Positions 1 to 64,000 of a stretch of 64,000 bases of DNA are shown here, in pieces. This DNA comes from Edaphobacter flagellatus. Its GTDB lineage: Bacteria; Acidobacteriota; Terriglobia; Terriglobales; Acidobacteriaceae. The stretch lies in assembly GCF_025264665.1 (NCBI RefSeq), contig NZ_CP073697.1, forward strand, positions 1,736,001-1,800,000, read 5' to 3'. The position numbers were made by a program, and so were the translations under genes. Under the pieces are notes generated by a model. It did not search any database and had not been told where the DNA came from. It saw nothing but the letters and a program-made list of their open reading frames with translations. Position 1 is the first letter of the stretch. Every line of letters starts with the position of its first letter.

Positions 1-416
1 CCGGTAGGTGGGACACCGGCGATGGGAGCGGTGTTGGTGGCGGTCATGCTCCAACGAGCGGCGCCTTTGTCGCCGTTGATGACGATGTCTTCGACGACGA
101 AGTGATGGTCGGGGAAAAGAGCGCGGACGCGATCGGAGGCCTGACGGACTCCCGCATAACCGGAGGCATCGCCGGTGGGGGCATGGAAGACGATGTCGGG
201 GGTAAAGATCTCGGGGATGAGCTCAAGGTGATTCTGGTTGAGGCACTCCTCGTAGTAGCGGCGGATGACGGTTTCCTGCGGGGTGGCGGGCATGGTGGCT
301 CCTTGGTGATGGCTGGATTGGGTAGGCGTGCGGCGAGTCTGCGCGTGAATCGAGGCCGGGCTGGGAAGAATGAGGGCGAGAAGGGCGATGGGGAGTGGTT
401 TGGGGCTGCGCTTCAT
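1..416 (-). CDS. SnoaL-like polyketide cyclase/ester cyclase family protein (3' end cut off)
   Basis: Reading the minus strand from ATG at 416 gives an open frame that runs off the window start. It begins with MKRSPKPLPIALLALILPSP, a plausible signal peptide ending near IHAQ. About 20 residues later comes a segment with RRYYEECLNQNHLELIPEIF and then a conserved-looking block with VFHAPTGD, FPDHHFVVEDIV and GDKGAARWSMT. This is the alpha+beta-barrel pattern of SnoaL-like proteins (NTF2 fold), small enzymes or binding proteins that act on varied substrates. The substrate cannot be read here. An AGGTGAA ribosome site precedes the ATG. The gene is divergent from a TetR regulator at 489 that may control it. 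An internal ATG lies at the start of MPATPQET, so the secreted form is not certain. Confidence 0.7.
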   Translation of the reverse strand, partial: MKRSPKPLPIALLALILPSPASIHAQTRRTPTQSSHHQGATMPATPQETVIRRYYEECLNQNHLELIPEIFTPDIVFHAPTGDASGYAGVRQASDRVRALFPDHHFVVEDIVINGDKGAARWSMTATNTAPIAGVPPT

Positions 417-429
417 AGAAGTTCACCTA

Positions 430-456
430 TTCAATATATGAACAACTATCGAATAG
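430..456. promoter_or_regulatory. Candidate TetR operator between divergent genes
   Basis: The 72-base gap between the SnoaL-like and TetR genes holds two adjoining AT-rich dyads, TTCAATATATGAA (430-442) and CTATCGAATAG (446-456). Nearby CTATTC (427-432) also pairs with GAATAG (451-456). TetR proteins usually repress their own gene and the divergent neighbour through such dyads. The assignment rests on position and symmetry only. Confidence 0.4.
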
Positions 457-488
457 ATGACTATACTGTCGGAAAAGTAGCAGCGAAG

Positions 489-1148
489 ATGCAGAAAAAA
501 ACGGTGAAGAAGCGCGCAGTGGCAAAGGTGCCGGAGAAGAGGGTGTATGAGTCTCCGGCGCGGCAGCGGCAGGCCGACGAGACGCGGGCGAGGATTGCGG
601 CGGCGGCGCGGCGGTTGCTGGAGAAGAACGGCTATGCGGGAATGACGATTCCTGCAGTGGCCAGGGCGGCGGGTGTGGCCGTGCCGACGGTGTATGCTGC
701 CTTCGGCTCGAAGAAGGGCATTGTCTCTGAATTGCTGGACGCGGCGCGGTTCGGCGAGGCGTATCAGTCATTGCTCGGTGAGGCGCGGAAGGTGACGGAC
801 CCGATGGAGCTGATGCGGTTTCCGCCACGGTTTGCGCGCCAGATTTACGAAGCGGAGATGCCGGTGGAGAACCTACTGCGAGGCGCGGGGATGGTGGCTC
901 CCGAGCTGGCGGCGGTGGAGGATGAGCGCAACTGCCAGCGGTACGATTCGCAGCTGATGGTGATCGATGCGCTGGAGAAGGCGAAGCTGCTGAAGGCCGG
1001 GCTGACGCGGGAGAGGGCACGGGCGATTCTGTGGTCGCTGACGAGCAGAGAGTTGTTCAGGATGCTGGTTCGGGAACGGGGCTGGTCGGGTGATGAGTAC
1101 CAGGCGTGGTTGGAAGATGCGATTCGGCGGGAGCTGGTGGGAGAGTGA
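489..1148 (+). CDS. TetR/AcrR family transcriptional regulator
   Basis: The protein has 219 residues. After a basic N-terminal tail it carries the TetR helix-turn-helix: ETRARIAAAARRLLEKNGYA, then MTIPAVARAAGVAVPTVYAAF, and GSKKGIVSELL. The rest is a helical ligand-binding domain with no recognisable ligand. I chose ATG 489 rather than ATG 438 because the earlier start would lie inside the candidate operator. The frame stays open much further upstream, which is a GC-rich artefact. It is divergent from the SnoaL-like gene and probably regulates it and itself. Confidence 0.85.
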   Translation: MQKKTVKKRAVAKVPEKRVYESPARQRQADETRARIAAAARRLLEKNGYAGMTIPAVARAAGVAVPTVYAAFGSKKGIVSELLDAARFGEAYQSLLGEARKVTDPMELMRFPPRFARQIYEAEMPVENLLRGAGMVAPELAAVEDERNCQRYDSQLMVIDALEKAKLLKAGLTRERARAILWSLTSRELFRMLVRERGWSGDEYQAWLEDAIRRELVGE

Positions 1149-1190
1149 ACGGCCCGCTGGATGTGATGGCTCTCCAGGCAAAATACGGGG

Positions 1191-1223
1191 GTTCCTCGAC
1201 TCGCTGCGCTCGCTCGGAATGAC
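1191..1223. repeat. Dispersed intergenic repeat, copy 1
   Basis: The stretch reads gttcctcgactcgctgcgct followed by cgctcggaatgac. It shares its pattern (ttcctc-act-cgct-gctc-cggaatgac) with copies at 2199, 4789 and 4852. All lie in gaps between genes. Confidence 0.55.
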
Positions 1224-1264
1224 GCTCTCGAACGACATCCTTCTTTATTGCGAACGATGATGTA

Positions 1265-2089
1265 TCAGTCTAGGGCGATGTGGTTGCTCCAGGGGCGGGA
1301 GGCGGCGGAGTAGGTGGTGGGGCTGATGCCGGAGAAGGCGCGGAAGTCGTTCGCGAAGTGAGACTGGTCGTAGTAGCCGCAGGTGAGGGCAAGTTCGGAC
1401 CAGGGAACTTCGGTGCCGCGGTGGAGCATCTGCACGGCCAGCTGGAAGCGCTGGATGCGGGCGTAGAGCTTGGGGGAGACGCCGACGTGCCGGGAGAAGA
1501 GCTCGGAGAAGCGGCGCGGGCTTAGGCCGATGGAGCGGGTGAGCTCGGCGACTGTGGTTGTGCCCGGAGCGGCGTCGAGGGTTTCGAGAGCGTAGCCGAT
1601 GAGCGGGTGGGGCGTGCTGAGCTTGTTACGGCGCAAGCGGAGGAGGAGATGGGCTTCGAGGGCGTCGAACCTGGCCTGTGGCGTGGGGGCTTCGCAGAGC
1701 TGGTCGCGGAGAGAGCGGGCGTTGGTGCTCCAGATATCTTCAAGCGAGGTCTCGAGATTGGTGAAGAGGTGGCTGCAGGTGGAGAAGAAGGGCGTGGTGC
1801 CGCCGGGGCGGAAGACGATGCCGATGAGGTGGGCGAGGTCGGCGGAGTCGATGACCTGGTAGCGGGAGAACATGCCCGTGAGGACGGCGAAGGCCTGCGG
1901 CTGGGTGGGCGCGGTGAGTCCGGCGGAGCAGTCGTTGAGGGGAGCGTCTGTCAGCGAGATGACAACCTGCATGTGGCCGGAGGGCAGGATGATCTGGCGG
2001 CCGTGTGCAGCGTTGGGATGGCGGCAGTACCAGAGGGACTTGATGAAGGGCGACAGCGCGGGTTGTGGCGATCGCTCAAGGTAGAGCAT
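1265..2089 (-). CDS. AraC family transcriptional regulator
   Basis: The protein has 274 residues when started at MLYLERSPQPALSPFI (ATG at 2089). The open frame extends 41 residues further upstream, but that extension runs over sequence that looks intergenic. The N-terminal half has the pattern seen in regulators with a cupin-like ligand domain (FIKSLWYCR, ILPSGHMQVVISL, GIVFRPGGTTPFF). The C-terminal 100 residues hold the paired AraC helix-turn-helix motifs: VAELTRSIGLSPRRFSELF and WSELALTCGYYDQSHFANDF, ending in the signature FRAFSGISPTTY. The target and ligand are unknown. It stands alone between two copies of an intergenic repeat. Confidence 0.85.
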   Translation of the reverse strand: MLYLERSPQPALSPFIKSLWYCRHPNAAHGRQIILPSGHMQVVISLTDAPLNDCSAGLTAPTQPQAFAVLTGMFSRYQVIDSADLAHLIGIVFRPGGTTPFFSTCSHLFTNLETSLEDIWSTNARSLRDQLCEAPTPQARFDALEAHLLLRLRRNKLSTPHPLIGYALETLDAAPGTTTVAELTRSIGLSPRRFSELFSRHVGVSPKLYARIQRFQLAVQMLHRGTEVPWSELALTCGYYDQSHFANDFRAFSGISPTTYSAASRPWSNHIALD

Positions 2090-2198
2090 GGCATCGACCT
2101 CGGGTGGCGGGGCATCCAATCGGAGGACCTTCTGCGCCGCTGAGGCGATTGTAGGACAATAGGAAGTGATTGAAATGGTGGAATCGGCGGTCGAAAAA

Positions 2199-2239
2199 GC
2201 AGATTCCTCCACTCCGCTACGCTCCGGTCGGAATGACAG
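2199..2239. repeat. Dispersed intergenic repeat, copy 2
   Basis: This copy reads gcagattcctccactccgct followed by acgctccggtcggaatgacag. It matches copy 3 at 4789 closely and lies just upstream of hscA. Confidence 0.6.
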
Positions 2240-2297
2240 CTTTCAGGGGACATGGATGCGGGGTAGTGTGGCTAGCTTTGCATAAAAGGATTGATTG

Positions 2298-4310
2298 ATG
2301 GCGGAAGAGCGCGTAGTAGGGATTGACCTGGGGACGACGAACTCCCTGGTGGCGTACATGCAGGGAGAGACGCCAACGGTGATCCCGGGGGAAGATGGCG
2401 ACCGGCTGGTTCCGTCGGTGGTGGCGGTGACGCGTGGCGGCGTGGTGGTGGGCAATGCGGCTCGCACGACGCTGCTGGAGGACGCGGGCAGCGCGGTGTA
2501 TTCGGCCAAGCGGCTGATGGGACGCGGCGTTGAGGATATTCAGGACGAGCTGAAGCTGTTTCCATTCCAGTTGGCCGAGGGCATCCAGACAGGCGGGGTG
2601 CTGAAGTTGAAGGTGGGCGAGAAGGTTCTGACGCCGCCGGAGGTTTCGGCCTACGTGCTGATGCAGTTGAAGAAGAATGCAGAGCGGTTCTTTGGGGCTT
2701 CGGTGACCAAGGCCGTGATTACGGTTCCGGCGTACTTCAACGATGCGCAGCGGCAGGCTACGAAGGATGCGGGTCGCATTGCAGGGCTGGAGGTTCTGCG
2801 GCTGGTGAATGAGCCGACAGCGGCGGCGCTGGCCTATGGTCTGGATAAGAACAAGGACGGCGTGATCGCTGTGTATGACTTTGGCGGCGGGACGTTCGAC
2901 ATCTCGATCCTGAAGCTGCATGAGGGGATCTTCGAGGTGATCGCGACGGGTGGCGATACGCACCTGGGCGGCGACGATATCGACAACCTGTTGATTGCGA
3001 TTGCGCTGGACGATATTGCCGGCGATCTGGGTGAGGATGTTCGTCACGACGCGGAGGCCGTGCAGGCGATTCGCAAGGCGGTGATTGAAGCGAAGATCTG
3101 GCTGTCGTCGAATGACGTGGCTCGGCTGGATGTGACGCTGCCGAGTAAGAAGCGTTATACGCGCGAGATCTCGCGGGAGCAGTTTGAAGCACTGATTGCG
3201 GGTGTGATTGCGCGCACGGCTGGGCCTTGCAGGCAGGCGCTAAAGGATGCGGGGTTGAAGGCTGCGGCGATCGATGAGGTGGTGCTGGTGGGCGGGTCGA
3301 CTCGCATACCGGCGGTGCGGCGGCTGGTCGATGAGGTCTTCGGGCTGAGCGCGCGTGGGAAGAAGCCGCACACGGAGTTGAATCCAGATGAAGTCGTTGC
3401 TCTGGGTGCGGCGGTGCAGGCGCAGATTCTTTCGGGAACGACACAGGCGGGAAGCAAGATTGAGGATTTGCTGCTGCTGGATGTGACTCCGCTATCGCTG
3501 GGGATTGAGGCGCTGGGCGGTGTGGTCGCGAAGATTATTCAGCGTAACTCAACCATACCGGCGAGCGCGACGGAGCACTTCACGACTGGCGTGGATGGGC
3601 AGACGAATGTGGCGATTCATGTTGTTCAGGGCGAGAGAGAGCTGGCGAAGGACTGCCGCTCTTTAGCTCGGTTCGATCTGAAGGGGATTCCTCCGATGAC
3701 GGCCGGGCTGCCGCGCATCGAAGTGAAGTTTCTGATCGATGCCAACGGCATTCTGCATGTGAGCGCACGCGAACAACGCAGCGGGCAGGAGGCCGAGGTT
3801 GAGGTGAAGCCTACCTATGGCCTGACGGACGAGCAGGTCGAGGAGATGATTCTGTCGTCGTTCGACAATGCCGAGGAGGACATGCAACAGCGGCAGGTGA
3901 TCGAGGCGAAGAATGAAGCCGAGACGATTCTGACTGCCGTGGACAAGGGCAGGAAGCATGAGGCGTGGAAGAAGCTGAGTGCGGATGAGGTGGCCGTGAT
4001 CGGCGAGGAAGAAGATGCGCTGAAGGTCACGCTGCAAGGCAATGACTATAAGGAGATTCGTGCGGCGATTGAGCGGCTGGACAAAGCGACGCGCCGGTTT
4101 GCCGAGCTGATGATGGATTCGGCGGTGACGGGCGCGCTGGGCGGCAAGACGATGGAGGCCGCAGGTGAGAGCATAGGAGAGGGGCCAACGGCTCCGCATC
4201 CGTTTGCAAAGGCACAGATTGATGCGTCTCCGGCGGCTGTGGCCGAGGCGGAGCGGATTGAAGAATCAGTGAAGGACGAAGAGACTCCCGGAGAGTCGAC
4301 GGAAGATTGA
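2298..4310 (+). CDS. hscA: Hsp70-family chaperone HscA (Fe-S cluster assembly)
   Basis: The 670-residue protein is an Hsp70. The N-terminal ATPase domain shows the phosphate-1 loop [13 protein letters not shown] near residues 7-19, [27 protein letters not shown] and [13 protein letters not shown]. The substrate-binding half follows ([27 protein letters not shown]). HscA drives transfer of Fe-S clusters from the scaffold IscU. I assign HscA rather than DnaK because ferredoxin and iscX follow directly, and because IscU in this window carries the LPPVK motif that HscA recognises. No hscB partner lies next to it. ATG 2298 is chosen over the in-frame TTG at 2295. The C-terminal acidic tail (about 40 residues) is longer than usual. 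Confidence 0.88.
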
Positions 4311-4320
4311 GATACGAGCT

Positions 4321-4755
4321 ATGAGTGAAGTGAATAAAGAGCAGGTTGTGGATTTGTCGAAGCCCGCGGGCGAGGGTATGGTGCGTGTGACGTTTTTGCC
4401 GGAGGGTCGGACGGTGGAGTTCCCTTTCGATTCCCTGCCCTATGACGGGCATGGCGAGCCGATGTCATTTCTGGATGTAGCAGAAAACTTCGACATCTTC
4501 CTCGATCATGCGTGCGGCGGTGTGTGCGCGTGTACAACGTGTCATCTGCATGTGAAGGAAGGCGCGAAGGGCATCTCAGAGCCTGAGGATAAAGAACTGG
4601 ATCGCATGGAGACGGCTGCGGACGTGCAGCTGAATTCGCGGCTGGGTTGCCAGGCGGTAATTGAGAAGCCGGGGACGTACGTGGTGGAGATTCCGAAGTG
4701 GAACCGCAATTATGTGCAGGAAGGCAAGCCTGCTGCAACGGTAAAGAAGGACTGA
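4321..4755 (+). CDS. fdx: Adrenodoxin-type [2Fe-2S] ferredoxin of the Isc system
   Basis: The protein has 144 residues with cluster ligands in the Fdx pattern C65-x5-C71-x2-C74-x35-C110 (DHACGGVCACTTCHLHVKEG, then LGCQAV). It carries electrons for Fe-S cluster assembly on IscU. It starts 11 bases after the hscA stop, so the two are very likely co-transcribed. The N-terminus has about 20 residues more than typical Isc ferredoxins. Confidence 0.9.
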   Translation: MSEVNKEQVVDLSKPAGEGMVRVTFLPEGRTVEFPFDSLPYDGHGEPMSFLDVAENFDIFLDHACGGVCACTTCHLHVKEGAKGISEPEDKELDRMETAADVQLNSRLGCQAVIEKPGTYVVEIPKWNRNYVQEGKPAATVKKD

Positions 4756-4788
4756 AGCCGCAGGCAGGATTGCCGGAGTGGACGAACA

Positions 4789-4828
4789 GCAGATTTCTCC
4801 ACTCCGCTACGCTCTGCCGGAATGACAG
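4789..4828. repeat. Dispersed intergenic repeat, copy 3
   Basis: This copy reads cagcagatttctccactccg followed by ctacgctctgccggaatgac. It sits between fdx and iscX, close to copy 4. Confidence 0.6.
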
Positions 4829-4851
4829 AGTTTGGAGAGCATGAGCAAAAG

Positions 4852-4880
4852 CGGGGTTCCACGCCTCGCTCGGAATGACA
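4852..4880. repeat. Dispersed intergenic repeat, copy 4 (shortened)
   Basis: A shorter variant, cggggttccacgcctcgctc followed by ggaatgaca. It is most like copy 1 at 1191 and ends 25 bases before iscX. Confidence 0.5.
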
Positions 4881-4904
4881 CTGAGTTATGAAGGAGAGAT
4901 TGCG

Positions 4905-5120
4905 ATGCCGCGTGAGATCAATTGGACGGATTCGCTGGAGATCGGGATCCTGCTGCAGGAGAAGTATCCGGAGCTCGATCCGTACACGGTACGGTTTACG
5001 GATCTGCACAAGTATGTGACCGAGCTTCCGGGCTTCGTAGGCGATCCGATGAAGTCGACAGAGGGGATTCTGGAGGCGATTCAGACGGCCTGGCATGAGG
5101 AATACGAAGACGCCAAGTAG
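4905..5120 (+). CDS. iscX: IscX, small Fe-S assembly accessory protein
   Basis: The 71-residue protein begins MPREINWTDSLEIGILLQE and contains the IscX signature regions (LDPYTVRFTDLHKYV, LPGFVGDP, IQTAWHEE). IscX binds IscS and iron and tunes the rate of cluster assembly in well-studied bacteria. AAGGAG at 4890-4895 sits at good distance from ATG 4905. The open frame extends 10 residues upstream into the repeat and I reject that start. It is the last gene of the hscA-fdx-iscX group. Confidence 0.9.
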   Translation: MPREINWTDSLEIGILLQEKYPELDPYTVRFTDLHKYVTELPGFVGDPMKSTEGILEAIQTAWHEEYEDAK

Positions 5121-5187
5121 CGACATGAGGAACCTGTCTCGATAGCTTGCTGTGCCTTGAGGCCTTGTCTACCGTAGAGCTGTGTCG

Positions 5188-6228
5188 ATGAAGAAGCCAG
5201 AGGGACGAATCACGCAGCTGGATGGTGTGCGCGCACTCGCGATTGGCGCCGTGTTTCTGCACCATGCCTTCGACATCAAGCTGCTGTGGATGGGCGTAGA
5301 CCTGTTCTTCATCCTGTCGGGCTTTTTGATTACGGGCATTCTTCTGGAGCAGAAGACGCAGCCTGTTGGAGAGTACTTCAAGAGATTTTATGCGCGGCGT
5401 GTGCGGAGAATTCTGCCCCCGTACATTCTGCTTCTGATCGTCACGACGATTCTGTTTGGTGTGGGATGGATGCGTTACGCGTATCTGTACGTGATGCTGA
5501 TGAATATTGTCCGCGCACTTTCGCTGCCGCGTCCGCTGGCGCTTGAGTCGCTATGGTCGCTGGCGGTGGAGGAGCAGTTTTACCTGGTTTGGCCGGTTGC
5601 GGTGTATCTGCTGAGCGAGGTTGCCCTGGGCTGGATGGCGGGCGTGCTGCTTGTTCTGGTGCCGGTGCTGCGATGGGTCGCAACGCCACTGTTCAAAGAC
5701 CACTGGGCGATCTATAGCCTGACTCCGTTTCGGATGGACCTGCTGTTGGTGGGAGCGCTGCTGGCTCTCATGTGGATTCATCATCGAGAGAAGATCGTGC
5801 GATATGGGCAGTTTGGTTTGATGCTGCCGCCGATCGCGCTTGGCGTATTGTTCTATTTGTCGCGTCGATACCACATTACGACGAGCGAGAATACGCAACT
5901 TGCTAATGTAGCCATCTATGAAGCCAGCTTGGTGGCCTGTACGGGCGTGATTTTGTGGGCGCTGAGCGGACGATGGGTTGGCGTGTTGACACTGCGTCCG
6001 ATGGTGTACCTGGGGCGTATCAGTTATTCGGTTTATTTGATTCATGTGACGGGTTTGCTTCTGGCTGCTCGCGTGTTTCACCACAGAGCTACGATCGCTG
6101 TGGCGGGTGCAGCGATTACGCTGGCCTATGCAGCGGCATCGTGGCGCTGGATGGAGCTGCCGTTACTGGGATGGAAGCCGAAGGAAAGTTCGGCGCTGTT
6201 AGAGCGTAGCTCAGATTCGCGAGCGTAG
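5188..6228 (+). CDS. Acyltransferase family 3 (OafA/YrhL-like) membrane protein
   Basis: The protein has 346 residues and about ten hydrophobic segments. The N-terminus carries the family hallmarks: ITQLDGVRALAIGAVFLHHA with the catalytic-type histidine, GVDLFFILSGFLITGIL, FYARRVRRILPPY and SLAVEEQFYLVWP. Members transfer acyl groups to extracytoplasmic sugars or lipids. The acceptor is unknown. GTG 5182 is an alternative start two codons upstream. It ends 18 bases inside the convergent murJ gene. Confidence 0.85.
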   Translation: MKKPEGRITQLDGVRALAIGAVFLHHAFDIKLLWMGVDLFFILSGFLITGILLEQKTQPVGEYFKRFYARRVRRILPPYILLLIVTTILFGVGWMRYAYLYVMLMNIVRALSLPRPLALESLWSLAVEEQFYLVWPVAVYLLSEVALGWMAGVLLVLVPVLRWVATPLFKDHWAIYSLTPFRMDLLLVGALLALMWIHHREKIVRYGQFGLMLPPIALGVLFYLSRRYHITTSENTQLANVAIYEASLVACTGVILWALSGRWVGVLTLRPMVYLGRISYSVYLIHVTGLLLAARVFHHRATIAVAGAAITLAYAAASWRWMELPLLGWKPKESSALLERSSDSRA

Positions 6229-7809
6229 CTGCTGCAACAGGTGTGAACCGGTGATGCGGAGTGTGGCGAGGGTAAGCGCGGCCCACGCGGCTCCGCCGAC
6301 GACGAGGGCGAGGATGTCATCGCGATATGTCTGAGCGCTAGGAAGAAAACGCAACAGCAGGGTGGTTCCGACGAAGCTGATGGCTGCGGCGAGCGCAGCA
6401 CGGATCAACTCGGGATGGTCGAGTCCATTGAGTGCTACCAGACGGCGGCGGTGGAGCAGGATAGCGAGCGTTGCCGTGTGGACGAGAATAGCGAAGTTAG
6501 AAGCCCATGCGAGTCCGAGAACGCCGAAGCTTTGATGCAGCCCCCAATAAATGGGGATTGTGATGACCGTGATGATCGTCCCTGCAAGCATGGGGAGGAA
6601 GGTTTCCCCTGCGGCGTAAAAGGCGCGCGCGTAGATGGCTTGCGCAGTCCACAGGGCAAGCGAAACAGCGAAGATGGCAAAGTAATGTGCCGTGGACGAC
6701 GCATCAGCAGCATGGAATGAGCCGCGACGAAAGATGAGGTCGACGGCAGGCAGGGCGAGCGCCAGCATGACGGCAGAGCCGAGCAGCGAGAAACCGATGA
6801 GACGCGAGACGGAGCGATTGACGGAGCGGTTGAAGTCTTCGCGCCGACCTTGACCGAAGAGTGAGGCAAAGAACGGGAGCGACGCAGCTCCAGCGGCCTG
6901 CCCGATGATGGCCATGGGCGCGGTGAAGAGGCGCTTAGCGTAGTTGAGACGAGAGATGTCTCCAGCGCCGTGCTTGGCGAAGTAGCCGAGTATCTGATTG
7001 TCGAGAGTGATGATGGTGACACCGAGCATGAGAGGCAGCGAGAGGCGAACCCATTCGCGCAGACCTGGATGTTTGAGATCAAGTATGGGGCGATAGCGAA
7101 GACCGGCACGATGCGCTCCCCAAGCGTTGAGGAGAAAGGGGCCAGCGACGGCTCCGACAAGGGCACCGACGCCGAGCGAGGCAATGCCCATACGGCTGGC
7201 GAGCAGAACCCCGCCGAAGATGATGCCGAGGTTGTAGATGAGCGGGGCGATGGCTTGAAAGGAAAACTGCTTGCGCACAAGCAGGACTGAGGCGAGGACT
7301 CCGCCGGAAAAAAAGAAGAGCTGTGCGGGGAGAAGAATGCGGGTGATACGGGTACAGAGCAGCCCCTCAGGTGATGCCGGGTCAAAGTAAATACGGGTGA
7401 AGAGTGGCGTGAATATCTCAGCGAGCAGGATAGCCATGCCGAGAACGATGGTCATGGTGTTCAGGATGATCGACAGGGCACGCTCGCCTTCGGCCTCGTT
7501 GTCCTGGGCACGGTAGCGGTCGAGAATGGTCACGAAGGTAATGGAAGCGGCTCCCCCGACAAGGAGGTAGTTGATCCACTCGGGGAGATAGAAGGCCACG
7601 TTGTAGGCATCGGTGGCATGGCCAGCCCCGAACCGCCAGGCGATGTACTGGTCGCGGATCAGGCCGATAACGCGAGAAAGCAGTGCAGACAGCGTAAGCA
7701 GGATGGTCGCGGATGCCGCGGTGTGCGCGTGCGACGGTCGCAGAAAAGCGAACGGGGTTCGACGCGGAACTACGCTCTGCTTCGGGTTGGTGGAATTGCC
7801 TGTAGACAC
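6211..7809 (-). CDS. murJ: Lipid II flippase MurJ (MviN family)
   Basis: The 532-residue polytopic protein matches the MOP-superfamily MurJ pattern. It has about 14 hydrophobic segments, LSRVIGLIRDQYIAWRFGAG in the first helix region, and AFYLPEWINYLLVGGAASIT in the second. MurJ moves lipid-linked peptidoglycan precursor across the inner membrane. It stands alone and overlaps the 3' end of the convergent acyltransferase gene. Paralogues serving other lipid-linked glycans are possible. Confidence 0.85.
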   Translation of the reverse strand: MSTGNSTNPKQSVVPRRTPFAFLRPSHAHTAASATILLTLSALLSRVIGLIRDQYIAWRFGAGHATDAYNVAFYLPEWINYLLVGGAASITFVTILDRYRAQDNEAEGERALSIILNTMTIVLGMAILLAEIFTPLFTRIYFDPASPEGLLCTRITRILLPAQLFFFSGGVLASVLLVRKQFSFQAIAPLIYNLGIIFGGVLLASRMGIASLGVGALVGAVAGPFLLNAWGAHRAGLRYRPILDLKHPGLREWVRLSLPLMLGVTIITLDNQILGYFAKHGAGDISRLNYAKRLFTAPMAIIGQAAGAASLPFFASLFGQGRREDFNRSVNRSVSRLIGFSLLGSAVMLALALPAVDLIFRRGSFHAADASSTAHYFAIFAVSLALWTAQAIYARAFYAAGETFLPMLAGTIITVITIPIYWGLHQSFGVLGLAWASNFAILVHTATLAILLHRRRLVALNGLDHPELIRAALAAAISFVGTTLLLRFLPSAQTYRDDILALVVGGAAWAALTLATLRITGSHLLQQLRSRI

Positions 7810-7889
7810 GGCGATAGATTTATTTTAGTCAGCGAGCCCTGACGGCGAGATAGCAGGGCGGGTTCGGCGGATTGGCGCACGGAGCAACT

Positions 7890-8255
7890 CTACGCCTGTG
7901 GCGGCGGTTCTTTGCCGGTCTGCTGCAGCACCATGCGCTCGGCGGGCTCGGTCCAGTTCCTCTCGAACTCTTCCGATCTTTTGGGACGCGGCTGATGGGT
8001 GCTGGATGGAAGCGAAAGCGCGGCGACGGTAAAGCTGACGAGCTGGCGCTGGCCGCAGCGGAGGCAGCGGACGGGATAGCGCATTTGCAGCAGCTGGCGA
8101 ATGTCGGCGGAACGCAGGCGGGAGCGGCGGAACTCCTGGCCGGGGCAGAACTGGCAGTAGATCGGCTCGCCGTTGCGGGAAGGCAATAAGGGAGCCTCGC
8201 CGCGTTCAGCCCGGCTGGGACGTTGCGATGACCAGCGCGATCCTCGTTCAGCCAC
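7890..8255 (-). CDS. Hypothetical zinc-ribbon protein
   Basis: The 121-residue protein has one clear feature, two CxxC knuckles about 30 residues apart (YCQFCPG and VRCLRCGQRQ), which suggests a bound zinc. The flanks are basic and low in complexity. It overlaps the start of the upstream merR-like gene by 8 bases, so the two probably form one transcript. I do not recognise the family, and the function is unknown. Confidence 0.6.
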   Translation of the reverse strand: MAERGSRWSSQRPSRAERGEAPLLPSRNGEPIYCQFCPGQEFRRSRLRSADIRQLLQMRYPVRCLRCGQRQLVSFTVAALSLPSSTHQPRPKRSEEFERNWTEPAERMVLQQTGKEPPPQA

Positions 8256-8787
8256 GTGTCTTTCCTGAATCCGGCGGGGTATCGAAGAGACGTTCTGTCG
8301 TCAGGCGGCGTGCCGATGCGCCGGCGCGCGGAGAGGGCGAGCCGGCGCGCGCGGCACGGATGCTGTGGACTGTCCTGGCAGGCGGATTGGAGAGGTGCGT
8401 GAGGAGATCGCGCAACTCCTTTTGCAGGCGGCGCAGCTGCGGAATACCTGCAGGCCGCGAGCCGGTGTCGATGAGCGGAAGCTGCGAGGAGTCTTTCTGG
8501 CGATGCTCGGACTTGATGACCTGACGCGCGCCGGGAATGGTGTAGCCCTCGTCATAGAGCAGGGACTTGATGTGCAGCACGGTTTCGACATCGCGACGGC
8601 GGTAGAGCCGCTGGCCCGTGCCTCCCTTGTGCGGCTTCAGCTGGGGGAACTCGCTTTCCCAGAAGCGCAGGACGTAGGCGGGAATATCGCAGAGACGCGA
8701 GACCTCGCCGATGCGGAAGTAGAGCTTGTCCGGAATGTCGGATGCTCCGGGAGGAGTACTTTTTCGAATTGGCTGGTGCTGCGCCAT
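8248..8787 (-). CDS. MerR family transcriptional regulator
   Basis: The 179-residue protein has an N-terminal MerR winged helix: KLYFRIGEVSRLCDIPAYVL, then RFWESEFPQLKPHKG and QRLYRRRDVETVLHIKSLL. The short C-terminal part has no obvious metal- or drug-binding cysteines. The pattern RLCDIPAYVLRFWESEFP is typical of the HspR/chaperone-associated and uncharacterised MerR group. The target is unknown. The zinc-ribbon gene follows with an 8-base overlap. Confidence 0.85.
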   Translation of the reverse strand: MAQHQPIRKSTPPGASDIPDKLYFRIGEVSRLCDIPAYVLRFWESEFPQLKPHKGGTGQRLYRRRDVETVLHIKSLLYDEGYTIPGARQVIKSEHRQKDSSQLPLIDTGSRPAGIPQLRRLQKELRDLLTHLSNPPARTVHSIRAARAGSPSPRAGASARRLTTERLFDTPPDSGKTRG

Positions 8788-9064
8788 GCCAGGAGCTCCA
8801 GAAGGTGGACCGGGACCCTGCCGTCAAGTATAGAGCAGAGGGAGGGCACAATATCCATGGAAATGAGATGCGGAAAGAGTTTGCTTTGTGAGGGTTGGGG
8901 GGAACCAGTTTTTGTTCGCCCGAACCGTTCGGGTGTGGTGAAATGACAGGCGCGCTCAAAAAGCGGTACAACGCATTTCTAAAAGAAGCGCGCGGGCGCG
9001 CCAACAGGCGAAGGAACCGCTGAGACATGAACAGCGTAGAGTCTGCTGAGGAGAATATGAGGCC

Positions 9065-9679
9065 ATGAACAGGAAGCGGATGGTAGCGGCAGGTGTTGTT
9101 CTCGGTCTGGCAGCGATGATCGGCTGCAAGGTTGAAGAGAACAAGGACGGCAAGAACGACAACGTGAGCGTCGCGACCCCATTCGGCGGGATGAAGGTGA
9201 AGACGAGCGATGCGGGCCCGGTGGAGGGGTTGGGCCTTCCGGTATATCCCGGCGCGGAGTTGGTGAAGAAGAATGAAAAGGACAATGGCTCCGCCGATGT
9301 GAACTTCAGCTTCGGCAAGTTTCAGCTACGGGTGAAGGCCGCAAGCTACAAGACGCCGGACGATCAGGATAAAGTCACCGCCTTTTACCGGAACGCCCTG
9401 AAGCAGTACGGCACGGTGATTGCGTGCAACCACAACCAGCCCATCGGTACGCCGACACACACCGATGAAGGGTTGACCTGCTCGGACGATGACAAGGGCA
9501 AGGCACACGCGAATGGAAACGATTCCTCTTCTGCAAAGGTGGAGCTTAAGGCGGGATCGAAGCAGCATCAGCACATTGTGGGTATCGAGCAGGACGGCAC
9601 AGGCACGAAGTTTGGCCTGGTGGCACTTGATCTGCCGGTTGGTTTCACAGGTGACGGAGACTCCGACGCGCGTCAGTAG
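9065..9679 (+). CDS. Predicted lipoprotein of unknown function
   Basis: The protein has 204 residues and a clean lipoprotein signal, MNRKRMVAAGVVLGLAAMIG before Cys. The mature part is acidic and polar, with a block GLGLPVYPGAELVKK and FSFGKFQLRVKAASYKTPDD that recalls small periplasmic domains of Acidobacteria. No catalytic motif is visible. The next gene starts 48 bases downstream on the same strand and may share its transcript. Upstream, 8788-9064 shows no gene. Confidence 0.7.
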   Translation: MNRKRMVAAGVVLGLAAMIGCKVEENKDGKNDNVSVATPFGGMKVKTSDAGPVEGLGLPVYPGAELVKKNEKDNGSADVNFSFGKFQLRVKAASYKTPDDQDKVTAFYRNALKQYGTVIACNHNQPIGTPTHTDEGLTCSDDDKGKAHANGNDSSSAKVELKAGSKQHQHIVGIEQDGTGTKFGLVALDLPVGFTGDGDSDARQ

Positions 9680-9727
9680 TCGTGGCCTCGCTTGCTGGAT
9701 GGGTTTGGGCTGGGATAGCTTGAAGTT

Positions 9728-10390
9728 ATGCACCAGTACTGCCATCGATGCGGAGAAGCACTTGCTACGGAGGATGGTGGTTCGTCATTCTGTGCGCACT
9801 GCGGAGCTCCCCAGCTTTACCTGACCGAATCACAAAACGCGACCGATGCTGAAGGCGAATCGACCGGCATCCTGCCTCCGCCGAGGCCACGTCAGATTGA
9901 GTGGAAGACAGCGATCCTATGCGCGGCGGGCGTTGCAGGGGTCGCAGCGTTGTTGAGCGTCATTGCCACCCGTATTCCTGCACTTTCGCTCCTGAGCTGG
10001 CTATGGACTCTAAGCGGTGCAGGCATTGTGATGAGCCTGTATCAGCGGCGCAGGCCACAGGCCTGGGTGGATGCAGGCATCGGTGCACGCATCGGCGTAA
10101 TGGCGGGATTGGCACTGGTGCTCTCGATTGCGGTTTCGATGGCCGTGACCGGCTTGGTGGCGCGGTATGGCCTGCATGCCATGGGCACATTCGATAGCGA
10201 GCTCAAAGCGCAGCTCGACAAGGCGGCGGCGATGAATCCGCGGCCTGCCGAGGCCATGCGGTATATCAAAATGCCGGAGTTCAAGGCTGGGATTATGCTG
10301 GCCGGGTTCGCTATGATGTCGGGATTTGTGATGGTGCTTTCGGCCATAGGCGGTGCCCTGAGCGGGCTGCTTCGTACCCGGCGCTCCTAA
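9728..10390 (+). CDS. Zinc-ribbon membrane protein of unknown function
   Basis: The 220-residue protein opens with a zinc ribbon, YCHRCGEAL and FCAHCGAPQL (two CxxC pairs 17 residues apart). Four hydrophobic segments follow (around residues 60-80, 85-100, 115-140 and 190-212). This ribbon-plus-membrane layout is common in bacterial proteins of unknown role. A periplasmic loop between the third and fourth segments is charged. No enzyme motif is seen. Confidence 0.7.
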   Translation: MHQYCHRCGEALATEDGGSSFCAHCGAPQLYLTESQNATDAEGESTGILPPPRPRQIEWKTAILCAAGVAGVAALLSVIATRIPALSLLSWLWTLSGAGIVMSLYQRRRPQAWVDAGIGARIGVMAGLALVLSIAVSMAVTGLVARYGLHAMGTFDSELKAQLDKAAAMNPRPAEAMRYIKMPEFKAGIMLAGFAMMSGFVMVLSAIGGALSGLLRTRRS

Positions 10391-10461
10391 AGACGGGCGA
10401 AGATCGAACAAACTGCAAAACGAAGACGTCGGCTCTGCTGATATCATCGAGCGGAACAGTT

Positions 10462-11034
10462 ATGAGCCAGGAAACAGTCAAAAAGCCCGTTATTCGCGAG
10501 AAGGGCCGCCTGATGTCGGCCTCGGAGATTGAACGAACCCTGGTGCGCCTGGCGCACGAGATCGTCGAAAAGAACAATGGCGGCGAGAACCTTGGCCTGG
10601 TGGGCATCAAGCGCCGTGGCGTTCCGCTGGCGCAGCGCATCGGCACCCTGATCGCCGGCATCGAAAAGCACCCGATCGACACCGGCGTGCTGGACATCAG
10701 CTTTTACCGCGACGATCTTTCGACCGATGGCCCGCGCCCGACGGTGACTCCCGGAGCCATTGGCTTCGATGTGACCAGCCGCGACATCATCCTGATGGAC
10801 GATGTGCTGTATACCGGCAGGACGATTCGCGCCGCGCTGGATGCACTGTTCGACCACGGACGTCCGAAGAGTGTGCAACTGCTGGCGCTGATCGACCGCG
10901 GACATCGCGAGCTGCCGATTGAAGCTACCTTCGTCGGCCGCGCGATCCCAACTTCGAACCGCGAGATCATCGAGGTGAAGTTGAACGAGGTGGACGGCCA
11001 GGAGCAGGTACTGCTGGTCGAGCGAGTGGACTAA
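10462..11034 (+). CDS. pyrR: PyrR, pyrimidine operon regulator / uracil phosphoribosyltransferase
   Basis: The 190-residue protein has the type-I phosphoribosyltransferase PRPP loop MDDVLYTGRTIRAALDAL at residues 112-129. It also has LVGIKRRGVPLAQRI and YRDDLSTDGPRPTV, characteristic of PyrR. PyrR binds pyr mRNA in response to UMP/UTP in Firmicutes and can also make UMP from uracil. It opens the operon pyrR-pyrB-pyrC: pyrB starts 6 bases after its stop. I did not find a convincing attenuator in the 71 bases upstream. Confidence 0.92.
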   Translation: MSQETVKKPVIREKGRLMSASEIERTLVRLAHEIVEKNNGGENLGLVGIKRRGVPLAQRIGTLIAGIEKHPIDTGVLDISFYRDDLSTDGPRPTVTPGAIGFDVTSRDIILMDDVLYTGRTIRAALDALFDHGRPKSVQLLALIDRGHRELPIEATFVGRAIPTSNREIIEVKLNEVDGQEQVLLVERVD

Positions 11035-11040
11035 GGCCTG

Positions 11041-12006
11041 ATGACTCTGAGTACCCGATACGCTGCCGGATCGCTGCTGAGCGTTCGTGATCTTTCTGTA
11101 ACCGATGTTTCGTCTGTGCTGGAGCTTGCAGCTCGTCTGGAGAAGATGGAGGCAGCAGAGCGTGCGAGGATTCTGTCGGGACGCACTGTTGCCTTGCTCT
11201 TCTATGAATCGAGCACGCGCACGCGTACCTCGTTTGAGCTGGCGGCGAAGTCGCTGGGAGCGACGACGACGCTGGTGAGCGATAAATCCTCCTCCATCGA
11301 AAAGGGCGAGAGCCTGAAGGACACAGGGTTGACGCTGCGTGCGCTGGGTGCGGAGTGCATTATCCTGCGGCACCCTGCTTCGGGCGCGCCGTTTGTGCTG
11401 GCGCGAGAGACGGGCCTGCCGGTGTTGAATGCAGGCGACGGTATGCATGAGCATCCATCGCAGGCGCTGCTTGACCTGCGGACGATTTTGACACGGCTGC
11501 ATGGAACGCAGGCTGCGGCAGGCGTAACGGCCGATTCGCTGAAGGGCGTCACGGTCGTCATCACGGGAGATATTCTGCACAGCCGCGTGGCGAGGTCGAA
11601 TGCGCTGCTGCTGCCGCGTCTCGGTGCGCGTGTGATTCTGTGTGGCCCGGAGAAGCTGCTTCCCCAGGAGGCTGCAGAGCTGGGACCTGGGGTGGAGATC
11701 GAGCGCGATTTCGACCGCGCGCTGAGGCAGTCGCAGGTTGCGATGATGCTGCGCATTCAGAAGGAGCGGCTGGCGGGACTGGAACTTGACCTCGGCGATT
11801 ATATCGAGCGCTATCAACTGAACGGAGAACGCCTCGCGGCTACGGCACCTAAAGCATTGGTGATGCATCCGGGGCCGATGATTCGCGGGCTGGAGATTGC
11901 AGGCGATGTGGCGGATGGGACACAGTCGGCGATCGAAGAGCAGGTGGCGCATGGTCTTCGGGTTCGTTCCGCACTGCTGGTGCGCGCGCTGGATGGAAAT
12001 ATATGA
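11041..12006 (+). CDS. pyrB: Aspartate carbamoyltransferase catalytic subunit
   Basis: The 321-residue enzyme joins carbamoyl phosphate and aspartate, the committed step of pyrimidine synthesis. Diagnostic motifs are FYESSTRTRTSFELAAKSLG (carbamoyl-phosphate loop), MHEHPSQALLDLRTI and HPGPMIRGLEI. It lacks any regulatory-chain fusion and no pyrI gene is nearby. It starts 6 bases after pyrR and overlaps pyrC by 4 bases. Confidence 0.95.
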   Translation: MTLSTRYAAGSLLSVRDLSVTDVSSVLELAARLEKMEAAERARILSGRTVALLFYESSTRTRTSFELAAKSLGATTTLVSDKSSSIEKGESLKDTGLTLRALGAECIILRHPASGAPFVLARETGLPVLNAGDGMHEHPSQALLDLRTILTRLHGTQAAAGVTADSLKGVTVVITGDILHSRVARSNALLLPRLGARVILCGPEKLLPQEAAELGPGVEIERDFDRALRQSQVAMMLRIQKERLAGLELDLGDYIERYQLNGERLAATAPKALVMHPGPMIRGLEIAGDVADGTQSAIEEQVAHGLRVRSALLVRALDGNI

Positions 12007-13307
12007 GTGACATTCTGATTTTTGGCGGGCGGCTGATTGATCCGGCGAACCATATCGATGCCCCGCGCGACCTGCTGCTGCGCGATGGTCATGTTGCCGC
12101 TGTCGAGGCTCCGGGAGCGCTTCGCGGAGCAACTGCCGCAGAGACTATCGACGCTACAGGCATGATCGTTGCCCCCGGGCTGATCGATGTGCATGTGCAT
12201 CTGCGTGAGCCCGGTCAGACGTACAAAGAGACGATTGCGACAGGTACGCGAGCGGCCGCGGCGGGAGGCTTTACCAGCGTCGTCGCCATGCCGAACACGG
12301 TGCCGGTCAACGACACGGTTGCGAAGCTCGAGTGGATGCTCGATGCCGCCAGGGATCCGGCTATCAAGCTGTTCGCCATGCCGGCTGCCACTGTAGGAAG
12401 CATGGGCGCCGAGTTGACCGACTTCGATGCTCTGCGTACGGCAGGAGCAGTCGGATTTACGGACGATGGCAAGCCGGTGCTCGAAGATCACGTGATGCGA
12501 GCGGCGCTGGTGGCTGCGGCGCGAGCCGAGGTGCCTGTCTCGCAGCACGCCGAAGACACACGCCTGACTGGCGGCTGCAGCATGAATGCGGGTGCTGTGG
12601 CATTTCGTCTTGGGCTGCGCGGCATGACCGTCGAAGCTGAGTCACGGATCGTCGAGCGTGATCTTCAGCTGCTACGCGATATTGAAAAAAAAGAAGGACT
12701 GCGGCCGCATCTGCATGTGCAACATGTCTCAACGGCACGTGCGATGCAGGCCATCCGTGCCGCCAAGCAGGAAGGCCTGCACGTCACCTGCGAGGTTGCG
12801 CCGCATCACTTCACGCTGATGGATGAGGCCATCGGAGACTACGATACCCACGCAAAGATGAATCCCCCGCTGCGCGTTGAGGCAGATCGTGCTGCGATGG
12901 TGGCGGCACTGGTCGATGGTACGGCCGACTGCATTGCGACCGATCATGCTCCGCATGCTGCGCATGAGAAAGAGCAGGAGTTTGAGCGCGCACCCAACGG
13001 GATTACCGGCCTTGAGACGGCTCTTGGACTTGCGCTGCGCGTGCTGCATCGCGGACAGGGATTGTCGCTGTCGCGCATCGTTTCGCTGATGAGTACGACG
13101 CCTGCCGAGATTATCCGCGTAGCTGGACGGGGCGCGCTGGGACGCGGACACTTCGCCGATATTGTCATCTTCGATGCCGGAGCTGAGTGGCACTACGATG
13201 CGAAGACGACGCTGTCGAAATCCCACAACACACCGTTCGACGGTGCAGCCATGCTCGGCAAGGTGAAGGCAACTATCTCAGAAGGCCGCATCGTTTACCG
13301 CGGCTAA
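12003..13307 (+). CDS. pyrC: Dihydroorotase
   Basis: The 434-residue metal-dependent amidohydrolase closes the dihydroorotate ring. The type-I pattern is clear: GLIDVHVHLREPGQTYKETI supplies two metal-binding histidines, AAGGFTSVVAMPNT follows, then HVQHVST and CIATDHAPHAAHEKEQEF with the catalytic aspartate. It is the third gene of pyrRBC. Its stop overlaps the end of the convergent TOBE gene by 4 bases. Confidence 0.95.
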   Translation: MSDILIFGGRLIDPANHIDAPRDLLLRDGHVAAVEAPGALRGATAAETIDATGMIVAPGLIDVHVHLREPGQTYKETIATGTRAAAAGGFTSVVAMPNTVPVNDTVAKLEWMLDAARDPAIKLFAMPAATVGSMGAELTDFDALRTAGAVGFTDDGKPVLEDHVMRAALVAAARAEVPVSQHAEDTRLTGGCSMNAGAVAFRLGLRGMTVEAESRIVERDLQLLRDIEKKEGLRPHLHVQHVSTARAMQAIRAAKQEGLHVTCEVAPHHFTLMDEAIGDYDTHAKMNPPLRVEADRAAMVAALVDGTADCIATDHAPHAAHEKEQEFERAPNGITGLETALGLALRVLHRGQGLSLSRIVSLMSTTPAEIIRVAGRGALGRGHFADIVIFDAGAEWHYDAKTTLSKSHNTPFDGAAMLGKVKATISEGRIVYRG

Positions 13308-13786
13308 GGCTGATCAACGCGGGTAATCATCACCTCTGTTGCCTTCATCAAAGCGGCGGCTGTCTGCCCTTTGCGCAGCTGCATCTCGCGCACGGCATCA
13401 GCCGTGATGATGGACGTGATGCGCTGGTCACCGATAGAGAGAACCACCTTTGCCAGCAAACCACTGATTTTGACTTCGACAATTTTCCCCACCAGCTGAT
13501 TTCGCCCACTCACCCTGCGAAAGCGCTCCCGTGTCTCCTTCTGCTTTGGCGCTGCCTTCAACAGGGGGGCCAGTGCGCTGCGCGGAATGAGATGGTGGCC
13601 ACCCGGAGTCTTGACCGTGGCGAGCTTTCCGGCGAGTATCCACTGCTTGATGGTGGGATAGCTAAGTCCTAATTCTGCAGCGGCTTCGCGTGGTTTCAGA
13701 AGGTTCTCGGAAGTCGAAATAGTGCACCTCGAATTTCGCTCGTAGTGTATACCGTCACTTCCGGGCAGTTCTGCACAGCCGGTCAC
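13304..13786 (-). CDS. HTH plus TOBE (molybdate/tungstate-binding) domain protein
   Basis: The 160-residue protein has a MerR/excisionase-type helix-turn-helix (LLKPREAAAELGLSYPTIKQ, then GHHLIPRSAL) and a C-terminal single TOBE/Mop domain (RNQLVGKIVEVKISGLLAKV, DAVREMQLRKGQTAAALMKA). TOBE domains bind molybdate or tungstate oxyanions, so it may be a small metal-responsive regulator. The start is uncertain: the only in-frame ATG is at 13786 and adds about 25 weakly conserved residues. No molybdate transport genes are in the window. Confidence 0.75.
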   Translation of the reverse strand: MTGCAELPGSDGIHYERNSRCTISTSENLLKPREAAAELGLSYPTIKQWILAGKLATVKTPGGHHLIPRSALAPLLKAAPKQKETRERFRRVSGRNQLVGKIVEVKISGLLAKVVLSIGDQRITSIITADAVREMQLRKGQTAAALMKATEVMITRVDQP

Positions 13787-13849
13787 GAAAATCTCTGAGA
13801 ACCGATATACGCATATTTTCGATATTTATAAATCGTGTAATTTCGTTAT

Positions 13850-16800
13850 ATGCATTCCACCCAAATATTTTGGCGAATTACGGCTGTTGTATGCCTCACG
13901 ACCTGGGTTTCCATCGCTACAAGTGCCTGGGCACAGAGTGGAAGCGGCGACCTGACAGGAACGATTACGGATGCCAATGGCGCGGTCGTGATCAAGGCGA
14001 AGGTCACCCTCAAGCCGCAAGCCGCACAGGGCGTTGAGCTGCATACCGAAACCACGAACACGGGTGATTACGCCGTAACATCGCTGCGTCCCGGCATCTA
14101 TGCCATCCGCGTGGACGCCTCGGGATTTGTCTCGATCGAACGTTTCGGGGTGACGATCAAGACCGGCCAACGGCAGCGCATTGATATGGCACTCCAAGCG
14201 GGTAGCGACAATCAGGTACTCAACGTCACAGCGGACGCTCCTATTCTGAATAGCGAATCGGGTGCTTTGACCACTGTGATTAGCCGCGAATCGGTGACCG
14301 CTTTGCCGCTGAACGGACGCAACATGATCGCGCTGACAACATTGACTCCTGGTGTCTCGCTGCCACCTGGAACACTGCTGCCACGCATCAATGGCGGACG
14401 TCCGCGCACGAACGAGTATCTGTACGATGGCGTATCGGCGTTGCAGCCAGAGCCTGGACAGGTAGCTTTCTTTCCCATCATTAACGACATCGACGAGTTT
14501 GCCATCATGTCGAACGGCGTGTCGGCCGAGTTTGGACGCTTCAATGGCGGCGTGGTGAATCTCTCAACCAGAGCAGGTACCACTCATCTGCACGGCGTGC
14601 TGTATGAATTTCTGCGCAACGAAGCAATGAACGCGCGTAATTACTTCACGCCTCCCACCACAGCGAAGCCGCTCTTTCGACGCAATCAGTATGGAGGAGC
14701 GCTTGGCGGACCGTTGCTGCCGCGCCGCCTGTTCTTCTTCGCGGATTATCAGGGTACGAATCAAGCGGTTGGCGTCGTGCGTACCAGCAGCGTACCGACG
14801 CTTGCGCAGCGCGGCAATCCCGATGCGAACGGCAATCCGACAACCGGGTTCAACTTCGGCTCCGATGCGATCTTCGATCCGGCAACAACGGTACAGACCG
14901 GGTCGAGCTACACACGCAAGCAGTTTGCGAGTAATACGATTCCGTTGAATCGTGTCGATTCCGCCGCGTTGGCTCTGCTCAAACGCTATCCTCTGCCAAC
15001 CAGCAACGCTGCCGCAAACAACTACGTTCGCGTGGCGAACGATATCGATCACCAGAATCAGTTCGACCTGCGTCTGGATGCGCAGATCGCAGCCAACGAT
15101 CGCGGTTTCGCGCGCTATACCTACTTTCACGATGTGGAGCAGCCCGTCTATCCGCTGCCCGATGGAAGCGGCACGATCACCGGCACGATTCTAGCAACGG
15201 GAAATGTGATCGGGCTTTCTCGGACGCTGGGCCAACAATATGTGGCGAATGAGACGCACGGCTTCAATGCGCGTACGGTGAACGAGACGCGCTTCGGATA
15301 CACCCGCCGCGCGCTCAGTCGGACCGGCCCAATGCTAACGGACACGGTTTCGGCTGCGCTTGGCATTCCAGGCATTCCAGGAAACGCTGCTTTCAATAAT
15401 GCCCTGCCCGTGTTTGCCATCGCCGGCATCACGCAGCTTGGCCCTTCGGCAAGCACCTTCTCTAATTTTTCGACCAACGTGACACAGGTCTTCGATATGG
15501 TCTCGCGGGTTCAAGGGCGACATGCTCTGAAGGCAGGTATCGACCTGCGGTGGGAGCATCTGGACGCGGTTCAGCCACCGAATCCAACAGGAAGCTTCGG
15601 CTTCTCCACACTGTTCACCAATCAAGGCGGTGTGACCAATTCAGGCAACGCACTGGCAAGTTTTCTTCTGGGTCAGGTCAACACCTTCTCGATCGATCTA
15701 CAGCGCAGCACGATACGTCCTCGCGCGCATATCGCTGAGTTCTTCGCGCAGGATGACTGGAAGGCTACGCCACGGCTCACTATCAACGCCGGCCTGCGCT
15801 GGACGCTGAACTTCCCTTCGACCGAGGCGAGCAATCAAGGCGCTGTCTTTAACCTTGCGACGCAGCAGTATCAATACCTCGGGCAGAATGGTTTTTCGCG
15901 CTCGGCGCGTGAGCTGCATTATGGCAACTTCGGGCCGCGCCTGGGCTTCAGCTATATGGTCACCCCGAAGACCGTCATACGCTCCAGTTATGGGCTCATC
16001 TTTATCGAGCAGACCGGCATCACAACACCGTTTACTACACCGCAGTTCCCCTTCCTGCAGACCGTGCAGCAATCGACGCTCGACAGCATCAACCCTGCGT
16101 TCGTCTTGTCGAAGGGGCCCTCCGTCGCGCCGATTCCGCTGACGGCAGATGCTGGATTGGGGCAAGGCGTCTTCACCGTGGACCGGAAGCTGGGCTCGGG
16201 CTACGTACAGCAGTGGAACCTCGCCGTGCAGCGCGAGCTGATGCGCGATCTTTCCATTGAGGTGGCCTACACAGGCTCGGTGATTACACGCGTCGGCATC
16301 CCCGACACCAACCTCAACCAGCTTACCGTCGCGCAGCTTGCGCAAGGAGCTTCGCTGACGGCGACGACGGCCAATCCTTACTACGGACAGATCTCTGTCT
16401 CCTCTTCGATCGGCGGAAAGAATATCTCTGTTGCACAGTTGATGAAACCCTATCCGCGATTCCTGACTGTCGCCTCGTTCCGCAAAAACACAGGCAGAAC
16501 AAACTACAACGCAGCAGAGATCAAGATGGAGAAACACACCAGCTATGGCCTTACGGCGCTGCTCAGCTACACACACTCGAAGCTGATGGACGATGCCTCT
16601 TCCGTCTTTGACTCTTCGGTGTTGACCGGCCCGGTGGCCAACTTCCCTGTCGCTGACAGCTTCAACCCTTCGCTGGAACGCGATGCTTCACTGGGCGATA
16701 TGCCGAATGTAACAGCGGGCTCGCTTGTCTATGCCATCCCTATGGGCAGAGGACACCGCATCGCGCAGTCGGGCATGCTGGCTTATTTACTAGGCGGATG

Positions 16801-17239
16801 GAATGTTAACAGCATTGTGACCCTGCAGAGCGGGATGCCGTTCGCAATCGCGCAGGCGACGAACTTCAATGCCTTTGCCGGTTTCGGCACGCAAAGGCCG
16901 ATGATCAGCGGCAATGCGAATCTCCCGGCGGATCAGCGGACCGTAGCGCGGTTTATCAATACAAATGCATTCTCCATCACCCCGCAATTCAAACTGGGCA
17001 ACGCCTCGCGAGACCCGGCACGCGGTCCCGCGTATCGTGACCTCGATGTGGGACTGACGAAAAACACCCAATTCACGGAGCGCCTGATGGTGGAGCTGCG
17101 TGGCGAGGTCTTCAACGCAACGAATACGCCAGCCTTCGCGCAACCGAACGCAACGGTCGGCGTTGCGAACTTCGGTTCGATCACAGCAACCACCGCAGAT
17201 CCGCGGGTTGTGCAGGTTGCGGCCAAGCTGCATTTCTAG
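13850..17239 (+). CDS. TonB-dependent receptor-like outer membrane protein (Oar-like, carboxypeptidase regulatory domain)
   Basis: The 1129-residue protein has a signal peptide (ending near TSAWAQ) and then a carboxypeptidase-regulatory-like beta domain (GTITDANGAVVIKAKVTLKP, NTGDYAVTSLRPGIYAIRV). It continues into a plug-like region (SVTALPLNGRNMIALTTLTP), a long beta-barrel and a C-terminal residue F (VVQVAAKLHF), as outer-membrane barrels have. Such giant receptors are abundant in Terriglobia and are thought to take up sugars or other polymers. The substrate is unknown. It has no classic TonB box that I could see. Confidence 0.85.
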   Translation: MHSTQIFWRITAVVCLTTWVSIATSAWAQSGSGDLTGTITDANGAVVIKAKVTLKPQAAQGVELHTETTNTGDYAVTSLRPGIYAIRVDASGFVSIERFGVTIKTGQRQRIDMALQAGSDNQVLNVTADAPILNSESGALTTVISRESVTALPLNGRNMIALTTLTPGVSLPPGTLLPRINGGRPRTNEYLYDGVSALQPEPGQVAFFPIINDIDEFAIMSNGVSAEFGRFNGGVVNLSTRAGTTHLHGVLYEFLRNEAMNARNYFTPPTTAKPLFRRNQYGGALGGPLLPRRLFFFADYQGTNQAVGVVRTSSVPTLAQRGNPDANGNPTTGFNFGSDAIFDPATTVQTGSSYTRKQFASNTIPLNRVDSAALALLKRYPLPTSNAAANNYVRVANDIDHQNQFDLRLDAQIAANDRGFARYTYFHDVEQPVYPLPDGSGTITGTILATGNVIGLSRTLGQQYVANETHGFNARTVNETRFGYTRRALSRTGPMLTDTVSAALGIPGIPGNAAFNNALPVFAIAGITQLGPSASTFSNFSTNVTQVFDMVSRVQGRHALKAGIDLRWEHLDAVQPPNPTGSFGFSTLFTNQGGVTNSGNALASFLLGQVNTFSIDLQRSTIRPRAHIAEFFAQDDWKATPRLTINAGLRWTLNFPSTEASNQGAVFNLATQQYQYLGQNGFSRSARELHYGNFGPRLGFSYMVTPKTVIRSSYGLIFIEQTGITTPFTTPQFPFLQTVQQSTLDSINPAFVLSKGPSVAPIPLTADAGLGQGVFTVDRKLGSGYVQQWNLAVQRELMRDLSIEVAYTGSVITRVGIPDTNLNQLTVAQLAQGASLTATTANPYYGQISVSSSIGGKNISVAQLMKPYPRFLTVASFRKNTGRTNYNAAEIKMEKHTSYGLTALLSYTHSKLMDDASSVFDSSVLTGPVANFPVADSFNPSLERDASLGDMPNVTAGSLVYAIPMGRGHRIAQSGMLAYLLGGWNVNSIVTLQSGMPFAIAQATNFNAFAGFGTQRPMISGNANLPADQRTVARFINTNAFSITPQFKLGNASRDPARGPAYRDLDVGLTKNTQFTERLMVELRGEVFNATNTPAFAQPNATVGVANFGSITATTADPRVVQVAAKLHF

Positions 17240-17258
17240 AATTCGAATGATCGAGGAC

Positions 17259-18110
17259 TTACTTTGTGTGGAAGACCTTGCGATTGATATCGGGCCAATA
17301 CTCTTTGAAGACGTAGTTTGCCGAATCAATGATGCAGCTCGTAAGCCACTTCTGGCCCACCTTCGTCCAGGTTCGATACACCGAAGGGTAGTAAAGCGAT
17401 GAGACGCCGGCAGAAGCGCCCGAGCCGACAATCTCGGAGAAATTGAAGGTCCGATTCCCCGCATCAGTGCGCGTAATCAGCACGCGGGTGGCAGCATAGA
17501 GGGCGCGCTTGCGAAAGCCTCCATGCCCTAACGTGTAGAAGCGACTGTCCTGATGAAAGATCGCCGGGCCGGCTCCGCCCACCATGAAGTTTTCATCTGC
17601 GGTGTCAAGCAGCGTATGCCAGTAATAGCGGCCATAACCCACTGCACCCTGATGAAACTCCGGATAAGAATCCGAAGCCATCGAAATCGCCGACTGGATC
17701 GCCGTAAGCGCAAACGACGAATAGTCGAAGCTGTTACGCGCCGCCAGCACAAATTTGTCCCTTGCACTTTGTGGAGGCAGTTTTGTGTCCGCTGTTATTG
17801 CATTAAAGTTTGGCATGATGCCAAGGACGCGCTGCGTCTGCTGCGGAGGAGAACCGGATTGCTGCGATGGCGATGCCGGTGAAGGCTGCGCAGCAGTTGA
17901 AGAAGAAGCACTATCGGACGCAGACGAGGATGGCGTGGTCTGCTGTTGTACACCAGCCGGCAGAGGAGCATCGGGCAGATTAGAGAGTGGATCGTTGTTG
18001 GCTGCAGTCAATTGCTGCGCGCGCGCCGTGGAAGCCACACCCATTGCAACGAGGAGAATCAGAGCGCGGATCGCATAACAATCCAATAACTTCCTGGCAC
18101 CAAATGACAT
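17259..18110 (-). CDS. Secreted/periplasmic hypothetical protein
   Basis: Started at ATG 18110 the protein has 283 residues and a signal peptide (ALILLVAMGVASTARAQQ). Next comes a low-complexity linker rich in Ser, Pro and Gln (about residues 45-105), and then a domain with RDKFVLAARNSFDYSSFAL, YYWHTLLDTADENFMVGGA and FHQDSRFYTLGHGGF. Proteins like this are frequent in Acidobacteria, have no assigned function and may be associated with the outer membrane. The frame is open 58 residues upstream, but that stretch lacks a signal-like N-terminus. Confidence 0.7.
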   Translation of the reverse strand: MSFGARKLLDCYAIRALILLVAMGVASTARAQQLTAANNDPLSNLPDAPLPAGVQQQTTPSSSASDSASSSTAAQPSPASPSQQSGSPPQQTQRVLGIMPNFNAITADTKLPPQSARDKFVLAARNSFDYSSFALTAIQSAISMASDSYPEFHQGAVGYGRYYWHTLLDTADENFMVGGAGPAIFHQDSRFYTLGHGGFRKRALYAATRVLITRTDAGNRTFNFSEIVGSGASAGVSSLYYPSVYRTWTKVGQKWLTSCIIDSANYVFKEYWPDINRKVFHTK

Positions 18111-18449
18111 AGATTGATTGGTAAGACGCGTTTTTACGCGAATAGACTCACCGTAGGTGAGAGATTCTCCTCTTATTGATGAAATTCCAGTATTCGTGGC
18201 CAGAAGCTGGCGCCGCCCAACGCATCGAGATCGGTTCGTCTTTCCGTAAGTATGCAACTTACATGCATTTCTGCATCGCAGCAACCATTCACTCCATCCT
18301 AAACCCTATTTGTGGGCCTATCTGCAGACAGTCATTCGACCTGGATGGGCATCTAACTTCTCCAGAAGGAATTTCTTCTTCCCGTAGTACAAGAGGCTCT
18401 GAATCAGAGAGTTCCGTGATACAACACGACACGACGAAAGGCACGAAAA
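18111..18449. other. Intergenic region with two short dyads
   Basis: No gene is supported here. It separates two divergent genes and holds CTCACC-GTA-GGTGAG (18147-18161) and GTAAGT-ATGCA-ACTTAC (18246-18262), both perfect dyads that could be operators or transcript hairpins. Nothing else stands out. Confidence 0.45.
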
Positions 18450-19349
18450 ATGACGACCTCCCCTATTTTGAAACCGGCACTTGCAGCTATGCTGTCGCTT
18501 TCCCTGCTCGCCGGGTGCAGTAAATCGAAGCAGGACCAGGCCATTGAAGATGCGAAGAAGCAGGCAGCTGCGACCGGACAGCCGCAACAGGTGATCTCGG
18601 TCGATAAGAACGGCAATACCGTAACGACCACCATTCAGCCGCCGACTCCTGGACAGACGGGCCAGACCGTAACGACGACTGTGACCCCACCGAGCTCAGC
18701 TCCCGCAAATACACCTGCAGTTGCCGGCGGTCAGCCTGCGCCGACATCTTCGCAGGCCACCGTGATGGTGAACGGACAGCCAGAGGTCGCAAGGCCTACG
18801 CCCGGCAATCCCATCATCGTCCCTGCGGACGTTAAAATTCCTGCCGGAACAACCCTGGCCATCCGCATCAACCAGCACATCAGTGTGAAGACCAGCAGCC
18901 CCGGCGACCGCTTCGACGGTGAGATCGTCGATCCGGTTGCAGATGACAATGGCCGCGTCATTGTTCCCAAAGGTACGCCAGTAGGAGGTGTCGTTGCCGC
19001 TGCACACAAGCGCGGCCACTTTAAAGGAGCTTCCATCCTCCAGCTTCGGCTCACTTCCATGACACTGAACGGCACACGCTATCCACTGGCAACCAGCAGC
19101 CTGACGCGCACGAAGAAGGGCAAGGGCAAGCGCTCCGCAGCCTTCATTGGAGGAGGCACCGGTCTCGGCATGTTGATCGGTGGCGTCGCCACTGGAGGCA
19201 CCGGCCTGTTGATCGGCGGACTCGCCGGTGCAGGCGCAGGTACGGCAGCCGCTGGCCTGACCGGCAACCGCGATGTCGATATCCCGTCGGAATCAATCGT
19301 GCGATTCAAACTGGCCGAAGCACTTCAGGTGCAACCAGCGCAGAACTGA
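18450..19349 (+). CDS. Predicted lipoprotein with glycine-zipper segment
   Basis: The 299-residue protein has a lipoprotein signal (AAMLSLSLLAGC). A Thr/Pro/Gln-rich linker to about residue 120 follows, then a compact domain (IPAGTTLAIRINQHISVKTS, GDRFDGEIVDPVADDNGRVI) and a glycine-rich stretch (FIGGGTGLGMLIGG, GLLIGGLAGAGAGTAA). The domain resembles those of conjugal VirB10-like or surface proteins with 'PKGTPVGGVV' loops, but this is a single chromosomal gene. Function is unknown. A strong terminator follows 16 bases after the stop. Confidence 0.75.
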   Translation: MTTSPILKPALAAMLSLSLLAGCSKSKQDQAIEDAKKQAAATGQPQQVISVDKNGNTVTTTIQPPTPGQTGQTVTTTVTPPSSAPANTPAVAGGQPAPTSSQATVMVNGQPEVARPTPGNPIIVPADVKIPAGTTLAIRINQHISVKTSSPGDRFDGEIVDPVADDNGRVIVPKGTPVGGVVAAAHKRGHFKGASILQLRLTSMTLNGTRYPLATSSLTRTKKGKGKRSAAFIGGGTGLGMLIGGVATGGTGLLIGGLAGAGAGTAAAGLTGNRDVDIPSESIVRFKLAEALQVQPAQN

Positions 19350-19365
19350 TGTGTGTTTGAGAAAG

Positions 19366-19395
19366 AAAAAGCCCCGGTCAGTACCGGGGCTTTTT
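19366..19395. terminator. Bidirectional Rho-independent terminator
   Basis: GCCCCGGT-CAGT-ACCGGGGC forms a perfect 8-bp stem with a 4-base loop at 19371-19390, flanked by AAAAA and TTTTT. It lies between the convergent lipoprotein gene and iscA and can end transcription from both sides. Confidence 0.92.
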
Positions 19396-19411
19396 CATAT
19401 CGATTTCAGAT

Positions 19412-19909
19412 TTATGCGGTAAAGCTGGATCCGCAGCCACAGCTCTTCGTCGAATTCGGATTGATGAAGTTGAAACCCTGCCGCATCAGCGTCTCTTCAA
19501 AGTCGAGCACCATACCGGCGAGATAGAGAAAGCTCTTCGGGTCGACGAAGACGCGCACAGGTTTTCCATCCGTAGGATCACCGGGTGTCTCCACACCTGC
19601 ACCGAATACAAAGACACGATCACGCTCGCGTGGCTGTGAGTCGAACCGGATCGAGTAGCTCAAGCCCGAGCAGCCACCGCCCATCACACCCAGGCGCAAA
19701 CCGCCCTGCTCCGGCGAGACACCCTCTTTCGCCATCGCCACGCGGATGCGCTTCAGCGCGTTCTTCGTAATTTCGACAGCAGCCTTGGCGCGTGGTGCCT
19801 GCCCTTCGGCAGACAACAACGTCATGCCTGCAAACGGATCCTTCGGCTGCTCTGGAGCAGCCGCCGTCGCGCCCTGCGGAGTTGTCGGTTGAATCGAAAC
19901 CATTGCCAT
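19412..19909 (-). CDS. iscA: IscA/HesB-type Fe-S carrier protein
   Basis: The 165-residue protein has an N-terminal extension of about 43 residues before the A-type carrier domain. The three cluster-binding cysteines are present: C80 (MGGGCSGLSY), C157 and C159 (STKSCGCGSS). A-type carriers pass Fe-S clusters from IscU to target enzymes. ErpA- or SufA-type naming is equally possible. It lies 95 bases after iscU on the same strand. TTG 19915 is a less likely start than ATG 19909. Confidence 0.88.
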   Translation of the reverse strand: MAMVSIQPTTPQGATAAAPEQPKDPFAGMTLLSAEGQAPRAKAAVEITKNALKRIRVAMAKEGVSPEQGGLRLGVMGGGCSGLSYSIRFDSQPRERDRVFVFGAGVETPGDPTDGKPVRVFVDPKSFLYLAGMVLDFEETLMRQGFNFINPNSTKSCGCGSSFTA

Positions 19910-20004
19910 CGTCAAAACCTGCCGTGATGCAAGAAGGCACCCCGCTTCGTTTTACATCTACGAAAAACGGGGCGCCTGTATGTTGTGCGCCTCAGCGCAG
20001 AAAG

Positions 20005-20424
20005 TTAGTGAGCCGCAACTGCAGCCGTCTCGGTTTCCGCGACGCTGTTCTTCTTCTTCCAGTCACCGATCGCCGCACGGATAGCATCCTCAGCCAGCAC
20101 CGAGCAGTGAATCTTCACCGGGGGAAGCGCAAGCTCCTTGACGATATCGGTGTTCGAAATCGCCAGTGCCTCGGCAACGGTCTTACCCTTCACCCACTCA
20201 GTAGCGAGCGAGCTCGAAGCAATGGCCGAGCCGCAGCCGAAGGTCTTGAACTTCGCATCTTCAATGACCTGCGTCTCGGGGTTGACCTTAATCTGCAAAC
20301 GCATAACGTCGCCGCACTCAGGCGCGCCTACCAGGCCGGTTCCGACCTCCTGCGCACCCTTGTCAAGCGTTCCGACGTTGCGGGGATTGTTGTAGTGGTC
20401 TACGACCTTGTCGCTGTATGCCAT
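20005..20424 (-). CDS. iscU: Fe-S cluster scaffold IscU
   Basis: The 139-residue scaffold shows cluster ligands C37 (APECGD), C64 (FGCGSA) and C107 (IHCSV) and the stabilising D39. The LPPVK peptide at 100-104, recognised by HscA, is intact, which links it to the hscA gene at 2298. A short Ala/Thr tail follows the domain. It lies downstream of iscS, but a phospholipase-like gene is inserted between them. Confidence 0.93.
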   Translation of the reverse strand: MAYSDKVVDHYNNPRNVGTLDKGAQEVGTGLVGAPECGDVMRLQIKVNPETQVIEDAKFKTFGCGSAIASSSLATEWVKGKTVAEALAISNTDIVKELALPPVKIHCSVLAEDAIRAAIGDWKKKNSVAETETAAVAAH

Positions 20425-20561
20425 GGGGATATGTCCTCGCTTCTTTAGATGATAACTCGGACTGTTTTGGTGCGCTAGATGTCTGCTAAATACCGCATTG
20501 ATTTATTTCTGCCTGAATTCGCGCATAAACAATTTAGAATGAGTGACTTGACGGCAAGCCA

Positions 20562-22010
20562 TTACCTGGTGGAGTTCTGCAAATTTTCGGTATCAGGCCC
20601 ATAGGTTGGGAATGGGAGCGGTTCCTCACTGGTAGGCATCGTGCGCAACGTTGTCAGATCGGCCTGCAGGACCTTCCATTGATCGCTATGCTGTTGCGTA
20701 GAAAAGGGAAGGCTCATGTCTGCATAATAGGCCAGGATGTCTTCCTTGATTCCCGGAGGAATCGGCTGCGTGGGCTTGGCTACCAGATGATGCACCAGAG
20801 CACAGTAGGTGTCATCGGTAAGCGGATAGCCACCTGGTTTGACGACTGCACCCGTATCCAGATCCCGATTGCGCAATGGATGATGGGCGTCTCCACTTCC
20901 GCGAATACTGGCCTGCGAAGCATCCGGCCTGGCTGGCAGAGGGTCGGATGGCGGAGGTTGCGAATGCGTATCTGCCGCTGCGGCCTGTTTTGCCCCCGCT
21001 CCGGTTTCGGGAGGCGGAGTAAAGCGGCGCAGGGTTGTGTTGAGCATATCTACCGAACGAATGACAGAGCGGAGATAGTCCTGGTCGGTATCCACAGTTG
21101 GCCCCTTCACTGCAGCAAACTTGATTGGACCGACCTTCGGCAGAATCCATATAAGCCCCGCAAGCGTATAGGTTCCGATTCCGGCCTTGCGCCGATATTG
21201 ATCCCAATTGTTTTTTATGGCCACGGCCGTAATCTGGGCAGTCAGCTGTTGCAACTCCGGAGAATCGACAACAGGCGGTTCGTGATGCCGATGCAACAGA
21301 GTGACCGCATAGGCCACGCGCGGAATGAAGTTTCGAACTGCGAAACGATACCCTTTTACGTTGATTCGCTTGCCGCGCCCCGCGCTGAAGTCTTCAGCCA
21401 GGCCGTAGGTCTGATAGAAGGCCAGCTCTAACTGTCTCTGCGGCACTTCAAGCCCTACGTGACGAAGATAGTGGACGGGAGCGAAGTGTCCGTGTGCAAT
21501 CTCGTTGATGTCAAAGCCGAACTCAGTACGTACGTGTTGCGATTCGCCCTGCGCATAGTTGACGGACTTGCCGAAGCGCTGGCCCAGCTTTGGAAATTCC
21601 ACCGGTACGGCAAGATTCGTGGCCGTAGCATGGCCGATGCTGTCACCAATAAAGTGTGAGAGAGCGCCAACCGCGAAAGCTAGTTCATCCGCATTGCCGG
21701 CGTTACGAAAGAGGTTAACAACGAAATCTCCGGAACGAACATAGTGCGTGAGATTGGAGAAGAAGGCGTCGCCGAAGGGATAGTAACCGATGTCTTGTAT
21801 GACGCAGCCACCATAGGCATAGGCGCGTGCATGTTCGATCTGAGCGTCGGTGAGTGTCGGATAGCGACTCTTGAGGAGCGGGACGATGGAAGTGTCCCAC
21901 GTAAGGTCGATGAGCTGCTCGTGCGTCAGCAGCGAATAGCCGCCCGCTGTAGGAGCCGCAAACAGACAAAGGAGAAGGAGGGCAATTAAAAACCGTGAGA
22001 TGGTTTGCAT
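20562..22010 (-). CDS. Zinc-dependent phospholipase C-like secreted protein
   Basis: Started at ATG 22010 the protein has 482 residues and a signal peptide (FLIALLLLCLFAAPTAGGYS). The family pattern follows: SLLTHEQLIDLTWD, ARAYAYGGCVIQDIGYYPFG, FAVGALSHFIGDSIGHATAT and HVRTEFGFDINEIAHGHFAP. The spaced His and Asp residues are those expected to bind zinc in the PLC/P1-nuclease-like fold. It would hydrolyse phospholipid head groups outside the cytoplasm, but the substrate is unproven. The C-terminal 150 residues are proline-rich. It interrupts iscS and iscU on the same strand, which is unusual. Confidence 0.75.
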   Translation of the reverse strand: MQTISRFLIALLLLCLFAAPTAGGYSLLTHEQLIDLTWDTSIVPLLKSRYPTLTDAQIEHARAYAYGGCVIQDIGYYPFGDAFFSNLTHYVRSGDFVVNLFRNAGNADELAFAVGALSHFIGDSIGHATATNLAVPVEFPKLGQRFGKSVNYAQGESQHVRTEFGFDINEIAHGHFAPVHYLRHVGLEVPQRQLELAFYQTYGLAEDFSAGRGKRINVKGYRFAVRNFIPRVAYAVTLLHRHHEPPVVDSPELQQLTAQITAVAIKNNWDQYRRKAGIGTYTLAGLIWILPKVGPIKFAAVKGPTVDTDQDYLRSVIRSVDMLNTTLRRFTPPPETGAGAKQAAAADTHSQPPPSDPLPARPDASQASIRGSGDAHHPLRNRDLDTGAVVKPGGYPLTDDTYCALVHHLVAKPTQPIPPGIKEDILAYYADMSLPFSTQQHSDQWKVLQADLTTLRTMPTSEEPLPFPTYGPDTENLQNSTR

Positions 22011-22144
22011 TGCTTTTAGCCGTAAAGAATATCGTACAGACCGGCATTCTCTATGACGGCAAAATGCCACTGCGCGATGGTTTTTCCCATAAAAAACACG
22101 AAGGACGCAGCCGAAGCCGCGTCCTTCTCTGGTTTCAATATTGA

Positions 22145-23419
22145 TTAGTGGGCCGCCCACTCGATCTTCGTGAGATCGATGCCTTCCTTGACCATCTCGT
22201 AGAGCGGCGACAGTTCGCGGAGCTTCCGCACCACATCGATAATCTTGTCGGAGACGTAATCGACCTCGGCCTTCGTGTTGAAACGGCCAAGCCCGAAGCG
22301 AATCGACGAATGCGCAACGTCGTCACCCAGGCCCAATGCCTTGAGCACATAGCTTGGCTCCAGCGTAGCCGAGGTGCAGGCCGAGCCCGAGGAGACGGCG
22401 ATATCGTTGATGCCCATCAGCAGCGACTCGCCTTCGACATAGACGAAGCTCATGTTCAGGTTGCCGGGCAGATGGTGCTCCATGTTGCCGTTGACGTGGA
22501 CGTAGTCGAGCGCGTTCTCGAGCTTATTCTTGAGGTAATCGCGTAGCTCCTGCTCGCGCTTCCCTTCCGCTTCCATCTCGTTCATCGCGATCTCGCATGC
22601 CGCGCCAAGGCCGACGATGCCGGGTACGTTGAGTGTGCCGCTACGCATGCCGCGCTCGTGGCCTCCACCGTTGATCTGTTCCGAGATCTGCACGCGCGGG
22701 TTGCGGCGGCGAACGTAGAGCGCGCCGACACCCTTCGGCCCGTAGAGCTTATGGCCGGAGAGCGAGAGGACGTCGATGTTGTCCTTCTGCACGTCGACGG
22801 GGATCTTGCCCACAGCCTGCACCGCGTCGGTGTGGAAGAGAATGCCCTTCTCGTGACAGAGCGCGCCGATCTCGCGAACGGGCTGGATGACGCCGATCTC
22901 ATTGTTTGCATACATGATCGAGACGAGGATCGTCTGATCGTCGATGGCACGCTTGAGATCTTCAATGTCGATGAGACCGTCTGCCTGTACAGGCAGGTAA
23001 GTGACACGATAGCCCTGCTTCTCCAGCTTCTTGCAGGTATCGAGGACAGCCTTGTGCTCGCTGACCTGCGTGATGATGTGGTTGCCGCGCTCGCGGTACA
23101 TCTCGGCGATGCCCTTGATGGCGAGGTTGTTCGATTCGGTTGCGCCAGAGGTAAAGATAACTTCCTTGGCAGAAGCGCCAATCAGCTTCGCAACCTGTTC
23201 GCGCGCCTTCTCGACGGCCTTCTCAGCCTCCCAGCCGAAGCTGTGATTGCGGCTGGCCGCATTGCCGAAGATGCCGGTGAGGTACGGCATCATGGCCTCA
23301 AGCACACGCGGATCGAGTGGCGTGGTCGCGTGGTTGTCCATGTAGATGGGGAGCTTCACGCCCTCAGGCAGTGGCTTCGACGACTCGGCGATCACAACTC
23401 CAGTTCCATTGCTGCTCAT
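22145..23419 (-). CDS. iscS: Cysteine desulfurase IscS
   Basis: The 424-residue PLP enzyme takes sulfur from cysteine for Fe-S clusters. The PLP lysine is K224 ([11 protein letters not shown]) and the persulfide cysteine is C348 (SSGSACTSA) in a long flexible loop, as in IscS rather than Suf[15 protein letters not shown] marks the N-terminal substrate region. It has about 20 extra N-terminal residues. It follows iscR by 36 bases and is surely its operon partner. Confidence 0.93.
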
Positions 23420-23455
23420 ACTCGTTCTCCTGAATTCTTCAATCTTTATCTGTGG

Positions 23456-23920
23456 CTAGAGGGCGATCGTGACCAGACCGCCGCCCACCGTCACCCCGCG
23501 CGAGGGCGCGCTCTCTCCGGATTCAACCAGGTCGGAGATATGAATTCCGCTCAACAGTTCCTTAATGCTGTCATTCACCTTGCGCAATGGTTCTTTGATG
23601 GTGCAGGTGCTGGTCAGGTCGCAGGCTCCGTGAATCGTAATGCAGCTTGTGATGAAAAGCGGCCCATCGATGGCGCGAATGACCTCAAAGGCCGAAATCT
23701 CCTTCGCCGGCTTGGCGAGGGCGTAACCCCCATGCGTTCCAGCATGCGAAACCAGCAACCCAGCCTTGGCGAGCGTCTGCAGAATCTTGGCAAGCAGCTG
23801 CTGCGGGATGTGGTAGGCTTCGGCGATGTCCTTAGCACTCTGCGCGGAGCCATCTGTCTGCTCGGCCAGATACTTGAGGGCCATCAGGCCATAATCGGCT
23901 TTTTTGGTCAGCCTTAGCAT
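23456..23920 (-). CDS. iscR: Rrf2-family regulator IscR
   Basis: The 154-residue protein has the Rrf2 winged helix (MLRLTKKADYGLMALKYLAE, AKDIAEAYHIPQQLLAKILQ). Three cysteines in TSCITIHGACDLTSTC sit at the spacing used to bind a [2Fe-2S] cluster. IscR senses Fe-S status and represses its own isc operon in E. coli. It is the first gene of this minus-strand isc group. The C-terminal 20 residues are glycine- and valine-rich. Confidence 0.9.
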   Translation of the reverse strand: MLRLTKKADYGLMALKYLAEQTDGSAQSAKDIAEAYHIPQQLLAKILQTLAKAGLLVSHAGTHGGYALAKPAKEISAFEVIRAIDGPLFITSCITIHGACDLTSTCTIKEPLRKVNDSIKELLSGIHISDLVESGESAPSRGVTVGGGLVTIAL

Positions 23921-23932
23921 GGTTGATCACAC

Positions 23933-23947
23933 GGACAATTTCAGTCC
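23933..23947. promoter_or_regulatory. Possible IscR/Rrf2 operator
   Basis: GGAC-AATTTCA-GTCC is a perfect 4-bp dyad with a 7-base spacer, 13 bases upstream of the iscR start. Its position fits autoregulation. I cannot match it to a known consensus with certainty. Confidence 0.35.
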
Positions 23948-24086
23948 TTATTCAGTGTAAGGCTGGTTTGACCACGCTGCAAGCCGATACTCGAACTACA
24001 ACGGATTGCCGGAAGATAGCCCCTTCAACTAGTTGACAAGACAGGCGCGCACGGGCAAAATCCAAGCATTCCAACCTTTTCTCCCC

Positions 24087-24272
24087 ATGACCACCCAGTG
24101 CAAACACCCTATAGTCAAAATCGTCTCCCGCGACGAAGATGCCGAATTTGTCGAATGCCAGAGCTGCGGAGAGATCTTCGATTCCACCGAATTCAGCGAC
24201 ATCGCCATTGAGGAAGAAGGAGAGGACGAGGCCGAAGAGCGTCCGACTCCAAAACCACGCAAACGCCGCTAG
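24087..24272 (+). CDS. Small zinc-knuckle protein of unknown function
   Basis: The 61-residue protein begins MTTQCKHPIVKIVSRDEDAE and contains CQSCGEIFD, so C5, H7 and the CxxC pair could bind one zinc ion. The C-terminal half is acidic (EEEGEDEAEE) and ends in a basic tail (PKPRKRR). The open frame runs 18 residues further upstream, but ATG 24087 places the conserved-looking part at the N-terminus. Its stop overlaps the end of the convergent phosphatidyltransferase gene by 4 bases. Confidence 0.6.
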   Translation: MTTQCKHPIVKIVSRDEDAEFVECQSCGEIFDSTEFSDIAIEEEGEDEAEERPTPKPRKRR

Positions 24273-24853
24273 ACGGCGGTCGGCGTATTGATCCTGCGCA
24301 GAACAATCCACGCATATTGAGCGGCAGAAACAGGCGCGAGCACTGCGATCACACGCAGCAGCATCGGTGTGACCGGAGCCAGCCAGGCTGCCGCTCGCCA
24401 GCTCTGGCTGATGCAGACCCGTTCGAACATGACTGTAATCACACCAAGAATCTGAACCAGCGTATTCAACTTGCCCAGCAGGCTTGGCCGGAAGTCTCGC
24501 AGTGTGCCCGTTGCAAACAGGACGGTCGAGATCAGCAGAATTCCCAGGTCGCGGCTGAAGACCAGCACCGTGACATATCGCGGGATGAGCGACACATGCG
24601 TAAGGGCGAGAAAGAGTGTGCTTAACAACAGCTTGTCGGCAATGGGATCGAGATATTGACCGAGCGTCGTTTTCTGACTTAATGCGCGAGCCAGCAGTCC
24701 GTCGAGAGCATCCGTAATACCGGCGAATAGAAAAAGCGCGAAGGCCAGGGGGAAATTGCCATCGAGAATCTCGTTGACGATGAACGGCACAACGAACAGA
24801 CGCAGCAGCGTCAGCAGATTGGGTGTGGCTCGAACTTGGCGAAAAAATGGCAC
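24269..24853 (-). CDS. CDP-alcohol phosphatidyltransferase (PgsA-like)
   Basis: The 194-residue membrane protein has the CDP-alcohol phosphatidyltransferase signature D-x2-DG-x2-AR-x8-G-x3-D-x3-D, seen as ITDALDGLLARALSQ and then LGQYLDPIADK. About five membrane segments are visible. It is likely to transfer a phosphatidyl group from CDP-diacylglycerol, most plausibly to glycerol-3-phosphate (the PgsA reaction). Cardiolipin or other head-group roles are possible. It is the last chromosomal gene before the tRNA and the integrated element. Confidence 0.88.
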   Translation of the reverse strand: MPFFRQVRATPNLLTLLRLFVVPFIVNEILDGNFPLAFALFLFAGITDALDGLLARALSQKTTLGQYLDPIADKLLLSTLFLALTHVSLIPRYVTVLVFSRDLGILLISTVLFATGTLRDFRPSLLGKLNTLVQILGVITVMFERVCISQSWRAAAWLAPVTPMLLRVIAVLAPVSAAQYAWIVLRRINTPTAV

Positions 24854-24968
24854 GCGCGATGAGCAGGTCGATGAATGCTTTAGGGCTTGTTCATCGTAAC
24901 CGGAATCCCCTCAGGGAAATAGAGTGCAGCAAAAACAATCTGCTTCATGGTCGCACAACGAGGTTCGG

Positions 24969-24998
24969 TTGCGACGCGGCGCATGTTCCGGTTACACT
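24969..24998 (+). promoter_or_regulatory. Probable promoter of the tRNA-Val gene
   Basis: TTGCGA and TACACT are separated by 18 bases, and the -10 element ends 12 bases before the mature tRNA start. Both hexamers are close to the housekeeping sigma consensus. Confidence 0.55.
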
Positions 24999-25010
24999 AA
25001 CAGAACGCAC

Positions 25011-25087
25011 AGGCGCGTAGCTCAGTTGGTTAGAGCGCTACCTTGACACGGTAGAGGTCAGCGGTTCGAATCCGCTCGTGCCTACCA
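25011..25087 (+). tRNA. tRNA-Val (anticodon GAC)
   Basis: The 77-base gene folds as a full cloverleaf. The acceptor stem AGGCGCG pairs with CGTGCCT with one G-T pair. The D arm has AGCTCAGTTGGTTAGAGC, the anticodon stem CTACC/GGTAG encloses TTGACAC with anticodon GAC, and the T arm has GCGGTTCGAATCCGC. CCA is encoded. The integrase gene ends 5 bases downstream, so the 3' half of this tRNA is the likely attachment site of the adjacent element. Confidence 0.96.
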
Positions 25088-25092
25088 TATTC

Positions 25093-26325
25093 TCAATCAC
25101 TTACAGCCTCCTGAGAAATGGTCGAGGGTCCAGAAGGGTCCAATAAGGATTTCTTCCTGGCTCCAACCCCTGCCCGCAGCATATCCGCCACCTTCGTCTG
25201 CGCCCGGCGCTTGTCCGGCGTCACCGCCTGCGCGTACACGTCGAGCGTGATCTTCGTGCTCGCATGCCGCAACAGCTCCTGCACCACCTTGACGTCCTCG
25301 CCATTGGCCTTCAGCAGGGTTGAAAAGGTGCGCCGGAAGGTGTGCCAGCCAATCGTCTTGGCGATCTTCGCCCGCGTCGCCGCAGGACGGATGCACCGTT
25401 TCAGGATCGAATCCGGGCTGTAGGGTTGCTTCCCCTTCATTCGCGTGCTGGCGAAGATCCAGTCCTCCGGCTGGTTATAGGGGCATCCCCGCTTCCACGT
25501 CAGCAGCTCCTCGGCGATCCACGGGTCAAGCGGAACCGGCTTCTCCGAGGCCAGAGTTTTGCACCGTCCCACGACCTTTCGATAGATCGACCGCGTGACG
25601 GAAAGCTCCAGTTCTTCGAAGTTGGCGTCCTGCCACTTCAATGCCATCAGTTCCCCGCGGCGCAGCCCGGTAAGCGCGTCAAGCAAGACCATCACCCGTT
25701 CCCGGTGCGACAGCTCCTCAAACAAGGCCACGAGTTCCGCGACATCGAGGATGTCTGGGACGCCTATCCGCTTCGCACTCTGCCGAACCATCGTGATAGG
25801 GTTCGAGTTCTGTGGGAGGAACTCGTGCCGGATCGCATGGTTGAACAGAACGCTCATAATGTTGCGGACCTTCGATTTCGTTCCCCTGGCCAGCGGCAAC
25901 GTGCGGAGCCACTTCTCTACAGCCACTGCCCTCACCTCACGCAGCCCGGAGTCGCCCCATTTCGGTTCGACATACAACCGAAGAAAGTCGCTGTAGACCG
26001 TGCGCGTAGAGAACGCCCGCCCTTCATCGTCTTCCTGTATGGGACCCAGTTCATGAAGCTTGAAGTGTGTAATGAGAGCGGCCACCGAGACCGGTTGCTG
26101 GGGGAATCGGGGCTGCTCTTCGTTGATAGTAACGCGTAAAGATTCGGCAGCCTTCAGAGCACTCGACTCGGTGGGATACTTCTCTATCGTGCCGAGAACC
26201 ACCTTGCGGCGAACCCGCTTCCCACTGGCATCCGTCTCACGCCAGCGGAAGATCCAGCAGTCCGGGCCCTGCTTCCTCTTCACGCGGTCGATCGTTCCTT
26301 GTTGATATCGTGTCCGTCGAAACAT
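25093..26325 (-). CDS. Tyrosine recombinase (ICE integrase)
   Basis: The 410-residue phage-type integrase has an N-terminal AP2-like arm-binding part (residues 1-70), a SAM-like core-binding domain (about 80-180) and a catalytic domain. The catalytic residues are in place: R222 (TGLRRGELM), H328-x2-R331 (GWHTFRR), H354 (LLRHAS) and Y364 (LDVYAQ). It would integrate the element into the tRNA-Val gene, whose 3' end lies 5 bases from its stop codon. AGAGG precedes the ATG. The excisionase gene lies 74 bases upstream on the same strand. Confidence 0.95.
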   Translation of the reverse strand: MFRRTRYQQGTIDRVKRKQGPDCWIFRWRETDASGKRVRRKVVLGTIEKYPTESSALKAAESLRVTINEEQPRFPQQPVSVAALITHFKLHELGPIQEDDEGRAFSTRTVYSDFLRLYVEPKWGDSGLREVRAVAVEKWLRTLPLARGTKSKVRNIMSVLFNHAIRHEFLPQNSNPITMVRQSAKRIGVPDILDVAELVALFEELSHRERVMVLLDALTGLRRGELMALKWQDANFEELELSVTRSIYRKVVGRCKTLASEKPVPLDPWIAEELLTWKRGCPYNQPEDWIFASTRMKGKQPYSPDSILKRCIRPAATRAKIAKTIGWHTFRRTFSTLLKANGEDVKVVQELLRHASTKITLDVYAQAVTPDKRRAQTKVADMLRAGVGARKKSLLDPSGPSTISQEAVSD

Positions 26326-26399
26326 GTTGTCCTCTCGTTTCGTTGGCCACAGACCGCTGACTTCGATGGTGCCATACTTTCAGCGGCTGAGGTCGCAAA

Positions 26400-26609
26400 T
26401 TACCGCATCAAATTGCGGATATATGTCTCCAACCCGGAGGCGCGAAAACGCCATACCTTGCCGAGCTTCATCCCCGGAATCTCTCCGCTCCGCGCCCTCC
26501 GCTTCACTGTCTCGGGATGCACCCCCATTAGGTCCGCTGCCTGCTGGCTATCCAAAAGCGGTTCGAACTCCGTCGATTCCTTCTTCTGTCCGTTGTCTTC
26601 TTCTCGCAT
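26400..26609 (-). CDS. Excisionase-like HTH protein (recombination directionality factor candidate)
   Basis: The 69-residue protein carries a MerR/Xis-type winged helix of about 50 residues: LLDSQQAADLMGVHPETVKR, RARSGEIPGMKLGKVWRF and a final helix ASGLETYI. Such proteins bend DNA at attachment sites and turn integrase towards excision. ATG 26609 is chosen over ATG 26642 because AGGAG sits 6 bases ahead of it. It is divergent from the gene at 26848 and precedes the integrase on the same strand. A 30-bp repeat lies 113 bases upstream. Confidence 0.75.
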   Translation of the reverse strand: MREEDNGQKKESTEFEPLLDSQQAADLMGVHPETVKRRARSGEIPGMKLGKVWRFRASGLETYIRNLMR

Positions 26610-26721
26610 TCCATCTCCTGCCGGCAGCAGTTCCCGCAACATGCCAAGAGCGGGGTCCGGGTGTGCGCGAAGTCGCGTCCGGTAGTGCCGATAGGCCGAC
26701 GATAGAGCGAATTTCAGGCGG

Positions 26722-26751
26722 CGATTATTACCTTTTTCGACGCATTATTCC
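26722..26751 (-). repeat. 30-bp perfect repeat, copy 1 (upstream of excisionase/integrase)
   Basis: On the minus strand it starts GGAATAATGCG and ends GGTAATAATCG. It is an exact reverse-complement match to 28550-28579. It lies 113 bases upstream of the excisionase start and points at it. Its mirror copy points at the secretion operon, so it is probably an operator or promoter shared by both units. Confidence 0.85.
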
Positions 26752-26847
26752 AACCAGAGCAGCCACACTTCCCTGCATAAGGGTCACAGGGGCACGTTCC
26801 GGAGAGTTGCTTCCTGCCGGAGGTATACGCGATGATCGATTCAACTG

Positions 26848-27291
26848 ATGAGCAACACGCCCACAATTCCGCCCGGCGGTGCACCATCCGTCCCACCCTA
26901 CTGGCGCGATGAGGGCGACTGGGTTGTCCTAATTGAATTTCTCCGCACGGACGACGCTGAGGATCGCGCGCGAGGAATAGAGGCCATCGGTTCTATGCTC
27001 GCGTATGCCCAGATCACCGATACGCGCATGCTGGCGCTCACCGGAGATCGAAAAGCGGACGCATACGAGTTGCTGTTCTCGTTCTCATCGCCGGAAAACA
27101 AAGCTGAGTTCCTGCGCCTGCTCAAATCGAACGATGCCACCGACTGCGAAGACGAAGAAATCCTTGTGCCCAATCAGGCCGAGATCGAAGCGGCCCAGCC
27201 CATTGCACGGGTGCTTCCCGACGACGTCATGCGACAGGTCACAGCCATCGCGATGATGATGTTTGGTGGACAGACGGAGTCTATTCAGTAG
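26848..27291 (+). CDS. Hypothetical ICE protein
   Basis: The 147-residue protein is acidic, with a central part FLRTDDAEDRARGIEAIGSM and LFSFSSPENKAEFLRLLKSN, and a helical methionine-rich end. I do not recognise it. GGAGG at 26819-26823 is spaced for an overlapping 26-codon frame (ATG 26832 to TGA 26910) rather than for ATG 26848. Translation may therefore be coupled, or the short frame is accidental. It is divergent from the excisionase gene. Confidence 0.55.
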   Translation: MSNTPTIPPGGAPSVPPYWRDEGDWVVLIEFLRTDDAEDRARGIEAIGSMLAYAQITDTRMLALTGDRKADAYELLFSFSSPENKAEFLRLLKSNDATDCEDEEILVPNQAEIEAAQPIARVLPDDVMRQVTAIAMMMFGGQTESIQ

Positions 27292-27390
27292 TAGCCTGCA
27301 ACCATCCTCGACCTCTGGGGGAAACGCTCTCAGCGCCTCGGTCTCGCTTCAGCGTTTGCCAGTCTTTCCTGATCTCCAATCCCATTGCTC

Positions 27391-27590
27391 TTGCATCGCT
27401 CGGACACCGCTTCGGGCCTTAGCCGCCGCCCCGCGGACTCTGCGCGTTCTGCTTTTTCGGCTTTCAGGAAATCTTTCGGCCAAAAGTAAAACGCAGAAAC
27501 ATTTCCTGAACCTTCCGAAAATGCACTTGCTTCCCTTGGGAGGCGGGTCCCTCGCATCGCTTCGCGTGGTGTGTCCCGAGCGACTTCAGA
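27391..27590 (+). promoter_or_regulatory. Structured leader element, copy A (before orphan methyltransferase)
   Basis: This 200-base noncoding stretch aligns with 38901-39120 before ssb. Shared blocks include tcgctcgg, tttcggctttcag, the (g/a)aaatcttt arm, gaaccttcc, cttggga, tcgcttcgcg and gtgtcccgag. It holds a 10-bp dyad TTCAGGAAAT/ATTTCCTGAA (27463-27501) and a second stem CTTGGGA/TCCCGAG enclosing tcgcttcgcg. Together with 27292-27390 this fills the gap between the 147-residue gene and the methyltransferase. Confidence 0.7.
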
Positions 27591-27616
27591 GACGAGGGAC
27601 CAAAGGAGATTCAGAG

Positions 27617-28342
27617 ATGGCAACCACAGCGATACACAGCGAGCAGCAGACCAGCTTCACCAATCAAATTCACCACGGCGACTGCATCGAGATCCTGAAG
27701 CAGATGCCGCCAAACAGCGTCGACTTCATCTTGACCGATCCGCCTTATCTCGTGAACTACCGCGATCGCACAGGACGCACCATTCACAACGACGTCGACG
27801 ACGGCTGGCTCAAGCCTGCGATGTCCGAAGCCTACCGTGTCCTCAAGCAGGACCGCGTGGCAGTGATGTTTTACGGCTGGACGAAGATCGATGCATTCTT
27901 CGCAGCGTGGCGCAGCGCAGGATTTCAGCCGGTCGGTCACATCGTATTTCGCAAGAGCTACAGTTCGAAGAGCCGGTTCCTCCGCTATCAGCACGAGCAG
28001 GCATTCCTGTTGGCCAAAGGCAAACCTCCGCTACCGAAACAGCCGCTCGGCGATGTGATGGATATGCCCTATAGCGGCAACAAGCTGCATCCTACGCAGA
28101 AGCCAATACCTGCACTGGTATCGCTCATTCGTAGTTTCTCCCTCCGGGGAGAGACCATACTTGATCCCTTCTCAGGAAGTGGGAGCACCTGCGCAGCTGC
28201 AATCCTCGTGGGCCGCAGATATATCGGCATGGAGATGGATGACACGTACTTTCATCTCTCCACCGAACGGCTGCAAAGAGTTCACCAGAGAGTCGCCGCC
28301 AGGCGGCTCTCGAAGCTTTCAGGGCATTCCCGCCATGCGTGA
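27617..28342 (+). CDS. Orphan DNA (N6-adenine or N4-cytosine) methyltransferase
   Basis: The 241-residue enzyme has the catalytic motif DPPY (LTDPPYLVNYRD, about residue 40) ahead of the S-adenosylmethionine loop DPFSGSGSTCAAA (about residue 183). That order is the beta class. HPTQKPIPALVSLI is the usual block before the SAM loop. No restriction endonuclease is nearby, so it is likely to protect the incoming element or mark DNA. AAGGAG at 27603 supports ATG 27617. The frame is open 118 codons further upstream, across the leader element, and I reject that part. Confidence 0.9.
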   Translation: MATTAIHSEQQTSFTNQIHHGDCIEILKQMPPNSVDFILTDPPYLVNYRDRTGRTIHNDVDDGWLKPAMSEAYRVLKQDRVAVMFYGWTKIDAFFAAWRSAGFQPVGHIVFRKSYSSKSRFLRYQHEQAFLLAKGKPPLPKQPLGDVMDMPYSGNKLHPTQKPIPALVSLIRSFSLRGETILDPFSGSGSTCAAAILVGRRYIGMEMDDTYFHLSTERLQRVHQRVAARRLSKLSGHSRHA

Positions 28343-28549
28343 GATGTTGCTCGCGTGTCCGCCGTGCCTCAAGGCGAACACTTCTCTGAAGCCGTGTTTA
28401 CTCTTGCCTTGACCCACGGCGGTCCCGCGGGTTCTTTGCTGATCATGGTGGGAATGCCATGCTCTGCGCCTGCACGGCGCGGATTCCTACATGCTCTGTG
28501 ACGGTGCCAAACGCACCTCCGATGCCCCTCGGGGATTATTGTCCTGAAT

Positions 28550-28579
28550 GGAATAATGCGTCGAAAAAGGTAATAATCG
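28550..28579 (+). repeat. 30-bp perfect repeat, copy 2 (upstream of the secretion operon)
   Basis: It starts GGAATAATGCG and ends GGTAATAATCG, an exact match in inverted orientation to 26722-26751. It lies 85 bases before the VirB2 start. The rest of the 28343-28663 gap holds no gene I can support. Confidence 0.85.
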
Positions 28580-28663
28580 ACCGCCTCATTCTCGCCTACC
28601 TTCGCTCCAGAACGTTGCAGCCGGGAGTATCCACTCGCCGGAAAACGCACACGAAAGGAGCGT

Positions 28664-28990
28664 ATGAAGATCCCTATTTCAATTCGATTCTCCTGTTTTC
28701 AGCGATGGAAGACACATGCTCGGAGACTTGCAATTCCATCCCTAATCTTCCTCGCAGCCCTGCCGGTCTATGCCCAAACTGGCAGCGATCCGTGGGAGAA
28801 CGCAGTGAATGTCCTCAAAACCGCCTTCACCGGCACGATCGCCACCGGCCTCTCGCTGGTCGCAATTGTCGTCGGTGGACTCATGTTCGCTTATGGCGAG
28901 GGGCAGTCGAAAAAGATGCTCGCTGGCATCGTCTTCGGGGTTGGCATGGCCATAGGCGCAGTCAACTTCATGGCCTGGCTCTTTCCGTAA
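28664..28990 (+). CDS. virB2: VirB2/TrbC-type pilin subunit
   Basis: The 108-residue preprotein has a long signal peptide (AIPSLIFLAALPVYAQTGSD) and then two hydrophobic helices (IATGLSLVAIVVGGLMFAYG and MLAGIVFGVGMAIGAVNFMA) separated by a short basic loop. This is the major pilin layout of P-type secretion systems. It is the first gene of the transfer operon and follows the 30-bp repeat. AAAGGAG precedes ATG 28664. Confidence 0.88.
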   Translation: MKIPISIRFSCFQRWKTHARRLAIPSLIFLAALPVYAQTGSDPWENAVNVLKTAFTGTIATGLSLVAIVVGGLMFAYGEGQSKKMLAGIVFGVGMAIGAVNFMAWLFP

Positions 28991-29006
28991 GAAAGGAGGT
29001 GATCCT

Positions 29007-29321
29007 TTGTCTCGGTCAGCGGAACGTCGTACCAATCAAGTCTTCAAGGCCATGAACCGGCCGCTGACTGTCCTGGGAGCAGAGCGACGGTTGTTCTTCG
29101 TCGCTCTGATCTCGGGAGGAGCCATCTTCTCCCTCTTGCATTCACTGCTCGGTGGAATCGGCCTGTTCATCATGGGCGTGATTGCTGCCCGCATCGCTAC
29201 GAAGCACGACGTGGAGATTCTGCGTGTGCTCTTCAACAGCAGCAAGTTCCGCCGCCGCTACGACCCCATGAAAGATGAGGAAACACACATACGCATCGCG
29301 AGGCGCCATGCACAAGGTTGA
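29007..29321 (+). CDS. virB3: VirB3/TrbD inner-membrane protein
   Basis: The 104-residue protein begins at TTG 29007, supported by AAAGGAGG at 28991-28998. It has the VirB3 pattern: a short basic N-terminus (RRTNQVFKAMNRPLTVLGAE) and a hydrophobic hairpin (FFVALISGGAIFSLLHSLLG, GLFIMGVIAARIA). The tail holds HDVEILRVLFNS. It works with the VirB4 ATPase at the inner membrane. It overlaps the VirB4 gene by 14 bases if VirB4 starts at 29308. Confidence 0.85.
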   Translation: MSRSAERRTNQVFKAMNRPLTVLGAERRLFFVALISGGAIFSLLHSLLGGIGLFIMGVIAARIATKHDVEILRVLFNSSKFRRRYDPMKDEETHIRIARRHAQG

Positions 29322-31770
29322 GCACATTACGAAGGACTGGAAGGAAGCGGGCTCCTTCGCCGCACAGATGAACCTGTACGGCTTCTGGGACGAGCACTGC
29401 TTCCTCACCAAGTCAGGCGATCTTGGCAGCGTCCTCAGGATCGGTGGCATCGATTACGAGAGCCTCGATCATGCCGGGCTTGACTACGCGATCAAGCGCC
29501 TCGAAGCCGCTTTCCGCTCGCTCGATGATAGGTGCCGCCTCTATCAGATTCTGTTCAAGCGCAATCACCCGCACATCCCCCACGAGGAATATGAGAACCC
29601 GCTGGTGCGGGCAGCCGTGGAGCAGCGTGCAGCTTTCCTCGAGTCTAAGTCCGACCAACTCTACAGCATCGAGATCTTCTGGGTGGTCATGGTGGATGGG
29701 AGCTACCAGAAGACCGGCCTGCTCCATGCTCTGTCGCAGTTGCCGAAGAGCCCACGCGCGTCGCTGCGCGACCTACGCGCGTTGTTCTCCGGTAATAAAG
29801 AGCGCTCTCTGCTCTACGAGCAGATCGAGCGCGACCGCCTGCGGTTGCAGCAGAAGGTGAACAGTTTGAGTGGACAGCTAAACGACCTGATGACGGTCGG
29901 GCTGCCAGGGGCGGAGGAGACGTTTCGTATACTGCGCCGTCTCGTAAATCTCCGCCCCGCGAAGATCGATAACGCTCCGCTCTGCAATGCGCGTCGTCTC
30001 GATTGGCAGGTCTGCGATTCGGAGTTGGAGGCTCATCGCGGCTATCTGCGCCTCGATGACGACTACCTCCGCGTCCTCACCCTGAAAGAACTTCCCAGCG
30101 AAACGCGCCCCCTGCTGTTGCAGGGGTTGTTCGATATTCCTGCAAACTTCCATGTCGTTACCGAGTGGCATCCAGTCCCGAACGAAAAGGCGCGGAAGGA
30201 GATCGCATCCCGTCGCCGTCACTATCACAACTCGAAGACCAGCTTCGTCTCCAACCTTCAGGACCGGGACAATACCGGCAATCAGGACAACCTCGTCGAT
30301 GATTCGAAAGCCGCTGCGGTTGCGGAATTGGGAAATGCGCTCACTGCAATGGGCATGGAAGGAAAATCCTTCGGTGAGTTCACGCTGTCGGTCATCATCT
30401 ACGACAAAGACCGCATCAAGGTTGAACACGCAGTTGCCGAATTCCAGAAACTCTTCACGCAGCACGATGGGCTTCTTTATGAGGAACGCTACAACCTTCT
30501 CAATGCGTTCTTCGCGACGATTCCCGGTAACAAGCAGTTCAACCTTCGCAAGCAATGGGCTCTGAACGCGAACTATGCCGATCTTTCCTTTCTGTTCACG
30601 GTCGACCCAGGCTCCCGATGGAACCACCAGCTCGATCAGGAATACCTGGCTGTCCTTGAGTCCACACACGGAACGCCCTACTACCTGAACCTGCACTGGG
30701 GCGATGTGCCGAATGCCTTCATCCTTGGAGCGATCGGCAGCGGCAAGTCATTCACGACAAACTTCATCGTGCAGTCTGCGCAGAAATACAACCCGCTGAC
30801 CTTCATCTTCGACCTCGGGGCCAGTTACCAGATGCTGACGCAGTCCTTCGGCGGGAGTTATCTCAACGTCGGGTTGAAGGACCCAGGCTTCAGTATCAAT
30901 CCGTTCTCGTTGGAACCCACATATGAGAACCAGAACTTTCTCTATCTGTTTCTACGCGTGCTCATCGAGGCTGGCGGACGCTATGAGCTGACGCCAGAGG
31001 ATGAGAAGGCACTCTTCGCCGGCATCGAGCGTGTGTACAAGCTGCCGCGTGAGATCCGGACGCTCACCAACTTTGCTTCTATCGTCGGACCGCTCGGTGA
31101 GCGTCTGCATCGCTGGCTGCAATCGGGTCAGTTCGGCTACCTGTTCGACAACGTGGAGGATACGCTCGCTTTCTCCCGTTTCCAGACCTTTAACTTCGAT
31201 GGCTGGGACAAATACCCGGACGTGCTGGAGCCGATGCTGTTCTATCTGTTGCAGCGCGCGGCGTCAGAGATCGAGAAGAAGCAGAACATCGCTACCTTCA
31301 AGCTCTTCGTCATCGACGAGGCATGGATCTTCTTCAAGCGGCAGATCATCCACGACTGGGTTATACGAGCCGAGAAGACGTGGCGGAAGCTGAACGCCGC
31401 CATGATCCTGACCACGCAATCGATGATCGAGCTGGTCAACAACAACCTGCTGCAACTGGTGAACGAGTCGTGCCCCAGCCGTATCTTCCTTGCAAATCCG
31501 GGCATCGACCGCAAGCTCTATGCCGAAGCCTTCCAGTTGAACGACACAGATCTCGAACTGCTCGAATCGCTCGTCCCCAAACGCGACTTGTTATTCAAGC
31601 AGCCGCAGTATGCGAAGAAGCTTCAGCTTTCGGTTGACCCGCTGAGCTACTGGATGGCGACCAATACGCCCCGCGACAACGTGCGCAAGCAGGAATACTT
31701 CGCCCGATATGGGCCGGAGCAGGGGCTTCTGCGTCTGGTCCAGGACTTTCCCAACCCACTCAACCGCTAA
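29308..31770 (+). CDS. virB4: VirB4/TrbE secretion ATPase
   Basis: The protein has about 820 residues. The Walker A loop GAIGSGKSFTTNF is near residue 475, and a Walker B segment FKLFVIDEAWIFF follows some 195 residues later, then TTQSMIEL. VirB4 powers pilus assembly and is the signature ATPase of conjugative secretion. The start could be ATG 29308 or ATG 29275, eleven codons earlier. I prefer 29308 because it gives the usual short overlap with VirB3. Confidence 0.93.
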   Translation: MHKVEHITKDWKEAGSFAAQMNLYGFWDEHCFLTKSGDLGSVLRIGGIDYESLDHAGLDYAIKRLEAAFRSLDDRCRLYQILFKRNHPHIPHEEYENPLVRAAVEQRAAFLESKSDQLYSIEIFWVVMVDGSYQKTGLLHALSQLPKSPRASLRDLRALFSGNKERSLLYEQIERDRLRLQQKVNSLSGQLNDLMTVGLPGAEETFRILRRLVNLRPAKIDNAPLCNARRLDWQVCDSELEAHRGYLRLDDDYLRVLTLKELPSETRPLLLQGLFDIPANFHVVTEWHPVPNEKARKEIASRRRHYHNSKTSFVSNLQDRDNTGNQDNLVDDSKAAAVAELGNALTAMGMEGKSFGEFTLSVIIYDKDRIKVEHAVAEFQKLFTQHDGLLYEERYNLLNAFFATIPGNKQFNLRKQWALNANYADLSFLFTVDPGSRWNHQLDQEYLAVLESTHGTPYYLNLHWGDVPNAFILGAIGSGKSFTTNFIVQSAQKYNPLTFIFDLGASYQMLTQSFGGSYLNVGLKDPGFSINPFSLEPTYENQNFLYLFLRVLIEAGGRYELTPEDEKALFAGIERVYKLPREIRTLTNFASIVGPLGERLHRWLQSGQFGYLFDNVEDTLAFSRFQTFNFDGWDKYPDVLEPMLFYLLQRAASEIEKKQNIATFKLFVIDEAWIFFKRQIIHDWVIRAEKTWRKLNAAMILTTQSMIELVNNNLLQLVNESCPSRIFLANPGIDRKLYAEAFQLNDTDLELLESLVPKRDLLFKQPQYAKKLQLSVDPLSYWMATNTPRDNVRKQEYFARYGPEQGLLRLVQDFPNPLNR

Positions 31771-31779
31771 AGGAGCCTT

Positions 31780-32532
31780 ATGTCTCGTTCGCCTGTCATC
31801 CCGATCCTACTTGGCCTGGCCGCTACTGTTGCCCACGGCCAACAGTCCGCCCGCATCGTGAAGTACCACGCCAACGACATCGTCAATGTGCGCGCAAAGA
31901 TGGGCTACACAACGCTGATCGAGCTGCCATCGACCGAGAAGATCATGCAGGTCGCTACCGGCGATAAGGACTACTGGATTATCGATACGGTCGGCAACTA
32001 CTGCTTCCTGCATCCGGCCAAGGAGGGCATCCACTCCAACCTCAACCTCATTACCGACCACGGCAGCGTGTATTCCTTCACGCTTGATGACGTTGAGACC
32101 GGCGATCCTGACCTGAAGGTCGTAATTGAGCCATCCGACCCGTCTTCTCTCGCCACCGCGAACGGCGCGCGGCAGTTCGTTCCCGCCGCCGAACTAGACA
32201 CCGCCCGTGCAGCCGCGCAACTTGCGCAAAGACAGGCCGCAACCGCCGTAGAAGCGTTCCGCGCCGACTATCCCACCCAGGCGCTGAAGTTCGACTACAG
32301 CTATCACAACGAATCACCATTCGATGTCTCGGCCATCTATCACGACGACAAGTTCACCTACATCAAGTCCTCGGCTGCAGAGAAGTTTTCTGTCTATGAG
32401 CTGAAGGATGGAAAGCCCGACCTCATCACCTTCCAGTTGAAGAACGGCACCTACATCCTGCCCACGATGGTCGATAAGGGCTATCTCGAAATCGGCAAGC
32501 ACAGGCTCGACTTCGAGCGGAAAGCGAAGTAG
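31780..32532 (+). CDS. virB9: VirB9/TrbG outer-membrane-complex protein
   Basis: The 250-residue protein has a signal peptide ending near ATVAHGQQ. The N-terminal half has the VirB9 beta pattern (IVNVRAKMGYTTLIELPSTE, WIIDTVGNYCFLHPA). A helical Ala/Gln linker leads to a C-terminal beta domain (FDYSYHNESPFDVSAIYHDD, PDLITFQLKNGTYILPTMVD). It forms the outer ring with VirB7 and VirB10. It starts 9 bases after VirB4. Confidence 0.88.
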   Translation: MSRSPVIPILLGLAATVAHGQQSARIVKYHANDIVNVRAKMGYTTLIELPSTEKIMQVATGDKDYWIIDTVGNYCFLHPAKEGIHSNLNLITDHGSVYSFTLDDVETGDPDLKVVIEPSDPSSLATANGARQFVPAAELDTARAAAQLAQRQAATAVEAFRADYPTQALKFDYSYHNESPFDVSAIYHDDKFTYIKSSAAEKFSVYELKDGKPDLITFQLKNGTYILPTMVDKGYLEIGKHRLDFERKAK

Positions 32533-32540
32533 GTGCGCCG

Positions 32541-33779
32541 ATGGCAGACGAGAAACTTGCTCCAGAAGTGCAATCTCACGAGGATCCGCCGACCGCGCAG
32601 GTCCCAAACGCGCAGTTGCGGGACAAGCGCAAGCTGCCTGAGGGCGTCGTTCCGAAGCAAGCGCAGGGCTATGTGGTCGCCGGGCTTGCGGTGCTGATCC
32701 TGATGGCCGTTATGTTCTCGAAGAACCGTCCACAGCCGGCAGAAAAGACTGCGCCGGCGGCCTCGTCCACTCTCTCCACAGACGCAAACCAGCGGAAGAT
32801 TCAGGAACTTGAACAGGATCTGAGCGCCCAGCAACGACAGGCCGCCGCGCAACGCGCGAGCGCTTCCACACCGCCCACTGGTACCACACCGACGATGAAT
32901 TCTGCGCAGCTTGGCGTTCCGGCTCCTGCTTCGCCGTTGCCTCCGCCTGTGGCTGCTCAGGCTTCTGAGCCACCACGAGACCCCATCGCGGATGCAGAAA
33001 AGGAGATGGCCTTCAAAGCGCGCTTCGCTTCGAACCTAGTTGGTTCGCATGACGGCGCCGCGCGCTCTTCAGGCGTTGATGCGGCTCGCTCTGCCAGCTT
33101 GCCGCCGGCTCCTGCTCCGCAGAATGCCTCCACACCTTCTTCCACAAACAACAAACGTCCACTCGAGGTAAACGTCAATTCTGCCCACGGTCAGCCTTTC
33201 GTCGTCTTCGAGGGCACGACCATCGACACGGTGCTGGTCAACCGGCTCGATGGGGAGTTCTCCGGTCCGGTGAAAGTGATGGTCACGAACCCCGTCTACA
33301 GTCAGGACCGCCAGCACATGCTCGTTCCCGAGGGCACTTTCATCCTCGGCGATGTTCAGAAGGTCTCAAGCCTCGGCCAGAAGCGTCTCGCCGTGACCTT
33401 CCATCGCATGCTGATGCCCGATGGCTACTCCGTCGATCTCGACCAGTTCCACGGTCTCGATCAGGCCGGAGCCACCGGCATCAAGGACAAGGTCAACAAC
33501 CATTACATGGAGATCTTCGGCGCCAGCATTGCCCTCGGTGTGATCTCCGGTGCAGCAGAAGCCAGCAACGCCAATCAGGGATACAACCAGTCGGGGTCGG
33601 AAGCGTACAAGGCCGGCATCGCTTCGAACCTCTCTCAGTCCGGAGCAAACGTTCTCGACCGCTTCATCAATATCCCGCCTACCATCACGATCCGTGAGGG
33701 CCACCGGATCAAGGTCTACATCACCCAGGACATGCTCCTGCCCGGATACGAAAACCACGACATGTCGGAGGTGTTCTGA
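32541..33779 (+). CDS. virB10: VirB10/TrbI scaffold protein
   Basis: The 412-residue protein has a cytoplasmic N-terminus, one membrane helix at about residues 43-62 (GYVVAGLAVLILMAVMF), a long Pro/Ala/Gln-rich linker to about residue 210 and then the TrbI domain. Signature pieces are FEGTTIDTVLVNRLDGEFSG, HMLVPEGTFILGD and GHRIKVYITQDMLLPGY. It bridges the inner and outer membranes. Its stop overlaps the start of a small lipoprotein gene by one base. Confidence 0.92.
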   Translation: MADEKLAPEVQSHEDPPTAQVPNAQLRDKRKLPEGVVPKQAQGYVVAGLAVLILMAVMFSKNRPQPAEKTAPAASSTLSTDANQRKIQELEQDLSAQQRQAAAQRASASTPPTGTTPTMNSAQLGVPAPASPLPPPVAAQASEPPRDPIADAEKEMAFKARFASNLVGSHDGAARSSGVDAARSASLPPAPAPQNASTPSSTNNKRPLEVNVNSAHGQPFVVFEGTTIDTVLVNRLDGEFSGPVKVMVTNPVYSQDRQHMLVPEGTFILGDVQKVSSLGQKRLAVTFHRMLMPDGYSVDLDQFHGLDQAGATGIKDKVNNHYMEIFGASIALGVISGAAEASNANQGYNQSGSEAYKAGIASNLSQSGANVLDRFINIPPTITIREGHRIKVYITQDMLLPGYENHDMSEVF

Positions 33780-33985
33780 TGCGCTCCCCGCTCGTTTCAC
33801 TCGCTGCCTGTCTGCTCGTGCTTGGCTGCGCCTCGCCCTCGCGACCCGGCAAGCCTTCGCCTTGCGGCGCCCGGCTGCCGTCCGCAGCTCCTTGCTCGAA
33901 GGGATGCGGATGCAGGCAGCATCGCCATCCGCAGCGTCCCGTTCCACCATCTCAACCTGTCTTTCCGCCCAACGCCATGGTGTAA
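33779..33985 (+). CDS. Small lipoprotein, VirB7-like
   Basis: The 68-residue protein starts inside the VirB10 stop codon (TGATG) and has a lipobox, VSLAACLLVLGC. The mature part is short, proline- and cysteine-rich, with no domain. VirB7 lipoproteins of similar size stabilise VirB9 in the outer-membrane complex. Only size, position and lipobox support this, and the C-terminal sequence could partly be noise. Confidence 0.55.
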   Translation: MRSPLVSLAACLLVLGCASPSRPGKPSPCGARLPSAAPCSKGCGCRQHRHPQRPVPPSQPVFPPNAMV

Positions 33986-34013
33986 CACCCTGGCCCAACA
34001 AAAGGAGTCTTCC

Positions 34014-34853
34014 ATGAAGTCCCGCATCTTCACTTTTGTCCCCGTTCTTGCCTCTCTGTGCGCGCCTCTGGCGCATGCTCAGTTTGGCTCCGGCATTGTC
34101 TATGACCCGACGCAGTCCGCCCACGCCATCCAGCAGATTCAGCAGGCCTCGCAGCTCTACACGACTGCGGTGGCAACCCGCAATCAGATCGTCAGCATGT
34201 ACAACCTCGCCTACCAGATGTCGCAGATGCCGCAGAACCTTGCCGCAAGGTACAAGGCGGACTGGGCGCAGTGGACGAGTCTCCAGTCGACACCGAACAC
34301 CTACGGCAACACCTCCGCTTTGGTGAACGCACTCAACTTCGGCGCGCTCACCCAGGCGCAGCAGGGATACAACGGCGCCTACGTTCAGCCGCAGACTTAC
34401 CCTTCGGGCAGCTACTCGTCCCTCGGCACCCGCACTCAGGCCATCGTTGCCAATCAGTACGCCACCTCGGAGATAGCGCAAAGCACCACCACCAATGCGC
34501 TGGCCACGCTAGGCACCATTCGTTCTGATTCGCAGTCGTTTGCGCAGAAGCTCGCCAACCTCGAATCGGACACCTTCTCGAACGATCCATCCGAGCAGAC
34601 AGAGAACGCTCTGCTCGGCAAGATCAACTCCGCTACGCTACTGCAGATCCACTCCCAGGAAAATACCAACCAGCTTCTCGCAGCTTCCGTGCAACAGCAG
34701 TTGCTAGCGCAGAAGCAGCAGATCGACGCGCAGAACCGCGCCATCAACAACGCCATTTATTTCCAGCAGAACTTCCCCAATGTCATGCAGCTGACCACCG
34801 GAGGCATGACCCAGTCCATCCAGTCCATCTCTCTCAGCCCGAACGCGAGGTAG
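34014..34853 (+). CDS. VirB5/TrbJ-type minor pilus protein
   Basis: The 279-residue protein has a signal peptide (FTFVPVLASLCAPLAHAQ) and a long helical body rich in Gln, Ala and Asn (AIQQIQQASQLYTTAVATRN, LQIHSQENTNQLLAASVQQQ). This is the TrbJ pattern of P-type systems, whose members sit at the pilus tip. AAAGGAG precedes ATG 34014. The open frame reaches 64 codons further upstream over the lipoprotein gene and I reject that extension. Confidence 0.85.
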   Translation: MKSRIFTFVPVLASLCAPLAHAQFGSGIVYDPTQSAHAIQQIQQASQLYTTAVATRNQIVSMYNLAYQMSQMPQNLAARYKADWAQWTSLQSTPNTYGNTSALVNALNFGALTQAQQGYNGAYVQPQTYPSGSYSSLGTRTQAIVANQYATSEIAQSTTTNALATLGTIRSDSQSFAQKLANLESDTFSNDPSEQTENALLGKINSATLLQIHSQENTNQLLAASVQQQLLAQKQQIDAQNRAINNAIYFQQNFPNVMQLTTGGMTQSIQSISLSPNAR

Positions 34854-34856
34854 CTC

Positions 34857-35678
34857 ATGGGACAGAACTATCTCACCTTCCTTTCGCAGGCCATCAACGA
34901 GCTGCTGTCGGCGCACAGCGCCGCATTGCAGGCGACGGGGCGCGATATCTTTCGCGGACTTGCGACGATCCTGGTCGTCTGGTTCGGCGTGAAGGCAGCC
35001 CTGTCTGCTTCGCAGGGACATGGCGGCTTTCACTTCGCCAAATTCGCCGACCTGATTCTGATGATCGCCTTCGGCCTCGGCATGCTCACGTATTACTCGA
35101 CGCCGATCCCTGGCACGAGCTACAGCTTCTCCGACCTCATCACCAAAGAGGCTATCCAGATCTCCGCGCAGATCCAGACCGACAATGCGCAGGACATCGT
35201 CGACTCCATCACCTCCGCCGAGCAGCAACTCGGTACACCTCCGGGTCTCTTCAGCCCGCAGGAAGACCTCGCCTGGCTTATCGCAGAGATAGCTCTCGCC
35301 ATCATGCAGGCGTTCGTCTTCGCAGTTATCGCTTACGGCTATGTGGCCACTGCCGTCTGCGTACTCGTGGGTCCGATCTTCATACCCTGGTTCATCGTGC
35401 CCAAGATGGACTGGCTCTTCTGGGGCTGGCTCAAAGCCTTTATCGGCTTCAGCTTCTATCAGGTTGTAGCAAGCGCCTTCATCTTCGTCTTCTCGAAGGT
35501 CATCATCGGTATGTTTCACGTCATCGGAACACTCGACCTCACGAACATCGTGACGCTGCTTCCCGCGCTGCTGACACTGGCCTTCGTCTGTGTCTACGGC
35601 CTGCACAAGATTCCTGAACTCACAGGCTCCATCCTCGGCGGCCGAGCCGGGACGTGGGTCGACCTCAATAAGGATTGA
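34857..35678 (+). CDS. VirB6/TrbL polytopic inner-membrane protein
   Basis: The 273-residue protein has about six hydrophobic segments (for example FADLILMIAFGLGMLTYY, IAEIALAIMQAFVFAVIAYG, AVCVLVGPIFIPWFIVP, LLPALLTLAFVCVYGL). The central WGWLKAFIGFSFYQ resembles the TrbL/VirB6 core. It forms part of the inner-membrane channel. It starts 3 bases after the VirB5-like gene, and the VirB8 gene follows 5 bases after its stop. Confidence 0.88.
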   Translation: MGQNYLTFLSQAINELLSAHSAALQATGRDIFRGLATILVVWFGVKAALSASQGHGGFHFAKFADLILMIAFGLGMLTYYSTPIPGTSYSFSDLITKEAIQISAQIQTDNAQDIVDSITSAEQQLGTPPGLFSPQEDLAWLIAEIALAIMQAFVFAVIAYGYVATAVCVLVGPIFIPWFIVPKMDWLFWGWLKAFIGFSFYQVVASAFIFVFSKVIIGMFHVIGTLDLTNIVTLLPALLTLAFVCVYGLHKIPELTGSILGGRAGTWVDLNKD

Positions 35679-35683
35679 TCGCC

Positions 35684-36361
35684 ATGGCAAAGACTCCTTA
35701 CTCCACGACTGAAGCAGGGCACAAGTTCTTGGAACTCTATGCCGAGCCTGTCATCACCAACAGCTATCTCAAGGTTGCGCTGCTCGTGCTCTCTGTCGTT
35801 GCGCTTGGCTGTCTGGCGCTCCTCTATCGCGCGCAAGTAGCTGCCTCTCATTTGAAGCCGCTTGTCATCGCTGTCTCCGACCTCGGACGCGGCCAGGTGA
35901 TGAACTACGACGACTTCTCGAAGGTCCCGGTCGAGCGCGTCAGCAAATACTACCTTGCGCGGTGGACCACACTCTATTACGGACGAAACCACGCAACGTT
36001 GCAGAGAGATTTTTCGCAGTCGCTGAGCTTTCTTTCCGATCCTTTGCAGTCCGCAACCCTGGCAAAGATCAACCAGCAAAAGACACTCGACACTTTTCTG
36101 CTCGACCCCAGCGCCGCGAACGTCGACATTGAGATCAAGGCGGTGGTGCTCGACGACACGCGGCTGGTGCCCTACCGCGCCCACATTGAGTTCGAGAAGG
36201 TTTTCTATTCTCCCGGCGATCAACAGGAACAGCGTCGCGAACGATGGATTGCAAATGTCATCTACGCCTTCCGCGACGAAGTGCCCAACGCGATGCTTCT
36301 CACTAACCCGCTGGGTGTCGTCATCAGCTACGTCCACGAAGACCAGGCATTCGGGAACTGA
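35684..36361 (+). CDS. virB8: VirB8/TrbF inner-membrane assembly factor
   Basis: The 225-residue protein has a cytoplasmic N-terminus with KFLELYAEPVITNSYLK, one membrane helix (VALLVLSVVALGCLALLY) and a periplasmic NTF2-like domain (VNVD/IEIKAVVLDDTRLVPY, ERWIANVIYAFRDE). VirB8 nucleates the secretion complex. ATG 35684 is chosen over the TTG three codons earlier. It closes the structural part of the operon. Confidence 0.87.
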   Translation: MAKTPYSTTEAGHKFLELYAEPVITNSYLKVALLVLSVVALGCLALLYRAQVAASHLKPLVIAVSDLGRGQVMNYDDFSKVPVERVSKYYLARWTTLYYGRNHATLQRDFSQSLSFLSDPLQSATLAKINQQKTLDTFLLDPSAANVDIEIKAVVLDDTRLVPYRAHIEFEKVFYSPGDQQEQRRERWIANVIYAFRDEVPNAMLLTNPLGVVISYVHEDQAFGN

Positions 36362-36363
36362 CC

Positions 36364-36744
36364 ATGCGACCGAAGAAGCCCATACTGCTTTACTGTGCCG
36401 ACCGTGAACTGCTCTCCGCTACAGCCTTCGCGCTGCGCCTACAACCGTATGAGGTAACGGCCATCGACGACAGTCGCTCCGCTGCTGCCGTCATGATGGC
36501 GAGTGGCGTTGCTTGCGGTGTGTTGATACATGCACAGCAGGGCGACTTTGCCGGCAGGCTTATTCATCGTCTACTCGAATCCGATCTGCATATTCCGGTC
36601 CTGCTTGTCGACCGTGCCGGCGATCTCGCACCCGTCCGCTACGCGGACATGGTGCTCTATGGCCGCAACACGTCGATGAAGCACATCATCTCCGCGCTTG
36701 AAGTTCTCTGTGAACGGAAGCGCATGGCCCGGAGCCTTGCGTGA
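36364..36744 (+). CDS. CheY-like pseudo-receiver protein
   Basis: The 126-residue protein looks like a response-regulator receiver domain: PILLYCADRELLSATAFALR for strand 1 and its acidic pocket, ACGVLIHAQQGDF for strand 3 and HIPVLLVDRAGDL for strand 4. The usual phospho-acceptor Asp at the end of strand 3 appears replaced (HAQQGD). There is no output domain. It may act by protein contact. It follows virB8 by 2 bases and overlaps the methyltransferase start by 4 bases (GTGA). Confidence 0.55.
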   Translation: MRPKKPILLYCADRELLSATAFALRLQPYEVTAIDDSRSAAAVMMASGVACGVLIHAQQGDFAGRLIHRLLESDLHIPVLLVDRAGDLAPVRYADMVLYGRNTSMKHIISALEVLCERKRMARSLA

Positions 36745-38558
36745 GGTATCTCTCCGTGTGCTCGGGAATCGAAGCCGTATCGGTTGCGTGGCAACCTCTC
36801 GGCTGGCAACCAGCCATGTTTGCGGAGATCGATCCCTTCTGCTGCTGGTTGCTGCGCTCGCGCTATCGCGCATCGCGGCCTGTGTACATGCCCAGCCCGC
36901 AGGCCGCGCCGGATCGCAAAGAAGCAAAGCATCGCGCGGCAGCCATTCGCAACGTCGTTACTCTGCCTGCCGATGGCGACGTCATCAACGCGGGAGATTT
37001 CACCAGGATAGGTAAAGAGGATGTGGGAACAATCGGCCTTCTGGCAGGAGGGACACCTTGCCAGTCTTTCTCCGTCGCCGGTAAGCGAGCGGGACTGGAT
37101 GATCCGCGTGGCAACCTCACCATCGAGTTTGCTCGGCTTGCTGGGAGACTCCGGCCCTTATGGCTGGTGTGGGAGAACGTCCCCGGCGTCCTGTCGATCG
37201 ACGATGGACGGACGTTTGGAGCCTTCCTCGGGATGCTGGTCGAACTCGGGTACGGGATCGCATACCGAGTTCTGGACGCTCAGCATTTTGGAGTACCCCA
37301 GCGACGGCGTCGCGTCTTCGTTGTCGGACATCTTGGAGACTGGAGAGGTCCCCGAGCGGTATTACTTGAGCAGCACAGCCTGTCGGGGTATCCTCCGCCG
37401 CGCCGAGAAGCGCGGAAAGGAACTTCCACCGGTGTTGAAGTCGGCCCTGCTGGCGGTCGCCTCACAGACACCGCTCCCACCATCGATGCAGGATGCAAGG
37501 ATGGCTTCGTCCGCAATCAACTAGGCGTCGGCGTCATCTCCTCCACTGAGGAAATATCCCACTGCCTCAACGCCGGAGGCATGGGCCGGCAGGACTTCGA
37601 GACGGAAACGCTGATCGCTCACTCGCTCTCCGCCGATGGCTTCGACGCGAGCGAGGATGGCACCGGGCGTGGAACGCCCATGGTGCCAGTCGCCATCTGC
37701 ACTGCGCATACGCAGTCCAACGGCTCCGGCTTCTCCGACCACGTTGCACACACATTGGAAAGTGGCGGCGCTCAGGCTGTTGCCTTCAATCTGCGTGGGC
37801 GCGAGGGCGGAGCCATGCCAGAGGTCTCAGAGTCCGCCAGTCTTCGCGCCTCGACTGGCGGAAGCACGAATAGCTACATCGCCTTCTCCGCAAAAGATCA
37901 CGGAGCCGACGCGGACGACATCGCACCTACGCTGCGCGGCATGGGACATGATGGCAGTCACGCAAATGGCGGCGGACAGATCGCCATTGCGTTCAGTACC
38001 AATCAACGTGGAGAGGCACGAGAGCGTGACGTTCACGGAAGCCTGAGCAGTGCCCGAGGCGGCAGCAACCAGATCGACGGTGTTCTTCAGGCTCGTCTCG
38101 AAGAGAGTCCCGCTCCCGCAGCATTTACGCTCCATGGCAGCGACGGTACAGCGAGTGCGGCATCGTCGACAGAGATCGCGGGAAGTCTGCGCACGCGTGC
38201 TCCGGGAAGCATCGAAAATAGTTCGACTACTGCCGTCCTACAGGAACAATCCGTAGCCTCGCCGCTGGCCGCTTCTTACAGCAAGCAAATAGACAGCTCT
38301 GACACCAGCAGTAGCCCCCCGAATCTTCTGCGCCCACAGATGGCCGTCCGTCGCCTCACACCGCGGGAGTGCGAGCGCCTGCAAGGATTCCCCGACGATT
38401 ACACGCTGGTCGAATACCGTGAAAAGCTGGCCTCCGATGGTCCCCGCTATAGAGCTCTCGGCAACTCGATGGCTGTCCCCGTCATGCGCTGGATCGGACA
38501 ACGCATCGCTCAAGTCGATGCGATCCTCCGTGAGCACGACGCGAGGAGGGAGCCATGA
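36741..38558 (+). CDS. DNA (cytosine-5-) methyltransferase with long variable region
   Basis: The 605-residue enzyme starts at GTG 36741 with motif I (SVCSGIEAVSVAW). It continues with the catalytic motif IV GGTPCQSFSVAG near residue 105, ENVPG near 145, and motifs IX-X (RLTPRECERLQGFPDDY, RALGNSMAVPV) at the C-terminus. Between about residues 215 and 520 lies a Gly/Ser/Asp-rich insert with loosely repeated units (HSLSADGFDASEDGTGRGTP, HTLESGGAQAVAFN). Such inserts occur in phage and mobile-element enzymes with several specificities. No cognate nuclease is visible. Anti-restriction or host marking is likely. Confidence 0.9.
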   Translation: MRYLSVCSGIEAVSVAWQPLGWQPAMFAEIDPFCCWLLRSRYRASRPVYMPSPQAAPDRKEAKHRAAAIRNVVTLPADGDVINAGDFTRIGKEDVGTIGLLAGGTPCQSFSVAGKRAGLDDPRGNLTIEFARLAGRLRPLWLVWENVPGVLSIDDGRTFGAFLGMLVELGYGIAYRVLDAQHFGVPQRRRRVFVVGHLGDWRGPRAVLLEQHSLSGYPPPRREARKGTSTGVEVGPAGGRLTDTAPTIDAGCKDGFVRNQLGVGVISSTEEISHCLNAGGMGRQDFETETLIAHSLSADGFDASEDGTGRGTPMVPVAICTAHTQSNGSGFSDHVAHTLESGGAQAVAFNLRGREGGAMPEVSESASLRASTGGSTNSYIAFSAKDHGADADDIAPTLRGMGHDGSHANGGGQIAIAFSTNQRGEARERDVHGSLSSARGGSNQIDGVLQARLEESPAPAAFTLHGSDGTASAASSTEIAGSLRTRAPGSIENSSTTAVLQEQSVASPLAASYSKQIDSSDTSSSPPNLLRPQMAVRRLTPRECERLQGFPDDYTLVEYREKLASDGPRYRALGNSMAVPVMRWIGQRIAQVDAILREHDARREP

Positions 38559-38869
38559 GCATCCGCTCCTTCACAGTGTTGGCGCTGTCCTTGCGGAAGA
38601 AACGAGATCTTGACCTTCGGCCCGCCCGCATCCATTCGTCCCGCGGACCGCGCAGCTCCAGCTTCCACGTAGTCGCCCATGAGCAGACCCTCGGACTGTC
38701 CGCAAGCAGGCAACAATACGGACGACCGCAAAGTGCGATTCACCCACTCCCTGCCGATCCATGCCGCATGGGATGCGCGACAGAACGGACGACTCCAGCG
38801 TGCAGGTGGCGAATCAGGCGCATCCTTCTCCAGACACTCGTTCAGACAGGTGTTTCCGTAAAGCGCCAT
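38555..38869 (-). pseudogene. Decayed inverted copy of ssb
   Basis: The minus strand from ATG 38869 reads MALYGNTCLNECLEKDA, then REWVNRT, MGDYVEAGAARS and PKVKISF. These match in order the ssb product at 39147 (MALYEN, KEWVNHT, KGDYVEVEGETRS, NKVKVTF). At DNA level gggcgactacgtggaag is identical, and gccaacac(t/c)gtgaag matches after a frame change. Core aromatic and WHRI positions are lost, so it is a pseudogene. It lies head to head with ssb, sharing the leader region between them, and runs into the end of the methyltransferase gene. Confidence 0.8.
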
Positions 38870-38900
38870 CTCTCCCGGATTCGCCCATGTCTCACTCGGT

Positions 38901-39120
38901 CACTCGCTCGGTGCTTATCCCGCGCCCTGCGGCAGCTGCGCGGCTCTGCTTCGCACTACGTGCGCCCCAAGGGGTTTCGGCTTTCAGAAAATCTTTTCGG
39001 CAAAACTCCGCACAGTGCGCGGACGAAAAGATTTTCCGAACCTTCCAAAAAAGCGCCGCTTGGCCTTGGGAGCGGGGCACACTCGCGTCGCTTCGCGCAA
39101 GAGTGTCCCGAGTAAGAACA
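38901..39120 (+). promoter_or_regulatory. Structured leader element, copy B (before ssb)
   Basis: It is homologous to 27391-27590. Here the long dyad is GAAAATCTTTTCG/CGAAAAGATTTTC (13 bp, 38987-39036), at the same place as the shorter, differently sequenced dyad in copy A. A second stem pairs CTTGGGA with TCCCGAG around ACACTC/GAGTGT and a gcttcgc loop. ssb starts 27 bases after it. Confidence 0.7.
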
Positions 39121-39146
39121 GGGCAAATCCAAACAGGAGAAAAGCA

Positions 39147-39554
39147 ATGGCACTCTACGAAAACAAAATCACTCTGAAGGGCTTCCTCGGCAAGGACGCC
39201 GAGAACTTCGCAACCCGCAACCAGAAGACCTTCGTCGTCCTCTCGCTCGCCACCAAGTCCGGCTATAAGGACCAGCAGAAGAAGGAGTGGGTGAACCACA
39301 CCGAATGGCACCGCATTGTCGCCTTCGGCAAGCCCGCAGACTTCGCGAAGGGCCTCAAGAAGGGCGACTACGTGGAAGTCGAAGGCGAAACGCGCTCGAC
39401 CGATTATGAGAAGGAAATCGTGCAGGGCAAGAACAAGGTCAAGGTCACCTTCCGCGACAAGGAAGTGCGCGCCAACACCGTGAAGAAGCTCGCAGCACCG
39501 GCCAAGGGCGAGAACCTCGACGCCGAGCCCATTACGGAGGATGACGCCGCGTAA
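39147..39554 (+). CDS. ssb: Single-stranded DNA-binding protein (ICE copy 1)
   Basis: The 135-residue protein is an OB-fold SSB: MALYENKITLKGFLGKDAEN, then KTFVVLSLATKSGY, KEWVNHTEWHRIVAFGKPAD and GDYVEVEGETRSTDY. The C-terminal tail ends in EPITEDDAA, an acidic end but without the classic DDIPF. It would coat the single strand that enters a recipient. AGGAG precedes ATG 39147. It is the first of three tandem ssb-like genes. Confidence 0.92.
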   Translation: MALYENKITLKGFLGKDAENFATRNQKTFVVLSLATKSGYKDQQKKEWVNHTEWHRIVAFGKPADFAKGLKKGDYVEVEGETRSTDYEKEIVQGKNKVKVTFRDKEVRANTVKKLAAPAKGENLDAEPITEDDAA

Positions 39555-39564
39555 GCGGCGTTGT

Positions 39565-39580
39565 CCTCCCTAACGGGAGG
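39565..39580 (+). promoter_or_regulatory. Hairpin sequestering the Shine-Dalgarno of the second ssb gene
   Basis: CCTCCC-TAAC-GGGAGG is a perfect 6-bp stem with a 4-base loop, and its 3' arm is the ribosome site of the next gene. Just upstream, GCCGC-GTAA-GCGGC (39546-39559) forms another small hairpin that contains the ssb stop codon. This layout suggests translational coupling. Confidence 0.55.
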
Positions 39581-39589
39581 TGTGGCGTG

Positions 39590-40006
39590 ATGACTCTCTT
39601 TTCCAATAGCGTCCTTTTACGAGGCTTTCTCGGCAGAAACGCTGAGGCGCCACCCTTACAGGGCATCACCAAAGATGCCTTCGCAGTCCTGCTGCTGGCG
39701 ACCGTCTCCGGCAGATGGGATCTCGGGAACAACGAGTGGATACCGCGCACCGACTGGCATCGCATCATCTGCCCCGGTCCGTTCTTCTGCGGCATGGTGC
39801 GTGGCATGAGGCGCGGCGACTACCTCGAAGTCGAAGGGGAGTTGCGCGCTCTGGAACAAGATCGTGGCGTCGTCGTTGCCGGCGAACGCTTTTCGGTCAA
39901 GCACTCAACCTATGCCGTCCATGCAGTCCGCATTCAGCCGCTGGACCGACCCGAAGCATTGGTCGATTACGGCGACTCCGACGATAACACGGAGGTTCAG
40001 CCATGA
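39590..40006 (+). CDS. SSB-like OB-fold protein (ICE copy 2)
   Basis: The 138-residue protein aligns with the upstream SSB: MTLFSNSVLLRGFLGRNAEA, AFAVLLLATVSGRWD, NEWIPRTDWHRIICPG and RRGDYLEVEGELRALEQD. The C-terminal tail is acidic (DYGDSDDNTEVQP) but lacks the DDIPF end, so contacts with host replication proteins may differ. The ribosome site GGGAGG lies in a hairpin. GTG 39587 is an alternative start. It overlaps the third copy by 4 bases. Confidence 0.85.
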   Translation: MTLFSNSVLLRGFLGRNAEAPPLQGITKDAFAVLLLATVSGRWDLGNNEWIPRTDWHRIICPGPFFCGMVRGMRRGDYLEVEGELRALEQDRGVVVAGERFSVKHSTYAVHAVRIQPLDRPEALVDYGDSDDNTEVQP

Positions 40007-40374
40007 ACCTCTTCCGCAACAGTCTCAAACTTCGCGGCTTCCTCGGCAAAGATGCCGAGGAACCGCAGCTGACGCGAACCGACAAGGTTCCGTACATCGT
40101 CCTCACCGTCTGCATGGATGACGGCTTCTGGTGGCGGCCTGCCAATGAGTGGGTTTCCCATGGCGGCTGGTTTCGGGTGATCTGCCCAGGCGCCGCATTC
40201 TGCGAGTCCCTGAAAGAGATGAAGCAGGGCGACTACGTCGAGATCAAAGGACGCCTCATCATCTACCACTACGCCGAAGTAAACCTGAACCATCCCGTCT
40301 ACGAGGTCCATGCTTTGCGTGTCCGCAGGCTGGAGATTCCCGCCGTCGGTGTGGTTGAAAAATATGACGGCTAA
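40003..40374 (+). CDS. SSB-like OB-fold protein (ICE copy 3)
   Basis: The 123-residue protein is a third, more diverged paralogue: MNLFRNSLKLRGFLGKDAEE, VPYIVLTVCMDDGFW, NEWVSHGGWFRVICPG and KQGDYVEIKGRLIIYHY. It has lost the acidic tail, ending in VVEKYDG, so it could bind DNA without recruiting partners. Its start overlaps the stop of copy 2 by 4 bases, and a terminator-like hairpin follows 16 bases after its stop. Confidence 0.82.
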   Translation: MNLFRNSLKLRGFLGKDAEEPQLTRTDKVPYIVLTVCMDDGFWWRPANEWVSHGGWFRVICPGAAFCESLKEMKQGDYVEIKGRLIIYHYAEVNLNHPVYEVHALRVRRLEIPAVGVVEKYDG

Positions 40375-40390
40375 CGCCGTCCTTTTTCCG

Positions 40391-40421
40391 GCAGAGAGGC
40401 TCTCCTCTCTGCCTTTCTTTG
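40391..40421 (+). terminator. Terminator-like hairpin after the ssb array
   Basis: GGCAGAGAGG-CTCT-CCTCTCTGCC is a perfect 10-bp stem with a 4-base loop, followed by TTTCTTT. It would end or attenuate transcription leaving the ssb genes before the membrane-protein gene at 40460. Confidence 0.75.
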
Positions 40422-40459
40422 TTCGTGCCGCATGCGCTGCGCGGCGGAAAGGAATCTCG

Positions 40460-40768
40460 ATGATCGCTAATGCTGTCTTCGTCGCGACGCTAGTCTTTCT
40501 CGCGCTCATCTTCTGGATGTCACGCGAGTTTGTGTTCCTCACTGCGTGGCGCGCTCTCATCCTGCACGCCTATCTAAAGACCATCGCCCTCTATTGCGCT
40601 CTGCTCTTCACGAACCTCCTCGGCCTGACCATCTGGATCGAACGCAAGTTCTTCCTGCGCGACACAGGCCGCAAGCTCAAGCACTTCGATCAGGAGATTC
40701 ACACTGGCAAGAGCGAGTTGTCGGCAGAGATCCTATCTCGATTCAGTGACCAGGAGGAACAACTCTAG
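40460..40768 (+). CDS. Small membrane protein of unknown function
   Basis: The 102-residue protein has an N-terminal hydrophobic segment (NAVFVATLVFLALIFWM) and a second one (TIALYCALLFTNLLGLTIWI), and then a charged helical tail (KFFLRDTGRKLKHFDQEIHT). I do not recognise the family. It could be an accessory of the transfer apparatus or an entry-exclusion type protein, but nothing proves it. ATG 40460 has GGAAAGG ahead of it. The frame is open upstream across the terminator and I reject that part. Confidence 0.6.
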   Translation: MIANAVFVATLVFLALIFWMSREFVFLTAWRALILHAYLKTIALYCALLFTNLLGLTIWIERKFFLRDTGRKLKHFDQEIHTGKSELSAEILSRFSDQEEQL

Positions 40769-40770
40769 CC

Positions 40771-41067
40771 ATGCACACTGACGACTCTCCATTGGAACGT
40801 ACTCCAGACCTGGTCGCGAAGATCCGCGCACTACGCGAGCAGGCCGAGAAAGAGATGAACCGATTCACCTGTGTCGACGACTACGACGTGCGCCGGGTCG
40901 TCGGCCACGGACAGAAGGCCGCTCCGGCTTCTGACGAAACCGTTGCGCCTTCGCCCACCGCGAAACGGGGGAAGAAAGGCGCCGCAAAGTCTGTGACCGA
41001 CCAAACGTCGATGGACTTTCCGCCTGCTCCTGCGGAGCGTGGCGCCGAGGACGGTGAAGAAGCATGA
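40771..41067 (+). CDS. Hypothetical ICE protein
   Basis: The 98-residue protein has a charged helical start (PDLVAKIRALREQAEKEMNR), then FTCVDDYDVRRVVGHGQKA and a disordered Ala/Lys/Pro-rich tail. It starts 2 bases after the membrane-protein gene and overlaps the next gene by 4 bases, so it is part of a translated operon. No function can be assigned. Confidence 0.6.
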   Translation: MHTDDSPLERTPDLVAKIRALREQAEKEMNRFTCVDDYDVRRVVGHGQKAAPASDETVAPSPTAKRGKKGAAKSVTDQTSMDFPPAPAERGAEDGEEA

Positions 41068-42128
41068 GGATCGATATCCCTCAGGACCTGCCTCGCCGGA
41101 GAGAAACTCCTCCGCAGACCCGTGTGCCCCCGACCCAAGAGCCCACGTCCGTACAGCGACACCTTCAATCCCTGAAAGAGCGCGCAGGCACGGGACGCAA
41201 GAACCAGACCCCGCATCGCTCCTCGCCCTCCAGGCGTCCGGAGCGCGACCGCGAGGTCTCCACCCCTCCGCGCCGGACCAGAGATCCGCGCGAAGGCGCA
41301 GACCCACGGCGAACCCGGCGCGACCGCATCCCGTCCCAGACTATCGGCATGCAGCTTCGCCCCGAGGAGCGCAAAGTCATGCTGGAGGTCGGGCGCTTCC
41401 GTGTCGTCCGCACCCGCGATCTCGCCGACACCATTTATGACGGCAAGCAGCGCAAGCTCGATGAGGACCTGCGGTTCCTCAAATCGAAGGGGCTGGTCGA
41501 GACCCGCCACATCAACCTTCGCCGAGATGGAACCCGGCGACAGATTGATCGTGTCGAGGTCGCCACGCTTACCCGCGATGGTCGCAGGTGGCTTAAGAAA
41601 AGTGGCGAGGTGCCTCAGGGCCAGACCGTCTACTACGGCTTCGTCAAGCCGCGCGAGATGGAGCACGATTCGCTCATCTATCGCGCTTGTCGCGATGCCG
41701 CCCAGCGCATCGAGCGGGACGGCGGTACGAATCTTCGCGTGAAGCTCGACTTCGAGATCAAAGCCGATGTCCAGAAGGACATCTATCGTGCGCGGAAGGT
41801 CGATCCGAAGCGCGACATGGGCGAGATCAAGCAGGAGGTAGCCGCCAAACACTCCCTCCCGTTCGTGGATGGCGGCATCCAGATCCCCGACGCCAGGATT
41901 GAGTTCGACCGGAAGCATGATGAGGCCCAGAGCCAGGAGCCGGATCAGGGTTCACGCACGGGAGGTCATGAGGACATCGAAGTGCTAACTGCGGCGTACC
42001 GTCGCGGGCACCTGCGGGCCAAGGCGCAGGCAGGTTTCCGCAACTACGCCTCCGGTTCCGACCGATCAAGCATCACGGCCAAGATCGAGGACGAACACCA
42101 GATGATGCGGGACATCTTCGATCTATGA
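41064..42128 (+). CDS. Winged-helix protein resembling the Replic_Relax (replication-relaxation) family
   Basis: The 354-residue protein has a very basic disordered N-terminus (to about residue 95), followed by a winged-helix-like core: RPEERKVMLEVGRFRVVRTR, DLADTIYDGKQRKLDEDLRF, LKSKGLVETRHINLRRDGTR and ATLTRDGRRWLKK. A second conserved-looking part has FVKPREMEHDSLIYRACRDA and IPDARIEFDRK. This resembles Replic_Relax proteins of mobile elements, some of which have been proposed to act in DNA processing. I see no clear HUH relaxase motif. It overlaps both neighbours by 4 bases. Confidence 0.5.
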   Translation: MRIDIPQDLPRRRETPPQTRVPPTQEPTSVQRHLQSLKERAGTGRKNQTPHRSSPSRRPERDREVSTPPRRTRDPREGADPRRTRRDRIPSQTIGMQLRPEERKVMLEVGRFRVVRTRDLADTIYDGKQRKLDEDLRFLKSKGLVETRHINLRRDGTRRQIDRVEVATLTRDGRRWLKKSGEVPQGQTVYYGFVKPREMEHDSLIYRACRDAAQRIERDGGTNLRVKLDFEIKADVQKDIYRARKVDPKRDMGEIKQEVAAKHSLPFVDGGIQIPDARIEFDRKHDEAQSQEPDQGSRTGGHEDIEVLTAAYRRGHLRAKAQAGFRNYASGSDRSSITAKIEDEHQMMRDIFDL

Positions 42129-43195
42129 CGCTCGCTTACGATCCCATCCCGATTTTGCAGGTGGCTGGCTACACGGAACGCGAGGCCGCGTTCCTGTATC
42201 TCGCCGCCCTGCACTCGGGGTATTTTCTTCGCCGCCAGTATCTGCGCTTTATCGAGCGGGGCCGGGGCGCGTTGGCCGCGCAGTTCCTGCGCCGGGCCTC
42301 CGCGCTGGGCCACATCCAAAGCATCGCCTGCGGGCAGGCTCGCTTTGTCTATCACCTCACCTCGACCGAGGTGTATTCGGCGGCCGGGCTCGGCGCTTCG
42401 CACCATCGCCGGCTGAAAAGCGATGCCACCATCAAGTCCCGCCTCATGGTCCTGGACTTCGTACTCGACCATCTCGGCGAGACGCTCCTCGACACCCGGG
42501 AGTCGAAGGTCCACCACTTTACTAGCGCCCTCGGCCTGACCGAATCCGTTCTCCCTCTCTCTCGGGGCGTGGTCTTTGCGGAAGAATTTCCGCTCCTCAT
42601 TAATAAGGATGGCGGCATTTCGTTCAGCTATGTCGACGAGGGCGCCCTCTCGGCGAGTGGCTTCGAGCATTTTCTTGACCGTCACGCTCCGCTTTTCCGA
42701 TCACTCCACGGTTTCGAGTTGCTGTACCTCGCTGACTCGAACCGTGACTTTGACCGTGCAACGAGAATCTTCTCTACGAAGCTTCCCGATGAGCAGGAGC
42801 GGGGAATGACGCCGCTGACTCCTCGTGGCGTCGACCATCTCCTCGATTATCTTCGCGCGCGTGAGTTTGCCGACTCCAGGAAGTCGGCTCTTACTTTGCG
42901 CGATCTCGCTCTGCTCCGCGAGGGCGACGCTCTCTATACCCGTCCCGAACATCACGCACTCCTGGCATCGGGCACAGCCAACGCCCAGCGTGTCCGGCAG
43001 CAGTTCGAACAATCAGCACAGCGCCGGAAGCTCATCCCCGTTGTTCTTCCGTACAGCTATCCGCTCCATCGCTTCAAGTTCGAGAGTCAGCCTAAGCCGG
43101 AGCTTGGGTCTATGGTGCGGTCTATTCGGAGGCCAATTCTAGGGGAACAAACCATGCAGGAACAGCTATTTAGCGAAGGAGGTGATGAGGGGTAA
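42125..43195 (+). CDS. ICE protein of unknown function
   Basis: The 356-residue protein starts with a segment that could be a winged helix (TEREAAFLYLAALHSGYFLR, RQYLRFIERGRGALAAQFLR, VYHLTSTEVYSAAGL). It continues with a mixed alpha/beta part (SRLMVLDFVLDHLGETLLDT, FSYVDEGALSASGFEHFLDR). It is translationally coupled to the Replic_Relax-like gene (ATGA overlap), which suggests that the two act together, perhaps at the transfer origin. I do not recognise the family. Confidence 0.55.
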   Translation: MTLAYDPIPILQVAGYTEREAAFLYLAALHSGYFLRRQYLRFIERGRGALAAQFLRRASALGHIQSIACGQARFVYHLTSTEVYSAAGLGASHHRRLKSDATIKSRLMVLDFVLDHLGETLLDTRESKVHHFTSALGLTESVLPLSRGVVFAEEFPLLINKDGGISFSYVDEGALSASGFEHFLDRHAPLFRSLHGFELLYLADSNRDFDRATRIFSTKLPDEQERGMTPLTPRGVDHLLDYLRAREFADSRKSALTLRDLALLREGDALYTRPEHHALLASGTANAQRVRQQFEQSAQRRKLIPVVLPYSYPLHRFKFESQPKPELGSMVRSIRRPILGEQTMQEQLFSEGGDEG

Positions 43196-43201
43196 GTAGG
43201 T

Positions 43202-43279
43202 GCCGAGGGGGGAGCGACCCCACCCCTCCGGGGCTGACGCGACGGCTGTCGCCGCGCTGGTCGCTCCCCCCCTCGCCAC
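43202..43279. other. Large GC-rich hairpin, candidate transfer origin or terminator
   Basis: GAGGGGGGAGCGACC at 43205-43219 pairs with GGTCGCTCCCCCCCTC at 43259-43274 with one bulged base. Inside, CCCC-TCC-GGGG and GCGAC-GGCT-GTCGC form smaller stems. It has no T-run, so it is not a standard terminator. It lies between the possible DNA-processing genes and the RHH/coupling-protein genes. The rest of the 43196-43434 gap shows nothing else. Confidence 0.45.
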
Positions 43280-43434
43280 CTTCCAATGCTTAGCGTATGT
43301 GCGGCAGATATTTTGCTGATGCCTGATTGATCTCCACCGTATGCCAACCGGATTGGTTCGAGATCATTCACTGATACCGTTCGCATCCGCCAGAGATACA
43401 CAACAGATTCCAACTTCATCCACAGGAGATGCTC

Positions 43435-43752
43435 ATGAGCAGACTGAAACTACAGCATGGAGTGAGCCGCGTCCGCCGCGCCAAGCTGCAATCCTCGATC
43501 GACCAGACTATCGCCGACGATATCGAGCTGATGGCTAGCTGGTCGAACAACGAAACGCAGTATGTCATCAACGAACTACTGCGCTTCGCCATTGCGCAGG
43601 AAGAGGACTTCCTTAAACACAAAGCGGGCCTGCCTGCAAATCCCGCACGGAACACCATTGGCACGAAACCCGCTCTGACCCCGATCAAACAAGCATCCGA
43701 CGCAGCTGCGAAGCCGGACACTTCAGTGCCGAATAACACCACTCATTCCTGA
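43435..43752 (+). CDS. Ribbon-helix-helix DNA-binding protein, possible relaxosome component
   Basis: The 105-residue protein has a strand-helix-helix pattern at about residues 13-55: RAKLQSSIDQTIADDIELMA, then SWSNNETQYVINELLRFAIA. This is the layout of ribbon-helix-helix proteins, which often bind transfer origins. The C-terminal 45 residues look disordered. AGGAG is 6 bases ahead of ATG 43435, so I prefer it to ATG 43429. It precedes the coupling-protein gene by 16 bases and follows the large hairpin. Confidence 0.65.
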   Translation: MSRLKLQHGVSRVRRAKLQSSIDQTIADDIELMASWSNNETQYVINELLRFAIAQEEDFLKHKAGLPANPARNTIGTKPALTPIKQASDAAAKPDTSVPNNTTHS

Positions 43753-43768
43753 AAGGAGGTCATAGCCC

Positions 43769-45799
43769 ATGCGGTCATCCCCGTGCATTCAACGCATCAT
43801 CCGCCCGCTGGTCGCGCATCGCTTTCTGCTCTCGATTGGGCTCAGCGCCGCGTGTGGCATTGTCCTTAACTCGCTGCTGCCTATTGACCTTGCTGATCCA
43901 CTGCTCCGCCTGGCCGAGATCCAGCGGCCTCAGATCATCCATACGCTGTTGATGGGTTACAAAGCTTTCCTTTACACCTCGCCGTTTATTTTCTTCTCGA
44001 TGGGTTTCTCCCTTCTGTACGTTCATCTCTATAAGAGTGAACTGGAGTTGAATCCCGGCGCGTTGCCGCCCTATCCCAATCCGCAGAAGCGCAACGACCT
44101 CTTCCTGATTCTTGGCGAAGTGCATAGCAGGCTGCTGCCGAGAGCAAGTGCATTACCGTCATGGCTGTCCATTCCCGAGCGAGGCCTCTATACCGGAATC
44201 GCTTCCTTCGGCTCTATAGGTTCGGGAAAAACCTATGGACTGATCCTTCCAGCGATGCGGCAGCTCTTCGCATACAAAGCCAACGATGCCGACCGCAAGC
44301 TCTCCGGAATCGTTCTGGAAGTAAAAGGTGATCTTTGCCGGCAACTCCAGCGCATCCTGAAATGGTGCGGACGTGAAGATGACTACATCGAAGTCTCACT
44401 CGACGGAAACGTCCGTTATAACCCGCTGAACAACTCTCTCGATCCATATGCACAGGCATTCAACATCGCCTCCATCATCACCTCGATTTGGGGCAAAGGG
44501 AAGGAACCCTTCTGGCAGCAGTCCTACACCGATCTCGTCCGCTACGTGATCCTGCTCCACCGTATCCGTGACGGATACTTGACGCTGGTCGACGTTTTTC
44601 AGACCGTCATCAGCGCCGGACGGCTCGAAGAGCTGCTGGTTGAGGTAGGGTCGCAGTTCAGCACTACGAGCTATATCGGCGTTGAGAGAGAGGAGTACCT
44701 CAGCGAGGAGAAACAACTCGCCCCGCTCGGCTTCAAATGGAATCCGAGGGCCAACCTATATATAGCGAGGTGGGATGAACCACTGGAGACCGCCCTAACC
44801 GAACAGACATCTATCGAGTTTCTCGTATTTTCCCGCAAGCCATCCGATCCCGGAGCTCGCGAGCGATTCCGGAGCGTCCAGTATTGGTACTGGGAGCACT
44901 GGAAGTTCTTCCGCTCTGAGGTGAAGACGTCCATTGTTCAGGGCATCGCGGTATTCCTCTCCCTCTTCGAGACCGATCCCGATGTTCGCCGCGTCTTCTG
45001 CCCACCGAAGGACCTCTATCAAGGCAAGCCTTGCGCGTCCGATCCTGACGGCATCGTCATGCGCCCATTCGAAGAGTTGATCGAGTCCGGCAAAGTCGTT
45101 GGACTCAACTTCCCCGTAGCCCTGAACCCGGCGCTCGCAAAGACGATCGGGACCATGATGAAGATCGACTACCAACGCGCTATGCTGCTGCGCATCCCCA
45201 GGATGGATGCCGAACCGGAGAAACTCTATCGTGCCTCTGTCTTCGTATGTGATGAGTATCAGAACTTCGCTACAGTCGGCGGTGACAATCCCACGGGTGA
45301 TGAGCGATTTCTCTCGTTGTCACGTCAGCCGCGCTGCATCCCTATTGTCGCCACGCAGTCGGTTGCCAGCCTCAAGGACGCGCTGCCGAATGAAGGTGTC
45401 AAAACGCTGCTGCAGGCGTTTCGCACGAAGGTCTTCCTGACGACCTCCGATCCCGAAACCGCCCGCTACGCATCGGAGCTTTGTGGCAAGGAAGATCGGA
45501 CCCGGATCGGATACACCCTATCTGAAACCTCGACCAACGCAAATGTCGGATGGCTCTCGGGTCGTACGTCTGCAAGTAAAGGTTCCGTAGCAGCGGTCAA
45601 GCAGTATCAGAAACAGAAGGAGCCGGTATTCGAGGAGAAGGTCTTCTTCGATCTCAAGAACGCTCAGTCCATCGTGGTTGCGTTCGATGGCGTTAGCCCG
45701 CTACCGTCCACGTACTGCTATCTCAAGCCGGACTTCTTGCCCATCACCATGAACTGGTTCGACCAGGAAAAGATCGACTTCGATCCACGACGGATTTGA
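43769..45799 (+). CDS. virD4: VirD4/TraG type IV coupling protein
   Basis: The 676-residue protein has two N-terminal membrane helices (HRFLLSIGLSAACGIVLNSL and YTSPFIFFSMGFSLLYVHLY), Walker A GSIGSGKTYGLILPAM near residue 150, and Walker B VFVCDEYQNFA near residue 492. SRQPRCIPIVATQSVASL is the usual sensor region. It brings the DNA-protein substrate to the secretion channel. GGAGGT precedes the ATG. Its C-terminus (PEFEEKVFFDL region onward) has no all-alpha domain. Confidence 0.93.
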   Translation: MRSSPCIQRIIRPLVAHRFLLSIGLSAACGIVLNSLLPIDLADPLLRLAEIQRPQIIHTLLMGYKAFLYTSPFIFFSMGFSLLYVHLYKSELELNPGALPPYPNPQKRNDLFLILGEVHSRLLPRASALPSWLSIPERGLYTGIASFGSIGSGKTYGLILPAMRQLFAYKANDADRKLSGIVLEVKGDLCRQLQRILKWCGREDDYIEVSLDGNVRYNPLNNSLDPYAQAFNIASIITSIWGKGKEPFWQQSYTDLVRYVILLHRIRDGYLTLVDVFQTVISAGRLEELLVEVGSQFSTTSYIGVEREEYLSEEKQLAPLGFKWNPRANLYIARWDEPLETALTEQTSIEFLVFSRKPSDPGARERFRSVQYWYWEHWKFFRSEVKTSIVQGIAVFLSLFETDPDVRRVFCPPKDLYQGKPCASDPDGIVMRPFEELIESGKVVGLNFPVALNPALAKTIGTMMKIDYQRAMLLRIPRMDAEPEKLYRASVFVCDEYQNFATVGGDNPTGDERFLSLSRQPRCIPIVATQSVASLKDALPNEGVKTLLQAFRTKVFLTTSDPETARYASELCGKEDRTRIGYTLSETSTNANVGWLSGRTSASKGSVAAVKQYQKQKEPVFEEKVFFDLKNAQSIVVAFDGVSPLPSTYCYLKPDFLPITMNWFDQEKIDFDPRRI

Positions 45800-45976
45800 G
45801 AGTATGCCCTGTTGTCGGCGATGGAAATGACGGGCAGTGGAAAGCCCGGAAGACGGTCGCGCTGTTTCTCGTCCTTCCCACTGTCTTTGGAAATCGCGTT
45901 GCGATTCCCACATTCCCATCGCCGCGACCGCGACGATCACTTTTCAATTTCTTTCTGACATACAGGAGGACCGAAC

Positions 45977-46885
45977 ATGAGCTTTGATGTCATCATTCCG
46001 TTTCTCAGACCCATCGAACAATTGCTCCAATCGAAGACCATCTCGGAGATCATGATCAATCCTGACAACTCCGTCTGGATCGAGGAAAAGGCCGAAATCC
46101 GGCGAATGCCTGACCTCCGCTTCGACGATGGCGCGCTGCTTACTGGGCTTGAAGTGATCGCCAATCGCTTTGGGAAGAAACTCGATTCGGATTCACCCAT
46201 CATGAATCTCCGGCTACCCGATGGCAGCCGCATGGCCGCGATGATTCCACCGATCGTGAACCCCAATCCGTTGGTCACGATCCGAAAGTTTACCTCGCGC
46301 GACTTCACGCTCGCCGATTTGATATGCACAGAAATGCTCACCGCAGAGCAAGGCGAGCTACTTTCCGATGCTGTCCGCAACAAAGAAAACATCCTTATTG
46401 CTGGTGGGACCGGTAGCGGAAAGTCAACCCTGCTGGGAGTACTCGCTGATGCTATCCCAGATCGTGAGCGGATTCTTCTGATCGAAGACACCGCGGAGCT
46501 TCACATTCGCAAGCCTCACGTTGTCGCAACGGAGTCACAGAAGGACACCCATCGCAGCACTGTTACTTTCAATGACCTGCTCCAAGCCATTCTTCGGCAC
46601 CGGCCGGACCGGATCATCGTTGGAGAAGTGCGTGGAGTCGAAGCCCTTACTATTCTCGACGCCATGAACACTGGACACCGAGGAACATTGGCGACCATCC
46701 ACGCGAGTAGCGCTAACGAAGCACTACGTCGTCTTGCAAGCCTAGCGATCCGGAGCGCAGCCAATCTGCAACTCAGTGTGGCCGAAGAGGATGCCGAACG
46801 CTCCCTCGATCTCATTGTGTATATCAGCAGGAGAGAAGGTGGGCGACGCGTCGAAGATGTAAAGCGAATCGCGAAACATATCTAG
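45977..46885 (+). CDS. virB11: VirB11/TrbB secretion ATPase
   Basis: The 302-residue hexameric ATPase has an N-terminal domain (LLQSKTISEIMINPDNSVWI) and a RecA-like domain with Walker A IAGGTGSGKSTLLGVL near residue 140. An Asp box (LLIEDTAELHI), Walker B HRPDRIIVGEVRG and the His box GHRGTLATIHASSA follow. It switches the machine between pilus assembly and DNA transfer. It is the last transfer gene. The 177-base gap before it shows nothing notable. Confidence 0.92.
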   Translation: MSFDVIIPFLRPIEQLLQSKTISEIMINPDNSVWIEEKAEIRRMPDLRFDDGALLTGLEVIANRFGKKLDSDSPIMNLRLPDGSRMAAMIPPIVNPNPLVTIRKFTSRDFTLADLICTEMLTAEQGELLSDAVRNKENILIAGGTGSGKSTLLGVLADAIPDRERILLIEDTAELHIRKPHVVATESQKDTHRSTVTFNDLLQAILRHRPDRIIVGEVRGVEALTILDAMNTGHRGTLATIHASSANEALRRLASLAIRSAANLQLSVAEEDAERSLDLIVYISRREGGRRVEDVKRIAKHI

Positions 46886-47167
46886 CATCCGAACCCGCGG
46901 TGTGGATCCGTCACAGCAGAAGCCGACCGATGGCGAAATGGTGCGGTCAGCCAACAAACTGGCCGCTACGAAGCTCGCTGTTCATTCTGCACATCTTACT
47001 GAGTCGCAAAGCATTGGGTAGCGATAACGACGAAACCAGTCGCTATGGTCAGCCGCGCATTCTGTGACTCATCCGACACGACGCAAAAATTCTGTTGCGA
47101 ACTGAAAATACACGCCTATGCTCCTCCCATGTAATGACCGGGAATCCCCACCTCTCGAGGTCTCATC

Positions 47168-47419
47168 GTGTCACAGCAATCCAGATTCCCTACAGCGATA
47201 AACCCCGATGGCGCAGCGATCCTTGATGTCGAGCGTGGCTCGATCTCCATGCTTAACACAACCGGCTCATACATCTGGCAGGGACTCCAACGCGGCGAAA
47301 GCATCTCTTCGATCGCGGGCTCGCTTGCTCTTACCACAGGAGAAAGCTCACTTGCCGTAATGAGGGACGTGGAAGATTTTGTGGACGAACTCAAGCACCG
47401 CGGATTGATCTCTGAATGA
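47168..47419 (+). CDS. Lasso peptide B1 protein (PqqD-like recognition element)
   Basis: The 83-residue protein starts at GTG 47168 and has the PqqD/RRE fold pattern: INPDGAAILDVERGSISMLN, TTGSYIWQGLQRGESISSIA and a final helix VMRDVEDFVDELKHRGLISE. In lasso pathways B1 binds the leader and hands the precursor to B2 and C. It is the first gene of the biosynthetic arm. TTGCGA-N16-TATGCT at 47095-47122 is a possible promoter. The 282-base gap from virB11 holds no other gene I can support. Confidence 0.88.
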   Translation: MSQQSRFPTAINPDGAAILDVERGSISMLNTTGSYIWQGLQRGESISSIAGSLALTTGESSLAVMRDVEDFVDELKHRGLISE

Positions 47420-47431
47420 GGTAAAAGGCCC

Positions 47432-48811
47432 ATGCCATCCATGTCGACCATGATCGAGACGATCACGTACCGGATCATACTCATCGATCCTGTTTCGCGT
47501 GGCATCTTTGCGCTCCGCAAAGATGGTTTGTACCATCTGCCAATTTTGAAGATCCCTCAGTGGAAACGCCCCGCAGAACAACTTCAGCGAGGAATCCGTG
47601 ATACCTGGAATGTCCCTGGTATCATCCTTGGCTTTCTTCCGAACGATGATTCTTGCAAGCCATGCGCTGCCGCGGAGGTTCTCGCGACCCCGTCTGCGGA
47701 TCAACTGACATACATTCCGTTATCGGGGCTCGCTCCAGACGATCTCTCCGAAGCACAAAGAGCTTCAGTCGAAAGGATGCTCGACGGCTCAGGAGATCAA
47801 GGGAGCTTCTTCTCTCGAATCGGCTGGCTTGATCAGGTAGTGGCATGGTGTGAGACGGTAACAAACCAAAGGCTCTCTTCGAGGAGCTCGATCATCCAGT
47901 ACAACGCCGGTGGAAGTTTCACATTACTACGCTTGCCTTTGGATGACGGACAGAACTACTGGCTGAAAGCTACGGGTGAACCGAATCGTCATGAATATGC
48001 CGTAACACTGTTGCTGTCTGATGTGTGTAAGGGTTTTACACCGGATGTGGTCGCAACTCAACCCGAATGGAATGCCTGGCTGATGGCTGGCGCGGGAACA
48101 GACACCATCACATTCCCCAGCGAGCCTTTGGGGCGATACAAACTGATGGAGCACGTCATGTACTGCATGTTAGAGGCAGAGACAGAATCTGTGGAGGTCA
48201 GCCAGCAATTGCTTCGTGCGGGCGCATTCGATCAATCAATGGAGGTTATAAGTGAGAGCTCTGGCAAATTGTTCGATTATCTAGAACGTGCCATGAGTCT
48301 GCAGACATCAACTAAGGCTCCACGATTGGAAGCAAAGTGTCTGCGCCAACTTCACGACAAGCTCTTGAAAGTCTGTGAGGTCATCGGCAATCTCGGCCTC
48401 CCTCAAACAGTGGTCCACGGGGATCTGAATGACGGCAACATCATCATTGGCGAGTCCGCCTGTCAGTTCATCGATTGGGCGGAGTGCTACGTTGGGCCTC
48501 CGGGGATCAATCTCGAACACCTTCTTCTTCTCAACCGAATGGAGGACTGCGATCTACAGCGTCTGATCAACTTCCTTGTGAAGGAACGCTACGTTGAACG
48601 GTGGGGACAATGTTTTGATCGCTTTCAGACAGAGCAGGCTCGTCCCTACTGGGCATTTCTAGCGATTGTTTCATCGCTATACGGCCGGATGGATTGGCTG
48701 GATCGTCCGGAAAGGGACGGCCCGCAAAGCATGGCGTACCGTCGCTCGCTGGCTCGTCATATGAACCACGCAGCAGAAGATCCTGAATTCAGGGAGGCAT
48801 TATGTCGCTGA
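47432..48811 (+). CDS. APH-fold kinase-like protein of the lasso cluster
   Basis: The 459-residue protein has a C-terminal aminoglycoside-phosphotransferase/choline-kinase-type catalytic core: VVHGDLNDGNIII (catalytic loop with D and N) and CQFIDWAECYVGPPGINLEH (the DFG-like metal-binding D). The N-terminal 130 residues (TYRIILIDPVSRGIFALRKD) have a beta-rich pattern loosely like a Nudix or leader-binding domain, without a Nudix box. It lies 12 bases after B1 and overlaps the peptidase gene by 10 bases, so it belongs to the biosynthetic operon. It may phosphorylate the peptide or a small molecule. It is not the HPr-kinase type known from paeninodin-like clusters. Confidence 0.75.
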   Translation: MPSMSTMIETITYRIILIDPVSRGIFALRKDGLYHLPILKIPQWKRPAEQLQRGIRDTWNVPGIILGFLPNDDSCKPCAAAEVLATPSADQLTYIPLSGLAPDDLSEAQRASVERMLDGSGDQGSFFSRIGWLDQVVAWCETVTNQRLSSRSSIIQYNAGGSFTLLRLPLDDGQNYWLKATGEPNRHEYAVTLLLSDVCKGFTPDVVATQPEWNAWLMAGAGTDTITFPSEPLGRYKLMEHVMYCMLEAETESVEVSQQLLRAGAFDQSMEVISESSGKLFDYLERAMSLQTSTKAPRLEAKCLRQLHDKLLKVCEVIGNLGLPQTVVHGDLNDGNIIIGESACQFIDWAECYVGPPGINLEHLLLLNRMEDCDLQRLINFLVKERYVERWGQCFDRFQTEQARPYWAFLAIVSSLYGRMDWLDRPERDGPQSMAYRRSLARHMNHAAEDPEFREALCR

Positions 48812-50835
48812 CTGCGACTATTTACCGTTCGGTAGAAGAGATCATTCACGGCGTCAACGTCAGCGATCCATATCGCTGGCTCGAGGATCGCAGCCTTCCG
48901 GAGACCGAGGAATGGATCCGCGAGCAACAAAGGCGATGCGATGTCTATTTCGCGGAATGCAATGACATGAATGTGCTTCGTGAGGAAGTCATGTCCTATC
49001 TCGACGCGGAGGTTGTCGATCAACCCGTCAGGACGGGTGATCGTTACTTCTACCGTCGCCGCAATTCTGGAATGGAGCAGGCTTGCATCTATGTCCGTGA
49101 TGCCATAACAGGCGTAGAAACGCTGCTTGTCGATCCTTCTAGAGATGGCCCATTTGTCTCCGTAGACATTCATAGCATCGCTTCTGACGGATCATTGCTT
49201 GCCTACAAACGTAAATACGGCGGTGAGGATAAGAACTCCATTCATATCGTGGATGTCGAAACCGGAGTCGAACGGCCAGGTCACCTTAGTAAAGGCCTTG
49301 TGCGAGGTTTTGCTTTTACTCAAGACAAGAGTGGCTTCTTCTACTGCCAGGAAGCCTCCGCGACTCGGGACGACCACTTCATTTCTCTTCGTCGACTTGA
49401 TGAGTCGGTAGCGGACCAAGTCGTCTTTCGAGCGGCGCGCTCAAACGGGAGCCGCCTGGTCCTGACTGCCGATGAGGTCCACCTTGGAGCCATCTGGATG
49501 CGGGAGGTAAATGGAGAATTGATAGAAGACTTCTGGATCGCAAGGCAGGAAGATCCTGTGCATTGGCATCAGATCTTCTCAAATAAACCATTGCCGTTTA
49601 GTCCAATTCTGAGGAATGGCCGGGTCTTCGCCATCTCTGAGGAGGGCGCGGCGAATCGGAGATTAATTGAGTTAGATCCAGACGGTAAAACTCTTCGAAC
49701 GATCGTCCCAGAGCAAAAAGGAACAATGCGCGGAGTTGTGTTCGGACGAGATACCGTCTACGCGCTATTCCTAAACGAAATGCAATTTGAACTCAAATGC
49801 TGGTCTCTTGAAGGCACGGTCCTCCCTGATATTGTCTTGCGCCGAAATGGGACCGTGCATTTAATTCCGACCCACGGGAACGATGGTTCACTTTTTCTCA
49901 GCTATGAATCATTCGCCCAGCCGCCGATACTTTTTGAGTATCTTACCGAAAGCCGTGAGCTCAAGGTATGGAATACTCGGATCCCATCCCAGGGGCCTAG
50001 CGATTACGTAGTACGGGACGAAAGCTATCCTGCGATCGATGGAACTAGCATTCCCATCACGCTTGTCTCTGCGTTGGACGCACCGTCGACTTCTCCGCGC
50101 CCAGTCATTATGACGGGTTATGGAGGATTTGGCGTACCGATGACACCACAATTCTCTGTCCTGGTCAGCATCATGCTGAAACTCGGAACCGTTTTTGCCC
50201 TTCCTCATATTCGGGGTGGTGGTGAATTTGGGAAGGCGTGGCACGAGGCGGCACGAGGCAGCTTCAGACAGGTAGCATTTGGCGACTTCCTTTCTGCGGC
50301 GGAATGGATGTGCGAAGAAAAGATCACCTCTCCTACACAACTTGCTATCTTTGGCGGTTCGAACTCCGGTCTGCTTGTAGGAGTAGCGATGACCCAACGT
50401 CCGGATCTGTTTCAAGCGGTTTTTTGTGTTGCCCCATTGCTTGATATGGTCCGGTACGAATCTTTCGATGAAGCCGCGAAGTGGCGGCGAGAATATGGGA
50501 CGGTCGACGATCCGGAGCAATTCGCAGCGATCTATGCCTACTCTCCGTATCACCATGTGCAAGCGAACACGAACTATCCCTCCGTCCTGTTCGTCTCGGG
50601 CGATCGGGATGATCGGTGCAACCCAGCGCATGTTCGTAAGATGGCCGCTCGCCTTCAGGAGTCGACGAAACAGTGTCGTCCAATTGTTGTTGACTACAGC
50701 GAGGAACGAGGGCATGCTCCAGCGCTACCTCTGTCCGTCCGAGTAGATGCTCTGGCGAGACGGATTGTCTTTCTCTGTCGCGAGTTGAATCTTCCTATCT
50801 ACTTCGGAGGGGATCATGACGCGCTTTGTGTTTGA
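48802..50835 (+). CDS. Prolyl oligopeptidase family (S9A) serine peptidase in the lasso operon
   Basis: The 677-residue protein has no signal peptide and starts with the S9A pattern VNVSDPYRWLEDR. A seven-bladed propeller region follows, then the alpha/beta-hydrolase domain with VMTGYGGFG-like oxyanion segment, RGGGEFGKAWHEA, nucleophile S520 in FGGSNSG, Asp near 603-604 in GDRDDRC and H638 in ERGHAP. The full triad is present, so it should be active and cytoplasmic. It sits between the kinase-like gene and B2 with overlaps on both sides (10 and 20 bases). Its role in the pathway is unknown: trimming the peptide, degrading the leader or self-protection are options. Confidence 0.88.
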   Translation: MSLTATIYRSVEEIIHGVNVSDPYRWLEDRSLPETEEWIREQQRRCDVYFAECNDMNVLREEVMSYLDAEVVDQPVRTGDRYFYRRRNSGMEQACIYVRDAITGVETLLVDPSRDGPFVSVDIHSIASDGSLLAYKRKYGGEDKNSIHIVDVETGVERPGHLSKGLVRGFAFTQDKSGFFYCQEASATRDDHFISLRRLDESVADQVVFRAARSNGSRLVLTADEVHLGAIWMREVNGELIEDFWIARQEDPVHWHQIFSNKPLPFSPILRNGRVFAISEEGAANRRLIELDPDGKTLRTIVPEQKGTMRGVVFGRDTVYALFLNEMQFELKCWSLEGTVLPDIVLRRNGTVHLIPTHGNDGSLFLSYESFAQPPILFEYLTESRELKVWNTRIPSQGPSDYVVRDESYPAIDGTSIPITLVSALDAPSTSPRPVIMTGYGGFGVPMTPQFSVLVSIMLKLGTVFALPHIRGGGEFGKAWHEAARGSFRQVAFGDFLSAAEWMCEEKITSPTQLAIFGGSNSGLLVGVAMTQRPDLFQAVFCVAPLLDMVRYESFDEAAKWRREYGTVDDPEQFAAIYAYSPYHHVQANTNYPSVLFVSGDRDDRCNPAHVRKMAARLQESTKQCRPIVVDYSEERGHAPALPLSVRVDALARRIVFLCRELNLPIYFGGDHDALCV

Positions 50836-51193
50836 GAGCTGGGTGCTGTTGCTTTACTTCGAGTTTGTCTTGCGCTTTCGCGGCTTTAAGACATTGCATC
50901 AGACCGTTCGCAGCGCAAAGGTGCGCCCCATGACCGCAGATGCGCTGCAATCGCATATCGGCCTCTGCCACGCAATCGACCAGGCCTGTGTCTTCTACTT
51001 CAAGCGAGTCATGTGCCTCCAGCGGTCGGCAGCAACAACGTTATTATTGCGGCGGCATGGCTGGAGCGCGGAGATGGTGGTCGGGGCGCAATTATTGCCC
51101 TTCAAATCCCACGCCTGGGTCGAGATCAAAGGCTCTGTCGTGAATGACAGGCCCTACATGCCAGAAATCTACCAAGTCCTGGAACGCTGCTGA
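50816..51193 (+). CDS. Lasso peptide B2 leader peptidase (transglutaminase-like)
   Basis: The 125-residue protein has the catalytic triad of the lasso B2 family: C67 (VMCLQRSAATTLLLRRHGWS), H99 (SHAWVEIKGSVVND) and D111. The N-terminal helices (ALQSHIGLCHAIDQAC) complete the typical size. B2 removes the leader from the precursor so that the new N-terminal amine can cyclise. It overlaps the S9 peptidase gene by 20 bases and is followed by the C gene after 12 bases. Confidence 0.93.
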   Translation: MTRFVFESWVLLLYFEFVLRFRGFKTLHQTVRSAKVRPMTADALQSHIGLCHAIDQACVFYFKRVMCLQRSAATTLLLRRHGWSAEMVVGAQLLPFKSHAWVEIKGSVVNDRPYMPEIYQVLERC

Positions 51194-51205
51194 ATCGAGG
51201 CGAAG

Positions 51206-53080
51206 ATGAGCATCATATTGGGGATACGAAAACCGGAAGGAGATGTCGTCGATGAGCGACAACTGCTAGATCTTGTGCGTACGACAGACCGATGGGCACC
51301 TGATGGAACGTTTGTGCAAGCGAAGGGCAGGATCGGCATGGCCTTTCAACTCTACCGTACCCATGAACGTTCAAAGCTCGAATCGCACCCTGTCGTGGAT
51401 GATCTTGGAAACATGGTGACGCTAGATGGCCGCCTAGATAACCATAAAGAGCTCAGCGGGCTATTAGAGATCGCAGAGTCAGAGACTTCTGACTCAACAA
51501 TTATCCTTGCAGCGTTCAGGCGATGGGGTGAGATGTGTTTTGAACGGTTTGTGGGAGATTGGGCACTTGCGATCTGGTCACGCGCAGATCGGTCGCTGTA
51601 TCTTGCTCGCGATCACGCTGGAACGAGAACTCTATACTTCCATGATTGCCAGGGATCCATTTTATGGTCCACTCATCTCGACACATTCATCTCGCACAGC
51701 GCCTCATCCATTCTGGATAGGCGTTTTGCCGCTTGCTATCTTTTAGCCCTTCCTATCCGTGACCTGACTCCTTTTCGCGACGTGTATTCCGTAAGCCCCG
51801 CTCACTATATTGTGTTTCGGGAATCGCGCTCTGTGCGAAAACATTGGGAGTGGATCCCAGCAAATCAGGTTCGGTATTCTGCGGAATCCGAATATCACGA
51901 CCATTTTCTTTCTCTATTCCAGTCGGCTGTCGAACGCCGCACGGGTCAAGGTGCACCGATTCTCGCCCATTTGAGCGGTGGAATGGATTCCTCCGCGATT
52001 GTTTGTATGGCGGACTTCGTTCGTTCAAAGGAGGGTGGTGGAACATTCCAATCCGTGGACACGATTTCGTATTTTGACCATTCTGAACGACATTGGGATG
52101 ATCATCACTATTTCGAGATCGTAGAAGCCAATCGAGGCAAGTCCGGAATCCACATTGACCTTGCGTCTAACCGACGGACTTTCAAGCCAGTTCCTTTGTC
52201 CGACGGGTATTACTGTCTGCCAGGAGCAGACAGTTCATCGATAGCTGCCGAGCTACATCTCGGTCCTCTCCTAAACAATAAGGGCTACCGTGCGATTCTG
52301 AGCGGAATCGGTGGGGATGAACTTCTTGGAGGGGTGGCAACAGGGCTGCCGGAATTGGGAGACAGTCTTCTTGCTGGAAATTGGCGTGGACTTTTCACTA
52401 GCTGTGTTGCGTGGTGCATCCCTAACAGAATCCCCATTCACCAATTATTAAAGCAGGTGTTTACGTTCGTCGCCGAGATGTATCTATATCGCGGAGACTA
52501 TCGAATCCCTCGTCTACCACCGTGGATATCCCAAAGCCTCATTGAATCGGAGTATTTTCGGTCGCTCACTTTCCTCCCTGAACGTCCACCACTCACTCTG
52601 AGGCCGAGTGCAATCGACAGTGGCCAGACATGGTGGAGATTACTGGAGGGTCTGCCACACCTGACGCCTGGATTTACGATCAGGGCGGAATATCGATATC
52701 CGTATTTAGATCGTGATCTCGTTGACTTCCTCCTTCGAGTGCCCCGCGAGCAACTGGTAAGGCCGCAACGTAGACGTTACCTAATGCGTGCCTCATTGAA
52801 ATCAATTGTCCCCAACGAGATATTGGAGCGGCGCCGGAAAGGATTTCTTAGTTCTTCATTGATTCGGTCACTAAGCTCTGCAAGTGATGTCATACAGACG
52901 CACTTTGCCAACTCAAGTCTTGAAAAGGATGGGCTAATCGACGCTAAAACGTTCATCGCGTCGTTGCAATCGCTCTCCGAACATAATCCTCAAACATGGG
53001 TCGGGTTGATGACCCGCACCGTTCTACTCGAACTCTGGCAACAGACCATAGCCTCGAATAGGAAGCATTTTGCTATTTAG
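51206..53080 (+). CDS. Lasso peptide C protein (asparagine-synthetase-like macrolactam synthetase)
   Basis: The 624-residue protein has a glutamine-hydrolase-like N-terminal domain and an ATP-pyrophosphatase C-terminal domain with PP-loop SGGMDSS at 257-263. GIGGDELLGG and YPYLDRDLVDFLLRVP follow. The N-terminus is MSIILGIRKP, so the glutaminase nucleophile Cys2 is missing, as expected of lasso cyclases, which activate an Asp or Glu side chain by AMP transfer and form the isopeptide bond. It lies between B2 and the precursor gene. Confidence 0.93.
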   Translation: MSIILGIRKPEGDVVDERQLLDLVRTTDRWAPDGTFVQAKGRIGMAFQLYRTHERSKLESHPVVDDLGNMVTLDGRLDNHKELSGLLEIAESETSDSTIILAAFRRWGEMCFERFVGDWALAIWSRADRSLYLARDHAGTRTLYFHDCQGSILWSTHLDTFISHSASSILDRRFAACYLLALPIRDLTPFRDVYSVSPAHYIVFRESRSVRKHWEWIPANQVRYSAESEYHDHFLSLFQSAVERRTGQGAPILAHLSGGMDSSAIVCMADFVRSKEGGGTFQSVDTISYFDHSERHWDDHHYFEIVEANRGKSGIHIDLASNRRTFKPVPLSDGYYCLPGADSSSIAAELHLGPLLNNKGYRAILSGIGGDELLGGVATGLPELGDSLLAGNWRGLFTSCVAWCIPNRIPIHQLLKQVFTFVAEMYLYRGDYRIPRLPPWISQSLIESEYFRSLTFLPERPPLTLRPSAIDSGQTWWRLLEGLPHLTPGFTIRAEYRYPYLDRDLVDFLLRVPREQLVRPQRRRYLMRASLKSIVPNEILERRRKGFLSSSLIRSLSSASDVIQTHFANSSLEKDGLIDAKTFIASLQSLSEHNPQTWVGLMTRTVLLELWQQTIASNRKHFAI

Positions 53081-53179
53081 CCAGGTTCAGCGACAAGACG
53101 CTGCCTCGTTAACAAGATTCCTTGCATCAAGGGTCCTCCACTTGGGCGAGGAATATCCAAACACCGAAGGAGACTTGCC

Positions 53180-53326
53180 ATGAAGTACGTCAAACCTCAA
53201 ATTGCATATACCGTTGCCGCTGGGTCCGCCATTATGGGGAGCGCAGCCAAACAAAACCCCGTTGTTCAGGACAACGACATCACCCAACCCAACTGCACCT
53301 TGCCAGCCTATGAGGCTGACGAGTAA
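53180..53326 (+). CDS. Lasso peptide precursor (A gene)
   Basis: The 48-codon frame starts MKYVKPQIAYTVAAG, with AAGGAG 7-13 bases before the ATG, and ends CTLPAYEADE. The leader shows the lasso recognition motif Y3-x2-P6-x-I8. G15-x5-S21 matches the G-x5-T leader end, with Ser in place of the usual Thr two residues before the cut. Cutting after A22 would expose A23, which lies exactly nine residues from D31, giving a nine-residue ring (A23 to D31) and a 17-residue tail to E48. A23 is the only small residue that satisfies ring size, acid and -2 residue together. The core is longer than most and holds one Cys (C39). Confidence 0.8.
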   Translation: MKYVKPQIAYTVAAGSAIMGSAAKQNPVVQDNDITQPNCTLPAYEADE

Positions 53327-53401
53327 TCAGCATACTGTCATCTCTCGGCGGTCACGCAAAGGGGCCGCCGAAGGTGATGGTTCGCAAGCAGAGTATCTTC
53401 A

Positions 53402-55738
53402 CTAGTGTCGTCGATTTTCGTCAGACATGTGTTTGAGATTTTGCCAACGTTGATATTGTTCCGGATCGACAGGAGCGCTACTTCGATCACCCTGCAGCCA
53501 AAATCTATACCAATCTAGATTTCTCTGCACACTGGCCAGCCTTGCTTGTGGATGTTCGGGTTGATGTTGTTCACTCGGGTAGTAATACAGTTCCACCGGC
53601 TTCTTAAGTCGATTCAGGCCTGTCAGCACCTCGTAACGTAGATTCAGACTGTATGGCGAGGCTCCCACCTTGTCGTCGAGTACACCTTCGCCCATAACTT
53701 CCATGAGCAGAGGGGTATGTATCTTCTCCAGGTTAAAGGAGATGGAGTATCGCTTCCAATTATCCAAGGACGTACCATAGGGCGGTCCACCATACATCAG
53801 ATCCATTGGTCTGGTTTGAGCTTCCGTGTGGCTCAACCAGTATTCACTGAGGTTGTATTGGACATTATCGGTCACCGTGGCAGCAGCATAATGAGTCTTC
53901 CCATGAACGAGGGCGAACTCTACATGCCAACCCGTTCTACTGAATCCAATGATTCCAACTCTATCCGAGTCGACCAGACCTTCATTGGCAAGTTCCTTCA
54001 CCGCACTGTCCCAAACATCCGTATAGAAGACTGCCTCTGAGATATTTCCAGGATATCCCAAGGGGTACTTCGCATTACGCTCTCCATCCTTCAGAATGAG
54101 GTACAGCATCCCCGCAGCCGCGACGGGTTGGGGCGCGAATGATGGAGCGTGACTACTGCCCGCATCGCAGACAAACGAACTTTGGCTCGACTTTGTCTGG
54201 ATTACAAGAGGATAACGTTTAGTAGATTCATACCCGAGCGGCTTGATTAACGTGCCGGTCATATTGGTTCCGTTCGAGGTCTTCCAGTGAAACGTCTCTG
54301 ACGGCGCGAGTTCGATGACATCGAAGGTAGGGTTGAGTTTCGTGAGGGAGATGAGAGAACCAGTGTTCACGTTGTAGACCCTTAGTTGCGGTGATGTGTC
54401 GCTTCGCTCATAGCCGGTTACCCCAAAGGTGCCGTTGCTCGCAATAGCCTCTGATTCTTCATCTGTGTCTGGAATGATGCTCTGCGCTGTCGTTGCCCAA
54501 CCGGTTGTCACGCGACGCAAGCGGATAATATGCCCCGCCACGCTTCGTATCAGAAGCGAATCCGGCTTCACCCAGAGAATCACATTTGCCGGATCCGTGA
54601 TGTCTTCAGCGACTCTTTCCAATACACCGTTTATCATGGATACGCGCCATATATGCCAAGGTTTCCAAGGTGTTGGATGGGCTGACTCGTCTTGCTTTTC
54701 CCACTCTGTTCCCACTGGAGAAGCAGCAACGATATAGAACGAAGTACCATCGGGTGACCACTGCGGGGTTCCGGTGGCCCCGGTAGTTTTGAATGGCATG
54801 GATGTTTCCGCGCTTTTCAGATCCTGCAAGACCGTGATCCAGACGAGTCCACCGCTTGCGACTCTCCTCTTGTATGTTGGACTTTGAAGCCATTCTGCGG
54901 GTAGAGGCGTTCCGTCAAGTTCCTCACCTTTAGCCATATCGATGTCGGAGATATTCACCAAGAACTGTGCCCCATCCGGGGAGAAACTGAAGTTAAAATG
55001 AACAGCGCACCGTACGGTATCCAGTCTCTTGCCCGTAAAAGGAGAATGAATCGGAACGGTCTGCGGTTTGGCCCACCGCGCTCCAACGCGGTGTATGACC
55101 CAGATTCGGTAGGGTACCCACCGGCTTCGCCATGTCATGGCGATGCTTGGGATGCTGTTGGGAAGAATACGATAACCTCTGTCGATGTCCTCCTCAGAAC
55201 GGCCCAGCGTCATCAACGCTTGCTCTTTCTTTGCAAACACGACTGTATTTCCTGCTTGATCGATGGCGTACTCATCGATGTCTTCTTGAGATGAGGCCAC
55301 AAGTCTGGAGTTGCCAGTCCTGACATCGAAGAGGAGGATCCGAGTGTCTCCCTTGTGCGATACAAGAACTGCAAGGTGTAAGCCATCTCCGAGCCACTGA
55401 ACCTGCGACAGGCCTGACGTTGCCACAAGCAACTTAGGACTGCTGCGTTGTAATCCGGGTAAGTCACGCACGTACAACTGAATCTCATCCTGGTTAGTTC
55501 TGAGATTCGGCGACATAACGAGGTATGCCACCTTTGTACCTTGGGGGTTGATCCGAATTGAGTTGGGATGGTTATCGAGGTACTTCGTTTGAACGCAGTC
55601 CAGTGGGGTAACTGGCCGTTTTGCATGCAATAGAGGTGATGCGAGACCGATCATCGATATCGGTATAAGGCGAAAGATCCAACCGGAGAGAGCTCTCTTT
55701 CGAGATCGAGTGTTCAGTATCTGATGTGAATGTGTCAT
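53402..55738 (-). CDS. Lasso peptide isopeptidase, AtxE2 type (S9 family, secreted)
   Basis: The 778-residue protein has a signal peptide (IFRLIPISMIGLASPLLHAK), an incomplete beta-propeller and a C-terminal hydrolase domain. The nucleophile is S600 in IIGFSRTGWHVEFAL, a segment typical of lasso isopeptidases. The acid is probably E684 (VMGEGV) in place of the usual Asp, and the base is H725 or H729 (PSEQHQPEHP). The Ser-Glu-His set agrees with what I recall for AtxE2. These enzymes open the isopeptide ring of a threaded lasso. It is one base from the receptor gene and convergent with the precursor gene 75 bases away. Confidence 0.9.
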   Translation of the reverse strand: MTHSHQILNTRSRKRALSGWIFRLIPISMIGLASPLLHAKRPVTPLDCVQTKYLDNHPNSIRINPQGTKVAYLVMSPNLRTNQDEIQLYVRDLPGLQRSSPKLLVATSGLSQVQWLGDGLHLAVLVSHKGDTRILLFDVRTGNSRLVASSQEDIDEYAIDQAGNTVVFAKKEQALMTLGRSEEDIDRGYRILPNSIPSIAMTWRSRWVPYRIWVIHRVGARWAKPQTVPIHSPFTGKRLDTVRCAVHFNFSFSPDGAQFLVNISDIDMAKGEELDGTPLPAEWLQSPTYKRRVASGGLVWITVLQDLKSAETSMPFKTTGATGTPQWSPDGTSFYIVAASPVGTEWEKQDESAHPTPWKPWHIWRVSMINGVLERVAEDITDPANVILWVKPDSLLIRSVAGHIIRLRRVTTGWATTAQSIIPDTDEESEAIASNGTFGVTGYERSDTSPQLRVYNVNTGSLISLTKLNPTFDVIELAPSETFHWKTSNGTNMTGTLIKPLGYESTKRYPLVIQTKSSQSSFVCDAGSSHAPSFAPQPVAAAGMLYLILKDGERNAKYPLGYPGNISEAVFYTDVWDSAVKELANEGLVDSDRVGIIGFSRTGWHVEFALVHGKTHYAAATVTDNVQYNLSEYWLSHTEAQTRPMDLMYGGPPYGTSLDNWKRYSISFNLEKIHTPLLMEVMGEGVLDDKVGASPYSLNLRYEVLTGLNRLKKPVELYYYPSEQHQPEHPQARLASVQRNLDWYRFWLQGDRSSAPVDPEQYQRWQNLKHMSDENRRH

Positions 55739-55739
55739 C

Positions 55740-58700
55740 TCAGAACTTCACCTTCAGCGCAAATTGCATGGATCGGGGTCCACCTTGCTGGTAGAGCGAA
55801 CTCATGGTGCCAAGACTCTGGGCAAGAGTCTTAGTGGCCTGCCCGAAGGTGGCGCTGGTCAAGCCAGGATCGACATATCCGAAAACGGGGTGGTTCAGAA
55901 GATTGAAGGTTTCAGCCCGGAATTGAAGCGATGTATTCTCTCCAAGCGGGAAGTCTCTCCTCAACGCCAGATTCAGCTGCGTTGCTCCAAAGCCTCGTAT
56001 GAAGTTGCGGGGAGCGTTGCCTGGAGAGGTTCCACTTGGGAGTGCAAACGCCGCTCGATTGAGCGCTCGGCCACCAGGATATGAGTCTCCATACAGGTAT
56101 ATGGGCTGACCTGACACAAGATTTACATTTGTGGTGTAGAAGCCCGTGATCGGATCAGAAACCGTATTGCCTGACAGAGTAACGGGGAACGCTGTGCGGG
56201 AGATGAGCCGGCCATCAATTCCCCACTGTGATAGCAGCACAGAACCGATTTTTCCACTTCTGACCTGAGGCGCATTCCACGTGAGGCCAGCTTGAAAATT
56301 GTGCCGAACATCGAAGTCCGAATTGCCACGGAAGAGCGGTAGCGCCGAGTTATTGGACCCAAAATCTATGGAATGAGACCAGGTGTAGGAGGCGAGAGCC
56401 TGAATCCCATTGGCCACTGAGCGTTGGAATTTCGCCTGGAGCGCCTGGTAGTTCGACGTTACACCTGTAGGGAAATAGTAGACATAGCCAAAATTTGGAT
56501 TGACTGAGGCGAGATTGATGGTCTGAGACTGCAAAAGCCGTCGGCCATTCGATCCAACATACGAAATTGTCAGCGATTGGCTTCGGGACAGCGCTTGTTC
56601 AAGCGCGCCGTTCCACTGAAAGCTGTACGGAAGTTGAAGGTGGGAAGGAAAGGCATATACGGAAGCCGTCGGGTATGGTGGCGTGACCGATATTCCAAAA
56701 TTCTGTTGTGCCGAGGTTGCGGGCAGCGGTGATCCGTTATAGCTTTTCGTTGCGCTAAAACCCAGCCCGCTATAGCCTCCGGCTGCGATGGCATTGTCGT
56801 TGTCGAAGAAGACGCCTCCTCCGGCGCGAACGACGGTCTCCCATCCCGGATTCGTGTGCGCCTGCCACGCAAGTCCAATTCGCGGCGCGAAGTTATAGTA
56901 GGCGGCGTTCCATAGTGGCGTGCCCTGGGGAGCAACGGTGAGTTGGGATGGATTACTTATATTCCCTTGCAAGGTATATGCATTGGGCCCATCAGAATTG
57001 GTGGGTGGCGGTGCAAGCTCCCACCGAAGTCCCGACGACAAGACTAGACGAGGAGCTAACCTCCATTCATCCTGAGCGAATACCGACAACTCGTTGAAGA
57101 CCGGCCTGGCAGATAGAGACTGCTTGATTTGCAGGGTACTGGCCGAGTTCGTGACAAGAGACTGCCTTGTCGTGAACTGGGTATAGAGATAGGGTGTGGG
57201 CGGAATGATTGGTGATGCAATCCTCCGATAATCTGCGCCAAGCTTGATATGGTGGTGTCCAGCCGTCGCAGAAATAGTATCGACGAGATTCCACTGGTTA
57301 TTCGAATTGCGTCCTGTCATTTCCGTGAGGTATGAAGCGCCGATGCCGACGAAGTTTAGGTAAAAGCTTGTGTAGGCCGATGTGGTGGATGCCAGACCGA
57401 CTGCCGCTCGGAGATTCAAGGGAACGGCGCCTCCGAAGGAATCAAGCCGCGATTGCAGAGTGGCCTCACCGCTGTTGTACCCAAGCCGGAGCTCATTGGT
57501 CAGTGCCTGCGAGATTTGCCAGGTCAGTCCCGCGGTATATGTATCGGAACCGCCATGGATAGACTGGACGCTCGAGAGTAAGCGTGTAGAGGTAGAGCTG
57601 GGTGTCGTTCCCCACCGAAAGAATCCTGACAGGGATTCGGAGAAGGTGTGATCGAAACGGACGCTGGTGGAATCAATCGCCCCAGGAAGAGAGTATGTGG
57701 AGATGAACTGAGCTAGCGTTCCATAGTCGATGCCGCCCGCAGTCGGCAATGGATACGCATTGAGAATCGGTTGGAGGGTGGTCGCCGCACTCTGACGAAG
57801 AGTCATATCAGGCACGTATTGAATACTTGCTGCTTGAGGCGCCCTCAACCGTAGTCCTTCGTAAGATACGAAGATGAATGTCGGATGGGTGCGCTGATGC
57901 CACGGAAAAAGTGGACCTCCAAAAGTTCCGCCAAAGTCGTTTTGGCGTAGAGCCGTTTTCGCCCTCCCATAGTGCTTATTGAACCAATCATTTGAATCGA
58001 AGACGTCATTTCTCAAATAATCGAACACGGTTCCGTGAAATTGGTTCGTTCCCGAGCGGGTAAGAAAGCTGATCTGTCCTCCAGGGCTGCGACCATATTC
58101 TGCGGAATACGTCGAGCTCTGAACTCGAAACTCCTGCATCGCATCGACGCCAAGGAGACTCTGTGTCGTACCAAGTGTGGTGGATGCTGCGACAGTCCCA
58201 CCCGTAGCGCTTTGGCCTCCACCGGTCGGATAACCCGCACTGGCCGCTGCGGAGACACCATCGACCATGTAGTAGTTCGATTCCGTGCGCTGACCGTTTA
58301 TAGAAAAGTCTCCTCGATAACCGATATTGGAGGAAGCTTGCGGACTCTGCGTTACGACTCCTGGCGTCATGGAAATCAGGTCTTGGAAACTTCGCCCATT
58401 GAGCGGCATATTCTCGACAAACTTTCGATCTACGACAGTGCTCACCGAAGCATCTGTTGTGTTAAGTAATGCAGAACCAGCCTCCACCGTTACGGTCTCG
58501 GAGGCTGCGCCTATTGGCAATGTGAAGTTCAAGGCGACAGCACTCTGCACATTCAAAACAACGCCTGGTGTGACGATTGTCTTGAAGCCGATCTTTGATA
58601 CTTGAACTCGGTATTGGCCAGGAGGAAGGACTGAAAGTGTATAAACACCAGAATTGTTTGTCTTGTTCACGTACTGAACGCCAGTTGCCTCATTTAGTAT

Positions 58701-58838
58701 CTGGACGTCTGCATCGGGAATGACCTGATCAGTGGGATCCGCAACCTGACCGCTAATAGTCGCATTAGTCGATTGAGAAAGGGCAGACGTCGTAAAGCAG
58801 AATAATAGCGATACGCGAAGAATCCAGCTACGGCGCAT
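55740..58838 (-). CDS. TonB-dependent receptor of the lasso cluster
   Basis: The 1032-residue protein has a signal peptide (VSLLFCFTTSALSQ), a carboxypeptidase-regulatory-like domain (SGQVADPTDQVIPDADVQIL, GVYTLSVLPPGQYRVQV), a plug (NMPLNGRSFQDLISMTPGVV, YYMVDGVSAAASAGYP) and a beta-barrel ending in aromatic F (SMQFALKVKF). It has no N-terminal STN signalling domain, so it does not follow the FecA scheme exactly. By analogy with astexin-type clusters it may bring the lasso peptide, or a complex of it, into the periplasm where the isopeptidase acts. It is co-transcribed with the isopeptidase gene. Confidence 0.87.
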   Translation of the reverse strand: MRRSWILRVSLLFCFTTSALSQSTNATISGQVADPTDQVIPDADVQILNEATGVQYVNKTNNSGVYTLSVLPPGQYRVQVSKIGFKTIVTPGVVLNVQSAVALNFTLPIGAASETVTVEAGSALLNTTDASVSTVVDRKFVENMPLNGRSFQDLISMTPGVVTQSPQASSNIGYRGDFSINGQRTESNYYMVDGVSAAASAGYPTGGGQSATGGTVAASTTLGTTQSLLGVDAMQEFRVQSSTYSAEYGRSPGGQISFLTRSGTNQFHGTVFDYLRNDVFDSNDWFNKHYGRAKTALRQNDFGGTFGGPLFPWHQRTHPTFIFVSYEGLRLRAPQAASIQYVPDMTLRQSAATTLQPILNAYPLPTAGGIDYGTLAQFISTYSLPGAIDSTSVRFDHTFSESLSGFFRWGTTPSSTSTRLLSSVQSIHGGSDTYTAGLTWQISQALTNELRLGYNSGEATLQSRLDSFGGAVPLNLRAAVGLASTTSAYTSFYLNFVGIGASYLTEMTGRNSNNQWNLVDTISATAGHHHIKLGADYRRIASPIIPPTPYLYTQFTTRQSLVTNSASTLQIKQSLSARPVFNELSVFAQDEWRLAPRLVLSSGLRWELAPPPTNSDGPNAYTLQGNISNPSQLTVAPQGTPLWNAAYYNFAPRIGLAWQAHTNPGWETVVRAGGGVFFDNDNAIAAGGYSGLGFSATKSYNGSPLPATSAQQNFGISVTPPYPTASVYAFPSHLQLPYSFQWNGALEQALSRSQSLTISYVGSNGRRLLQSQTINLASVNPNFGYVYYFPTGVTSNYQALQAKFQRSVANGIQALASYTWSHSIDFGSNNSALPLFRGNSDFDVRHNFQAGLTWNAPQVRSGKIGSVLLSQWGIDGRLISRTAFPVTLSGNTVSDPITGFYTTNVNLVSGQPIYLYGDSYPGGRALNRAAFALPSGTSPGNAPRNFIRGFGATQLNLALRRDFPLGENTSLQFRAETFNLLNHPVFGYVDPGLTSATFGQATKTLAQSLGTMSSLYQQGGPRSMQFALKVKF

Positions 58839-58945
58839 GAGAACTCCTCTATGAATGGACTTAAAGGTGGTGAGTCAGTCCGTTTACAGAGGGAGCCACA
58901 TGTTGTTGTCAGATAAGTTCGTAAAAGCGATCCGATAACAAGCAA

Positions 58946-60238
58946 CTAAGGATGATTTGGCGGAAGTTTCAGATAGGTGAACAAAAGTGGCTTGCTCGTG
59001 GGCCTGCTGCTCGTTCCATGAGACTCCACAGTGACGAAGACTGCGTCGAGCTGAGAGAGCATTGCGCTGTCATTCGACTTCAGAACCCATCTCTTCTTGT
59101 TCTGATCATCTTGATAGAAGACCCCGAGGCTGACGTCATGCTCTTGATCGACTCCTCTGCGTCCCCACGCTTGAAAGGTACTAGCGTGCTTCACGCCTGG
59201 TTGTTGATCGAGATCATACGCATAGAAGACCAGAGACCTTCCCTGCGTATAGAACACTCTGCCGAACGGCTTCTGCGTCTTTCCCGACTTTGCTACGTCG
59301 TAGATCTCGCCAATGTAGAGGTCGCGGGCTCCCATCAGATTACGGATGTCGCGATCATGCTCCAGCAGTTCTTCCTCTTGCACGATTTGCTGCTTCTTTT
59401 CCTCCAATTTGGCTGTGAGGTCATCCACGCGTTTCTGAAGGATGTCTGTCGATGGTAGTACGTCTAATGATGCTTTCTCTGCGTCCAGCTTAGCCTGCAG
59501 GGACTGGGTACTGGCCTGCGACACTGAGAGACGTTTCTCCAGGTCTGCACGTTCCTGCTCTGTCTGTCGGAGAATTCCATCTCGTTCCTGCAATTCACTG
59601 AGAAGCGAGAGACGCTGATCCTTCAGCATCTCATTTGTCGAGGAACTTGTATCCAAACGACGCTGTAACTGATCGACCTTCACCGTAATCCGCTCTTCGG
59701 ACCTCTCGACCGGTGCCGATACTTTCTTCTCTTCGAGAACGGCGGCCCTCACAATCGCAACTGTCCGCTCTTGAGGCATGGACATAGTCACAAAACGCCC
59801 GTGTTCAAACCCAAGTCGGTAGCCGACAAAGCTGCACGCCACAATCGATACTGCTGCGATGGCGAGCAGGCCCAAGTGATGTGGTTTCTCCGGGGCGGAA
59901 TCGAGTTTCTCTGGCTCGACCCCTTCCTGCTCAATCCTTTCGAAGAGTGCGGCTTCGGCCTTCTCAGGCGACCAGGGATCGGGAGAATCCCCGTGATCCG
60001 CGTCCCTTCTATTCGCGGCCATGGCCGGTAGGGTTGTCGAAACAACGCGATCGTACTCTGCTTTGATCGCTCGACAGCTGGCACAAAGACCAAGATGCGT
60101 CTCAAGCTGTCGCCATTCTGCCGGCGTCAAGGTTCCGGTCGATGCGAGGGAGCATAGTTCTATGAAATATTCGTCAGCGTGATACGGGTCGACGATGGGA
60201 GCTTCAGGATTCCAGTCGATGTCCACGGTCTCGCTCAC
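58946..60238 (-). CDS. Membrane anti-sigma factor with coiled coil
   Basis: The 430-residue protein starts at GTG 60238, overlapping the sigma factor stop (GTGA). Near residue 50 it has a zinc anti-sigma motif (LETHLGLCASCRAIKAEYDR, H-x3-C-x2-C). A single membrane helix lies near 122-145 (LGLLAIAAVSIVACSFVGYR), then a coiled coil at about 170-295. The periplasmic end resembles anti-sigma-K/RskA domains (DLYIGEIYDVAKSG, FGRVFYTQGRSLVFYAYDLD, FQAWGRRGV). It should hold the ECF sigma factor at the membrane until a signal arrives. Confidence 0.85.
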   Translation of the reverse strand: MSETVDIDWNPEAPIVDPYHADEYFIELCSLASTGTLTPAEWRQLETHLGLCASCRAIKAEYDRVVSTTLPAMAANRRDADHGDSPDPWSPEKAEAALFERIEQEGVEPEKLDSAPEKPHHLGLLAIAAVSIVACSFVGYRLGFEHGRFVTMSMPQERTVAIVRAAVLEEKKVSAPVERSEERITVKVDQLQRRLDTSSSTNEMLKDQRLSLLSELQERDGILRQTEQERADLEKRLSVSQASTQSLQAKLDAEKASLDVLPSTDILQKRVDDLTAKLEEKKQQIVQEEELLEHDRDIRNLMGARDLYIGEIYDVAKSGKTQKPFGRVFYTQGRSLVFYAYDLDQQPGVKHASTFQAWGRRGVDQEHDVSLGVFYQDDQNKKRWVLKSNDSAMLSQLDAVFVTVESHGTSSRPTSKPLLFTYLKLPPNHP

Positions 60239-60957
60239 TTGGTTCTCAACCTTGCAGCAAAGGCTGGCTTCCGCAGTTTCTCCAACCCACGGTAGTAATG
60301 ATTCCGTACATTGCTGAGCGTTTGCCCACGACGATCAGCGATCTCCTCTAATGTATAGCCTTCGAAAAAGTGAAGTTCAATTGTCACAAGTTGAGAAGGT
60401 GAAAGCAATTGCCGCAGCCTGGTAGCAGTTTCCTTCCCCCACACGCCTTCAAGAGACCATTCAATGAAATGCGACTCGGATTGACGTTGAGCCACAGTTA
60501 GCATCACTTGTTCGAGATCCCCGCTAGTGTAGAAATGTCGAGTCTTCAGATATGCCCGTCTATTGAATGCTCGGGAATAGGTGACTTGGACGATCCACGA
60601 GCGGGCCGCTCCATGCGTTGCTTTAAACAGCGCGGCTTTCCGAAAAAGAAACATGAACACCTCCTGCACGAGGTCGTCAGCCTCAGCCTCATGCCGAAGA
60701 ATCCTCCAGGCCACATTCCGAACCACACGCGCATGTCGACGGAACAGTTGGCTCAGTGCATCTTTGTCACCTGTGGCCACTTGTTCTAACAGCGTCTCGT
60801 CAGAGGCTTGATCGATCGAGGCCATTGCGCCGGAAGGATGAGCCGTGACATGGCTTCCTACGGAAACGACAGATGAATCGGGGCAAGCAGGGTCCTTAGG
60901 GCGAACTTCACCGTTCGATAGAGCATCCGGAAAATAGGCCGCTGCTTCGGAACTCAT
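60235..60957 (-). CDS. ECF-type RNA polymerase sigma factor
   Basis: The 240-residue protein has region 2 (LFRRHARVVRNVAWRILRHE, ADDLVQEVFMFLFRKAALFK, RSWIVQVTYSRAFNRRAYL) and region 4 (LSPSQLVTIELHFFEGYTLE, EIADRRGQTLSNVRNHYYRG). The first 45 residues before MASIDQASDE are not part of the sigma fold, and ATG 60825 is an alternative start, but GAGG before ATG 60957 favours the long form. It is paired with the anti-sigma gene and probably drives the receptor/isopeptidase arm, perhaps also the biosynthetic arm. Confidence 0.9.
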   Translation of the reverse strand: MSSEAAAYFPDALSNGEVRPKDPACPDSSVVSVGSHVTAHPSGAMASIDQASDETLLEQVATGDKDALSQLFRRHARVVRNVAWRILRHEAEADDLVQEVFMFLFRKAALFKATHGAARSWIVQVTYSRAFNRRAYLKTRHFYTSGDLEQVMLTVAQRQSESHFIEWSLEGVWGKETATRLRQLLSPSQLVTIELHFFEGYTLEEIADRRGQTLSNVRNHYYRGLEKLRKPAFAARLRTK

Positions 60958-61110
60958 TGACCGATACCTCGTCCATCGATGGGAGAAGTTGCGCCAACCT
61001 GATCACGCAATATGCGAAATTGGAATATTCGCGAGCAAAGGAAAGCGTCGCTAGGGGAACGCATCTAAGCCCTCCTGTGTACAAGAGAGCGTTGGGAAAG
61101 GTTTGAGGCG

Positions 61111-61371
61111 TTAGCGGGGCTTGAAACCAATCTGCTTCTGAACATCTTCCATGAGAGCTGCTGGCGTAATGCCCAATGCCTCAGAAAGATTAAAAATTGC
61201 ACGAATAGACGGATACCTTCGCGCACGTTCGAGCATATTGATGTAGACCGGATCATAGCCCGCACGATACCCCAACTCCTCTTGAGTCAATTTCCGCTTC
61301 TTTCGCGCCTTAACCAGGGCAGCAGCGATTGCTTCCTGGAGTGACACGGGTTGCTCTGGAGATTGAGGCAT
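61111..61371 (-). CDS. XRE-family HTH regulator
   Basis: The 86-residue protein is almost entirely an XRE helix-turn-helix: LQEAIAAALVKARKKRKLTQ, EELGYRAGYDPVYINMLERA and YPSIRAIFNLSEALGITPAA. It is divergent from another XRE gene at 61559, with a perfect palindrome between them. It may control this regulatory region or ICE transfer. No ligand domain is present. Confidence 0.85.
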   Translation of the reverse strand: MPQSPEQPVSLQEAIAAALVKARKKRKLTQEELGYRAGYDPVYINMLERARRYPSIRAIFNLSEALGITPAALMEDVQKQIGFKPR

Positions 61372-61407
61372 TCACCTCAATGCTCCGCTGTAAACCCGTC
61401 GCCGTCC

Positions 61408-61423
61408 CTAAACAATTGTTTAG
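61408..61423. promoter_or_regulatory. Perfect 16-bp palindrome between divergent XRE genes
   Basis: CTAAACAATTGTTTAG reads the same on both strands. It is 37 bases upstream of the minus-strand XRE gene and is a likely operator. Further on, AATAGT-N9-ACTATT near 61502-61522 is a second dyad, closer to the plus-strand XRE gene. Confidence 0.6.
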
Positions 61424-61558
61424 TATGACAAAGCCTAAATGTCAACTACGAAAAAGCGCGTATGAAAATAAAGGAGATAGATGGCTATCGCTCGACCGAA
61501 ATAGTCGAATTTCAACTATTCCATAGTCGGCTATTAGCGTTCGAACAACGGATAGCCT

Positions 61559-61840
61559 ATGCCACGCCGAAAGTCCAACTTCACTTCCGAATACAAGATT
61601 CTCTTGGCGACCCTAATAGGACTGCGCGAAGAGTCGGGGCGTACTCAAGAGGATGTTGCTAAGGCCATGAATCGTAGTCAGAGTGTCGTCAGCAAATGTG
61701 AGCTTGGCCTACGACGTATAGATATTGTGGAGGTCCGTCAATACTGCAGAGCGATCGGCGTCAAATTCCCCCGCTTCGCAGAGATCTACGAAGCGAATAT
61801 CGTTGCTGGTACCGTGGTTCGCAAAAAAAGAACTTACTAA
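61559..61840 (+). CDS. XRE-family HTH regulator
   Basis: The 93-residue protein has a basic start (MPRRKSNFTSEYKILLATLI) and an XRE helix-turn-helix (LREESGRTQEDVAKAMNRSQ, SVVSKCELGLRRIDIVEVRQ, YCRAIGVKFPRFAEI). There is no other domain. It is divergent from the XRE gene at 61111, which suggests a two-repressor switch, as in many mobile elements. A hairpin follows its stop. Confidence 0.82.
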   Translation: MPRRKSNFTSEYKILLATLIGLREESGRTQEDVAKAMNRSQSVVSKCELGLRRIDIVEVRQYCRAIGVKFPRFAEIYEANIVAGTVVRKKRTY

Positions 61841-61847
61841 AAGTTGA

Positions 61848-61879
61848 GGCTGCTCCACCAACCTTCTGGCGGAGCAGCC
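61848..61879 (+). terminator. Hairpin after the XRE gene, possible terminator
   Basis: GGCTGCTCCACC pairs with GGCGGAGCAGCC (one mismatch in 12) around an 8-base loop, starting 8 bases after the stop of the XRE gene. No T-run follows, so Rho-independent termination is uncertain. The rest of 61880-62223 holds no gene I can support. Confidence 0.5.
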
Positions 61880-62223
61880 GCGGCTAAGCAGCGCTCGGCT
61901 TGAAGTTGATCCGCGTACAGCCAAGAGTCGAGCCTAAACCGTGGCCACGGCATCAGCACCTGCTTTCGCATGATGGCGGTTTTCACCAAATTTCGCGAAA
62001 ACGCAAGAATTGGCGACAGAAGCGACCTTATATACCCTTTGGTTTCTGCGATTTCCGAGTGGCAAACAAATTGCCATGAGTTATCGCGTGTTGGTGCCGA
62101 TCAACACCGAAATTGATGCATTTGGATCCTCCCCCAAGGGCACAGTAGCCGCATCGTCTCCATCCCAGGACGCGGAGACCGCTTCAGCGCTCTCTAATCG
62201 AGGACCCAAGCAGAGGTCCATCG

Positions 62224-63036
62224 ATGAGCGAACTGGGACACAAGCTAAGAATTATCCGACGCCAGCACCGTCTCTCCCTCCGACAGGTGGAACGCCTGAC
62301 GATTACCCTGGCCAAAAAATATGGAGACGCTGCCCGCAGAATCTCTGCAAGTTGGCTGGGAAGGCTCGAGAGAGAAGAGCACGCAATTCCTCATAGAACC
62401 CTTCAGACACTCGAAGAAGTCTATGAAATCAGCCACGAAGAACTGACAGACGAATCCATCTCCACCGCAGAGGCGTCGCGGACCCTGCACGCGCACCTCC
62501 CGGAGTTGCCCGCAGGCGTTCTCAAAGGGCTTACCGATCCCGATGGAGAACACCTGCTGCCCCCTGAAAGCTGGCTGATGTACTTTCCGGAGACCACTCT
62601 TCTTCCATCGCTGCCAACGGCACATGGTGATCAGCCTCACGTTCGCAGGCAGTCGAGCATCGCACGATTGTATGGCGTCTTGGGGGCGAATGACCTGACT
62701 TTGCTCGGACAGGTACAGCCCGGCGCCGTCCTCGAAATAGACCAGTCCGTGCGGACGATCGATGCCACAAAGATCTACCGCTCCGTCTCAGAGCGGCCGA
62801 TCTACTTCCTTCGCTCCCATGATGGATATCACTGCGGCTGGTGTGATCTGGACGCTGAACGGCGATGGCTCACGCTCGTCCCCTCCGCTTTGGCGAAGGC
62901 TTCACAACGCAGATGGCGCTACAGTGAGGAGATCGAAGTGATGGGAGTCGTCACCCGCGTCCTTACCAGGCTTCGGTTCTCCAAGGAACTGAAGCTCGAA
63001 CAGGTCAACCGCGACCAACGGTCTAACTCAACCTGA
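62224..63036 (+). CDS. HTH-domain regulator with unidentified C-terminal domain
   Basis: The 270-residue protein starts with an XRE-like helix-turn-helix (LGHKLRIIRRQHRLSLRQVE, ARRISASWLGRLEREEHAIP, HRTLQTLEEVYEISHEEL). The C-terminal 150 residues (SIARLYGVLGANDLTLLGQV, QPGAVLEIDQSVRTID, GYHCGWCDLDAERRWLTLVP) recall the S24/LexA-like sensor fold ('VQPGAVLEID') but show no clear Ser-Lys pair. It may be a CI-like regulator of the element. The GAGG ahead of ATG 62224 supports the start. An overlapping frame beginning at 62010 is less credible. Confidence 0.7.
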   Translation: MSELGHKLRIIRRQHRLSLRQVERLTITLAKKYGDAARRISASWLGRLEREEHAIPHRTLQTLEEVYEISHEELTDESISTAEASRTLHAHLPELPAGVLKGLTDPDGEHLLPPESWLMYFPETTLLPSLPTAHGDQPHVRRQSSIARLYGVLGANDLTLLGQVQPGAVLEIDQSVRTIDATKIYRSVSERPIYFLRSHDGYHCGWCDLDAERRWLTLVPSALAKASQRRWRYSEEIEVMGVVTRVLTRLRFSKELKLEQVNRDQRSNST

Positions 63037-63168
63037 CAGTATTCATCGCCCTTTTCCCCATGCTGCAAAGTTTCTATTCGCAATTCCAGGGGAATCCCCG
63101 TCGCAAAGGAGATGCTGAACTGCTCGAACGCGCGTCAGACGTTTCCCTCCAAACAAGGCAGGTGTTCA

Positions 63169-64000
63169 TGAGTCCGAAGAATCCGCTCGAAATCAACATA
63201 CTGATAGTGATCATCGCCCAGGAAGGAAACTTCATCCGAGCGTCCAAGAAGCTGGGCGTGACACCGCCATCGCTCACCCGTAAGGTGTCTACGCTGGAAA
63301 GGAGTATCGGTGTCAAGCTCTTTGACCGGTCAACGCGCAATGTCCAACTCACGACTGCGGGCAGACTCTTTGTACAAGAGTCCTCGATCGCCCTCAATCA
63401 TGCTGAACGAGCCTGGGACCTGGCGCGTTTTCAGGCGCAGATCGAAACAGGCCCCTATCGCATCGGGTATTCACCATATACCCATAGTGCCTTTCTTCCA
63501 CTCTTGAATGGATTGAGCCCGATACACAGTTCCGGAGACACTCCATCAGTCGTGGTGCTTGAGACCGCCAATACTCTTGAGCTTGTCGAAAGGGTTCTCC
63601 GAGGCAAACTGCATGCCGCATTAGGTGTCGGCCCAATCTCTGATGAGGATCTTTGGGTCCAGCGGGTAGGGCGCGAAGCCTTTTCAGTCTGCCTACCGAG
63701 AAACCACCGTCTCGCGCTTAAGCCAGGCCTCACCGCTCGCGACCTTGACCGTGAGATGGTCTTCTGGATGCCGAGGTCTCTTCAGCCGCGGTTCTATGCC
63801 CGGGTAATGAAGTACATTTCCAGCCTCGGTATTCAACCACTGTTCAAGGAAGTAAAGAGCGAGGCCCACGCACTCGGATTTGCTGCGCATGGATTCGGTA
63901 TTGCCTTGCTACCGCGCTCTGCCTCCCATATCAGTCACGTCGGTACCGTCTTTCGTCCACTTACAGACCGCTACCTGGGCATCGAGACAGTGCTGTTTAT
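63169..64000 (+). CDS. LysR-family transcriptional regulator (3' end cut off)
   Basis: The frame opens at ATG 63169 and runs through the window end (277 codons visible). The N-terminal winged helix is typical: NILIVIIAQEGNFIRASKKL, GVTPPSLTRKVSTLERSIGV and KLFDRSTRNVQLTTAGRLF. The effector domain follows (YRIGYSPYTHSAFLPLLNGL, VVVLETANTLELVERVLRG, LWVQRVGREAFSVCLPRN). Target and ligand are unknown. It may be ICE cargo or already flanking chromosome, because the right end of the element was not located. Confidence 0.88.

Follow-up and report, generated by a model that had tools for sequence, protein, structure and literature searches.

A lasso-type production-and-uptake cluster on a putative conjugative element of Edaphobacter flagellatus, and a predicted lysine-keyed ring register in its precursor family

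Which peptide is encoded by the biosynthetic locus in the window (the whole 64,000-nucleotide stretch of DNA that was analysed), and from which residue is its ring built? A preliminary description had proposed a complete lasso-type production-and-uptake cluster of an acidobacterium at 47168-60957. The analysis supported the acidobacterial host and found the gene set complete, with all named parts in place:

47168..47419, plus strand: B1, PqqD-like leader-binding protein (RRE); PF05402 E 2e-12, NF033530 8e-8, below cut-off
47432..48811, plus strand: candidate peptide kinase, NUDIX-fold N-terminal domain (about 1-120) and APH/choline-kinase fold; H329-G-D, D348
48802..50835, plus strand: S9A prolyl oligopeptidase; PF02897 and PF00326, best PDB match prolyl endopeptidase 2bkl (E 1.7e-99)
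50816..51193, plus strand: B2 leader peptidase; NF033537 E 2.4e-21, C67/H99/D111
51206..53080, plus strand: C, asparagine-synthetase-like macrolactam synthetase; PF00733, NF033535 E 2e-71
53180..53326, plus strand: precursor of 48 aa; leader 1-19 (Tyr3, Pro6, Ile18), predicted cleavage 19|20
53402..55738, minus strand: lasso isopeptidase homologue; NF033523 E 3e-58, Ser in GFSRTG, conserved His near the C-terminus (alignment)
55740..58838, minus strand: TonB-dependent receptor, which we take to be Oar-type; PF25183 E 8e-136, PF13620, PF07715 (Plug)
58946..60238, minus strand: anti-sigma factor; PF10099, NF052375 below cut-off
60235..60957, minus strand: ECF sigma factor; PF04542/PF04545, TIGR02937

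Homology assigns predicted leader binding and removal to B1 and B2, macrolactam closure to C, and an isopeptidase, a TonB receptor and a sigma/anti-sigma switch to the uptake arm, which converges with the production arm. The B protein is split, with PqqD and B2 as separate genes. Profile comparison of B2, proposed as a check in the preliminary description, gave 76.5 bits for NF033537 (cut-off 33) and placed the protein among the lasso-family transglutaminase-like peptidases; a PDB sequence search with B2 gave zero matches. For C, NF033535 was the best family, though its 241.5 bits lie below the cut-off of 525; the PP-loop LSGGMDSS is present and Cys2 is absent. The isopeptidase homologue carries the segment GFSRTGWHVE and scored 198 bits with NF033523, below the cut-off of 400 for the AtxE2-family profile. 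AtxE2 (5txc, E 1e-21) was its first match in a PDB search, followed by 5jrk, and a protein search yielded only four relatives with at least 50% identity besides the window's own protein. As described before, no ABC exporter was present among the genes scanned at 47-61 kb.

Profile searches with the precursor revealed no family match. Following a second proposal of the preliminary description, acidobacterial family genomes were searched and profile relatives were found in 52 of 398, so the precursor is not a chance ORF. Its leader fits YxxP with Ile18 at position -2, its tail contains Thr40 and its C-terminal end is AYEADE. Across 100 precursors, residue -2 is Ile in 83 and Val in 17. The Ile(-2) register has been tested experimentally in BsfA (PMC10368454; here and below, papers are cited for those parts of their texts that were available). 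The core itself departs from the ordinary lasso core that had been assumed: counted from the residue after the predicted cut, no acid occurs before position 12, so that a ring of 7-9 residues from the predicted first residue, Gly20, cannot fit the window and was ruled out. The unexpected part is a register set by lysine, as an acid (Asp31) stands at position 8 counting from Lys24. Cores starting at Ala23 or Gln25 were dropped, since only Lys stands out as ring start across the relatives.

Lys with Asp or Glu at ring position 7 or 8 was found in 91 of 99 non-redundant cores; shuffling of the same cores gave a mean of 16.2 and a maximum of 25 (200 shuffles). The out-of-sample families f7 and f9 showed this spacing in 38/45 cores (37/44 once an over-long L168 frame is left out); in 500 shuffles the mean was 8.1 and the maximum 15. 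When the sets are pooled, 133 of the 143 non-redundant cores have an acid at position 7, 8 or 9 of a ring counted from Lys (74, 54 and 5, respectively). The precursor profile behind this count was trained on Lys-type members, may under-represent the others, and also retrieved the test set. In the ten exceptions residue 1 is Gly (nine) or Ser (one) with an acid at 7-9, which corresponds to a canonical ring. Gly occupies +1 in 48/133 Lys-type cores versus 9/10 of the others (p 0.001). Control loci were listed without requiring an acid at 7-9, leader registers were set by hand for L065b, L068, L100 and L105, and the Tyr of the test-set precursors was picked so as to favour I/V/T at -2. Exclusions comprised L085 (a duplicate of L065), precursors without terminal Tyr, the over-long L168 frame and the contig-edge loci L040, L081, L086, L104, L116, L118 and L119; L192-L194 lie outside the analysed set.

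We lean, with modest confidence, towards an explanation in which a cargo module of an integrative conjugative element (ICE) makes, secretes, re-imports and linearises a lasso-type peptide with a Lys24-Asp31 ring. B1 would grip the leader through Tyr3, Pro6 and Ile8, and B2 would cleave after residue 19, Ile18 being -2. C would then link the Asp31 side chain to Lys24, perhaps at the side-chain amine, and close an 8-residue ring, giving a presumably threaded product in which GSAA remains as a short N-terminal tail and the C-terminal one is long and keeps the AYEADE end. The kinase would phosphorylate a Ser/Thr located 3-6 residues ahead of the terminal Tyr, here Thr40. The peptide would leave the cell by a route that the model leaves unspecified; the cluster's own receptor would capture it outside and signal via anti-sigma/ECF, and the isopeptidase would open the re-imported peptide. 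Closure through the side-chain amine is the preferred chemistry because the Lys is conserved, none of the ten exception cores has an Arg at the 7-9 spacing, the Lys lies 1-8 residues downstream of the conserved cleavage site and the residues preceding it are unconserved. Ring atoms counted by hand (26-32 for Lys-epsilon, 22-28 for Lys-alpha) did not decide between the amines.

The main alternative to this chemistry is exact trimming to Lys1. Here the extension would be removed, perhaps by the S9A enzyme, or the B2 cut would be shifted, and the alpha-amine of Lys24 would close an ordinary 8-residue ring. We regard it as rather unlikely, although it is the rival that survives best. The Lys ring sizes 7, 8 and 9 equal the residue counts of lasso rings (PMC10368454), and clusters with S9A have longer extensions before Lys (median 4 vs 2; 43 vs 23 clusters, p 0.001) and fewer cores in which a canonical ring is possible (12/59 vs 22/35 without S9A, p 5e-5). 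In the metanodin study, constructs of Group II clusters omitted peptidase genes (POP in three cases) and 0/4 clusters gave product (PMC12670498). However, the association of S9A with extension length fell to p 0.054 after phylogenetic correction, and trimming by S9A is therefore kept only as a rival. The 23 clusters scored as S9A-free, the doubtful L102 included, keep extensions of 1-5 residues, the lack of conservation ahead of Lys also speaks against exact trimming, and there is no obvious gain from Lys at an alpha-amine position otherwise taken by Gly, Ser or Ala. A further role considered for S9A, C-terminal trimming at Pro, was rejected with Pro at -2 of Tyr in just 14/69. No signal peptide was seen by eye in the S9A protein.

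The product might also be an unthreaded lasso-like lariat, or the cluster might be decayed or idle. E. coli gave no product from the acidobacterial BGC 482.1 (PMC9064862), and the four Group II clusters mentioned above point the same way. This reading is nevertheless improbable: the cluster ORFs in the window are uninterrupted, the same layout was found again in dozens of genomes, and characterised isopeptidases require threaded substrates (PMC9266682). Least probable of all is an ordinary lasso peptide that starts at Gly20 with a large ring and keeps Lys for another role, e.g. receptor binding, for although the Ile18 register sets the cut before Gly20 and in 43/133 Lys-type cores residue 1 could also start a canonical 7-9 ring, with Lys frequently occupying position 3, the window's first acid at 12 argues against it, as do a 7-9 ring being possible in only 38/99 cores (shuffles 26) and a +1 residue that is frequently not Gly, including Pro, Phe and Leu once each.

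The Lys register is accompanied by a cyclase signature, GG.....PEL after GGDE, which the C protein of the window carries. Gly376 was found in 82/82 C proteins at Lys-type loci and Glu383 in 72/82, versus 1/6 each at canonical-core loci, with both markers confounded by phylogeny. L059 has a Lys-type cyclase, yet a Lys spacing of only 6 residues.

In the candidate kinase both the APH fold and its catalytic residues (HGD and D/W) were recognised; a PDB sequence search gave weak matches only. A Ser or Thr at -3 to -6 of the terminal Tyr was present in 72/72 kinase-positive vs 2/13 kinase-negative precursors. By cluster this was 58/58 with and 2/8 without kinase, and 0/4000 simulations on the C tree matched. 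The test set did not support the link, with Ser/Thr in 12/12 kinase-positive and 6/7 kinase-negative cases (contig-edge loci L168, L170, L171, L173, L178, L180 and L189 excluded). L100 has a kinase-S9A fusion gene and L102 is without a clear cluster. Phosphorylation of the tail Ser/Thr by the kinase is thus suggested here by co-occurrence. The idea that the mobile cargo includes two novel additional enzymes was rejected, as kinase and S9A are both common family genes in the relatives.

Upstream of the cluster, the preliminary description had recognised a conjugative element, and the following features agree with it:

25011..25087, plus strand: tRNA-Val (gac), left attachment site, the element beginning directly after it (ARAGORN, Rfam)
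25093..26325, minus strand: tyrosine integrase of the ICE; PF00589 E 1e-20
29275..36361, plus strand: T4SS genes VirB4, VirB9 (CagX), VirB10 (TrbI), VirB6 (TrbL) and VirB8, and one ORF without assignment (Pfam)
43769..45799, plus strand: VirD4-type coupling protein; PF12696, PF10412
45977..46885, plus strand: VirB11-type ATPase; PF00437 E 2e-52, TrbB/VirB11 models below cut-off

The T4SS genes, the integrase next to tRNA-Val and, at a distance of 122 kb, a proposed attR support a putative ICE of ~122 kb at tRNA-Val that carries the cluster. The proposed attR, an imperfect copy of the tRNA-Val 3' half at G000:C1:1883380-1883402, where no tRNA was detected, was located by a genome-wide pattern search allowing 2 mismatches; a direct-repeat search with 13-mers within 60 kb gave none. 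No relaxase was recognised in the scanned ORFs, a subset of the element with several ORFs without match. Such carriage is not confined to this genome: for 13/53 close VirB11 relatives, a lasso or uptake-only locus was located no more than 25 kb away.

A broader proposal is possible, and we make it tentatively: an acidobacterial lasso-type RiPP class in which a conserved Lys epsilon-amine is joined to Asp/Glu at 7-9, with free N- and C-terminal tails and a diverged cyclase, and which would spread among soil acidobacteria on ICEs that occur also in uptake-only forms with receptor plus isopeptidase. The ring rule keyed to Lys is what is new here; in the available texts lasso peptides close the ring at the N-terminal amine (PMC9064862, PMC10368454, PMC9266682, PMC12670498). 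If true, the Lys-keyed ring, predicted for 133/143 precursors from a group abundant in soil, would add a new register of ring closure. The available texts report no product from clusters of this kind, and a Lys ring might explain this, with expected masses and omitted genes possibly wrong. Because uptake-only copies occur on the same ICE family, the purpose of isopeptidase-type lasso peptides becomes directly testable; one possible purpose is that of shared goods exploited by non-producers.

The combination of genes, by contrast, is less new than it had seemed, as kinase-bearing acidobacterial clusters (PMC9064862, PMC10368454) and split-B soil clusters with POP (PMC12670498) have been published as predictions. 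BGC 482.1 likewise holds B1, an 'aminoglycoside phosphotransferase' kinase, B2 and C, together with two 141-bp precursor genes; in contrast to our reading its ring was predicted from Gly, and no product was found (PMC9064862). Group II BGCs share the split B and tailoring genes, with POP genes in three cases (PMC12670498). For neither do the available texts mention the Lys register, carriage on an ICE or the kinase site (PMC9064862, PMC12670498). The bsf cluster of Bradymonas shares Ile(-2), a YxxPxL leader, split B1/B2 and a kinase, but differs in an HPr-kinase-like enzyme acting on Ser3, an ABC exporter and a canonical Gly1-Asp8 ring; the word 'isopeptidase' is absent from the available text (PMC10368454). 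The same paper gives Thr(-2) for earlier lasso precursors and had already noted Ile/Val(-2) in Acidobacteriaceae; all its Ile/Val(-2) clusters encode a kinase or phosphotransferase, whereas 8 clusters here lack one.

The label astexin-type, given in the preliminary description, holds for the isopeptidase, the TonB receptor, the sigma/anti-sigma pair and the missing exporter; the cluster is not strictly of this type because of its split B, Ile(-2), NUDIX-APH kinase and prolyl oligopeptidase. Astexin-type clusters have a fused B protein, Gly1 and Thr(-2), whereas the window has separate B1 and B2, Ile18 and a ring predicted to start at a residue other than Gly20. The four shared traits are those of the astexin/sphingopyxin clusters of PMC9266682; its isopeptidase clusters differ in a GntR regulator, and kinase or POP are not described in the available text.

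The kinases of paeninodin and pseudomycoidin and LxmK of lexapeptide are RiPP precursor Ser/Thr kinases, a function that is also predicted for the candidate kinase of the window. LxmK acts on Ser/Thr of a RiPP precursor and shares its APH-like fold with the window kinase. The paeninodin-type kinase targets the C-terminal Ser, whereas the window encodes a NUDIX-APH fusion with a predicted internal tail site.

Re-examination of the window, whose source genome is a single 4.45-Mb contig, confirmed the coordinates and residues that the preliminary description had given for the lasso region. The lasso cluster is real and well-defined, with two convergent arms, and its ring chemistry is predicted from sequence:

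47168-53326, forward strand: B1 (PqqD), kinase, S9A prolyl oligopeptidase, B2, C and precursor, in that order
53402-60957, reverse strand: isopeptidase, TonB receptor, anti-sigma and ECF, in that order

The precursor C-terminus, [AGS]-Y-x-x-D-E (53300-53326 and relatives), is nearly invariant, with D in 66 and E in 68 of 69 kinase-positive precursors. The HTH protein at 62224-63036 looks by eye like the ORF replacing the kinase in the loci L057, L103, L110 and L127.

At the level of the order, 67 of 397 genomes contain relatives of the isopeptidase (E <= 1e-20), the weaker matches not necessarily all being lasso isopeptidases. B2 relatives were present in 112/397 genomes of the order and precursor relatives in 52/398 genomes of the family. 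A tblastn survey covered 40 loci of up to 20 kb, three from the window's own genome, leaving 37 relatives' loci; a profile survey covered 98 regions (the window and 97 loci). In these sets a convergent layout like that of the window recurs repeatedly and is thus not unique to its genome. The kinase is usually there and S9A often; the two "extra enzymes" are therefore common cluster parts. At one locus (L100:11733-15158) both form a single fused frame of 1141 aa, suggesting that the two enzymes may be functionally connected. L114, L185 and L191 have a tandem pair of C genes whose second member encodes a degenerate GGDE motif, and precursors ending in or near D-W-E; those of L185 and L191 show a Lys spacing of 9.

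Precursor processing with Ile at -2 is shown for Bradymonas, and Ile/Val(-2) noted for Acidobacteriaceae, by Duan et al. 2023 (PMC10368454). Among 100 precursors (101 matches minus one duplicate; registers of L065b, L068, L100 and L105 set by hand), the residue 15 positions past the leader Tyr is Ile in 83 and Val in 17. Under an Ile(-2) cut, the core of the window reads GSAAKQNPVVQDNDITQPNCTLPAYEADE, with its first acid at position 12. Counted from residue 1, an acid falls at 7-9 in just 38 of the 99 non-redundant cores, compared with 26 in shuffles. A scan over all residues and spacings revealed Lys at ring distance 7 in 59/99 cores (expected 9) and at distance 8 in 36/99 (expected 8), combined 91/99 versus 16 expected. 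This Lys rule, derived on family f1, was found in 38/45 versus 8 in a test set comprising every f7/f9 place from the class search (24 loci), or 37/44 minus one over-long frame. With spacing 9 allowed, it holds in 133/143. The 10 rule-breaking cores start with Gly (9) or Ser (1) and all have an acid at 7-9; none has Arg at 7-9 spacing.

As a control, 20 further loci from a B2 search of the order were analysed, with precursors listed without any acid filter. No isopeptidase was detected in any of them. Five contain 6 candidate precursors and fifteen none: those of L156, L160, L166 and L167 show Thr(-2) and an acid at 8 or 9, without Lys spacing, and the two of L161 show Ile(-2) and Asn/Ile1-Asp8 plus Lys spacing 7. 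L162 and L163 are kinase-bearing clusters resembling that of the window. After GGDE, the C proteins of Lys-type loci have Gly376 in 82/82 and Glu383 in 72/82 cases; each occurs in 1/6 canonical-core loci, both times in L059. These cyclase markers may follow phylogeny.

We lean towards predicted closure through the Lys side chain rather than the alpha-amine, because Lys is conserved, Arg does not substitute in the exceptions, the flanks are unconserved and residue +1 is relaxed (Gly in 48 of 133 Lys-type cores, Arg in 5, Pro, Phe and Leu in one apiece). Alternatively, the alpha-amine of Lys might close the ring, with S9A trimming an N-terminal extension. The Lys spacings 7-9 equal known lasso ring sizes and extensions are longer in S9A-bearing clusters (median 4 vs 2, p 0.001); however, phylogenetic regression gave p 0.054 for this link.

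The cluster lies on a putative ICE, which would begin directly past a tRNA gene:

25011-25087: tRNA-Val; integrase next, then VirB4/B9/B10/B6/B8, VirD4 and a VirB11-type ATPase

A genome-wide pattern search detected, as sole further match, a second copy of the tRNA-Val 3' end at 1883380-1883402, with mismatches at two positions. Gene prediction gave no tRNA at this site; by eye, the likeness covers the 3' half and T stem changes are paired. These ends would give the element a length of about 122 kb (1761088-1883402). Its att repeat is imperfect, and no relaxase was recognised among the ORFs scanned. Two DNA methyltransferases (N6/N4 and C5; 27263-28342, 36741-38558) lie in and near the T4SS region, and the interior of the element next to the proposed attR holds large ORFs (L134-L135, 1872-1883 kb) that are possibly a defence or DNA-processing island.

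VirB11 relatives occur in 140/398 family genomes. Of 53 VirB11 places counted with at least 61% identity, 13 were within 25 kb of a lasso locus (G000, G010, G016, G030, G049, G055, G096, G137, G223, G236) or an uptake-only locus (G026, G171, G209:C100), beside a rough chance figure of 0.15. Carriage on such an ICE therefore recurs and is not confined to the window's genome. In G026, virD4-virB11 of the same ICE family (75 and 71%) is followed only by receptor and isopeptidase, both uninterrupted (L137, G026:C1:1586990-1594627). This 99%-complete genome has no B2 match, and L137 is a candidate non-producing user. B2 matches are absent from 10/67 isopeptidase genomes; in one (G310) the locus meets a contig end, and among the remaining nine, genome completeness reaches 97% or more in six (G026, G038, G054, G103, G154, G171). 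The isopeptidase is broken across two frames in G171, split and without adjoining receptor in G038, matched only to residue 683 of 777, short of the conserved His, in G054, and matched over a short length in G154. Because of such split, shortened or contig-end isopeptidases, clean uptake-only cases are few. Receptor-isopeptidase loci with biosynthetic genes absent from the region examined are L038, L058, L060, L069, L126 and L129; GFSRTG is replaced by GFSWTC in L058 and by GFSRTC in the others (in one of two isopeptidases of L038). L065:5699-5917, a precursor-like ORF, adjoins a receptor-isopeptidase pair and has no biosynthetic genes in its vicinity; it is perhaps a relic.

The titles and abstract openings listed in a literature search described neither a Lys-keyed ring nor ICE carriage nor uptake-only loci. 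According to Negri 2022 (PMC9064862), BGC 482.1 has B1, a phosphotransferase, B2, C and two precursors; its ring was predicted from Gly, and E. coli gave no product. In Group II of the metanodin paper (PMC12670498), three clusters include POP genes; the constructs left out peptidase genes, and none of four gave product. The cluster in the window is a variant, with a predicted ring chemistry, of a known kind of system.
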